Shown piece after piece: positions 1 to 38,069 of a stretch of 38,069 nucleotides of DNA (the stretch's first letter is position 1; the number at the start of each line of letters is the position of its first letter). Source of the stretch: an uncultured Ruminococcus sp. (GTDB taxonomy: Bacteria; Bacillota; Clostridia; Oscillospirales; Acutalibacteraceae). Both the position numbers and the translations under genes were made by a program. The notes beneath the pieces are model-generated. The model searched no databases. It saw only the letters and a list, made by a program, of their open reading frames with translations, and had not been told where the DNA came from. The stretch lies in the NCBI GenBank assembly GCA_902798365.1, contig CADBWP010000006.1, forward strand, positions 1 to 38,069, given 5' to 3'.

Positions 1-363
1 AAATCCTATTACATTTGCGAAAACTGTAAAGGTTGCCCTCACCGCGAGAAGTGCTACAAGGGCAAGTACGAGAACCGCAAGGTCGGATTCTCAAAAACGA
101 TGGCAAGGCAAAAGACGGAAGCGACCAAGAGGATCACTACCGAAGAAGGAATACTTATGAGAATGAACCGATCTATTCAGGTTGAGGGTGCTTTTGGTGT
201 TATAAAGCAAGATCGGGATTTTCGTCGCTTTTTTGTGCGAAGCAAAGACAAAACCGAAACACAGTTTTTCCTGCTCGCATTTGCTTTCAACATCAAGAAA
301 CTGTGGAACAGAACACTTGACGAACGTTTAGGTGTGGATTTGTTCAAAAAGGAGGCTGCATAA
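1..363 (+). CDS. IS1182-like DDE transposase, C-terminal part (5' end outside window)
   Basis: The frame is open from base 1, so the gene is cut by the window edge and only the last 120 residues are seen. The visible part starts with a Cys-rich stretch (ICENCKGCPHREKC) and continues with a region containing RMNRSIQVEGAFGVIKQDRDFRRF. This is the C-terminal signature of IS1182-type (DDE_Tnp_1_6) transposases, in which the conserved Glu of VEGAFG is the last catalytic acid. The protein ends in a Phe-rich helix and a stop at 361-363. The hairpin at 471-505 probably marks the end of the insertion sequence. The first ATG in the visible frame (100) is internal and not the true start. Family assignment is from motif recognition. 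Confidence 0.8.
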   Translation, partial: KSYYICENCKGCPHREKCYKGKYENRKVGFSKTMARQKTEATKRITTEEGILMRMNRSIQVEGAFGVIKQDRDFRRFFVRSKDKTETQFFLLAFAFNIKKLWNRTLDERLGVDLFKKEAA

Positions 364-470
364 ATCCGCTGAATCTTTCAACATTATGCAAAAAGAGGAT
401 GGAAAACTCCACCCTCAGGTTTGTTGCGCATTGTTGCAAGCGTAATATTCAATAATTCATTCAAGACCAA

Positions 471-505
471 AGGCTGCCGCAAAATCTTTCAATTTGCGAC
501 AGCCT
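471..505. terminator. Hairpin between transposase and rlmD (terminator and/or IS terminal inverted repeat)
   Basis: A 13-bp stem with one mismatch (AGGCTGcCGCAAA / TTTGCGaCAGCCT) surrounds a 9-base loop and is followed on the plus strand by TCATTTTTAT. It lies between two convergent genes and could end both transcripts. The outer arm, read on the minus strand as GGCTGTCGCAAA, resembles the ends of IS1182-type elements, so it may also be the IS right end. The second role is inference. Confidence 0.6.
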
Positions 506-510
506 CATTT

Positions 511-1701
511 TTATGATTTTCGGCTGTTTTTATCCCTTGTCAGCAACGCAACGCACTCCACATGCTGAGTGTGGGGGAACATATCTACGGGCTGGATTTT
601 TTTGATTTTGTAAGCGCTGTGCTTGCATAGGTGGTCGAGGTCGCGGGCGAGGGTCTCGGGATTGCAGGAAACATACACCACGGTTTTGGGCGACATCAAA
701 GTAAGCGCGTCCAAAAACACCTCGCTGCTGCCGGCTCTGGGCGGATCCATAAACACCACGTCGGGGCGTTCGCTTTCGCGCGCCGCCTCGCGCATAAAAT
801 CGCCTGCGTCCGTCTTGTAAAAGCGGATGTTTTTCAGCCCGTTCAGCTTCGCGTTAACTATCGCGTCACGCACCGCGTCGCCGTTGAGCTCGGCTCCTAT
901 TACCCTGCCTGCGCCGTGCTTCGCCGCTATTATGCCTATGGTGCCAATGCCGCAGTAGGTGTCAAGCACGGTCTCGCTGCCGCGCAGGCCGGCAAATTCT
1001 ATCGCCTTGCCGTACAGCACCTCGGTCTGCACGGGGTTTATCTGGTAAAAGCTTTTGGGAGAGATCCGAAACCGGCAGCCGCACAGCTCGTCCTCAATGT
1101 ACCCCTTGCCGTACAGCACGCTTTGCCTGTCGCCGAGCACAAGGTTTGTGGCGTGTGGGTTTATGCTCTGCACGACCGTGGTTATTTGCGGAAACTGAGC
1201 CCTTATCGCCCCGACAAAGTTGTTTTTTGACGGGAACACGGGCGTTGCGGTGACAAGCACAAGCATTACCTGCCCCGTGGCAAAGCCGCGCTTTACAAGC
1301 ACATGGCGCAAAAAGCCCTTTCGCGCGTCCTCGTTATAGGTGGTCATCTTAAATGACGGCAGCAGCTTCCTCACGGCGACTATTATCTTGTCGGCGAGCC
1401 TGTCCTCTATCATGCAGGAGTCTATGCCCACCACATGGTGGGTGCCCGACTGATACACGCCCGAGATGATCTTGCCCTGACGGTTGGTGTAAAACGCCGC
1501 CTGAACCTTGTTGCGGTAGTGGTAGGGCTCCTCCATGCCTATTATGGGCTCAACGCGGCAAAAGCGGCCGAGTAGCTTTTCGACCTTGCGCTGCTTGAAT
1601 TTGAGCTGCTCGGGATAGCTCAGGTTTTGAAGCTGACATCCCCCGCATTTTTTGTAAACGGGACAGCTGCCGTTTTGTATGTGAAGCTTTGTGTTGCTCA
1701 T
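511..1701 (-). CDS. rlmD: 23S rRNA (uracil-C5)-methyltransferase, RlmD/RumA family, TRAM-less
   Basis: SAM-dependent RNA m5U methyltransferase of the TrmA/RumA family, acting on 23S rRNA (U1939-type site; Bacillota homologues may be RlmCD with dual specificity). At the N terminus Cys13, Cys19 and Cys22 (C-x5-C-G-G-C) plus a later Cys in GIDSC form the [4Fe-4S] site. The SAM motif is LDTYCGIGTIGI, the motif IV loop VFMDPPRAG, and the catalytic cysteine sits in VSCNPETLARDL. At 396 residues it lacks the N-terminal TRAM domain of E. coli RumA, since the Fe-S cysteines begin at residue 13. The ATG at 1701 follows an AGAGGTG site and a good promoter lies upstream. Exact target base specificity cannot be read from sequence. 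Confidence 0.9.
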   Translation of the reverse strand: MSNTKLHIQNGSCPVYKKCGGCQLQNLSYPEQLKFKQRKVEKLLGRFCRVEPIIGMEEPYHYRNKVQAAFYTNRQGKIISGVYQSGTHHVVGIDSCMIEDRLADKIIVAVRKLLPSFKMTTYNEDARKGFLRHVLVKRGFATGQVMLVLVTATPVFPSKNNFVGAIRAQFPQITTVVQSINPHATNLVLGDRQSVLYGKGYIEDELCGCRFRISPKSFYQINPVQTEVLYGKAIEFAGLRGSETVLDTYCGIGTIGIIAAKHGAGRVIGAELNGDAVRDAIVNAKLNGLKNIRFYKTDAGDFMREAARESERPDVVFMDPPRAGSSEVFLDALTLMSPKTVVYVSCNPETLARDLDHLCKHSAYKIKKIQPVDMFPHTQHVECVALLTRDKNSRKS

Positions 1702-1734
1702 ATGGCACCTCTGAATATTTTATATGCTGAAACA

Positions 1735-1763
1735 ATTATACCTTTTGAGGAGCGAATAATCAA
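1735..1763 (-). promoter_or_regulatory. Sigma-A-type promoter for rlmD
   Basis: On the minus strand a -35 TTGATT (1758-1763) is separated by exactly 17 bp from a -10 TATAAT (1735-1740), 34 bp before the rlmD start codon. Confidence 0.75.
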
Positions 1764-1770
1764 CAAATAA

Positions 1771-1799
1771 TTGAAATTTCTGCTTCTTTGCGTTATAAT
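1771..1799 (+). promoter_or_regulatory. Sigma-A-type promoter for the NusG_II/Gx-transporter pair
   Basis: TTGAAA (1771-1776), a 17-bp spacer and a consensus TATAAT (1794-1799) lie 29 bp upstream of the TTG start at 1829. It is divergent from the rlmD promoter; the two -35 boxes are only 7 bp apart. Confidence 0.8.
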
Positions 1800-1828
1800 G
1801 ACAGAAACAAAAATGTGAGGACGGGGCT

Positions 1829-2194
1829 TTGAAACAGAAAATCATAATATTGGTGTGCGCCGCAATATTCGCGGCGGGCGTTATCGGGAGCGCTTGGGTG
1901 CTGCTCTCGCCTAAAAAGAATACGGTCAACGTGATAAGCGACGGCAAAACCGTGCGCACGATCGACCTGAGCACGGCGGCGGATGAGGTCTTTACCGTGG
2001 AATACGGCGGCAAAACAAATACGGTAGAGATAAAGGACGGCAGGATCCGCGTGCAGTCCGCCGAATGTCCCGACAAAACCTGCGTTCATATGGGTTGGCT
2101 TGAAAGCTCCGCCATGCCGATAGTCTGCCTGCCCAACCGCCTCGTCATTGAATTTGCCGACGCCGACGGCGGCGTTGACGCCATATCGGAGTAG
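1829..2194 (+). CDS. NusG domain II-containing protein (membrane-anchored)
   Basis: 121 residues starting at a TTG that lies 8 bases after a GTGAGG ribosome site. An N-terminal hydrophobic helix (about residues 4-26) suggests a membrane anchor with the rest outside. The body matches the NusG_II family (PF07009) by its pattern: a beta strand with VISDGK, then RVQSAECPDKTCVHMGW and MPIVCLPNRLVIE, including the typical C-PDKTC and CLPN cysteines. Despite the family name it has no NGN domain and is not a transcription factor. In Bacillota this gene is commonly paired with a Gx/heptaprenyl-diphosphate-synthase-like membrane protein, exactly as here (3 bases apart). Its biochemical role is unknown to me. 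Confidence 0.8.
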   Translation: MKQKIIILVCAAIFAAGVIGSAWVLLSPKKNTVNVISDGKTVRTIDLSTAADEVFTVEYGGKTNTVEIKDGRIRVQSAECPDKTCVHMGWLESSAMPIVCLPNRLVIEFADADGGVDAISE

Positions 2195-2197
2195 CTT

Positions 2198-2698
2198 ATG
2201 AGCGTAAAAAGACTTGCAAGGCTGGGCGTGCTGACCGCCCTTGCCCTGATAATCTTCATTGTTGAGCTGCAAATACCAAATCCCTTTCCCATACCCGGAA
2301 TAAAGCTCGGGCTTGCAAACATCATCACCGTATATGCCCTGTACCGTTTTCGCGCCGGCGAGGTGTGTATGCTGGTTTTTGTGCGAGTGCTTCTTGGCGC
2401 GGTGTTCTGCGGCAACCTTATGGCGCTGCTGTACAGCGCGTGCGGCGCGTTTCTTTGCCTTGCGGGCATGATCCCGCTAAGAAGAATAATAGATGAAAAG
2501 CACATTTGGGCTGCCGGCGTGCTCGGCGCCGTCCTGCACAATACCGGTCAGATGGCAGCGGCGCTGCTTGTTACCAAAACCCCGGCTCTGCTTATGTATT
2601 ACCCGTTTTTGCTGGTTTCGGGCTGTCTTGCCGGACTTTTCACGGGACTGTGCGCGCAGCTTGTGCTGGCGCGGCTTGCAAAATCGGGGATTTCCTGA
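2198..2698 (+). CDS. Gx transporter family / heptaprenyl diphosphate synthase component I-like membrane protein
   Basis: 166 residues and almost wholly hydrophobic, with about five transmembrane segments. The sequence has the family hallmark QIPNPFPIPGIKLGLANI followed by FVRVLLGAVFCGN (PF07456, ECF S-component-like fold). The family has been annotated as 'heptaprenyl diphosphate synthase component I' but also resembles small transporters, so a transport role is as likely as isoprenoid synthesis. It starts 3 bases after the NusG_II gene and is cotranscribed with it. No clear terminator follows. Confidence 0.8.
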   Translation: MSVKRLARLGVLTALALIIFIVELQIPNPFPIPGIKLGLANIITVYALYRFRAGEVCMLVFVRVLLGAVFCGNLMALLYSACGAFLCLAGMIPLRRIIDEKHIWAAGVLGAVLHNTGQMAAALLVTKTPALLMYYPFLLVSGCLAGLFTGLCAQLVLARLAKSGIS

Positions 2699-2841
2699 CG
2701 CGTGCGCAACGGAATTATGCGATGCTGTGCCGAAATTTTTGTGTATAATCAAAAAATGTTTTATTTTTCTAATATGAAAATAAAAAACGGGTCAAATCCT
2801 GTACAATAATATGTTGAACAAAGACTGTGGGTGGTGAGGCT

Positions 2842-3411
2842 GTGAAACGTGTTTTGCTTGTGTCACCCGTGGGATCGGGCGCGACTGCGCTCGGCGAGCT
2901 GCTTAAGGCGGAGGGTTATGCCTGCACCGACGCTGCTTGCTCCGCTTACGGAGCGGCGCAAAAGACCGAGAGCGGCGAATACGACCTTATTCTTATAAAC
3001 GCTCCGCTTCCCGACGAAACCGGCATAGAGCTTTCGCTGCGCCTTGCCAAGACAACGCGCGCCGGCGTGGTGGTGATAGTTCCGCAGAAAAACGCCGACG
3101 AGGTGAGCGACATGCTGACTGACCACGGCGTGCTGGTGATAGCAAAGCCGCTCAACAAGCACCTGTTTCACCACTATTTGTGCTTTATCGACTGCTTTCG
3201 CACGAGGCTGCTGAGCGTAGTGCGCGAAAACGAGGAGCTTAAAACCATGGTCGAAGACATAAAAATGATCGACAGGGCAAAGCTTCTGCTTGTCACCTGT
3301 CTGGGCATGTCCGAGGAGCAGGCACACCGCTATCTTGAAAAGCAGGCTATGGATCAAAGGCTGAGCCGCCTTGAAATAGCCAAGCAGGTTATAAGGACAT
3401 ATCAAAACTGA
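2842..3411 (+). CDS. ANTAR-domain regulator with degenerate receiver domain
   Basis: 189 residues from a GTG at 2842, chosen over the GTG at 2827 because GGTGAGG sits just before it. Residues about 2-115 have the receiver fold pattern (KRVLLVSP ... YDLILINAPLPDETGIEL ... LVIAKPL). Residues about 130-188 (MIDRAKLLLV ... GMSEEQAHRYLEKQAM ... EIAKQVI) are a clear ANTAR RNA-binding domain, which in known cases binds paired hairpins in leader RNA to prevent termination. The phosphoacceptor Asp is replaced by Asn53 and the acidic pair by Ser8-Pro9, while the conserved Lys in AKPL remains, so ordinary phosphorylation is unlikely. It lies 51 bases upstream of carA on the same strand. Linkage to nitrogen or glutamine metabolism is inferred. 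Confidence 0.85.
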   Translation: MKRVLLVSPVGSGATALGELLKAEGYACTDAACSAYGAAQKTESGEYDLILINAPLPDETGIELSLRLAKTTRAGVVVIVPQKNADEVSDMLTDHGVLVIAKPLNKHLFHHYLCFIDCFRTRLLSVVRENEELKTMVEDIKMIDRAKLLLVTCLGMSEEQAHRYLEKQAMDQRLSRLEIAKQVIRTYQN

Positions 3412-3462
3412 CAACGCAATCAATTAATCATATAAGCATATAAACCGAAAGGAAGTATTATT

Positions 3463-4545
3463 ATGAGCCGTACTGCATATCTCGTTCTCGAAAACGGAAT
3501 GGTTTTTGAGGGCAAGGCGTTTGGCGCCGAAAAAGAAACGACGGGAGAGCTTGTTTTCACCACCGCGATGACAGGCTATCTTGAGACACTCACCGACCCC
3601 AGCTATTACGGTCAGGTGGTTATCCAGACATTCCCCCTTATTGGCAATTACGGTGTGATCCCCTCCGATTTCGAGAGCGAATCCCCTGTGCTTAAGGGCT
3701 ATATTGTACGTGAATGGTGCCAAGTGCCTTCCAACTTCCGTTGCGAGGGTGATCTTGACACCTTTTTAAAAGAGAGCGGGATCCCCGCGATATGCGGACT
3801 TGACACACGCGCTCTCACTCGCATAGTGCGCGAATACGGCGTGCTCAACTGCAAGATAAAATACACCCCCGGCGTTACCGACGCCGAGCTGGAGGAGCTT
3901 AAAAAGTACGTTATCACCGACGCCGTAGAGAACACCACGGCGCAGGAGAATATTAATATCGACTGTGACGATCCCAAATACAGGGTCGTGCTGATGGACT
4001 TTGGCGCAAAGCACAACATCGAGCGCGAGCTGCTTAAGCGCGGCTGCGACCTCACGGTCGTTCCCGCTCACACCACGGCTGAGGAGATAATCGCCATGGA
4101 GCCCGACGGCGTAATGCTTTCAAACGGCCCCGGAGACCCCGAAAAGAACACCGCGGTCATCGAAGAGATCAAAAAGCTGTGCGATAATAAGGTGCCGCTG
4201 TTCGGCATATGCCTGGGTCACCAGCTTCTTGCGCTGGCAAAGGGCGGCAAGACCGAAAAGCTGAAATACGGTCACCGCGGAGCAAACCAGCCCGTTAAGG
4301 AGCTTGCCACCGGCAGGGTATATATAACCTCGCAAAACCACGGCTACGCCGTTGTGAGCGACGCCCTTCCCCAAAATGCCGAGGTGAGCTTTGTAAACGG
4401 CAACGACAACACCTGCGAGGGCGTAAATTACACCGACGAGCCCGCCTTTTCGGTTCAGTTCCACCCCGAGGCGTGCGGCGGCCCCCAGGAAACCGCGTTC
4501 CTGTTTGACAGGTTCATTGATATGATGAAGGAAAACAAGGCTTGA
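3463..4545 (+). CDS. carA: Carbamoyl-phosphate synthase small (glutaminase) subunit
   Basis: 360 residues, the usual length. It hydrolyses glutamine and passes ammonia to the large subunit for carbamoyl phosphate used in pyrimidine and arginine synthesis. The N-terminal CPSase_sm domain begins AYLVLENGMVFEGKAFGA and includes TGYLETLTDPSYYGQ. The C-terminal class I glutamine amidotransferase has GPGDPE, the nucleophile elbow PLFGICLGHQLLA (catalytic Cys) and FSVQFHPEA (His and Glu of the triad). The ATG follows an AAAGGAAG site. It sits 54 bases before the large-subunit gene. No PyrR-type leader fits in the 51 bases upstream, so it is probably read from a promoter before or within the ANTAR gene. 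Confidence 0.97.
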   Translation: MSRTAYLVLENGMVFEGKAFGAEKETTGELVFTTAMTGYLETLTDPSYYGQVVIQTFPLIGNYGVIPSDFESESPVLKGYIVREWCQVPSNFRCEGDLDTFLKESGIPAICGLDTRALTRIVREYGVLNCKIKYTPGVTDAELEELKKYVITDAVENTTAQENINIDCDDPKYRVVLMDFGAKHNIERELLKRGCDLTVVPAHTTAEEIIAMEPDGVMLSNGPGDPEKNTAVIEEIKKLCDNKVPLFGICLGHQLLALAKGGKTEKLKYGHRGANQPVKELATGRVYITSQNHGYAVVSDALPQNAEVSFVNGNDNTCEGVNYTDEPAFSVQFHPEACGGPQETAFLFDRFIDMMKENKA

Positions 4546-4599
4546 TATTGACCACACAAAGCAATTGTCAGGATATTTTGAAATAAAGGGAATGATTAT

Positions 4600-7500
4600 A
4601 TGCCACTTAAAAAGGATATAAAAAGAGTAATGGTAATCGGCTCCGGTCCTATCGTCATCGGACAGGCGGCTGAGTTTGACTATGCGGGCACGCAGGCATG
4701 CCGCGCGCTCAAGGAAGAGGGTCTTGAGGTTATTCTGGTAAACTCGAACCCCGCAACGATTATGACCGACAACGCCATGGCGGACAAGGTTTATATCGAG
4801 CCGCTTACGCTTGAAACGGTAAAAAGAATAATCAAAAAGGAGCGCCCCGACAGCCTTCTCTCAACACTGGGCGGTCAGACGGGTCTTACGCTGTCCATGC
4901 AGCTTGCCAAGGAGGGCTTTTTGGACGAGTACGGCGTAAAGCTTTTGGGCGCAAACCCCGAAACCATAGACAAGGCCGAGGACAGACAGATGTTCAAGGA
5001 CACCATGATGTCCATCAATCAGCCCGTTATCCCCTCAACGGTGGTAAACGACGTTCCTTCGGCAATTAAATTTGCCGAGGAGATTGGTTATCCCGTCATC
5101 ATCCGTCCCGCCTTTACCCTTGGCGGCACAGGCGGCGGAATAGTCAACAACGAGGAGGAGCTTGTAGAGATAACCTCCAACGGTCTTGAGCTTTCGCCCA
5201 TTACTCAGGTGCTTGTTGAAAAATGCATATCTGGCTGGAAGGAGATCGAGTTCGAGGTCATCCGCGATTCTCAGGGCAACGTCATCACAGTCTGCTCCAT
5301 GGAGAACTTTGACCCCGTCGGCGTTCACACGGGCGACTCAATAGTTATCGCCCCCGCGGTGACGCTCTCCGACAAGGAATACCAGATGCTGCGCAGCGCA
5401 GCTCTCAACATAGTATCCGCGCTTAAGGTAGAGGGCGGCTGCAACTGCCAGTTCGCACTTGACCCCGAAAGCTTTGAATACGCGGTAATCGAGGTCAACC
5501 CCCGTGTGTCGCGTTCCTCGGCGCTGGCTTCAAAGGCTACGGGTTATCCCATTGCCAAGGTTGCGGCAAAGATCGCCATCGGCTTCAGCCTCAGCGAGAT
5601 AAAGAACGCCGTTACAGGCACCACCTACGCCTGCTTTGAGCCCGCGATAGACTATGTGGTCGTAAAATTCCCCAAGTGGCCGTTTGACAAATTCGTTTAT
5701 GCAAAGCGCACCCTCGGCACCCAGATGAAGGCGACGGGCGAGGTAATGGCAATAGCTCCTACCTTTGAGCAGGCTATTATGAAGGCTGTGCGCGGAGCGG
5801 AGATCTCTCACAACACCCTCAACGACAAGGAGTTTGAGCAGATGTCGCGCGCTTCGGTGGTTGACCGTCTGAGCGTGTGCGACGACAGACGCATATTCTG
5901 CCTTTACGAGGCAATCAAGCGCGGCGTAAGCTTTGAGGAGATCCACGAGATAACCATGATAGACGAGTGGTTCCTTGCAAAGCTCAAAAACCTTATCGAC
6001 ATGGAGGCGGAGCTTGTCGGCGGCAAGCTTACCGACGAGCTTTACACCCGCGCCAAGCACATGGGCTTCCTCGACAAAACCATAACCGAGCTCTCGGGCT
6101 GCGAGGTAAAGGATCCGATGATTCCCGTGTATAAAATGGTTGACACCTGCGCTGCCGAGTTTGAGGCTCAGACCCCGTACTTCTATTCTACCTTTGACAA
6201 AGAAAACGAGGCGGCTCAGTTTATCGAGAACAAAAAGAGCGATAAAAAGACCGTTATAGTTTTCGGCTCGGGTCCCATAAGAATAGGTCAGGGCATAGAA
6301 TTTGACTACGCCTCGGTGCATTGCGTCTGGGCGCTTAAGCAGGCGGGCTACGACGTTGTTATCGTAAACAACAACCCCGAGACCGTTTCCACCGACTTTG
6401 ACACCGCCGACAGGCTTTATTTTGAACCGCTCACAAACGAGGACGTAATGGGCATCATCGCCACCGAAAAGCCCTACGGCGTCGTTGTGGCGTTCGGCGG
6501 ACAGACCGCTATAAAGCTCACAAAGTTTATGAGCGACAAGGGCGTTAACATTCTGGGCACCTCCTACGACGCCATTGACATGGCAGAGGACAGAGAACGC
6601 TTTGACGCGCTGCTTGAAAAGTATCACATCAAGCGACCCAAGGGCGTTACCGTAATGACCACCGAGGAGGCGCTGGGCGTTGCCGAAACCATCGGCTATC
6701 CCGTGCTGCTCCGCCCGTCATATGTGCTGGGCGGTCAGAACATGATAATCGCCTTCAACGAGGACGACGTCAGGGAGTATATGGCGATCATCCTCGCACA
6801 GAACATTGAAAACCCCATACTTATAGATAAATACCTTCAGGGCACCGAGATAGAGGTAGATGCCATCTGCGACGGCGACGACATCCTCATTCCCGGCATT
6901 ATGGAGCACGTTGAGCGCGCGGGCGTTCACTCGGGCGACTCCATCGCGGTATATCCCGCCTGGAACATCTCGGACGAGATGACCAAGATAATAGTAGAAA
7001 GCTCGCGCAACCTTGCGCTTGACCTGCGCACCAAGGGCTTGGTCAACATCCAGTACCTCATCTATAACAACGAGCTTTATGTAATTGAGGTAAATCCGCG
7101 TTCGTCCAGAACGATCCCCTACATCAGCAAGGTGACGGGCGTTCCCATGGTCGATCTTGCCACAAGAGCCATGCTGGGCGAAAGGCTTAAGGACATGGGC
7201 TACGGCACGGGCCTTTACCGCAAGAGCCCCTATGTCGCCGTCAAGGTTCCGGTGTTCAGCTTTGAAAAGCTGATAAACGTCGATAACCACCTCGGCCCCG
7301 AGATGAAGTCAACCGGCGAGGTGCTTGGCATCGCGGGCACACTTGAGGAGGCTCTGTACAAGGGACTTATCGCCGCGGGCTACAAGATGAAGAAGAACGG
7401 CGGCGTGTTTATCACCGTGAGGGATTCCGATAAGGCGGAGATAGGCGAGATCGCAAAGAAGTACGCCGACCTCGGCTTCCGCATTTATTCCACCGAGGGC

Positions 7501-8655
7501 ACGGCAGCGGTGCTGGGCAAGTACGGCATAGACGCTGTCAGCGTTAAGAAGATCCACGAGTCCGAAACCAACAATACGCTCACCCTCATCGAGTCGGGCA
7601 AGATCCAGTACGTCATCTCGACCTCGGCAAAGGGCAGGATCCCCTCGCGCGACTCGGTTAAGATTCGCCGCAAGACGGTTGAGAGAAACATTCCCTGCCT
7701 TACCTCGCTCGACACGGCAAACGCTTTGGCAGACTGCCTTAAGAGCCGTTATTCGCAGCACAGCACCGAGCTTGTCAACATCAACCAAATGCGCGACAGA
7801 AAGCTTAAGCTCAAGTTCTCAAAAATGCAGGGCATCGGCAACGACTATATCTACTTCTCAACCTTTGAGCAATGGATAAACAACCCCGAGGCGCTTGCGG
7901 TTCGCCTTTCCGACCGCCACTTCGGCATAGGCGGCGACGGCGTTATTCTTGTGGCGCCTTCAAAGGTCGCAGACGCTCAGATGAAGATGTACAACCGCGA
8001 CGGCAGCGAGGGCAAGATGTGCGGCAACGGCATACGCTGCGTGGGCAAGTTCCTGTACGATCACGGCATGGTCGATTACAACGAAAAGAGCGAGATCACC
8101 ATCGAGACCCTCAGCGGAATAAAGAAGCTTAAGGCATACACAAACGACGGCGAGGTGACCACCCTGCGCGTAGATATGGGCAAGGCGATCCTCGAGCCGA
8201 AGCAGATCCCCGTTGCGCTGGACGGCGATAAGGTGGTTGACCGCGAGGTTGAGATCGCAGGCAAAAAGTACAAGATCACCTGTGTTTCAATGGGCAACCC
8301 ACATTGCGTGGTGTTTGTTGACGGCGGCATAGACCACCTCGACCTTGAAACCATCGGCCCCGAGTTTGAGTACAACAGCCTCTTCCCCGAGAGGGTCAAC
8401 ACCGAGTTCGTCACCGTTATTGACGAGCACACCATAAAAATGCGCGTTTGGGAGCGCGGCTCGGGCGAGACCTGGGCATGCGGCACGGGCGCGTGCGCCG
8501 TGGCGGTTGCAGCGTGCGAAAACGGCTACTGCAAGAAGGGCGAGGACATAAAGGTCAAGCTCATAGGCGGCGACCTCATCATCAACTACACCGACGAAAC
8601 CGTTTATATGACGGGCAACGCCGAAAAGGTGTTTGAGGGTGAAGTAGAAGTTTAA
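4600..8655 (+). CDS. carB: CarB-DapF fusion: carbamoyl-phosphate synthase large subunit joined to diaminopimelate epimerase
   Basis: A single 1351-residue ORF. Residues 1 to about 1063 are a full CarB: two ATP-grasp halves (start PLKKDIKRVMVIGSGPIVIG; second half KKTVIVFGSGPIRIGQGIEF at about 548) and a C-terminal MGS-like allosteric domain (GGVFITVRDSDKAEI ... STSAKGR ... CLTSLDT). From residue 1064 (base 7789) to the end is a complete 288-residue DapF: KFSKMQGIGNDYIY, GIGGDGVILV, the first catalytic Cys in GKMCGNGIRC, and the second in ACGTGACAVAV. DapF interconverts LL- and meso-diaminopimelate for peptidoglycan and lysine. There is no stop and no ribosome site at the junction, and virtually no linker. 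Both parts keep their key residues, so both activities are expected. RBS AAAGGGA. A one-base indel in assembly could in principle fuse neighbours, but the join is clean and both domains are intact. Confidence 0.95.
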   Translation: MPLKKDIKRVMVIGSGPIVIGQAAEFDYAGTQACRALKEEGLEVILVNSNPATIMTDNAMADKVYIEPLTLETVKRIIKKERPDSLLSTLGGQTGLTLSMQLAKEGFLDEYGVKLLGANPETIDKAEDRQMFKDTMMSINQPVIPSTVVNDVPSAIKFAEEIGYPVIIRPAFTLGGTGGGIVNNEEELVEITSNGLELSPITQVLVEKCISGWKEIEFEVIRDSQGNVITVCSMENFDPVGVHTGDSIVIAPAVTLSDKEYQMLRSAALNIVSALKVEGGCNCQFALDPESFEYAVIEVNPRVSRSSALASKATGYPIAKVAAKIAIGFSLSEIKNAVTGTTYACFEPAIDYVVVKFPKWPFDKFVYAKRTLGTQMKATGEVMAIAPTFEQAIMKAVRGAEISHNTLNDKEFEQMSRASVVDRLSVCDDRRIFCLYEAIKRGVSFEEIHEITMIDEWFLAKLKNLIDMEAELVGGKLTDELYTRAKHMGFLDKTITELSGCEVKDPMIPVYKMVDTCAAEFEAQTPYFYSTFDKENEAAQFIENKKSDKKTVIVFGSGPIRIGQGIEFDYASVHCVWALKQAGYDVVIVNNNPETVSTDFDTADRLYFEPLTNEDVMGIIATEKPYGVVVAFGGQTAIKLTKFMSDKGVNILGTSYDAIDMAEDRERFDALLEKYHIKRPKGVTVMTTEEALGVAETIGYPVLLRPSYVLGGQNMIIAFNEDDVREYMAIILAQNIENPILIDKYLQGTEIEVDAICDGDDILIPGIMEHVERAGVHSGDSIAVYPAWNISDEMTKIIVESSRNLALDLRTKGLVNIQYLIYNNELYVIEVNPRSSRTIPYISKVTGVPMVDLATRAMLGERLKDMGYGTGLYRKSPYVAVKVPVFSFEKLINVDNHLGPEMKSTGEVLGIAGTLEEALYKGLIAAGYKMKKNGGVFITVRDSDKAEIGEIAKKYADLGFRIYSTEGTAAVLGKYGIDAVSVKKIHESETNNTLTLIESGKIQYVISTSAKGRIPSRDSVKIRRKTVERNIPCLTSLDTANALADCLKSRYSQHSTELVNINQMRDRKLKLKFSKMQGIGNDYIYFSTFEQWINNPEALAVRLSDRHFGIGGDGVILVAPSKVADAQMKMYNRDGSEGKMCGNGIRCVGKFLYDHGMVDYNEKSEITIETLSGIKKLKAYTNDGEVTTLRVDMGKAILEPKQIPVALDGDKVVDREVEIAGKKYKITCVSMGNPHCVVFVDGGIDHLDLETIGPEFEYNSLFPERVNTEFVTVIDEHTIKMRVWERGSGETWACGTGACAVAVAACENGYCKKGEDIKVKLIGGDLIINYTDETVYMTGNAEKVFEGEVEV

Positions 8656-8662
8656 TAAATCA

Positions 8663-8687
8663 AAACCACCCGTTGAACGGGTGGTTT
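8663..8687 (+). terminator. Rho-independent-type hairpin after carB-dapF
   Basis: A perfect 11-bp stem (AAACCACCCGT ... ACGGGTGGTTT) lies 8 bases after the stop codon. The T-run is short (TTTGC), so termination strength is uncertain. It is the first of three consecutive palindromes. Confidence 0.55.
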
Positions 8688-8693
8688 GCACAA

Positions 8694-8737
8694 CCCCTTG
8701 AAGGGGACTTTGCCGGCGTACCCCCGCAGCTGGGGGT
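8694..8737. repeat. Two further tandem palindromes (possible IS200/IS605-like end or REP-like element)
   Basis: CCCCTTGAAGGGG (8694-8706) and ACCCCCGCAGCTGGGGGT (8720-8737) follow the 8663-8687 hairpin. This makes three short GC-rich palindromes in 75 bases of otherwise non-coding DNA, directly before a broken gene. Such serial hairpins are seen at subterminal ends of IS200/IS605-type elements. No transposase is present, so this origin is inference. Confidence 0.4.
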
Positions 8738-9148
8738 GGGATTATCGAGCTGAGAGGCGACATCGACGGCGACGGCCTGCGGATTCTGGACGCTACCTTC
8801 ATAATGATGTATCTGGCAGATTATGAGCTCGATTATGATATCGGAGAAGTTAAGCACGCAGATATTCCCGAGCCGCCCACCGTGCAAAGCACTACTGTTT
8901 CTGTGCCCGACACAACCGAAAAGCCCGAACAGGCTACTGCCGAACAAGCTGCGACCGAAGAGGCTGTGACCGAGCAGGCTCCTACCGAAGAGCCTACGAC
9001 TGAGGAAACTCCGACCGTGCAGGAGCAGCCTGCTACGGATAATGAGCCGACAGCTCCGGGCGAAACGGAACAGCAGCAGAACCCGGTCGAGGAAACTACC
9101 ATCGACCTGACGCTGGGCGAGAATGATTTGCCGTTCGATTATATATAA
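8702..9148 (+). pseudogene. Dockerin/Thr-Glu-rich protein fragment (3' remnant)
   Basis: The frame opens after a stop at 8699 and has no start codon or ribosome site until an internal ATG at 8804. From base 8756 it encodes GDIDGDGLRILDATFIMMYL, a typical type I dockerin Ca-binding half (D-x-D-x-D-G ... LxxYLA). A roughly 90-residue Thr/Glu/Pro/Gln-rich low-complexity tail follows, ending LPFDYI. A dockerin half needs a signal peptide and upstream domains, and neither exists here: carB-dapF and the palindromes lie directly before it. It is therefore most likely the 3' remnant of a secreted dockerin protein left after insertion or deletion. Expression from 8804 cannot be excluded. Confidence 0.6.
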
Positions 9149-9181
9149 TTGATTTCAAATGATAATAATACCAAAAACAGT

Positions 9182-9210
9182 AGAGGCAGGCTTTCTGCCT
9201 CTTTTGTTTT
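9182..9210 (+). terminator. Rho-independent terminator
   Basis: An 8-bp stem AGAGGCAG / CTGCCTCT with a 5-base loop is followed by TTTGTTTT. It lies 34 bases after the dockerin remnant. Confidence 0.75.
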
Positions 9211-9282
9211 ATGATAGGAAGCTTCAAGGTTCCGAATAATGGCAATAAGCCTTATACGGGCAGCCCACAGGCACCTGTGCTC

Positions 9283-9311
9283 TTGATTAATCGGCAGGTT
9301 TGTAGTATAAT
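9283..9311 (+). promoter_or_regulatory. Sigma-A-type promoter of the DUF951-prfA operon
   Basis: TTGATT (9283-9288), 17-bp spacer, TATAAT (9306-9311), 28 bp before the TTG start at 9340. It is the only clear promoter before the run of overlapping genes that ends at 14282. Confidence 0.8.
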
Positions 9312-9339
9312 ATAAAAAACAACTTCGGAGGTGGTTTTC

Positions 9340-9543
9340 TTGGATGTGCGTGTGGGCGACAGGGTAGAGATGAAAAAACCTCACCCCTGCGGCGAAAAAC
9401 GGTTTGAGGTGCTTCGCGTCGGCATGGACTTTAAGCTGCGCTGCCTTGGCTGCGGTCACGAGATCCTCGCACCGCGTTCAAGAATAGAGAAACGAATCAG
9501 GAAGATAATCACCGAAAACACAACGGAGCAAAATGATGTTTGA
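9340..9543 (+). CDS. DUF951 domain-containing protein
   Basis: 67 residues, DUF951 family (PF06107), a small conserved Bacillota protein. The start is taken as TTG 9340 because GGAGG (9327-9331) is 8 bases upstream; the GTG at 9331 overlaps the ribosome site. It shows the family pattern [16 protein letters not shown] ... [21 protein letters not shown], with three cysteines that may bind metal. It overlaps prfA by 8 bases, so the two are translationally coupled. Function unknown. The family occurs near translation and chromosome-partition genes. Confidence 0.85.
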
Positions 9544-10615
9544 AAGAATAGAGATTTTTGACAAAAGATATTCCGAGCTCAACAGAAGGCTGTACGAGCC
9601 GTCGGTCGCCTCAGACCCCGGCGAATATCAGCGCGTTATGAAAGAGATCAAATCCATTGAGGAGATCGTGCTGACCTACCGCGAGTATAAAAAAGCCCTT
9701 CAAAGCGAGAGCGACAGCCTTGAAATACTGAATGATAATTCCGATTCGGAATTAAAAGAGCTCGCGCAGGCGGAGCTTGACCAGGCGAAGGAGGACATTG
9801 AGCGACTTGCCGAGGAGCTTAAAATACTGCTGCTGCCCAAGGATCCCAACGATGACCGCAATGTTATCATAGAGATACGCGGCGGCGCAGGCGGAGAGGA
9901 GAGCGCGCTGTTTTCGGCGGTGCTGTTCAGAATGTATTCCATGTATGCCGAGCGGCGCGGCTACCGCATAGAGATCGTAAACACCAACGAAACCGAGCTT
10001 GGCGGCTACAAGGAGATCTCGTTTATGGTAGAGGGCGAGGGAGCGTATTCGCGCTTTAAGTACGAAAGCGGCGTTCACCGCGTTCAGCGCGTGCCCGAAA
10101 CCGAAAGTCAGGGACGCGTGCATACCTCTACTACCACCGTTGCCGTGCTTCCCGAGGCGGACGATGTTGAGCTTGAGATAAACCCCGCAGATTTGAAGAT
10201 AGACACCTTCCGTTCAAGCGGCGCAGGCGGTCAGCACATCAACAAGACCAGCTCCGCAATAAGGATAACCCACCTCCCCACGGGCACGGTGGTTGAGTGT
10301 CAGGACGAGCGCAGTCAGTACAAAAACAAGGACAAGGCTCTTAAGGTGCTGAAAAGCCGCCTGCTAAAGGAAAAGCAGGACAAGCAGGCGAGCGAGATCG
10401 CAGCCGACCGAAAATCTCAGGTCGGCACGGGCGACCGCAGCGAACGCATACGCACCTATAACTATCCGCAGGGCAGGATGACCGACCACCGCATAGGACT
10501 GACCCTGTACAAGCTTGAGGACATTTTGAACGGCAACCTTGACGAGGTGATCGACGCGCTGATCACCGCCGACAGAGCCGAAAAGCTTAAGGAGAGCATG
10601 GAAAGCAACCGATGA
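9536..10615 (+). CDS. prfA: Peptide chain release factor 1
   Basis: Recognises UAA and UAG and triggers peptidyl-tRNA hydrolysis. About 359 residues, the normal RF1 length. The GGQ hydrolysis motif is in [18 protein letters not shown]. The tripeptide region reads [12 protein letters not shown] (P-x-T, as in RF1, not SPF of RF2). The start is placed at the second of two adjacent ATGs because GGAG (9525-9528) is 7 bases before it. The stop overlaps the next start (ATGA). The usual neighbour prmC, which methylates the GGQ glutamine, is not between prfA and ywlC here. Confidence 0.97.
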
Positions 10616-11640
10616 AAACACTTCTTTTGGATAAAAGCCAAACCAAAACCGCCGCCGAGATACTCAGGCGCGGCGGCATCGTCGGCATACCCACCGAGAC
10701 GGTTTACGGGCTTGCGGCTGACGCGCTCAACGGCGGAGCCGTGGCAAAGATATTTGCCGCAAAGGGTCGCCCAATGGACAATCCGCTGATAGTTCATATA
10801 GCTGATTTTTCCGATATTGAAAAATACGGTTTGGTAAAAGAGATACCCGACGGCGCCGAAAGGCTCGCACGCGCCTACTGGCCGGGACCTCTCACGATAA
10901 TTATGAAGCGCTCCGACGTTATACCCAAGGAGGTTTCGGCAGGGCTTGACACCGTGGCTATACGCCTGCCGTCCCATCCGCTTGCGCGGCAGATAATCCG
11001 CGAGGCAGGGGTTCCCCTTGCGGCGCCCTCCGCAAATCTTTCGGGGTCGCCGAGCCCAACCACCGCACAACATGTGCTAAACGACATGGACGGAAAAATT
11101 GACGCGGTACTCGACGGCGGAGCCTGCGACGTGGGGGTGGAAAGCACGGTTATAACCCTTGCAACGGATGTGCCGAGGCTGCTTCGCCCGGGCGGAATAA
11201 CCGTGGCGCAGCTCAGGGCGGTGCTCGGAAAGACAGAGATCGATCCCGCCGTCACGCATATGCTCGAGGAAGGAGCCGAGGCGGCAAGCCCGGGCATGAA
11301 GTACAAGCACTATGCGCCCGGGGCGAACGTGGTGCTTCTTAAGGGCGGCGACAGCGCATATATTGACTATGTCAACGCTCACGCAGATGACCGCACGGCG
11401 GCGCTGTGCTGCGACGAGGATATTCCGCTTTTGAACGTAAAAACCCTAACGCTGGGCAAAAGGGGAGATTACGCCGCACAGGCTCATATTCTTTTTGACC
11501 GCCTGCGCCAAATCGACGACGACGGCGGAATAACGACCGTGTATTCCCGCCTGCCGTCAACCGACGGCGTGGGTCTGGCTGTGTATAACCGCCTTATTCG
11601 CGCGGCGGGCTTTGAGGTGATAGAGCTTGAGAAAGTATAA
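10612..11640 (+). CDS. ywlC: L-threonylcarbamoyladenylate synthase (Sua5/YwlC type)
   Basis: Makes threonylcarbamoyl-AMP from Thr, bicarbonate and ATP, the first step of the t6A37 tRNA modification. 342 residues in two parts. The YrdC/TsaC catalytic domain (about 1-200) has [56 protein letters not shown] and VESTVI. A C-terminal Sua5 domain (about 205-342) starts at [11 protein letters not shown], the linker motif that closes over the active site. Start ATG overlaps the prfA stop by four bases; its 3' end overlaps coaE by 14 bases. Confidence 0.95.
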
Positions 11641-12226
11641 GCTTATAGGCCTTACGGGGCAGAGCGGCGCGGGCAAAAGCACCGTGGCGCGGATATTTGC
11701 CGACAGCGGGCTGACAGTTATAAGCGCGGACGAAATAGTTGCCGCGCTGTACAGCAAAAAAACGCCCTGCGTAAAAACCATTGCGGCGCAGTTCGGCGAC
11801 GACGTGCTCAACGACGACGGTACGCCTAACCGCAGACTGCTGGCTCAGCGCGCGTTTGCCTCCAAACAGACCACAGAGCTGCTCAACAGCATAGTGCACC
11901 CGTTTGTTACGGCGGAGCTTTTTGCGCGTCTAAGGGGCGAACATGGCGTTGTAGTATATGACGCGCCGCAGCTTTTTGAGTCGGGCGCAGACGTCATATG
12001 CGACATGATAATCGGAGTTACCGCCGACGAAGGCATACGGCTTGAGCGGATAATGCAGCGCGACGGACTGTGCGCCGGGGACGCGCGAAAAAGAATAAAC
12101 GCGCAGCTTGACGAGAAGTTTTTCCGCAGGAGCTGCGACACAATAATACAGAATAACGGCGACATAAACGGGCTTAGGGCGGCGGCAGAGGCGCTTGCTC
12201 ACAGCCTGACGGAAGAGGTGAGCTGA
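11627..12226 (+). CDS. coaE: Dephospho-CoA kinase
   Basis: Catalyses the last step of coenzyme A synthesis, phosphorylating the 3'-OH of dephospho-CoA. 199 residues, normal length. The P-loop is GLTGQSGAGKST. Further family motifs are VISADEI, YDAPQLFESG (usually DvPLLfE) and RLERIMQRDGL (lid region). The start is a TTG inside the end of ywlC, preceded by AGGTGA at 11615-11620. The stop overlaps the next ATG, so it is translationally coupled on both sides. Confidence 0.95.
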   Translation: MRKYKLIGLTGQSGAGKSTVARIFADSGLTVISADEIVAALYSKKTPCVKTIAAQFGDDVLNDDGTPNRRLLAQRAFASKQTTELLNSIVHPFVTAELFARLRGEHGVVVYDAPQLFESGADVICDMIIGVTADEGIRLERIMQRDGLCAGDARKRINAQLDEKFFRRSCDTIIQNNGDINGLRAAAEALAHSLTEEVS

Positions 12227-12849
12227 TGGCAGGGCAGAGGCACAGCGGCAGAAGCGCGCGCAGCAAAAAAAAGAGTAACGTTATAATTTGGGGCATAGTG
12301 CTGGCAATTCTTATCGCTGCGGCGGTGCTGCTGACTGCCAACTACCACGAGGACACAAAGCAAAAGCTTAAAAACGCCTCTTATCCCCAGAGCTACAGCG
12401 AATATGTCAACGAGGCGGCGCACAAGTACAACCTTGACCCCGCGCTGATTTACGCGGTCATCAGAACCGAAAGCGGCTTTGACCCCAACGCACATTCTGC
12501 GGCATATGCCTACGGGCTTATGCAGATAACGGGCGACACCTTTGATCACTATATGATGCTGAAGGGCGAGGAGGGTAAATACACCTATGACGATCTGTTC
12601 GACCCGCAGGTAAACATAGACTACGGCAGCGCCGTGCTGCGAAGTCACCTTGACGAATTCGGCGATGAAAAAACCGCCGTTGCGGCATACAACGCGGGTC
12701 CGGGTCAGGTAGAGAGCTGGCTTGAGGATCCTAACATCAGCTCCGACGGAAAAACGATCATTCCCGAGAATATTCCCTTTGACGAAACCCGAAACTATGT
12801 TCAGAGAGTGGAGGACGCAAAGGAAGTATATCACGAGCTTTATTATTGA
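12226..12849 (+). CDS. Membrane-anchored lytic transglycosylase (SLT domain)
   Basis: 207 residues. A basic N terminus (RSARSKKK) and one transmembrane helix (about residues 19-40) anchor it with the catalytic part outside. The SLT fold spans about residues 55-195: the catalytic Glu82 in IRTESGFDPNAHS, then AYGLMQIT, FDPQVNIDYG, and AVAAYNAGPGQV. It cleaves the MurNAc-GlcNAc bond with formation of 1,6-anhydro-MurNAc. It resembles YjbJ/Slt35-like small transglycosylases of Bacillota. The ATG overlaps the coaE stop (TGATG). No LysM or other wall-binding domain is present. Confidence 0.93.
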   Translation: MAGQRHSGRSARSKKKSNVIIWGIVLAILIAAAVLLTANYHEDTKQKLKNASYPQSYSEYVNEAAHKYNLDPALIYAVIRTESGFDPNAHSAAYAYGLMQITGDTFDHYMMLKGEEGKYTYDDLFDPQVNIDYGSAVLRSHLDEFGDEKTAVAAYNAGPGQVESWLEDPNISSDGKTIIPENIPFDETRNYVQRVEDAKEVYHELYY

Positions 12850-12875
12850 TATATACATGCGAAAGGAAGATAACA

Positions 12876-14282
12876 ATGGCAGATGAAAAAACAAAAACCG
12901 AGCAGCTGCGCGAAAGGCTTATGAACGAGCCAAAGGGCGCAAAGGCTCTTTCAAAGGAGGATATTGCGGCGGCGGACGAGTTCTGCGAGGGCTACAAGAA
13001 ATTCCTCAACGCCTCTCCCGTAGAGCGCGAGGCTGTGCGCTACACGCTTTGCGAGGCGGAAAAGAGGGGCTTTGTTCCCTTTGATCCCGACGCGGACTAC
13101 AAGCCCGGCGACAGGGTGTATTACATCAACCGCGGCAAGGCGATAGCTTTGGCCGTCATCGGCAAAAACGGCGTCAAAAACGGCGCACGGCTGGCTATCG
13201 CTCACATAGATTCTCCGCGCATAGACCTCAAGCCCAACCCGCTTTACGAGGCAAACAATCTCGCCCTGTTCAAAACGCATTACTACGGCGGTCTCAAAAA
13301 GTATCAATGGACGGCTATCCCGCTCACGCTTCGCGGCGTTATCGTAAAGCGCGACGGCTCCTCGGTTGACGTTTCCTGGGGCGACGAGCCCGACGAAAGC
13401 TGCTTCTGCGTCACCGACCTTTTGCCCCACCTTGCTCAGGAGCAGGCGGCAAAGCCCATGGCAAAGGCGTTCACCGGCGAGGATCTTAACGTTCTTGCGG
13501 GCTCGCGCCCCTATCCCGACGCAGAGGATGAAAAGGAGCTTGTAAAGCTCAACGTTATGGCTATACTCAACGAGAAGTACGGAATCACCGAGGCGGACTT
13601 CCTTTCCGCCGAGCTGTGCCTTACGCCGTCCTTCAAGGCAAAGGATATCGGCTTTGACCGCAGCATGATAGGCGGCTACGGCCACGACGACAAGGTGTGC
13701 GCATATCCCGCGATAATGGCGGCGTTTGACGCGGAGGTTCCCGAGCAGACCTGCATAACCTATCTTACCGACAAGGAAGAGATAGGCAGCGACGGCAACA
13801 CGGGAATGCAGAGCGACTTTTTGCGCTATTTCATCTATGACCTTGCCTGCCGCGACGGTGTTGAGGGCTACCGCGCCGTGTCGCAAAGCACCTGTCTTTC
13901 CGCCGACGTTAACGCGGCGTTCGATCCCACCTACGCCTCTGCGTTCGAGGCAAAAAACAGCTGCTATATAAACGGCGGCGTGGTCATCTCAAAATACACG
14001 GGTCACGGCGGCAAATACGACACCTCCGACGCGTCGGCTGAGTATATGGGCAAGATCCGCAGGCTGCTCGAGGACAACAACATCCAATGGCAGATCGGCG
14101 AGCTCGGCAGAGTAGATCTGGGCGGCGGCGGAACCATAGCAAAGTATGTCGCCAACATGAACGTTGACGTTATCGACCTCGGCGTGCCGGTGCTCTCGAT
14201 GCATGCGCCGTTTGAGATAGTTTCAAAAACCGACGTCTATATGGCGTACAGAGCCTTCAGCGAATTCTTCAAAGCAGAATAA
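12876..14282 (+). CDS. M18 family metallo-aminopeptidase
   Basis: 468 residues from the ATG at 12876, which is preceded by AAAGGAAG. An upstream ATA/ATG reading does not have a better site. The zinc aminopeptidase of family M18 (aspartyl-aminopeptidase-like) is shown by LAIAHIDSPRIDLKPNPLYE (metal-binding His and Asp), the aromatic TETRAMER-type loop HYYGGLKKYQW, GGYGHDDKVCAYP, TYLTDKEEIGSDGNTGMQ (catalytic Glu pair), and the final DLGVPVLSMHAPFEI with the last metal His. Likely a cytosolic peptidase releasing N-terminal acidic or hydrophobic residues; exact specificity is not readable. Last gene of the operon that starts at 9340; terminator follows. Confidence 0.92.
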   Translation: MADEKTKTEQLRERLMNEPKGAKALSKEDIAAADEFCEGYKKFLNASPVEREAVRYTLCEAEKRGFVPFDPDADYKPGDRVYYINRGKAIALAVIGKNGVKNGARLAIAHIDSPRIDLKPNPLYEANNLALFKTHYYGGLKKYQWTAIPLTLRGVIVKRDGSSVDVSWGDEPDESCFCVTDLLPHLAQEQAAKPMAKAFTGEDLNVLAGSRPYPDAEDEKELVKLNVMAILNEKYGITEADFLSAELCLTPSFKAKDIGFDRSMIGGYGHDDKVCAYPAIMAAFDAEVPEQTCITYLTDKEEIGSDGNTGMQSDFLRYFIYDLACRDGVEGYRAVSQSTCLSADVNAAFDPTYASAFEAKNSCYINGGVVISKYTGHGGKYDTSDASAEYMGKIRRLLEDNNIQWQIGELGRVDLGGGGTIAKYVANMNVDVIDLGVPVLSMHAPFEIVSKTDVYMAYRAFSEFFKAE

Positions 14283-14291
14283 AAGCAACCG

Positions 14292-14317
14292 AAAAGCGCC
14301 CTCAGCGGCGCTTTTTT
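14292..14317 (+). terminator. Rho-independent terminator
   Basis: A 9-bp stem AAAAGCGCC / GGCGCTTTT followed by a T-run, 10 bases after the M18 stop codon. Confidence 0.85.
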
Positions 14318-14441
14318 GCATTTCACCTTTCAGGCAAACAAAAATAATACACCGCATATAGCATGAAAAGCGCGGCAATACGCATACATCGCTGTATTCG
14401 CCGATGTTTATATAAATAATTGCCGTTTGGGTATTTTTTTG

Positions 14442-14470
14442 TTGATTATTTGACAGATATGTGTTACAAT
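14442..14470 (+). promoter_or_regulatory. Promoter of the giant dockerin protein
   Basis: TTGATT (14442-14447), 17-bp spacer, TACAAT (14465-14470) with an extended TGT before the -10. A very strong ribosome site (AAGGAGGT) precedes the ATG at 14505. The upstream 14318-14441 stretch is AT-rich with no other gene. Confidence 0.75.
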
Positions 14471-14504
14471 AAGCTTGAATAATTATCATTAAGGAGGTAA
14501 TCCC

Positions 14505-17500
14505 ATGATCAAAAAAACCGTGTCCGTTTTACTCGCGGTGCTTATGCTTGCAGGGCTTGTGCCTGCGGGAGCATTTCAGGCATTTGCGGCTGAAACGGAC
14601 GCAGCCGTTTCCGACGACCCGTATCCGACGCTGACCCTCGGAGAAACCACGACGGTCACCATCACGCGGGAAGGAAACAACTATCAATACTATACCGTGA
14701 CGTCCGAAGAGACTGTCGGCTGTACATTCTATTCTACGGGCGATCACGACACAGTAGCTTATCTGTATGACGAAGACATGAATCAGATAAACTACAATGA
14801 CGACTACAATGGCAGGAATTTCAGTTTAACCCAAGTTCTTTATGCAGGCGAAACCTACTACCTCAGACTCAGCCTTTACAGCTACAACTATGACGACGAG
14901 GGCAAAATCACGTTTGACCTGCATACCGAGCTGTCCGATACTGCCGATTGGGTATCGATCACTCAAGGCAGCGAGATTTCGGGCTATACCGGTACCGAAA
15001 TCCAACTGGACGCGACCCTGTCGCCTTCGGACGCGCCGCAGGAGTCCTTTACGTGGACGTCTTCCGATACCTCGGTTGTCGAGGTAGATCAGTCATACCA
15101 GAACCAAAACTACTGTCGGGTAAGGCTTGTGGCTGCCGGCACGGCTACCGTGACCGCGAGCGTGCCCAGCGGACCCTGCGCACAGGCCGCCATCACCGTG
15201 CTTGATCCGGAGGAAATCCAGGTGGGAACGCCTCAGCACGTTTCCATAACCACGGCGGGCGCAAGGGTAATGTACCGCTTTGTTGCGCCCGCGTCCCGCA
15301 CGTATGGTTTTTACTCAAGCTCCGCAGACGGAGAATACCTTGAAACCTACGGCAATTTATACAACAGCGAAATGAATCACATAGCCGGCAATTACAACGG
15401 CGCCGGCAACGGTCATTTCCGCATTGTGAAGCAGCTTACCGAAGGCGAGACATGCTACATTGGTGCACAGTTTTACTATTCCGAGGATACAGGCGAGTTT
15501 GACCTGAATGTTGAGGAAGTGCCCTATGCAGAGTCGATTTCCATAACGTCCGGCAATACTCTTTCGGGCTTTGTGGGTTACAGAACCTATCTTGAAACCA
15601 TGCAGTCGCCGGAGAACAGCGTACACGAAAATGTCAGCTGGGAGTCGTCGGCTCCCGAGGTGGCAAGCGTTAGCTATTACGGCGAGGTAAGCTTCAAAAC
15701 TCCCGGCACGGCGGTCATCACCGCTACCACGGAGCGCGGGCTCACCGACACCTGCACGGTCACCGTGTATGACTATATCCCCCTGACGCCCGACACGGCG
15801 GCGACAGCGGTAATTCCGAACAGCGGAAACTTCGCCAAGTTTAAGTTTACGGCGCCCAAAACAGCGACCTATGAGTTTTATTCTTCAAACGCATCGTACG
15901 GCGCCTATGCCATTCTGGGCACCTTAAACGACGGCTATGAAGATCAACTCACTTACAAAAGTTCGGAATCGGACAATAATTTTCATTTGCAGTACGCTCT
16001 GACCGAGGGCGTCACCTACTATCTGTGCGCAGGCTTTAACTACAGCAACAGCACGGGAGAATTTGACGTCACCGTTACCGAGCTTCCGACCGCTACCGGC
16101 ATGGACATCACTCAGGGCACGGAGCTTTCGGGTAAGGTGGGCAACATCATCCCGCTTTCTGTCAGCTTCACGCCGCAGAATTCCGCGGTCGAAAGCGTGA
16201 CATGGGAATCCTCAGACGATAGCGTGCTGACCGTGTCGTACAACGGCGAGGTTCGTTGTATCGGCGGGGGCGTCGCCACAGTTACCGCCACCTCTGCCAA
16301 CGGCCTTACAGCGGAATGTGAGATAACCGTTGCCGGAGCGGAAAGCGTGTATGCAGGCGAACCCAAGGAAGTCAGAATCACCACCCCGGGTGATGTGGCA
16401 ATATACAAATTTGTTCCCGAGACCACGGGCAAATACAGCTTCTATTCCACGGGTGACTATGACACCTACGGCTATCTGCTCGACTCCGTCATGGACACCG
16501 TCGATTACAACGATGACGGCGGAATCGGCAGCAACTTTAAGATCATCGCGCAGCTTGAAGCAGGCAATACCTACTTCGTCAAATCAAGATTCTATTCAAA
16601 CGACACGAAGGGATCCTTTGATCTTCACGTTGAAGAGGTTCCCGCAGCCACAGGCATAAGCATCGTGAGAGACGGCAGTCTGAGCGGTTATCCGGGCGAC
16701 GGTATCCGGTTATCCGTGCAGATGATCCCCGAAAACGCCGAGTCGGAGAGTATTTCGTGGAGCACCTCAGACAGCAGCATAGCCGACGTGGATGAATACG
16801 ACGGCTATTTGCGGCTAAGAGCCCCGGGCACCGCCGAAATCACGGCAACGACCGGCAGCGGCTTTACCGACACCGTGACAGTTACCGTGCTTGATTACGT
16901 CGATATCGAAGAGGACGAGGTCAAGAGCGTTACCATCACAAACGAACTTAAAACCGCGTGGTTCAGATTTGTTCCCGAAGAATCGCGCAGCTACGTTTTC
17001 AGCTCGAGCGGCATGCTGAATCCCTGCGGCGTTGTTTATGACGGCGATCTGAATTATCTAAACGAAGCAAGCTACGGCGGACAGGGCAGCAACTTCCGTT
17101 TCTCGTGCGAGCTTACCGGGGGAGAAACATATTACTTCAAAACATATCTGGACTATTATGACGCCACGGGAACCTACAGCGTAAAAGTAAGCCCCATTCC
17201 CTATGCCGAAAGCATGACCATAAGCGCCCGCACCCTTGCGGGCTGCGAGGGCGAGTGGATAAACATGAGCACAGACTTTTTGCCCGCCGGCACGGCTTAC
17301 GAAAGCGTCAGCTGGCAGTCCTCCGACACCTCTGTTGCAACAGTCGACGATTACGGCGAGGTTCACCTGATAAGCGCCGGCACGGCGGACATAACCGCAA
17401 CCTCTCAGCGCGGACTGACCGACACGGTCACCGTTAGAGTAAAGTCTATTGAGGACATTACAGCGGGCGAAACCAAAACCATCAACGTCACCTCGCCGGG

Positions 17501-20500
17501 CGAAAGATCCAGATTCAGGTTTATCCCCGAGGAAGAAGGACAGTATGCCGTTTATTCGACCGGAGACAGAAGATATTACGGCGCCGTGCTTAACTCGGAA
17601 ATGAACAGGATTTACTCTACCTCCGGCGGCAAGCTGTCTTTTACGAGTATTTTCGGCAGCGGCTATACGTACTATCTGGACTTCGGCTTCAGCAGCGAGA
17701 CCGCTACCGGCTCGTTTGAGGTTACCCTTATCAAGTGTCCGCAGGCTCAGTCCTTAGGCTTTGAAAACGGCGACAGAATAAGCGGCTACCCCAACGAAAC
17801 GGCGACGCTCAAACCCGTTTTTCTGCCCGAGTATTCAATCAGCCAGAGCTTGACCTTTGAGTCCGCCGACACCGGCGTTGCCGAGGTTGACGAGGAAGGC
17901 ACGATCACCTTTAAGCAGGTGGGCGAGACCACCGTCACAGCCACCTCCTCGGCAGGGCTTACAGCTACCTGCAGGGTGGTCACCAAGGAATATGAGACCC
18001 TTTCAATAGGCGAGACCAAGACCTGCTCCATAAACGAAAAGGGCGGATCGGTTGTTTATAAAGTGACTGTCGCAGAGACCGCACCCTGGGTGTTCTGGTC
18101 TGCGGGCAGCAACGACACCTACGCATATCTTTACGATGAGGACTTCGAGCTTATCAGCGAGAATGACGACGGCGGAAGCAGTCACAACTTCCGCATAGCA
18201 GATAATCTTGAAGCGAACAAAACATATCTGCTCAAGGTAAGATTCTACAACTCCTCAAAGACGGGCAGATTCACCGTGGGAGCCGCGACAATTCCGTACG
18301 CGGACAGCCTTACAATAACTCCGTCCTCCATGACGGCTTATATCGGTTCGGAGCTGTCATTGAATACCGTTTTTGAACCGAGCGGCAGCTATAATGAGCC
18401 GTTAAGCTGGACAAGCTCAGACGACAGCGTTGTGTCGGTATCGTATGGCTCGGCTTATGCCACGGCGCTCGGCACAGCCACATTAACAGCCACCTCAGAG
18501 CGCGGACTGACCGCAACATGCGTGGTAACTGTCGTCGATCCTGAGCCGATCGCGCTCGACGAAGTGAAGGACGTGGATATGACCTATTCGGGCGAGATCG
18601 TCAAGTACAGATTCGTTCCCGAAACCTCGGGCTGCTATGTGTTTGAATCAACGGGCAACCTTGACACTTACGGAACGATGGAAACCGAGGACGGCGAACT
18701 GTTCGTTTCAAACGACAACGGCGGCACAATGTACAACTTCCATGCAAAGGCTGTTTTGGAGGCGGGACAAAGCTGCATTCTTACGGCAAATATCAGAGAC
18801 AAAGACAATGGCTCCTTCAAGGTGACCGTAAAGAGAGGCGTCACCGTTACGGGCATGGAGCTGTTATCGCCTCCCGACAAGCTCACCTGCATAAAAGGCT
18901 ACGAAGATTCAGGCGATGACGACTACACGGGTCTTTCGGTAAAAACCACATGGTCCGACGGCGAAGAGGTCGTGTGGAATTACGGCGACGGCAACTATGT
19001 GCGCGACGAGAAAATAAGCACCTATAGAACAATCAGCCATCCCTTAGGTTCCGATGAAGTAAGCGATGTTAATTTGATCGTCGAGTGCGGTGACTTTACG
19101 GTATCCTGTCCATATACCCTTTTGGAAAACCCCGTTGCGTCCATCGCGGTTACCGGCGGCGGCGTTTCCGTTATAGAAAACGCCGGCGGACATTGGAGTT
19201 ACCGATACAACCCCGTTACGAATGAGTATGATATTCCGTACTTTTATTACAGCTCATACGACACGAGCGATGTGGAGGTCACCGTTTATTACAAGAACGG
19301 CGCCACCGCCGTGACCCATGTCGGAGATGTGCTCGACGGCAGATATGTGTCCTACAGCAGCGACCAAGAAAGTAATCCGTGGACAATGGGCGGCAGCAAC
19401 GAGATCCTTGTTGAATACCTTGGTGTGACCGCGACCCTGAGCGCTGTGGTGACCGAAAACCCGGTTGAATCCATAACCGTTTTGGGTGAACCGGAACAAA
19501 ACCTTATAGAAAATATGGACGGCTACGAATCCAGCCGTTACAACAGCGAGACCGGCGAGGACGAGAATTATTTTTATTATTATCTTGACAAGTTAACCGG
19601 CGTTCCCGTCCGCATAAACTATAAGGACGGCAGCACGGTCACATCCTCTTTGGGCAACAGCGTCGACGGCTACAGAATCGGTATCACCTCTAATCAAAGC
19701 GAGACCCCGTTCACCCTGGGAAGCGGCAACACCGCCTATGTTACCTATATGGGCGTTGAGGCGCCTATGGGCATCACCGTTGAGCCCAATCCCGTAGATC
19801 ACCTGGAGCTGCTCGCGCCATCCGAAAACGTGCTCATCGAAAACGCCGACGGCAGAATATCTTCGCGTTATGATCCCATCTCGGGAACTAACTCCGATTA
19901 CTTCTACTACGAATTGTACACGCTTAGCGATGCGCGTGTAAAAATCTTCTTTAAGGACGGCACCACGGCAGAGTCTTGTGTGAATGAAAGTGTCAATGGC
20001 TATTATGTAAGCTATGGCGCCGACAGTCAAAGCGATACCCCGTTTACCGTAGGCAGCGACAACAGATACCTCATTACCTACATGGGTCACAGCGTTGAGG
20101 CTACCGCCACCGTGATCGAAAACCCCGTAACGGGAATAAGCGTTATCGGCGGCTACAGAGCGACCGTTATCGAAAACAACAACGGCTATTGGAACACGGC
20201 GTATAATCCCGACACGGGAGAATATGACATCCGTTATTACCATTACTACGGGGCGTCTCTCAGCGACATGAATCTGCTTGTCACCTTTGCCGACGGCTCC
20301 GCTCAAATGGCTCATGTGGGCGATGCGATAATGAATCACGCTATATCCACAACCAACAGTCAGTACAGTAATCCGTGGGTGATAGGCGGAGACAACTACC
20401 TCACCGTAAGCCTTCTGGGCTATTCCGAAACGGTTCCGGTAGATGTGCTTCCCAACCCCGTTGAAAGCATTTGGGTGGTCAGACCCACGGCAACCACACT

Positions 20501-21863
20501 CATCGAAAATTCTGACGGTTACTATTACAACTACAGCTCAAGCGAATCTTATTTTGAATACACCCTGCGCGACATAAGCGACGCGGTAATAGGCATCAAA
20601 AACACCGACGGCACGACCAAAACCGCAAACGTCGGCGATACGGTTGACGGCTACAAGGTGACATGGAGCGAAAACCAGGACAAGCAGCATTGGACGGTTG
20701 GCAGCGACAACTATGTTACAATAGACTACATGGGTCAAGAGACGCCAATGGCTATCACCATCGTCCCGACTCCCCTCAGCGACCTGACCGTAACATCTGC
20801 TCCCACACGCGTTTATGTTTATAACGACTCTTATTACGGCTACAACGACAGCTTCAACCCAAGCGACCTTACAGGTCTTGCATTTACCGCGACATTTAAA
20901 AACGGTACCGTAAAGCATTATACCGCTGCCGACATTCACGACGGCATGGTTGACGGGTACCCGATAAGCTACAGTACCACGTCCTTGCAAAAGGTCGGCA
21001 GCAACACCGTAAAATTCGGCTACATGGGTCTTTATGACGACTACACCGTTCAGGTTATCGACAATACCGTTTCCGGTCTTACGGTAACAAGGCTGCCGGA
21101 TGTTCCCGAATACTCGCAGTACTACTCACCCAACTGGAAGGGTATGCAGTTCAAGGTTTCGTACACAAACGGCTCCGAAAAGCTTGTGACCCTTACCGAC
21201 AGCAACACAGTCTATGGCTTCAGCAGCATGATGGGCTTCTTTATCGGCGTTGAGATAGACGGTAACATGGCGACGATCACTATGAACAGCTATTCGGGCG
21301 ATGATCACTTCGTACTCAGATACCTCGGAAAGCGGGTTGATATAACCGGTCTTACCTGCCGCACCGACAAGACCGTAAAGGATGTCAAGGTTGAGAATTT
21401 TGCCTACAACGGACAAAATATGCTCCTTAAGGCCACCTATGAGGACGGAACCACCGAGAACATCCGCCTTACCAACGTGAAGGACTGCCGCAAGGGTTGG
21501 GGCTCAAACGCGTTTACCGTAAGGGCGATGACCTCTAAGGGCTTGCTCACCTTCTACACTATCAATCCCGAAGAAGCGTCGAATTATCATCCCTACGACG
21601 TGTATGCTTTCGGCATCGATGTGCTGCTTGATTCGGCTCCCATTCTGGGCGACGTTGACGGCGACGGTACGGTTACGATAGGCGACGTAACTCTCATTCA
21701 ATGCTATATTGCCGAGTACCCCATCACCGACACAGACAGAATGTTACTGTGCGGTGACGTTGACGGCAACGGCAGGGTGAATATAAAAGACGCCACCGCT
21801 GTTCAGCGTTATCTTGCAGACTTCGGCAACCCCTACGGCATAGGAAACAAAATAACAGGCTGA
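14505..21863 (+). CDS. Giant secreted repeat protein: PPC-like/Big_2 Ig modules, second Ig-like repeat family, C-terminal dockerin
   Basis: 2452 residues. The signal peptide is MIKKTVSVLLAVLMLAGLVP with probable cleavage near AFAAE (about residue 28-30). From about residue 40 to 1449, eight PPC-like beta modules (pattern: FVPE..G.Y.F.STG..DTYGYL...NFR....L..G.TYY) alternate with seven Big_2 Ig-like modules (LSG..G....L...P.......SWSSSD.SVA.V...G.V....GTATITATS..G). From about 1450 to 2378 a second family of roughly 100-110-residue modules follows (ENP-V-x-SI ... IEN..GY ... DGTT ... VDGY.VSYS ... GSDN...YMG). Residues 2382-2443 form a type I dockerin with two Ca loops (GDVDGDGTV, GDVDGNGRV). 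No catalytic domain was seen. Probably cell-surface or cellulosome-associated, binding a cohesin; the ligand is unknown. Single-gene transcript between terminators. Confidence 0.88.
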   Translation: MIKKTVSVLLAVLMLAGLVPAGAFQAFAAETDAAVSDDPYPTLTLGETTTVTITREGNNYQYYTVTSEETVGCTFYSTGDHDTVAYLYDEDMNQINYNDDYNGRNFSLTQVLYAGETYYLRLSLYSYNYDDEGKITFDLHTELSDTADWVSITQGSEISGYTGTEIQLDATLSPSDAPQESFTWTSSDTSVVEVDQSYQNQNYCRVRLVAAGTATVTASVPSGPCAQAAITVLDPEEIQVGTPQHVSITTAGARVMYRFVAPASRTYGFYSSSADGEYLETYGNLYNSEMNHIAGNYNGAGNGHFRIVKQLTEGETCYIGAQFYYSEDTGEFDLNVEEVPYAESISITSGNTLSGFVGYRTYLETMQSPENSVHENVSWESSAPEVASVSYYGEVSFKTPGTAVITATTERGLTDTCTVTVYDYIPLTPDTAATAVIPNSGNFAKFKFTAPKTATYEFYSSNASYGAYAILGTLNDGYEDQLTYKSSESDNNFHLQYALTEGVTYYLCAGFNYSNSTGEFDVTVTELPTATGMDITQGTELSGKVGNIIPLSVSFTPQNSAVESVTWESSDDSVLTVSYNGEVRCIGGGVATVTATSANGLTAECEITVAGAESVYAGEPKEVRITTPGDVAIYKFVPETTGKYSFYSTGDYDTYGYLLDSVMDTVDYNDDGGIGSNFKIIAQLEAGNTYFVKSRFYSNDTKGSFDLHVEEVPAATGISIVRDGSLSGYPGDGIRLSVQMIPENAESESISWSTSDSSIADVDEYDGYLRLRAPGTAEITATTGSGFTDTVTVTVLDYVDIEEDEVKSVTITNELKTAWFRFVPEESRSYVFSSSGMLNPCGVVYDGDLNYLNEASYGGQGSNFRFSCELTGGETYYFKTYLDYYDATGTYSVKVSPIPYAESMTISARTLAGCEGEWINMSTDFLPAGTAYESVSWQSSDTSVATVDDYGEVHLISAGTADITATSQRGLTDTVTVRVKSIEDITAGETKTINVTSPGERSRFRFIPEEEGQYAVYSTGDRRYYGAVLNSEMNRIYSTSGGKLSFTSIFGSGYTYYLDFGFSSETATGSFEVTLIKCPQAQSLGFENGDRISGYPNETATLKPVFLPEYSISQSLTFESADTGVAEVDEEGTITFKQVGETTVTATSSAGLTATCRVVTKEYETLSIGETKTCSINEKGGSVVYKVTVAETAPWVFWSAGSNDTYAYLYDEDFELISENDDGGSSHNFRIADNLEANKTYLLKVRFYNSSKTGRFTVGAATIPYADSLTITPSSMTAYIGSELSLNTVFEPSGSYNEPLSWTSSDDSVVSVSYGSAYATALGTATLTATSERGLTATCVVTVVDPEPIALDEVKDVDMTYSGEIVKYRFVPETSGCYVFESTGNLDTYGTMETEDGELFVSNDNGGTMYNFHAKAVLEAGQSCILTANIRDKDNGSFKVTVKRGVTVTGMELLSPPDKLTCIKGYEDSGDDDYTGLSVKTTWSDGEEVVWNYGDGNYVRDEKISTYRTISHPLGSDEVSDVNLIVECGDFTVSCPYTLLENPVASIAVTGGGVSVIENAGGHWSYRYNPVTNEYDIPYFYYSSYDTSDVEVTVYYKNGATAVTHVGDVLDGRYVSYSSDQESNPWTMGGSNEILVEYLGVTATLSAVVTENPVESITVLGEPEQNLIENMDGYESSRYNSETGEDENYFYYYLDKLTGVPVRINYKDGSTVTSSLGNSVDGYRIGITSNQSETPFTLGSGNTAYVTYMGVEAPMGITVEPNPVDHLELLAPSENVLIENADGRISSRYDPISGTNSDYFYYELYTLSDARVKIFFKDGTTAESCVNESVNGYYVSYGADSQSDTPFTVGSDNRYLITYMGHSVEATATVIENPVTGISVIGGYRATVIENNNGYWNTAYNPDTGEYDIRYYHYYGASLSDMNLLVTFADGSAQMAHVGDAIMNHAISTTNSQYSNPWVIGGDNYLTVSLLGYSETVPVDVLPNPVESIWVVRPTATTLIENSDGYYYNYSSSESYFEYTLRDISDAVIGIKNTDGTTKTANVGDTVDGYKVTWSENQDKQHWTVGSDNYVTIDYMGQETPMAITIVPTPLSDLTVTSAPTRVYVYNDSYYGYNDSFNPSDLTGLAFTATFKNGTVKHYTAADIHDGMVDGYPISYSTTSLQKVGSNTVKFGYMGLYDDYTVQVIDNTVSGLTVTRLPDVPEYSQYYSPNWKGMQFKVSYTNGSEKLVTLTDSNTVYGFSSMMGFFIGVEIDGNMATITMNSYSGDDHFVLRYLGKRVDITGLTCRTDKTVKDVKVENFAYNGQNMLLKATYEDGTTENIRLTNVKDCRKGWGSNAFTVRAMTSKGLLTFYTINPEEASNYHPYDVYAFGIDVLLDSAPILGDVDGDGTVTIGDVTLIQCYIAEYPITDTDRMLLCGDVDGNGRVNIKDATAVQRYLADFGNPYGIGNKITG
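14620..18850 (+). repeat. Alternating PPC-like + Big_2 repeats (about 180 residues per unit)
   Basis: Within the giant gene, eight PPC-like and seven Big_2 modules alternate regularly. Unit boundaries can be recognised by recurring ETKTV/ITxxG starts and by SSD.SVA and GTA.ITATS.RGLT.T motifs. The copies differ substantially at the amino-acid level, so they are old duplications rather than recent perfect repeats. Confidence 0.8.
19134..20774 (+). repeat. Five ~109-residue tandem modules (residues 1544-2090)
   Basis: Units begin at bases 19134, 19464, 19794, 20127 and 20460, nearly equal spacings of 330-333 bases plus a shorter last unit. Each starts after an ENP or PNP tripeptide with V-x-SI-x-V, then I-E-N-x-x-G-Y, a Tyr-rich Y-F-Y-Y cluster, K-D-G-T/S-T, V-D-G-Y and G-S-D-N ... 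Y-M-G. More divergent copies flank them (about 18851-19133 and 20775-21640). Confidence 0.85.
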
Positions 21864-21896
21864 CGGCTGTTTAACTCGCCTGTTAAGGCTTAAATC

Positions 21897-21938
21897 AAAA
21901 ATCCCTTTCCGCTCCTTGTGATGCGGAAAGGGATTTTG
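21897..21938. terminator. Bidirectional terminator hairpin
   Basis: A long stem AAAATCCCTTTCCGC / GCGGAAAGGGATTTT with a 10-base loop and T/A flanks on both sides. It can end the giant gene (plus) and the ABC transporter operon (minus). Confidence 0.85.
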
Positions 21939-21970
21939 CTTAGAGATGATTTACGGTACCGTTTTTATAT

Positions 21971-22114
21971 TTAGAAAACCACGGCGTTCCGTATGATGTC
22001 AATACTTTTTGTAAGGGCAGTAATTATATGACTGCAGCGCTCATCATAAAACGGCATAACCTTGCGGACGTTGTCGTCGTATTGACCTGCATTTAATACG
22101 GATTTATTGTCCAT
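21971..22114 (-). pseudogene. N-terminal stub of a class I SAM methyltransferase (47 codons)
   Basis: Starts at ATG 22114 with a good ribosome site (AAGGAAG) and ends at a stop at 21971. The peptide MDNKSVLNAGQYDDNVRKVM continues with PFYDER, which resembles the first residues of small SAM-dependent methyltransferases (x-N-A-x-x-YD-x-x-VRK-x-x-PFYDE). The SAM-binding motif that should follow (DLGCGTG-like) is absent, so the gene is truncated. It lies 14 bases downstream of the ABC permease stop on the same strand. A functional 47-residue peptide is possible but unlikely. The family call rests on a short match. Confidence 0.45.
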
Positions 22115-22128
22115 TGCAATGCTCTTCC

Positions 22129-23715
22129 TTACAGCTTTGAAAACGCGGTTGCGCCCTTTGTGCATATCCATCTGTACAGCAGCACGTCGGCAACGGCGTA
22201 AATTACCGTCCATATCGCCAAATACGCAGCCGCTCCGATGACGCCGCCTGTCAGAATATACGCTGCGCCGAACAGCAGGACAAGCCCCCAGCAGCCAAAG
22301 ACAGCCACTAATGCGGCGCCGCTCTGCTTTATAGGTATTATCTCGGAGGTCCAGACGAGCATAGGGCTTCTCACGCCCAAAAACATATCAAACAGCGATG
22401 TAAACACTCCGAAAACAAGCGGAAGGACTGCAACCATCACCTTCTCCGCCACAGACGACTGAACCGCTATCGCCGCGCAAACCGAAGCGAACAGCATGGG
22501 CAGCTCGGTGAGTATGAGCTGAACGGCGGCTTTTGCTTTTAGCACGGTTTTTGGGTCAACGGGCAGCGACTGCGGTATCCAAAGGCTTTTTCCCTCAAGC
22601 GACACCGACGGGATCGCCGTGGCGATCATCGACGCCGCAAGCATAAGCGCGGCGCAGAATATTACCCCCGAGGCGTCGGATATGCTTTTGAGCAGCTCGC
22701 AAATTTCGGCGCCCTTTATAAGCATGAACACGCCCAATGCGGGCAGCACTATAACGCCCAGAGCGCAGTTGAGCATATAGTTGGGGCTTGACGCAAGGCG
22801 CGCAAATTCCTTTGAAAGCAAGGCGCGAAAGGCGGATCTTTCCTTTGCTCTTCTTTCAACATAGCGAACCTTTTTTGAGCTTCCGCTCGAGGTCGCCAGC
22901 TTCAAAAAGCTGCGCGACAGTATGAACACGGTAAGCGCGAGCAACGCCGCCGTTGCCGCCGCAAATACCGCCGTTGCCGCAAGGTCGCCTTCGCCTATGC
23001 TGCCGAACATGTACAGCACATAGGCGGAGCTTTTTATATTTGTGCCGTAAGCCACGGCGTTTTCGACAATGTCCCGTATCAGGCTTTGAGCCCTGAAATA
23101 TACAAGGTAATAAACACCGATGAACGCAAGGGCGATGAGCACGGTGATAAAGCTTTTGTTTTTGAGCTTAAGGCTGACCCTCGCCACCACCAGCCCCAGC
23201 AGGCAGGACAGTATCAGCACTAAAAAAGAGATTATCAAAAACAAAACGATTCCGCCGACAACGTTTGCCGCCGTTGCGCCCGCGACCGCCCAGCGCACGA
23301 TAAGCGCGGGCAGCATCACAACGCCCGAATAAAGTGCGCCAAGCAGATAAACGTTGAGCAGCCGTGAGGTGATTATAGTCCTTACGGGAATCGGCATTGA
23401 CAGCAGCAGGTCGTTGTCCTTTGGCAGATAAAGTCCCGAATATGTGTTGAACACGCTGCCAAACGCGCCGAGGGTGACGGCTATTCCGCTCATCAGCACG
23501 TAATACAGCCAGCCCATGCCCACGCTCACAAGCCCTGCGCACAGCCCCAGCGACAAGAATGTGAAGGTGCCGCCGAGGATCCCGAATAATAGGAGCCCGA
23601 ACAAAACAAACATCATAACAACGCCGCCCTTAGAGCGAGCCTTGCCGGTTTTTCGGTTGTAAAAGTAGCTTCTGAAAACCTCGGCTACCTGTTTTTTCAG
23701 CAGTACCCCAAGCAT
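22129..23715 (-). CDS. Putative ABC exporter permease
   Basis: 528 residues with about twelve hydrophobic segments, beginning MLGVLLKKQVAEVFRSYFYN, typical of large ABC-2-type exporter membrane subunits of Clostridia. A conserved early motif is YLPKDNDLLLSMPIPVRTI, found in this family after the first helices (extracellular or elbow region). A cytoplasmic charged segment (KKVRYVERRAKERSAFRALL) divides two hydrophobic halves, so it may act as a fused dimer. The ATPase gene directly precedes it with no gap, forming a two-gene exporter. The substrate is unknown; relatives move drugs, lipids or peptides. Confidence 0.85.
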   Translation of the reverse strand: MLGVLLKKQVAEVFRSYFYNRKTGKARSKGGVVMMFVLFGLLLFGILGGTFTFLSLGLCAGLVSVGMGWLYYVLMSGIAVTLGAFGSVFNTYSGLYLPKDNDLLLSMPIPVRTIITSRLLNVYLLGALYSGVVMLPALIVRWAVAGATAANVVGGIVLFLIISFLVLILSCLLGLVVARVSLKLKNKSFITVLIALAFIGVYYLVYFRAQSLIRDIVENAVAYGTNIKSSAYVLYMFGSIGEGDLAATAVFAAATAALLALTVFILSRSFLKLATSSGSSKKVRYVERRAKERSAFRALLSKEFARLASSPNYMLNCALGVIVLPALGVFMLIKGAEICELLKSISDASGVIFCAALMLAASMIATAIPSVSLEGKSLWIPQSLPVDPKTVLKAKAAVQLILTELPMLFASVCAAIAVQSSVAEKVMVAVLPLVFGVFTSLFDMFLGVRSPMLVWTSEIIPIKQSGAALVAVFGCWGLVLLFGAAYILTGGVIGAAAYLAIWTVIYAVADVLLYRWICTKGATAFSKL

Positions 23716-24423
23716 TTATTCCGCCTCCAGTTCGAGGAATACCTCCTCAAGGCTTTCGTCGCCCTTAACATCCTCCATGGTGCCGGACTTTATCAGCCTG
23801 CCCTGCTTTATTATAGCCACCTTGTCGCAGAGCTTTTCGGCGACCTCAAGCACATGTGTCGAGAAAAATATAGCGCCGCCTGCGTCGCAATGCATACGCA
23901 TCATTTCCTTCAGCTTGAAGGCGGCTTTGGGGTCGAGCCCCACAAACGGCTCGTCCATAATGATGAGCTTTGGGGAGTGTATCCACGCAGAAATGACCGC
24001 CAGCTTCTGCTTCATTCCGTGAGAATAGGACGCGATGGGCTGGGCAAGGTCGTTCGTAAGCTCAAAGGCGTCGGCGTATTTTCTTATAAGCTCCTGCCTT
24101 TCGTCAGCCGCAACCCCGTAAATGTCGGCTATAAAGTTCAGATATTTTATGCCGCTCATAAAGTCGTACAAATCGGGATTATCGGGTATGTAGGCGAGCG
24201 CCTGCTTGCTTTTTACCGGATCCTTTCTGACCGAAACGCCGTCTATGTATATTTCTCCGCTGTCACAGTCAAGAATACCTGCCGTACATTTGAGCGTTGT
24301 GGTTTTTCCTGCGCCGTTGTGGCCGATAAAGCCGTATATCTCGCCGCGCCGGATGTGCAGGGACAGCTCATCCACCGCCTTTTTTTCGTCATATGTTTTT
24401 GTCAGTCCTTCGATTCTTAGCAT
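23716..24423 (-). CDS. ABC transporter ATP-binding protein
   Basis: 235 residues from the ATG at 24423, preceded by AGGAGG (on the minus strand); the longer frame upstream lacks a site. Walker A is GHNGAGKTT, the Q-loop region is AYIPDNPDLYDFM, the signature is YSHGMKQKLAV (degenerate LSGGQ, common in exporters of this type), Walker B is LIIMDEPFVGLDP, and the H-loop is FFSTHV. It drives the permease encoded immediately downstream (22129-23715). Confidence 0.95.
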   Translation of the reverse strand: MLRIEGLTKTYDEKKAVDELSLHIRRGEIYGFIGHNGAGKTTTLKCTAGILDCDSGEIYIDGVSVRKDPVKSKQALAYIPDNPDLYDFMSGIKYLNFIADIYGVAADERQELIRKYADAFELTNDLAQPIASYSHGMKQKLAVISAWIHSPKLIIMDEPFVGLDPKAAFKLKEMMRMHCDAGGAIFFSTHVLEVAEKLCDKVAIIKQGRLIKSGTMEDVKGDESLEEVFLELEAE

Positions 24424-24457
24424 TTGGGTTCCTCCTGTCCCGATAGTCTGTGTTATA

Positions 24458-24486
24458 ATTATATATAATGCTAAGCCATTCGTCAA
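24458..24486 (-). promoter_or_regulatory. Sigma-A-type promoter of the ABC exporter operon
   Basis: On the minus strand TTGACG (24481-24486), 17-bp spacer, consensus TATAAT (24458-24463), 34 bp before the ATG. Confidence 0.8.
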
Positions 24487-24534
24487 CAGAAACGCAATCA
24501 ACAATATATTTCCTTTACGGAATTATAATTTTGC

Positions 24535-24563
24535 TTGCATAATCGCGCGGTATATTGTATTAT
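24535..24563 (+). promoter_or_regulatory. Possible promoter of the thioesterase operon
   Basis: TTGCAT (24535-24540), 17-bp spacer, TATTAT (24558-24563), 30 bp before the ATG at 24594. The -35 is imperfect. Confidence 0.5.
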
Positions 24564-24593
24564 TATCTGTGTATTTTACTTTGGGGTGATCGT

Positions 24594-24977
24594 ATGACGA
24601 AAAACACTATAACAAAAACCGTTACGGTTGACGAGGCGCGGCTTGCCTGCAATATGGGCAGCGGAAGCCTGCGCGTGCTGGCAACTCCGGCGGTGGTCGC
24701 GCTTATGGAGAACGCGGCTGCGGAGCTTGCGCAAGGGCTTATCGGCGACGAAGCGCTCACAACGGTGGGCACGGCAATTTCGGTAGAGCACACCTCGCCC
24801 ACGCCCCTGGGGGCAGAGATTTCGGCTACAGCGGTTCTTACGGGTCAGAACGGCAGAACGTTTGAGTTTGAGGTTACCGCGCACGACGCCGGCGGACAGA
24901 TAGCCCGCGGAACTCACACTCGGGTAAGCGTAAAGGCGTACAAATTTCAGGCAAAGGCGGACGGAAAATTTGAGTAA
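24594..24977 (+). CDS. Hotdog-fold thioesterase family protein
   Basis: 127 residues from the ATG at 24594 after GGGGTGA. It matches the fluoroacetyl-CoA-thioesterase-like (FlK-type) hotdog family: TVDEARLACNMGSGSLRVLATPAVVALMENAA (split here: TVDEARLACNMGSGSLRVLA, then TPAVVALMENAA), TTVGTAISVEHTSPTPLG and a final strand FEFEVTAHDAGGQIARGTHTR. It probably hydrolyses an acyl-CoA; the substrate is not readable. It overlaps the HAD gene by 8 bases. Confidence 0.88.
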   Translation: MTKNTITKTVTVDEARLACNMGSGSLRVLATPAVVALMENAAAELAQGLIGDEALTTVGTAISVEHTSPTPLGAEISATAVLTGQNGRTFEFEVTAHDAGGQIARGTHTRVSVKAYKFQAKADGKFE

Positions 24978-25632
24978 GTACAAATACGTTTTATTTGACC
25001 TTGACGGCACAGTCAGCCAAAGTGCAGAGGGCATACGCCGCTCGCTTGAGCACGCGATAACCGTCATGGGCGCGCCCATGCCCGACCTTTCCGACTACAC
25101 GCTCTACATCGGGCCTCCGCTCATAGATACCTTTATAAACCTTGTGGGGCTCGACAAAGAAGACGCGGAGCGCGGCTCGCAGCTTTACCGCGATTATTAT
25201 GACCTGCACGGCAAAAAGCTGAACACGGCATACGACGGCATAGAGGATGTGCTGAAAATTCTCAGAGAGAATAATATGCGCACGGCGGTGTGCACCTCAA
25301 AATACGAGCCCTTCGCACGCGAGATCGTCGATATCCTCGGACTGACGGATTACTTTGACGCGGTGTGCGGCTCAAACCTTGACGGCAGCCGCAAGGATAA
25401 GCGCGACCTTATCCCATACGCCGTGGGCTCCCTCGGCGGCGACTTTGACATTGACAAAGAGCAGACGGTCATGCTGGGCGACACCTATTTTGACGCGCGC
25501 GGAGCAAGGCTGTGCGGCGTTGACTTCATAGGCGTGCGCTACGGCTACGGCTCGGTAAGTGCCATGGAGGACGAAGGCGCTACGGTGTTTGCCGACACTC
25601 CGCAGGAGCTTGCGCGGCTGCTGTGTGAATAA
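24970..25632 (+). CDS. HAD-family hydrolase (phosphoglycolate-phosphatase-like)
   Basis: 220 residues, TTG start inside the end of the thioesterase gene. HAD motif I is LFDLDGTVSQS (nucleophile Asp in DxDGT), motif II is AVCTSKYE, motif III is the Lys around RKDKRDLIP, and motif IV is VMLGDTYFDARGA. A helical cap lies at about residues 17-85. Related to PpaX/Gph-type small-molecule phosphatases; the true substrate is uncertain. Translationally coupled to the thioesterase. Confidence 0.9.
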   Translation: MSKYKYVLFDLDGTVSQSAEGIRRSLEHAITVMGAPMPDLSDYTLYIGPPLIDTFINLVGLDKEDAERGSQLYRDYYDLHGKKLNTAYDGIEDVLKILRENNMRTAVCTSKYEPFAREIVDILGLTDYFDAVCGSNLDGSRKDKRDLIPYAVGSLGGDFDIDKEQTVMLGDTYFDARGARLCGVDFIGVRYGYGSVSAMEDEGATVFADTPQELARLLCE

Positions 25633-25697
25633 AACAAAAAACATCCGCATAGAATTGATCAGGGCGTTCTGCCCGATCACGGTTGCGGAGGAATATC

Positions 25698-26171
25698 ATG
25701 TTCGTGCTTAATTACAGGCTGAAAAAAGCCAAAAGGCTATTCATTGCACTTGCGGCGGTCTCGGCGGCGCTCGCCGTCATTTGCGCGTGTGCGCTTGTGT
25801 TTTCGCAAAGGCTGCCGCGCGACACCGCTGTGTGCGACGCGATAGGCGAGTATTCGCTCAGGGCGGAAACCGAAGAACAGACCAAGGCGTTTTTCGCTCA
25901 GCTTGGCATGGAGGCGGACATAGAGGGCTCCGTCAAAAAAGAGGTCACCATACCGGCGCACTTTAACGGTACGTATCAGGCGTACAACGAGCTGCAGCGC
26001 CACGCAGGGCTCGACTTAAGCCGTTACTGCGGCAAAACCGTTGAACGCTACACCATACCCGTCAGCGGCGCAGGGGCGGACTACGCCGTTATTTTGGTCT
26101 GCAGGGGCAGGGTGATAGGCGGACATCTTACAAACGGAGAATACGGCGGAGAGGATCTGCCGCTGATTTAA
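25698..26171 (+). CDS. DUF4830-like membrane-anchored protein
   Basis: 157 residues from the ATG at 25698, chosen because CGGAGG lies 8 bases upstream. A basic N terminus and one transmembrane helix (about residues 14-35) precede an extracytoplasmic region with AETEEQTKAFFAQLGMEAD, IPAHFNGTYQAYNELQRHAG, the two-residue-spaced YCGK and a final VCRGRVIGGHLTNGEYGG. This resembles DUF4830 proteins of Clostridia (single TM, then a C-terminal beta-rich domain). Function unknown. Confidence 0.75.
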   Translation: MFVLNYRLKKAKRLFIALAAVSAALAVICACALVFSQRLPRDTAVCDAIGEYSLRAETEEQTKAFFAQLGMEADIEGSVKKEVTIPAHFNGTYQAYNELQRHAGLDLSRYCGKTVERYTIPVSGAGADYAVILVCRGRVIGGHLTNGEYGGEDLPLI

Positions 26172-26189
26172 AAAATAAAAGGAACCCAT

Positions 26190-26909
26190 ATGGAAAGACT
26201 TGACAGGCTTTTGTCCTCGCGCACGGGCTGTTCGCGGAAGGACGCGCAAAAGCAGATAAAAAGCGGCGCGGTAACAGTCAACGGAGCCGTGTGCAAGACT
26301 ATCGACGCAAAAATAGACCCCGATTCCGACGTCGTAGAGGCGGGCGGACATGCCTTAGGCGAGGAATACATTTACATAATGCTCAACAAGCCCGCGGGAT
26401 ATGTGTCGGCAACCGAGGACAGGCGCGACAAAACCGTGCTCGACCTTGTGCCGCCCGAGCTCAGGCGAAAGGGGCTGTTTCCGGCAGGTCGCCTCGACAA
26501 GGACACCGAGGGACTGCTCATAATAACGAACGACGGAGAATTTGCGCACCGTATGCTCTCTCCCAAAAAGCATGTGCCGAAGCGTTATATCGCACAGCTT
26601 GACGGCGAGATAACCGACGATGCAAAAAAACGCTTTGAAGAGGGCATAATCTTTGCCGACGGAACCAAATGCCTGCCGGCAAAGCTGCAAACGGTCGAAA
26701 ACAGTCATAATCGTGCAGGAACGGTCGAAATTTGTGAAGGAAAGTTTCATCAGGTAAAGAAAATGTTTGCGGTATGCGGTTTGCAAGTTGTGCACCTTCA
26801 ACGAATTTCGGTCGGAAATTTGTATCTTGATGGCAAATTGCCCATAGGAAGCTGCAAAAAATTGACAAAATTGGATATTGAGCAAATTTTTATGGGCAAA
26901 TTATACTAA
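26190..26909 (+). CDS. RsuA-family 16S rRNA pseudouridine synthase
   Basis: 239 residues; AAAGGAA precedes the ATG. An N-terminal S4 RNA-binding domain (MERLDRLLSS ... VTVNG) is followed by the pseudouridine synthase core: MLNKPAGYVSATED, the catalytic Asp in PAGRLDKDTEGLLIITNDG, KRYIAQLDG, and EGKFHQVKKMF. This order and the EGKFHQVKKM motif are typical of RsuA (16S U516-type) rather than RluB. The 3' end is noticeably more AT-rich than the 5' part. Confidence 0.93.
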   Translation: MERLDRLLSSRTGCSRKDAQKQIKSGAVTVNGAVCKTIDAKIDPDSDVVEAGGHALGEEYIYIMLNKPAGYVSATEDRRDKTVLDLVPPELRRKGLFPAGRLDKDTEGLLIITNDGEFAHRMLSPKKHVPKRYIAQLDGEITDDAKKRFEEGIIFADGTKCLPAKLQTVENSHNRAGTVEICEGKFHQVKKMFAVCGLQVVHLQRISVGNLYLDGKLPIGSCKKLTKLDIEQIFMGKLY

Positions 26910-26935
26910 AAACTGCGCTGATTTTTTACTTGGTA

Positions 26936-26965
26936 TTGATTTTTCATAAAAACATGCGGTAATAT
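26936..26965 (+). promoter_or_regulatory. Candidate promoter of ugpC
   Basis: TTGATT (26936-26941), 18-bp spacer, TAATAT (26960-26965) in a very AT-rich intergenic region. It would give a leader of nearly 90 bases containing the dyad at 27017-27038. Weak support. Confidence 0.4.
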
Positions 26966-27016
26966 TTAGTTAAAATCCGTATAGTAAAAATTTGCGGAAA
27001 GTGATATATTAATATA

Positions 27017-27038
27017 CGTAATAAAATTCGTTATTACG
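27017..27038. promoter_or_regulatory. Dyad upstream of ugpC (operator candidate)
   Basis: A perfect 8-bp inverted repeat CGTAATAA / TTATTACG with a 6-base centre, ending 7 bases before the CGGAGG ribosome site. It may be a repressor site or a small leader hairpin. Confidence 0.5.
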
Positions 27039-27059
27039 AAAAAACGGAGGTATTAGTAA

Positions 27060-28169
27060 ATGGCAAGTTTATCATTAAGAAATGTGTACAAAATTTATGA
27101 CGGCAATGTGACCGCCGTAAAGGATTTCAATCTTGAAATCGCGGACAAAGAGTTTATCATTTTCGTAGGTCCTTCCGGTTGCGGTAAATCCACAACCCTG
27201 AGAATGATCGCGGGTCTCGAGGATATTTCCAAGGGTGAGCTTTACATAGGCGACACCCTCGTTAACGACGTATCACCCAAGGACAGAGATATTGCGATGG
27301 TATTCCAGAACTACGCTCTGTATCCCCATATGTCGGTATATGACAACATGGCTTTCGGTCTTAAGCTCAGAAAGACCCCCAAGGATGAGATAAAGAGAAG
27401 AGTTGAAGAGGCTGCCCGCATCCTCGGCATCGAGCAGTTCCTCGAGAGAAAGCCGAAGGCTCTCTCCGGCGGTCAAAGACAGCGTGTTGCCATGGGTCGT
27501 GCTATCGTTCGTGATCCTAAGGTATTCCTTCTTGACGAGCCGCTCTCCAACCTGGACGCAAAGCTCCGTGCGCAGATGCGTACCGAGATCTCCAAGCTGC
27601 ACCAGAGACTGGGCACAACCTTCATCTACGTAACCCACGACCAGACCGAGGCTATGACGCTCGGTACCAGAATCGTTGTTATGAAGGACGGCGTTATCCA
27701 GCAGGTAGATACTCCTCAGAACCTTTACGACGCTCCCGGCAACATGTTCGTTGCAGGCTTCATCGGATCTCCCCAGATGAACTTTGTTGACGCTGTTGTA
27801 GAGAAGAAGGGCTCCGACTACTTCCTCAAGTTTGACAAGTACGAGATCCCCGTTCCCGCCGACAAGAGCGCAGGCGGCAAGCTGGACGCTTATGTAGGCA
27901 AAGAGGTTTGCTTCGGCATCCGTCCCGAACACGTTCACGATGAGACAGAGGAGCTGGCTAAGGCTAAGATCAAGTTCGAGGCTAACGTTGACGTTACCGA
28001 GCTTATGGGCGCAGAGATTTATCTGTATGTCAACATCGCAGGTCAGCCCATCACCGCAAGAGTTGAGCCCACCTCAAAGGCTAAGGTTGGCGACAAGGTT
28101 GAAATTTGCTTCAGCCTCGACAAGATCCACATCTTCGACAAGGAAACAGAGCAGATCATCACAAACTGA
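27060..28169 (+). CDS. ugpC: Sugar ABC importer ATP-binding protein (UgpC/MsmX type)
   Basis: 369 residues. The nucleotide-binding domain has Walker [12 protein letters not shown]-loop [12 protein letters not shown], signature [15 protein letters not shown], Walker [14 protein letters not shown] and H-loop [10 protein letters not shown]. The C-terminal part (about 240-369) is the TOBE/MalK regulatory region (GIRPEHV ... [12 protein letters not shown]). No permease or binding-protein genes lie nearby, so it probably serves several carbohydrate importers as MsmX does in Bacillus. Codon choice (e.g. frequent GGT, GTT, CGT) looks biased as in highly expressed genes compared with its neighbours. 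Followed by a PucR regulator. Confidence 0.93.
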
Positions 28170-28184
28170 TAATTTGTTTTTTGG

Positions 28185-28213
28185 CGCGGCAGGTTTTCCT
28201 GCCGCGTTTTTTT
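28185..28213 (+). terminator. Rho-independent terminator after ugpC
   Basis: A 9-bp GC stem CGCGGCAGG / CCTGCCGCG with a TTTT loop and a run of seven T, 15 bases after the ugpC stop. Confidence 0.9.
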
Positions 28214-28415
28214 GCGTCGGCGCGGTTATAAGGGCAGACAGCGCCCGCCGGCTTACACTTGTGCAATCCTACAAAATTTCCGCAAAAACGCCAAATGTTA
28301 CAAAATTGTCACACTTCTGTCACATTGGTATGTTATGATACTGCTCAAACGGAATATTATCACACGGCAATCGTTAAATTATCTAAAAAATTTCTTAGAA
28401 ATTTGTTATAAGAGG

Positions 28416-28476
28416 TTGATTTTTTTCTCGATTTTGTGTAATATGTATATGAGAGGGATTGTACCCGGCTACAATC
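28416..28476 (+). promoter_or_regulatory. Promoter and overlapping dyad upstream of the PucR regulator
   Basis: TTGATT (28416-28421), 17-bp spacer, TAATAT (28439-28444). A perfect 7-bp dyad GATTGTA / TACAATC with a 6-base CCCGGC centre (28457-28476) starts about 12 bases after the -10, near the expected transcription start. This position suits an (auto)repressor site. Upstream, 28214-28415 holds no recognisable gene. Confidence 0.6.
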
Positions 28477-28511
28477 ATATTAATATTACGCAGAGAAAAA
28501 GAGGTAAAACT

Positions 28512-29597
28512 ATGTCTAACAGATTATTCCAGGGTATAGTGCATCAGATGAAGGATGCAATTGACAGAACCATCGGCGTTATAGATGAAACTTCCGTAGT
28601 AATTGCCTGCTCGGAGCTCGGCAAGATAGGCGAGGTGAACGAGAGCGTAAACTCCGAGACCCTCAGCTCGACGGCTCCGTTTGTGATCAACGGCTACACC
28701 TACAAATCCTTTGGCAGCAGCGCCAAGTACGACTATGCTGTGTTTGTGCAGGGCACCGACGAATATGCGCAAAAGTACGCACAGCTGCTTTCGGTTTCGT
28801 TTGCAAGCATAAAGCAGTATTATGACGAAAAGTACGACCGTTCCAACTTTATCAAGAACGTCATTCTCGACAACATCCTTCCCGGTGACATTTATCTTAA
28901 GGCAAGAGAGCTTCACTTCAACAGCGAGGTGTCCCGTGTTTGCCTGCTTATCAGGATCGTTTCAAAAACCGACGTTTCCGCATATGACATCGTTCAAAAC
29001 CTCTTTCCCGACAAATCCAAGGATTTCGTCATCAACATCAACGAGGAAGAGATCGCTCTGGTCAAGGAGGTCAAGCCCGACACCGACGGCCGCGACCTTG
29101 AAAAGCTGGCAAGCTCCATCGCAGACACCCTGTCAAGCGAGTTTTACACCCATTGCGTCGTGGGCATAGGCACCACGGTAACGGGCATCAAGGATCTGGC
29201 GCGTTCCTTCAAGGAAGGTCAGTCCGCGCTTGAGGTTGCCAAGGTGTTCGACACCGAGCGCACCATTGTAAGCTACGACAACCTGGGCATAGCGCGCCTT
29301 ATCTATCAGCTTCCCACCACTCTCTGCAAGATGTTCCTCAAGGAAGTGTTCAAGCGCGGCTCAATAGAAAGCCTCGATCAGGAGACGCTGTTCACCATTC
29401 AGCGCTTCTTTGAAAACAACCTCAACGTTTCCGAAACCTCGCGTAAGCTGTTCGTTCACCGCAACACGCTGGTGTATCGCCTTGAAAAGATCAAAAAGCT
29501 TACCGGTCTTGATTTGCGCGAGTTTGAGGACGCTATCGTGTTTAAGGTAGCTCTTATGGTTAAAAAATATCTTAACGCAAGCCCGACAAAATTTTAA
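28512..29597 (+). CDS. CdaR/PucR-type transcriptional regulator
   Basis: 361 residues from the ATG at 28512, after AGAGGT (28499-28504); the longer frame upstream is non-coding. N-terminal region (about 1-115) is a sensor-like domain (TIGVIDETSVVIACSELGKI, resembling sugar-diacid-recognition/PAS types). The middle (about 120-270) is a GGDEF-like/CdaR segment. The C-terminal PucR-type HTH (about 295-355) reads FFENNLNVSETSRKLFVHRN followed by TLVYRLEKIKKLTGLDLREF, the classic PucR signature. Next to a shared sugar-importer ATPase, a role in carbon-source control is plausible but not shown. Ligand unknown. Confidence 0.88.
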   Translation: MSNRLFQGIVHQMKDAIDRTIGVIDETSVVIACSELGKIGEVNESVNSETLSSTAPFVINGYTYKSFGSSAKYDYAVFVQGTDEYAQKYAQLLSVSFASIKQYYDEKYDRSNFIKNVILDNILPGDIYLKARELHFNSEVSRVCLLIRIVSKTDVSAYDIVQNLFPDKSKDFVININEEEIALVKEVKPDTDGRDLEKLASSIADTLSSEFYTHCVVGIGTTVTGIKDLARSFKEGQSALEVAKVFDTERTIVSYDNLGIARLIYQLPTTLCKMFLKEVFKRGSIESLDQETLFTIQRFFENNLNVSETSRKLFVHRNTLVYRLEKIKKLTGLDLREFEDAIVFKVALMVKKYLNASPTKF

Positions 29598-29607
29598 TTG
29601 GATTATT

Positions 29608-29634
29608 ATTGTCAAATGTTATTCTTTTGACAAT
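29608..29634. repeat. Inverted repeat overlapping the start of the PucR terminator
   Basis: Perfect 9-bp arms ATTGTCAAA / TTTGACAAT with a 9-base centre; the right arm overlaps the first bases of the terminator stem at 29632. It could be an operator or an alternative RNA hairpin. Confidence 0.45.
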
Positions 29635-29690
29635 GCCGTGTTTTCCGTTCCCGAACGCCCCTTTTGCGTGTTCGGGACGTTGGCATTTTT
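29632..29690 (+). terminator. Rho-independent terminator between the PucR gene and ftsE
   Basis: Nested stem AATGCC ... GTTCCCGAACGC / GCGTGTTCGGGAC ... GGCATT followed by TTTATT. No convincing promoter could be placed between it and ftsE (29691-29760). Confidence 0.75.
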
Positions 29691-29760
29691 ATTGACCTCA
29701 ATACTATAGGCATAAACCGTTAAAACGGAAAACGCAAAAACATCAGTAACAGGTGGATTT

Positions 29761-30789
29761 ATGATCAATTTTGAAAACGTTTCAAAGGTGTATTCCAACG
29801 GCACACACGCCCTCCACGATATAAGCATCAACATAGAAAAGGGCGAGTTTGTGTTCATCGTGGGCGCTTCGGGCGCGGGCAAAAGCACCTTTCTAAAGCT
29901 TATCATGCGCGAGGAAACACCTACCTCGGGCGAAATAACCATCAACGGCAACAAGCTGTCGCGCCTTAGAAAACGCGACGTGCCCTATTTGCGCCGCCAC
30001 ATGGGCGTGGTTTTTCAGGACTTCCGCCTTATCGACAAAATGAACGTGTTCGACAACGTCGCGTTTGCCATGCGAGCGGTGGGCGAAAGCTCTGCCACAA
30101 TCAAAAAGCGCGTGCCCTATGTGCTTGACCTTGTGGGTCTTAAGTACAAGGCAAAGGACAAGCCCAGCGAGCTGTCCGGCGGCGAGCAGCAGCGCGTAAG
30201 CCTTGCCAGAGCGCTTGTAAACAACCCGGAAATAATCGTTGCGGACGAGCCCACGGGTAACATAGACCCCGAGCTGTCGCATGAAATAATAGAGCTGCTC
30301 ACGCAGATAAACGGCATGGGCACCACGGTTTTGGTGGTTACCCACGAGCACGAGCTTGTGCGCGAGTTCAACCACAGGGTCATCACCATCGACAGGGGAG
30401 AGGTAGTAAGCGATTCCTCCGACCCCACGGTGACCTCAACGCTGCCCGACGCACCGGCTCCGGTCGTTCCGGCTGTTGCCCCGGCAGAGGACGAGCTGCA
30501 GGGCTATGCCGAGGAATACTCGGAGGATATGGGCGAGGCATACGCTCAGCCCGAGGCAGAGGCTTATCCCGCGGAATACGATCCGCAGCGTGACGCGCAG
30601 TACGAGGAGCAGTACGAGGCGGAGGATTTCACATCCGCACCTGCGCCGCAGGTTCCCGTTGTTCCCGTGCAGCCCGTTGTTGAGGAGGATGACGGCGTTA
30701 TCGACATTTCGTCCTTCAGCACGGCAGGTCTTGCCGCAGAGGGCGACGCTCCGCGTTATCCCGACAACGCGGTCAAAAGACCCGACTAA
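29761..30789 (+). CDS. ftsE: Cell division ATP-binding protein FtsE with long acidic C-terminal tail
   Basis: 342 residues. Residues 1 to about 225 are a standard FtsE: INFENVSKVYSNGTHAL, Walker A GASGAGKST, VFQDFRLID, signature LSGGEQQRVSLARAL, Walker B IIVADEPTGNIDP, H-loop VVTHEHELV, IDRGEV. Residues about 226-342 form an extra, low-complexity Pro/Ala/Glu/Tyr-rich tail, probably disordered, not present in typical 220-230-residue FtsE. With FtsX it forms a membrane complex that controls a peptidoglycan hydrolase at the divisome or sidewall. Spaced 18 bases before ftsX. Confidence 0.95.
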   Translation: MINFENVSKVYSNGTHALHDISINIEKGEFVFIVGASGAGKSTFLKLIMREETPTSGEITINGNKLSRLRKRDVPYLRRHMGVVFQDFRLIDKMNVFDNVAFAMRAVGESSATIKKRVPYVLDLVGLKYKAKDKPSELSGGEQQRVSLARALVNNPEIIVADEPTGNIDPELSHEIIELLTQINGMGTTVLVVTHEHELVREFNHRVITIDRGEVVSDSSDPTVTSTLPDAPAPVVPAVAPAEDELQGYAEEYSEDMGEAYAQPEAEAYPAEYDPQRDAQYEEQYEAEDFTSAPAPQVPVVPVQPVVEEDDGVIDISSFSTAGLAAEGDAPRYPDNAVKRPD

Positions 30790-30807
30790 ACCCGAAAGGA
30801 ACATGTT

Positions 30808-31710
30808 ATGAAAGGCTTTGGCTATCTTGTAAAAGAGGGCTTCAAGAACGTCTATTCCAACAGAATAATGAGTATCGCTTCCATATGCGTGCTTGTAAGC
30901 TGTCTGGTGCTGACGGGCGCGGCGTCGCTGTTTACCGTCAACGTTGAAAAAATCGTTGACATGGTTCAAAAGAACAACGAAACCATCGTATATATCTCGG
31001 ACGACCGCACCGAGCTTGAGGCTATTCAAATAGGAAAAAAGATCGAGGAGCTCGACAACGTAAACACCGCGGTGTTTGTGTCAAAGGAAGAGGCTCTTGA
31101 GCAGTACAAGGACAAGCTCGGCGAACAGCTTTTTGCCCGTATCGAGGACAGAAACCGTATGCCGGACTCCTTCCGCGTATCGTTTGAAGAGCTTTCCGGA
31201 TACGACGAAACCGTAAATGAGATCAAGCAGATAGACGGCGTGCAGTCGATCCTCGACCGGCGCGAATTTGCCGATAAGCTGTCCAAAATCAGCAGCCTTA
31301 TCAACCTTATATCCATCGGCATAGTGGCGGCGCTTATCATCATCTCGCTGTTCATCATCGCAAACACCATACGCGCAACCATGTATTCGCGCAGGTTTGA
31401 AATCAGCATTATGAAGTCCGTCGGCGCAACAAACATGTTTGTGCGAATGCCGTTTTTGATAGAGGGTATGGTCATCGGCTTCATCTCCGCCGCACTGTCA
31501 ACGGGCGCTCTGGCGCTGCTCTATCAGGCTATTGTCGGCGTTATCGACAAAACGGGACTGAGCGTTGACTTTATCATCCCGTTCACGGACGTTGTAATTC
31601 CGCTGTGCCTGGCGTTTGTTGCCGTGGGCATACTGGTAGGCTTCTTCGGCAGCTTTATTTCAATCAGAAAGTATCTTAAGATGGAAGGTAACGAGATCCT
31701 CGGTTGGTAA
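30808..31710 (+). CDS. ftsX: Cell division protein FtsX (permease-like)
   Basis: 300 residues with the FtsX layout: cytoplasmic N terminus (FGYLVKEGFKNVYSNRIMSI), TM1 (about 20-42), an extracellular loop (about 45-165, with FVSKEEALEQYKDKLGEQ) that in relatives binds the hydrolase, then three TM helices (about 172-195, 222-245, 262-288). FtsX is not a transporter; it relays FtsE ATP hydrolysis to a periplasmic or surface hydrolase. The immediately following gene encodes the likely partner. Confidence 0.95.
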   Translation: MKGFGYLVKEGFKNVYSNRIMSIASICVLVSCLVLTGAASLFTVNVEKIVDMVQKNNETIVYISDDRTELEAIQIGKKIEELDNVNTAVFVSKEEALEQYKDKLGEQLFARIEDRNRMPDSFRVSFEELSGYDETVNEIKQIDGVQSILDRREFADKLSKISSLINLISIGIVAALIIISLFIIANTIRATMYSRRFEISIMKSVGATNMFVRMPFLIEGMVIGFISAALSTGALALLYQAIVGVIDKTGLSVDFIIPFTDVVIPLCLAFVAVGILVGFFGSFISIRKYLKMEGNEILGW

Positions 31711-31726
31711 CAGGAAGGAGAAAGAT

Positions 31727-33136
31727 ATGAATAAACTTAAGGCTATAATATGCGCCGCGCTCAGCGTGTGCATGATCGCTGTTCCCGTCGCCTCGCACGT
31801 TGTGCTTGAGGCGGGAGCCGAAAGCGTAAAGTCGCTTCAGGACAGGCTCGACGAGCTTGAGCAAAAGAGCGACCAATATCAGGATATCCTGAATAATACA
31901 CAGTCCGACATCGCCGAAAAGGAAGCCTACGGCGACGCGCTGATCAACAAGATCCAGGTGATCGACGAAAAGATAATCCTCACCCGCGAGTCTATCACTA
32001 AGCTCAACGCGAGCATAAGCGAAAAGCAGGGCGAGATCGACGAGGGCAACAAGGATATCGAGGATCAGCTCGACGCGCTCAGCGAGCGTCTGCGCGTTAT
32101 TTACATGGCAGGCAGCGCCAGCGACCTTGAGCTTGTGCTCGGCGCAAAGGATTTTAACGACTTTATCGACAAGGTGTCGCTTGTAAAGACCCTGTCAAAC
32201 TACGACAGAGAGCTTATCGACGGCATAAACGAAAAGCTCGTTGTAATAAATCAGCAGAAGGACGCTCTTGAAACCGACAAAACAAAGCTTGAGGAGCAGG
32301 AGGAGTCGCTCAACAGCGACCTTGAAGAGCTCAACAAGCTTGCCGAGGAAAACAAAGAGGTGCTTAAGGAGCTGACCCAGAAGAGCGAGGCGGCACGCGC
32401 TGCCCTGCAAAACAGTTCAAGCGAGAGCGCACGCATAGAGGCGGAGATCGCCAAGTATTTTGCCGAGCAGGAGGCAGCCAGACAAAAGGCGGCTGAGGAA
32501 GCTGCAAAGCAGAATCAGAACAACACTCCTCCTGACGATTCGCAGTCATCTCAGAGCGGCGGCAACAACGGCGGCTCTTCAATAAACAACAATACCGGCA
32601 ACAACCCCGCGCAGGGAACCACCGCGGCTCCTGCCGACGACGAGGACGATGACGATGATGACGACGATTACGGCGGATCGTCGGGCTATGACGATACACC
32701 GTCTGTTCCGTCCGGCGGCGGCTACGTATGGCCGTGTCCCGGCTTCTATTATCTGTCGTCGCTGTGGAACGAGGACAGAACCACCTATAACCATGGCGCC
32801 ATCGACATAGCGGGCGGCGGAATCCACGGCGCCACGGTAGTTGCAGCGTCCGGCGGCACGGTTCTTTACACCTGCACCTCCTGCATCCACGACTGGGGCA
32901 AGGACGGCAGCTGCGGCTGCGGCGGCGGTTACGGCAACTATGTGTGGATCGACCACGGCAACGGCAAAGAGACCATCTATGCTCACCTTTGCAAGGTAAC
33001 GGTAAGCCCCGGACAGTATGTTTCCGCGGGTCAGACCGTTGGCTATGTCGGCTCCACAGGCTACTCCACGGGGCCGCACCTCCACTTTGAGTGCCGCTAC
33101 AACGGCGTTAAGTACAACCCGATGACGGAGTTTTAA
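31727..33136 (+). CDS. Coiled-coil M23 peptidase (PcsB/CwlO/EnvC-like murein hydrolase)
   Basis: 469 residues. Signal peptide about 1-30 (cleavage near EAGAES). Residues about 35-255 are a long heptad-rich coiled coil (SLQDRLDELEQKSDQYQDIL and onward), as in PcsB, CwlO and EnvC. About 256-335 is a Gln/Asn/Gly/Ser linker with an all-acidic run (residues about 304-313). The M23/LytM endopeptidase domain covers about 340-469: zinc ligands His356 and Asp360 (NHGAIDIA) and H451/H453 (GPHLHFE). An insertion with Cys383-x2-Cys386 and Cys396-x-Cys398 is unusual in this fold. Placed 17 bases after ftsX, it is almost certainly the hydrolase switched on by FtsEX. Confidence 0.93.
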   Translation: MNKLKAIICAALSVCMIAVPVASHVVLEAGAESVKSLQDRLDELEQKSDQYQDILNNTQSDIAEKEAYGDALINKIQVIDEKIILTRESITKLNASISEKQGEIDEGNKDIEDQLDALSERLRVIYMAGSASDLELVLGAKDFNDFIDKVSLVKTLSNYDRELIDGINEKLVVINQQKDALETDKTKLEEQEESLNSDLEELNKLAEENKEVLKELTQKSEAARAALQNSSSESARIEAEIAKYFAEQEAARQKAAEEAAKQNQNNTPPDDSQSSQSGGNNGGSSINNNTGNNPAQGTTAAPADDEDDDDDDDDYGGSSGYDDTPSVPSGGGYVWPCPGFYYLSSLWNEDRTTYNHGAIDIAGGGIHGATVVAASGGTVLYTCTSCIHDWGKDGSCGCGGGYGNYVWIDHGNGKETIYAHLCKVTVSPGQYVSAGQTVGYVGSTGYSTGPHLHFECRYNGVKYNPMTEF

Positions 33137-33167
33137 TCACATAATCGGTACAATATGATAAATAAAA

Positions 33168-33213
33168 ACCCCCAAGGAACGGCTGAATAAAGCCTCCTTG
33201 GGGGTTTGCTTTT
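33168..33213. terminator. Bidirectional terminator between the FtsEX operon and spoVT remnant
   Basis: Stem ACCCCCAAGGA / TCCTTGGGGGT with a 16-base loop, T-rich after it on the plus strand and, on the minus strand, A/T-rich after the complement. Serves the convergent genes ending at 33136 and 33225. Confidence 0.85.
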
Positions 33214-33224
33214 CAACGGCACGT

Positions 33225-33680
33225 TCATGCCTCCATCTGCTTGCCCAAAAACGCAGCGGCGGACTGCGCCAGCTTGACCTCTGCCGGTGTGGGCAGCTTC
33301 AGGTTTTCTCCGCTGAGCAGCACCACCGAGCCCATAACGTCGCCCGAGGCAATTATCGGATATATGACCGCCGCATTGTGCTCCATGCCCTCAATGGGCT
33401 GAACGTTTTGCAGGGTTTGCTCGCTCGCCGCGTAGCTTTTGCGGTTGTCCATATAGTTTTCAAGAACGGGGCTTATGCGCCGCTCAAGAAACTCACGCTT
33501 AGACACGCCCGCCGCCGCAATAACGTGATCGGTGTCGCAGATGAGCGTGGGCATAGAGCTTATCCGCGCGATAACGTCTGCGTACTGCGCCGCAAACGCC
33601 GACAGCTCCCCAACGGGAGAGTATTTTTTAAAAATGACCTCGCCGTCGGTCGCCGTATAAATCTCAAGCGGGTCGCCGTC
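33225..33680 (-). pseudogene. spoVT: spoVT 3' part (missing the first ~30 codons), interrupted by mobile element
   Basis: The SpoVT family is recognisable by ISDGDPLEIYTATDGEVIFK, then KYSPVGELSAFAAQYADVIA, LICDTDHVIAAAGVSKREFL, and YPIIASGDVMGSVVLLSG with a final AAAFLGKQMEA. SpoVT is an AbrB-type regulator of forespore genes with an N-terminal swapped-hairpin DNA-binding domain and a C-terminal GAF-like domain. Compared from memory with the 178-residue Bacillus protein, the C-terminal ~148 residues are all here; about residues 1-30 are missing and replaced by recombinase sequence. The missing 5' part should lie on the far (right) side of the element, outside this window; no matching sequence is visible up to 38069. 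Confidence 0.85.
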
Positions 33681-35348
33681 ACTGATAATGTTGACAGCAA
33701 ACTTCTTATCTTTTGTGTTTTTACTTTGCTGATTTTGCTCTTTTTCAAGATCGGCGTTATTGATGTGCAGAATGTGGTCAATGTCGTCTTTCAGCTTGAT
33801 GTGGATGTGGTCTTCGTAAACCGTTATCTTTTCGATCAGCAGTTCAAGGTCGTTTTTCTCTAACTTTTCCTTGTTCAGTATCTCGTCGAATAGATCTATC
33901 GCAAGCTGTGCCGTGCGGTTCGCGCTGACAACGGTGTTGTGCTTGTCGTAGGTCAGCTTGATTTGATTTTCCAAGCCCTCGATCCGCTCGTCGCATTCCG
34001 CGATCAATTCGTCGTAGGTTTCTTGTATATCTTTTTCACGTTCGGGCTTTCGGGCAATGTCTCTTGCGCATTGCCGCATGAGAGCCTTTTTTTCTGCCTT
34101 AGTGTCGTCGATCATTTCTTCAAGCTGTTCGAGCGTGTTGTTGGTGGTTTGGATATGCTTTTCTTCCTCGGCTATCGTTTCTTGTAAATTTTCTATCATT
34201 TCCGAGGAGGTGTCGCGCACCATTTGCAGATACGCTTTCATGATCGCGTCGAGCGTGTCCACGCGGATGTGGTGGCTGGTGCAGCCCTTTAGTCCGCGCT
34301 TGTGGTATTCTCCGCAGCGGTAGGCTTCTTTGAGGTCGCTCCTGCTCATCGGGAACATCGGACTGCCGCAGTCGCCGCACACCATCAAGCCGGAGTAGGC
34401 GTTGGTGTATATCCTGGTGCCGCGGTAGTTGTTGCGCGTGCGCTCCTGCATAGCGTTTTGCGCGGTCGCATATACGCGGTAGTCGATGATCGGTTCGTGG
34501 TTTTTGAGGAAGATGATGTGATCGCTTTCATCGCGCTTTATGTCCTTTCCGTTGATTTTCTTGCGCGTGTATTTTCCCTGCCGCAGTGTGCCGATGTAGA
34601 AATCGTTTGTTAAAATTCCCTGTATCGTCGCGATGCTCCACTGCGATTTTGCTTTGAGGTGACATTCCTCGCCGCGCGCTTCCTTTCGTGCGCGTTCGTT
34701 CATTCTCGGCGTGGGGATATGTTGGTCGGTGAGGTAGTTGGCGATCCGCTTGTAGCCCCAGCCCTGATTGTACAGCTCATATACCTTTCGCACAACGACA
34801 GCCTCGGTCGGTTCGATCTCAAACGCCATCGTTTTGGAGTTGGTGATCACATAGCCGTAGGGGACAGAGCAGATCCATTTGCCGTCCTGCTGCCGCCTTT
34901 TGATGACGTTGCGCACCTTTTTGGAGGTGTCGGTGACGGGCATTTCGTTCATGAAGAAGTAGATTTGAATCCGCAGCCAATCGTCATTGGTGGGGTAGTC
35001 GATGTTGTCGCCGATAGCGATGATGCGGATCCCCTCGTCGCGCAGGGCTTCCAGTTCCACTAAGCCCGCGCCGTTCCTTCGGGAGAATCGGGAGAGGTCT
35101 TTGATTATCAGAATGTCGTATTGATTGCGGAACAGCTTGCGCCGCATTTTCTGATATCCCTCGCGCTGTTCAAAGGTGTAGCCGCTCTTGTCCCTGTCCT
35201 CGTAGAAGTCGAGCTCCGAGTTTGGGAAGTTGGTTTTAACATAGTCCTCAATGATAGCCTTCTGGTTTTCGATCGAGGTGTTTTCTTTGTTCAGCTCATC
35301 GTCTACTGAGATACGGCAGTAGGCGGCAATATAGAATTTTTCAGTCAT
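33225..35348 (-). CDS. Large serine recombinase fused in frame to the C-terminal part of SpoVT
   Basis: One 707-residue ORF. Residues 1-556 are a TnpX/integrase-like large serine recombinase: resolvase domain with catalytic Ser14 (AAYCRISVDDE) and KDLSRFSRRN, a Recombinase domain (GKWICSVPYGYVI ... YELYNQGWGYKRIANYLTD ... TIQGILTNDFYIG), a zinc ribbon starting at Cys324/Cys327 (VCGDCG ... YRCG ... GCTSHHI), a coiled coil (about 385-480) and a C-terminal DUF4368-type segment. Residues 557-707 are SpoVT from about its residue 31 onward (GDPLEIYTATDGEVIFKKYS ... GELSAFAAQYADV ... AAAFLGKQMEA). ATG 35348 with GGAG upstream. The junction is in frame with no stop. This is what site-specific integration into spoVT would produce. 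Expression as a chimera, or recombinase truncation after excision, is inferred. Confidence 0.93.
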   Translation of the reverse strand: MTEKFYIAAYCRISVDDELNKENTSIENQKAIIEDYVKTNFPNSELDFYEDRDKSGYTFEQREGYQKMRRKLFRNQYDILIIKDLSRFSRRNGAGLVELEALRDEGIRIIAIGDNIDYPTNDDWLRIQIYFFMNEMPVTDTSKKVRNVIKRRQQDGKWICSVPYGYVITNSKTMAFEIEPTEAVVVRKVYELYNQGWGYKRIANYLTDQHIPTPRMNERARKEARGEECHLKAKSQWSIATIQGILTNDFYIGTLRQGKYTRKKINGKDIKRDESDHIIFLKNHEPIIDYRVYATAQNAMQERTRNNYRGTRIYTNAYSGLMVCGDCGSPMFPMSRSDLKEAYRCGEYHKRGLKGCTSHHIRVDTLDAIMKAYLQMVRDTSSEMIENLQETIAEEEKHIQTTNNTLEQLEEMIDDTKAEKKALMRQCARDIARKPEREKDIQETYDELIAECDERIEGLENQIKLTYDKHNTVVSANRTAQLAIDLFDEILNKEKLEKNDLELLIEKITVYEDHIHIKLKDDIDHILHINNADLEKEQNQQSKNTKDKKFAVNIISDGDPLEIYTATDGEVIFKKYSPVGELSAFAAQYADVIARISSMPTLICDTDHVIAAAGVSKREFLERRISPVLENYMDNRKSYAASEQTLQNVQPIEGMEHNAAVIYPIIASGDVMGSVVLLSGENLKLPTPAEVKLAQSAAAFLGKQMEA
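33675..33690. other. Presumed attachment junction (att) of the element inside spoVT
   Basis: On the minus strand the frame passes from AT-rich recombinase codons (FAVNIIS) into GC-rich spoVT codons (DGDPLEI). The crossover must lie within or close to these bases, where codons for SDGD would be shared by the two att sites. Large serine recombinases use a 2-bp core; its exact position cannot be set without the other junction. Confidence 0.6.
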
Positions 35349-35378
35349 CCTATCAACTCCGATGCGTTTATTGACAAC

Positions 35379-35387
35379 ATTGTATCA
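35379..35387 (-). promoter_or_regulatory. Extended -10 promoter for the recombinase
   Basis: On the minus strand TGATACAAT (TGn-TACAAT) lies 31 bp before the recombinase ATG. No good -35 is spaced 17 bp from it, consistent with an extended -10 promoter or a need for an activator. Confidence 0.5.
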
Positions 35388-35437
35388 CACAGTTTTTTGA
35401 ATATCCAGACAATAATCGAAGGTAAATAATGGTATGT

Positions 35438-35460
35438 AATCGGGCGGCGTTCGCCCGATT
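35438..35460. terminator. Hairpin terminator next to the 35461 ORF
   Basis: A perfect 9-bp stem AATCGGGCG / CGCCCGATT with a 5-base loop abuts the stop codon of the small minus-strand ORF. The following T-run is short, so strength is uncertain. Confidence 0.55.
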
Positions 35461-35652
35461 TTACGCCGAGAGTTTTTCGGCGGCAGCCTTGCGGTTTTGC
35501 TTCATCAAACAGTAAAGACTGTCCGCCAAATCGTTCTCGCCCGATTCCACCACAACAGAAAGATAAGAAAGATTTTTCAAGGCTTGTGCGTTGTCCTCAA
35601 TTGATTTCAATATCTTTCCGTCGGCGGATTCTTTTTGATTCAGAAAAAACAA
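35461..35652 (-). CDS. Small hypothetical ORF, possibly a 5'-truncated remnant
   Basis: 63 residues from the first ATG; the frame is open up to 35694, giving another 14 codons (IIIEVKEKPKLVLF) that also look protein-like. There is no ATG or ribosome site at that upstream position, only a nearby ATGAGGTGA where the frame is blocked by the TGA. Residues KILKSIEDNAQALKNLSYLS and LADSLYCLMKQNRKAAAEKL look like amphipathic helices. I do not recognise the family. It follows the RHH-like fragment on the same strand and may be its broken downstream part or neighbour. Confidence 0.4.
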   Translation of the reverse strand: MFFLNQKESADGKILKSIEDNAQALKNLSYLSVVVESGENDLADSLYCLMKQNRKAAAEKLSA

Positions 35653-35733
35653 AACCAGCTTCGGCTTTTCCTTTACCTCGATTATGATAGTTTGTCACCT
35701 CATGGTTATTATTTCCTGCTTAACTTCAAATAA

Positions 35734-35793
35734 TCACAAAGCTGATTGATTGACATACAACGCAAATCTAGCTTTTTTATCGGTCTTATCCAT
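35734..35793 (-). pseudogene. N-terminal fragment of an RHH-type element protein (19 codons)
   Basis: ATG 35793 follows a good GAGGTGA site and encodes MDKTDKKARFALYVNQSAL before a TGA at 35734. This opening (basic residues, then F-x-L-Y-V) resembles ribbon-helix-helix proteins of clostridial conjugative elements, whose remaining ~100 residues are missing here. Short match, low certainty. Confidence 0.35.
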
Positions 35794-35816
35794 GCTTAAT
35801 TCACCTCAATTCTTCT

Positions 35817-35910
35817 TGACACACAGTTTTGAGTACAGATAAACGGCATAAACATCGACAAATCGGTTTTTATGACACACAAGCTGACACAAAAGCTGTT
35901 TTATGACACA
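35817..35910. repeat. Four TGACACA repeats (iteron- or operator-like)
   Basis: TGACACA starts at 35817, 35873, 35885 and 35904. Two copies share the longer TTTTATGACACACA. They lie between a decayed wHTH replication-type gene and the RHH-like start codon, where iterons or RHH operator repeats would be expected. Confidence 0.5.
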
Positions 35911-35950
35911 CACTTTTCCAAATCACTAAAACCCCGAAAAATGGCTTAAC

Positions 35951-36004
35951 AGTCGGCATTGCCGGCTGATGTGAATCGCCCGTCGCCCCAAATAGGCGTC
36001 GGGC
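35951..36004. repeat. Two adjacent hairpins in the element
   Basis: AGTCGGC / GCCGGCT with an ATT loop (35951-35967, one mismatch) and GCCCGTCGCC / GGCGTCGGGC with a 7-base loop (35978-36004, one mismatch), the second followed by TTTCTCC on the plus strand. They may terminate transcription or belong to an origin. The stretch 36005-36149 holds no convincing gene; a 39-codon minus-strand frame there looks spurious. Confidence 0.5.
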
Positions 36005-36149
36005 TTTCTCCTGCTTGCTTTTCGGCCGGGCATAAATGCTTGAATTTTTCAAAAATTGAAACCATGCTTTTCTCTTCTTCTGTTGTATCTCTGTATAGTT
36101 CTATGGGTATAGTTATTTGTTAAGCAGAGTTTACAGTAGGTGCAGTATT

Positions 36150-36362
36150 TTATGACGCTTTCTCTAAGAGCACAGTGATCGTATAAAGATTTGTTGTGTT
36201 GCTGCCGTTCATTCTTTTTCTGTTCTGTAAATCGATAAGAGCAAGGTTTTGCAGACTCGCCAATGCTTTATCGACCGTTCTCAATGTGATACAGCATTCC
36301 TTCGCAATCAACTTGCGCGATGGAACCACAGCAGAAAAACAATCCGCTGAGCGGCAGTGTAG
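36150..36362 (-). pseudogene. Winged-helix (replication-initiator-like) gene fragment
   Basis: The minus-strand frame from 36362 to the stop at 36150 has no start codon. It encodes SRKLIAKECCITLRTVDKAL, then ASLQNLALIDLQNRKR and GSNTTNLYTI, a helix-turn-helix and wing pattern like that of RepA_N/HTH_36-type proteins of plasmids and conjugative elements. The N-terminal part is lost and the fragment runs antisense under the first codons of the DUF6076 gene. It is therefore a decayed remnant. Confidence 0.55.
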
Positions 36363-37363
36363 TCACAGTTCCGTTAGGTGAGGCGCTGTTTGAATTTATG
36401 TACGCGGATTTTGATTCGCTGTATGATGAGGTCGAACTTAGATTGTACAAATATGAAGAGTTTGAATTGCCGGATGCCGACAGCAATATGCAGGACAACA
36501 TCAACCGGTTCATATCTTACCGCGCGTATAAGGAATTGATAAATTATCTTGCATTCGGTTCAACCGCTTCCGCGATGTTTCCTCCGAGCGTAAAAAACGG
36601 CGTTGATATTTCTGAAGCGATGGATGACTATTATCAATATTTGAAAACGCTTCAAAAGGAATATAAAGAGGTTTTGGAGTTTTGTTTTGATTCCAAGTTT
36701 CATACGGATGTGTTAGGAGATATGACGCCTGCCGTGCGCTATTATCTCTACCGCAAGATAAAGAAAATGCCGCCCTTCGTCGAGTTCAACGAAGAGCAGC
36801 GATTGCTTATGGGCGATAAGAAAACCTCAGCTGATTATGATCCGTTAGAGCTTGCCGATTTTGCGCGCGAGCATAACATCGACGCGTACACCTTGATGTA
36901 TTTCCACAACTACGACCATAATCCGGTTATCCGTTACCGTTGCGAGAGCTTGCACGAGTTTTTGGAGTTAGAGTTTAACAAGCTGATCGAGTATGGCGTG
37001 AAGCTGAAACGCTGTGAACGCTGCGGACAGTTCTTTATAATCAAAGGTAACTATGACGCGCGGTATTGTAATCGTATCCATTTCGGTGAGATACGTACCT
37101 GCCGCGACCTTGCTGCCGAGGAAAACTATAAAAATAAAATGGCAGAGGACAAAGCCCTGCCAATCTATAGAAAATATTACCGCCGCTATTCCGCGCGAGT
37201 GAAAGTGAACCAAATCAAACAGCCTGACTTTAAGAAATGGAAATATGCAGTCCTAACCAAGCACGACGACTGTTCCAACGGCATAATCACCGCAGAGGAA
37301 TACATCGACTGGAACGAGGCGTATTTCCCCAACCGCAAGCGCGAGTACAAGCAATCTACATAA
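36320..37363 (+). CDS. DUF6076-like protein with Cys-rich motif
   Basis: 347 residues from ATG 36320. The C-terminal half contains LKRCERCGQFFIIKGNYDARYC followed by NRI and GEIRTCRDLAA (motif: C-x2-C at about 234-237, then Y-C-N-R and T-C-R), a probable zinc-binding motif typical of the DUF6076 family found in clostridial mobile elements. The remainder is charged and helical. The start is uncertain: no ribosome site precedes 36320, and the first ~14 codons overlap antisense to a wHTH remnant. The next ATG is at 36398 (residue 27). The gene may be truncated at its 5' end. Function unknown. Confidence 0.7.
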   Translation: MEPQQKNNPLSGSVVTVPLGEALFEFMYADFDSLYDEVELRLYKYEEFELPDADSNMQDNINRFISYRAYKELINYLAFGSTASAMFPPSVKNGVDISEAMDDYYQYLKTLQKEYKEVLEFCFDSKFHTDVLGDMTPAVRYYLYRKIKKMPPFVEFNEEQRLLMGDKKTSADYDPLELADFAREHNIDAYTLMYFHNYDHNPVIRYRCESLHEFLELEFNKLIEYGVKLKRCERCGQFFIIKGNYDARYCNRIHFGEIRTCRDLAAEENYKNKMAEDKALPIYRKYYRRYSARVKVNQIKQPDFKKWKYAVLTKHDDCSNGIITAEEYIDWNEAYFPNRKREYKQST

Positions 37364-37596
37364 CGACCGCAAATCCGCCCCTCTCGCCGCCACAAACCGC
37401 CAACACCCGATTTTCGTTGCTTTCAGCAGTACGAATACGTCAATCCAAAACGCGTCACACAGCCCATTTCTCGCGATTTGTAGGTCGAGCAGATTTTGCA
37501 CTGGATTTTTTTGGAATTTAAAAAGTATTGTCAGGATATTTAGAAAAAAAGTTATAAATCGATTGTTTATAAAAGGATGATTTTCATCCAAAAGCA
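37364..37596. other. Intergenic region before the Xre operon
   Basis: No gene could be supported. The only structure seen is a small hairpin GGATG-ATTTT-CATCC (37575-37589), just upstream of the Xre promoter, where a regulator could bind. Confidence 0.5.
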
Positions 37597-37625
37597 TTGA
37601 AAAAATATAGTAAAGTGTATATAAT
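37597..37625 (+). promoter_or_regulatory. Promoter of the Xre/AlbA_2 operon
   Basis: TTGAAA (37597-37602), exact 17-bp spacer, TATAAT (37620-37625), 33 bp before the Xre ATG. Confidence 0.8.
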
Positions 37626-37657
37626 AATATCAAACAATATTTACTGGGGGTTTCAAT

Positions 37658-37879
37658 ATGGCGGTTTGTTATAAAAAACTCTGGAAACTGTTAATTGATA
37701 AAGATATGAAGAAAATTGATTTAGAGCGTGAAGCGGGAATTACCCATTATGCGTTAGGTCAGCTTTCACGTGGAAAAGATGTGTCAACAGAAGTCTTAGG
37801 GAAAATATGTCAGACGTTAGATTGCTCTATTAATGATATTATGGAGTTCATTCAGGATTCGGAGGCAAGTCATGATTGA
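37658..37879 (+). CDS. Xre-family small HTH regulator (HTH_26 type)
   Basis: 73 residues, all one Cro/C1-type helix-turn-helix: [40 protein letters not shown], and [18 protein letters not shown]. This is the HTH_26 (PF13443) pattern. GGGGG precedes the ATG. The stop overlaps the next gene by 8 bases, so the two are coupled. Such regulators commonly control toxin-antitoxin, restriction or other defence operons; here it probably autoregulates the promoter at 37597. Confidence 0.9.
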
Positions 37880-38069
37880 TTTCAGTCACCTCGATAAGTA
37901 TAGAGAGAATAACCGTATTGAAGCTAAGAGGGCGCTGGGAGGTCTTCCGAAAAGTTTATGGGAGACTTACTCTGCTTTTGCAAACACGCTGGGCGGAATA
38001 ATTATGCTTGGGGTTGAAGAGTTCAAAGACAAGACTCTGCATACAGTCGATTTGCCCGACCCTGAAAAG
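37872..38069 (+). CDS. AlbA_2 (Schlafen-type) domain protein, N-terminal part (cut by window edge)
   Basis: The frame is open to the last base (66 codons seen). ATG 37872 has GGAGG at 37861-37865 inside the Xre gene. The sequence contains [20 protein letters not shown] then [19 protein letters not shown], the hallmark of the AlbA_2 DNA/RNA-binding domain (PF04326): E-x-K near the start and A-F-A-N-T-x-G-G. Proteins with this start often carry an extra ATPase or wHTH part and occur with Xre genes in phage-defence and regulatory loci. The rest of the gene and operon is outside the window. Confidence 0.88.

Follow-up and report, generated by a model that had tools for sequence, protein, structure and literature searches.

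Islands of a large serine recombinase that split spoVT in rumen and gut bacteria, where the gene is a probable docking site

The gene for the sporulation regulator SpoVT is found split in many rumen and gut bacteria, judging from their assembled genomes, by an island whose recombinase reads in frame into the 3' part of the gene. We consider it probable that an island family moved by a large serine recombinase uses spoVT as its fixed docking gene (attB), and that excision of the island would rebuild spoVT.

The chimeric frame and the missing 5' half

The stretch of DNA analysed (the window, 38,069 nucleotides) is the entire contig C6 of its genome (G000) and includes 4.4 kb of the island, namely its right part from 33678 to the contig end at 38069. 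An ORF of 707 codons with zero internal stops occupies positions 33225-35348 on the minus strand. Its first part (33678..35348) carries the Pfam domains Resolvase (residues 7-158), Recombinase (180-303) and Zn_ribbon_recom (318-374), and Ser14 is invariant in alignments of 10 and 30 rows. A serine is the catalytic residue of large serine recombinases, and the three domains together with this residue place the protein in that family. The remaining part (33225..33677, the host side of attR) matches SpoVT_C, which we take to be a GAF-type domain, at residues 581-706 (E 3e-40), and positions 27-180 of the 180 of the SpoVT model TIGR02851 correspond to residues 555-706. Recombinase and SpoVT meet at ...AVNIISD-GDP-LEIYT... 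(GDP codons at 33677-33669), so that SpoVT residues 31-180 follow the recombinase. A sequence-only reading of this DNA had described just such a chimera, without a stop at the join and with SpoVT from about residue 31 on, and both points agree with the ORF and its domain matches.

The genome lies in 74 contigs and is 86% complete, which leaves some room for an assembly or binning chimera, the case that the sequence-only reading had named against itself. The same join recurs, however, in many independent assemblies, including those of the isolates Anaerotruncus massiliensis AT3 and R. bicirculans 80/3, and we regard this explanation as negligible. A scan of genome contigs (genome_contigs) gave 349 relatives of the recombinase, and among the best 80, which were kept and which are ranked by likeness to known fused recombinases so that the count is no prevalence, 75 are fused in frame to SpoVT_C at identical codons. 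An identical join in so many of the closest loci is neither chance nor a mis-join; the recombinase-SpoVT(C) frame is real and no assembly artefact. Among the non-fused loci, L085 has SpoVT_C in another frame following a frame break, L121 shows an attP-like joint at a contig end and L122 runs off its contig. Two close recombinase relatives, L120 (G099) and L098 (G169), end in ...VNVIS[N/D]GD and continue into other DNA without spoVT; G099 also has a complete spoVT, and G169 a fused copy on another contig. We considered L098 as a frame-broken fusion and rejected this, as there is no spoVT at that place. The two loci possibly represent other target sites or rearranged ends.

A SpoVT profile search of the window's own genome (E up to 10) matched three places: the fused 3' part in the window, a 5' part on contig C22 (46453-46557, plus strand; 64 bits over model positions 1-35) and, weakly, a place on C36 (29.5 bits over model positions 7-49). 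The 5' half on C22 starts with an ATG at 46450 (plus strand) and is joined to the other end of the island, encoding MKATGIVRRIDDLGRVVIPKEIRRTLRIREGDP, then SQITLIPWLNFCVNIGRFAERQGLD, then a stop. Past the att core the contig runs on for ~0.8 kb with one more ORF. The element was claimed to split spoVT, and the first ~30 SpoVT residues do lie beside the other att site, where that claim had directed the search. Instead of a complete spoVT elsewhere and no 5' part, the other case named against it, the genome holds the 5' part, and no complete copy was found by the profile search of this assembly at 86% completeness.

On the host side, single ORFs of C22 recur upstream of complete spoVT in the relatives G021 and G010. 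The expectation that relatives carry an uninterrupted spoVT downstream of ftsEX held in its first part, a complete or near-complete gene being present in 69 of 98 relatives (G000 included; G077 from position 7), but not in its second: no counterpart of the window's C-side ORFs (15000-33210, ftsEX among them) was seen next to a complete spoVT in stretches of 23 relatives. Nor was synteny found between the window's two flanks and G002, the nearest relative with a complete spoVT.

Attachment sites and the rebuilt gene

The att core of the window is GGCGAC (33672..33677, minus strand; codons G31 and D32). We wrote attP from both island ends, as left arm (recombinase end), one base, GGNGAC, three bases and right arm. 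The 17-nt left arm of the window (33679..33695, minus strand) encodes the end of the recombinase part and forms an inverted repeat with the arm on C22, matching at 13 of 17 positions, with the centre of the dyad in the rebuilt attP at GA (33674-33673). Both arms could be read in 37 of 40 genomes, in which the 17-nt arms are complementary at a mean of 13.5 of 17 positions (range 9-16), against 2.5-4.5 in controls slid by -1, 1, 2 or 3, and the dyad lies on GA within GGNGAC. Inverted-repeat arms, a short common core and a non-palindromic central dinucleotide are what is expected of the att sites of large serine recombinases. The arms vary between islands yet stay complementary (for example in G015 and G103), indicating that the two ends belong together.

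The recombinase frame crosses attP in the phase in which spoVT runs through attB, and integration therefore swaps C-termini. The paired sites show that the recombinase would lose its own ~25-residue C-terminus on integration and gain SpoVT residues 31-180, while the first ~33 SpoVT residues would gain a recombinase tail, giving ORFs of ~56-65 aa in the halves read. Recombination of attL with attR at the GA of GGNGAC would excise the island, restore the 180-aa SpoVT and return to the recombinase its own tail. When the halves are joined computationally, a gapless 180-aa SpoVT results in 7/7 genomes (with the P33 codon taken from the 3' side in two of them), identical at 154-174 of 180 positions to the nearest of nine complete SpoVT. 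The proposal that excision would restore SpoVT is thus borne out at the level of the predicted product, the halves rejoining without gap or frame change.

The positions of the halves are consistent with one inserted island. In 21 genomes, compiled by hand from the search tables, both halves lie on the same strand of one contig with the 5' half upstream, 11.1-86.9 kb apart (median 20.1 kb); in G141, one of the 21, the 5' half on the shared contig carries a variant core, GGCGCC, and G111, G093 (both in opposite orientation) and G122 (a degenerate 5' match) were left out. An empty site is seen in G035, where genes that flank the 5' half in G012 and G017 lie upstream, and those that flank the 3' half downstream, of one complete spoVT. 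A gene split by a recombinase-carrying element and uninterrupted in a relative (G035 against G012 and G017) has the features of a gene-intervening element. G033, the genome nearest to G015, shares the C side only.

Several other arrangements were observed. In G093 (contig C2) spoVT is split at the same codons, with the halves 240 kb apart at 697996 (plus; L038) and 938272 (minus; L039), in opposite orientation, in other flanking sequence and without a fused recombinase. In G111 (C2) the halves (L226 and L227) lie on opposite strands of one contig, 24 kb apart, through either an inversion or an assembly fault. Two loci have a 5' half 0.9-1.1 kb ahead of a complete spoVT: L043 (G025:C49, ~2591 and 3456), where the half is decayed, and L042 (G083:C17, 377 and 1493); both are possible scars of lost islands. 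Some Ruminococcus-type genomes have tandem 5' halves 1.5-9 kb apart, most with an element-coded tail, as in L255 (G138:C430, at 690, 6322, 7801 and 12393) and in L256, L257, L258 and L259. Their DNA is ~67-79% alike and their protein nearly unchanged; one copy is broken at the core, and the core is GGCGCC rather than GGCGAC in 4 of 15 listed. This looks like a cassette array. On R. bicirculans 80/3 chromosome II (L223, 90-1724), a second ORF, serine-recombinase-like by look, directly follows the spoVT 3' half. In G033 (L075, C8 21676-40000), a HipA-like ORF and a polysaccharide-type cluster, both named by look, lie directly upstream of the complete spoVT, an arrangement that resembles a fixed island with this type of cargo.

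Joints of the excised form are rare among the assemblies. In G098, the recombinase contig C12 passes the core into left-end sequence, an attP-type joint as in a circle, and the spoVT 3' part starts another contig just past the core. C12 also holds an attL copy, 10 kb away, from which the joint differs by one base, so that the joint may stem from another strain or a second copy. In G122, two contigs fork at the core: C25 ends within it (GGTGACCCG), and C79 starts with the same bases and continues as attL. We rejected a plain attB/attL mixture here, as the next base of the 3' part is that of attL and the fork comes one base early; the fork may reflect strain variation in these contigs. No attB or attP excised joint was seen in the window's own genome, whose spoVT halves lie on separate contigs. 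The attP pattern, at 3 mismatches, matched 0 of 394 genomes of the order, a search that would miss diverged arms and in which the number of carriers is unknown.

Distribution, movement and cargo

Among the 98 relatives, 11 have a recombinase-joined spoVT 3' part and none of these 11 has a complete spoVT. In ten the joined part lies in an open frame, 715-837 codons long. In the eleventh, G006, the recombinase frame is broken and there is a second spoVT 3' part, cut by the contig start, so that a second spoVT copy is conceivable there. Ten of the 11 belong to the window's genus (60 genomes including G000). A profile search of the genomes behind 32 fused and related loci (first set) found the joined 3' part in 30, and one of the genomes behind 41 further loci (second set) in 39, with a broken frame in G170; complete spoVT was found in 0/30 and 0/39 of these, respectively. 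The 5' half is present in 28 of 31 genomes of the first set (28 of the 30 split genomes without the virus record), G099 being left out because its recombinase lies outside spoVT and a complete spoVT is present. In the second set it is present in 27 of 41, counted where the match ended by position 40, with only some read base by base. As G169 of the second set is apparently G050 of the 98 relatives (same contig and coordinates), the sets are not summed. Hosts of fused loci include Ruminococcus flavefaciens, R. bicirculans, Anaerotruncus massiliensis, Dysosmobacter, Oscillibacter, Butyricicoccus and Pseudoflavonifractor. On viral contigs, 3 of 20 recombinase relatives are fused; one of the 20 gave no profile match, and most of the remaining ones are distant.

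Recombinase dS is below 0.5 in 37 of 2850 fused-locus pairs, and spoVT dS is the larger in 33 of the 34 such pairs with both values defined (0.97 against 0.014 for L096/L097, and 1.7 against 0.049 for L130/L133), indicating that the islands move between species. The pair L094/L156 behaves in the opposite way (spoVT dS 0.44, recombinase dS 1.98), which by these values is a case of different islands in related hosts.

The regularity of the join also bears on whether the fusion itself is the product, with the SpoVT GAF-type domain recruited as a regulatory tail of the recombinase. This would account for in-frame joins in 75 of the best 80 of 349 loci, with recombinases of differing lengths, and the SpoVT part of fused pairs has a low dN/dS. 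However, the att sites fix the phase once, so that an in-frame fusion needs no further selection, and each island takes the SpoVT part of whichever host it entered. We therefore consider this explanation improbable.

Just upstream of the recombinase, the window has an ORF of ~75 aa (35461..35685, minus strand) whose family is present in 65 of the 72 loci that yielded upstream ORFs (75 examined, the window included). Of its 63 same-strand members, 45 end 73-164 bp before the recombinase frame and all others lie up to 4.2 kb away. It matches no known family in Pfam, NCBIfam or PHROG. From its position, we propose it as the best candidate for a recombination directionality factor, which would help excision. 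Ahead of its conserved first strand, the window copy lacks a standard start codon, so that excision could be impaired here.

The window's share of the cargo includes, on the plus strand, a DUF6076 ORF (36320..37363) and a Cro/C1-type HTH regulator (HTH_26; 37658..37879), both by Pfam. In eight islands (89 of 113 ORFs), Pfam families include type I restriction, AbiH, GmrSD, RhuM and relaxase among others, PADLOC reports type I restriction and candidate defence families (among the first 25 of 219 matches), and surface-polysaccharide genes abound in the two large islands, those of G015 and G037. No phage structural genes (terminase, portal, capsid) appeared among the first 25 families of 81, 52 and 68, respectively, a look that covered 89 of 113 ORFs in the eight islands, 37 of 38 in G015 and 51 of 71 in G037.

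Among known elements, SCC is moved by Ccr large serine recombinases, always enters the end of the gene rlmH/orfX, carries restriction systems or polysaccharide loci and forms tandem units. The spoVT island resembles it in its CcrB-related recombinase, its fixed site in one gene, its restriction and polysaccharide cargo and, in some genomes, its tandem units. It is nevertheless not SCC: the CcrB match reaches 113.9 bits against a curated cut-off of 900, and the site of the 75 fused loci is inside spoVT. The recombinase is also related to XisF of the fdxN element (104.8 bits, below the cut-off of 375). That element interrupts a developmental gene of heterocyst cyanobacteria; host, gene and element are different.

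The closest precedent is gin, a non-phage island in gerE of Bacillus cereus with a serine recombinase and restriction genes; according to the available passages of PMC5595907 it likewise sits in a short sporulation regulator gene, has a 9-bp core with an inverted repeat and rebuilds gerE on excision. It differs in that gerE is a mother-cell gene, gin carries three recombinases and its excision is proven, whereas excision of the spoVT island is predicted; those passages do not mention a fusion of recombinase and host gene. As far as the consulted parts of the sources go (PMC5595907, PMC4191935, PMC10747680), skin (sigK), SPbeta (spsM), vfbin (spoVFB), vrin (spoVR) and yin (yabG) also cut a sporulation gene in two, and in sigK and spsM excision rebuilds the gene. 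Several of them are prophages or prophage-like, and sigK, spsM, spoVFB and spoVR are mother-cell genes as opposed to the forespore SpoVT. The spoVT islands, in contrast to this group, share one recombinase family and, across dozens of genomes, one site, and their cargo varies. A search of titles and abstract openings, covering few subscription papers, found no published element in spoVT.

Host sporulation and the fate of the island

The sequence-only reading had seen in the split gene a fit with a commensal losing sporulation. This is not supported here: all 42 genomes examined have spoIVA above the cut-off, and spoVT is split in 28 of these (in the control of 14 genomes, B. subtilis only), so that loss of host sporulation is not indicated. 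A long sigma-G-type match was found in 41 of 42 (G050 being a contig-end fragment), which is weak evidence, as none is above the model cut-off and the control matched in 10 of 14 genomes. The published passages of PMC3789822 place SpoVT among the forespore-line regulators of both B. subtilis and C. difficile; the spoVT mutant of the latter forms no heat-resistant spores.

Excision may be coupled to sporulation, as it is in skin and gin, or it may be occasional, with most cells lacking SpoVT for as long as they carry the island. Programmed excision, in which the island leaves during sporulation and switches spoVT on as skin does in sigK, we hold as a tentative possibility. It agrees with the retention of spoIVA, with the precedents just described, as far as the consulted parts of those papers reach, and with strong protein constraint on the 5' halves: pN/pS is 0.069 in 58 of these against 0.059 in 37 complete genes, although the halves were picked by pattern, which favours conserved ones. 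The constraint is also seen in ten pairs from five 'Lapin' genomes, where recombinase dS is 0.46-0.61 and spoVT dS 0.46-1.15, with 5-16 synonymous against 0-4 non-synonymous changes in the 5' half. Recent horizontal spread, with young insertions, could nevertheless give the same constraint without any excision. The element-coded tail has a pN/pS of 0.74 across all pairs, a weak constraint, and we do not claim strong selection on it. A sigma-G-like promoter motif lies upstream of 11 of 58 5' halves against 1 of 37 complete genes, counts too thin to use.

Permanent disruption, in which spoVT is simply knocked out by the island and carriers form few spores or none before they lose it, is also possible, if somewhat doubtful. 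To our knowledge, some carriers, R. flavefaciens and R. bicirculans, are not known as spore formers, and carrier assemblies show integrated ends, the G098 joint excepted. The phenotype of the C. difficile mutant (PMC3789822, in the parts consulted) points the same way. On the other hand, most carriers have clean 5' halves and retain spoIVA, and the decayed half beside the complete spoVT of G025 suggests that unused halves decay.

The compartment in which SpoVT acts weighs against programmed excision as well. According to the consulted passages of PMC4191935, SPbeta is excised in the mother cell only, which leaves the prophage in place in the spore, and the genes cut by vfbin and vrin are likewise mother-cell genes; all precedents of stated compartment, in sigK, spsM, spoVFB, spoVR and gerE, are of this kind. 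If SpoVT acts in the forespore as in B. subtilis and C. difficile, programmed excision would delete the island from the spore chromosome, unless SpoVT is a mother-cell protein in these hosts; a deleted island would have to be kept as a circle or re-inserted at germination. By its anatomy the spoVT island is a gene-intervening element, and its forespore target would pose an inheritance problem absent from the known cases.

A speculative reading, which we think unlikely, would join these observations: the tail of the recombinase, its own in the circle and the SpoVT GAF-type domain in the insert, would set the direction of recombination and tie excision to a forespore sporulation signal, spoVT would be a germ-line switch, and serial islands would form a cassette array. 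If so, the integration state would be written into the recombinase, with the tail swap and not only a separate factor setting direction. Spores would leave without the defence or polysaccharide island, or with an unlinked copy of it. Each serial island would be headed by its own 5' spoVT half, and excision to different halves would remove different numbers of cassettes.

The mother cell dies, so that the elements described in sigK, spsM, spoVFB, spoVR and gerE, as the available passages present them, stay in the spore. Unless SpoVT is used differently in these bacteria, the spoVT island instead faces one of three outcomes: departure from the germ line, rescue as a circle, or loss of the spore by its host. 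With spoVT as the probable docking gene, these islands would offer many new recombinases with defined att sites and, in gut bacteria, a widespread vehicle resembling SCC for restriction and surface-polysaccharide loci. They would also provide a clear test, in named culturable isolates, of how mobile DNA and development are reconciled.
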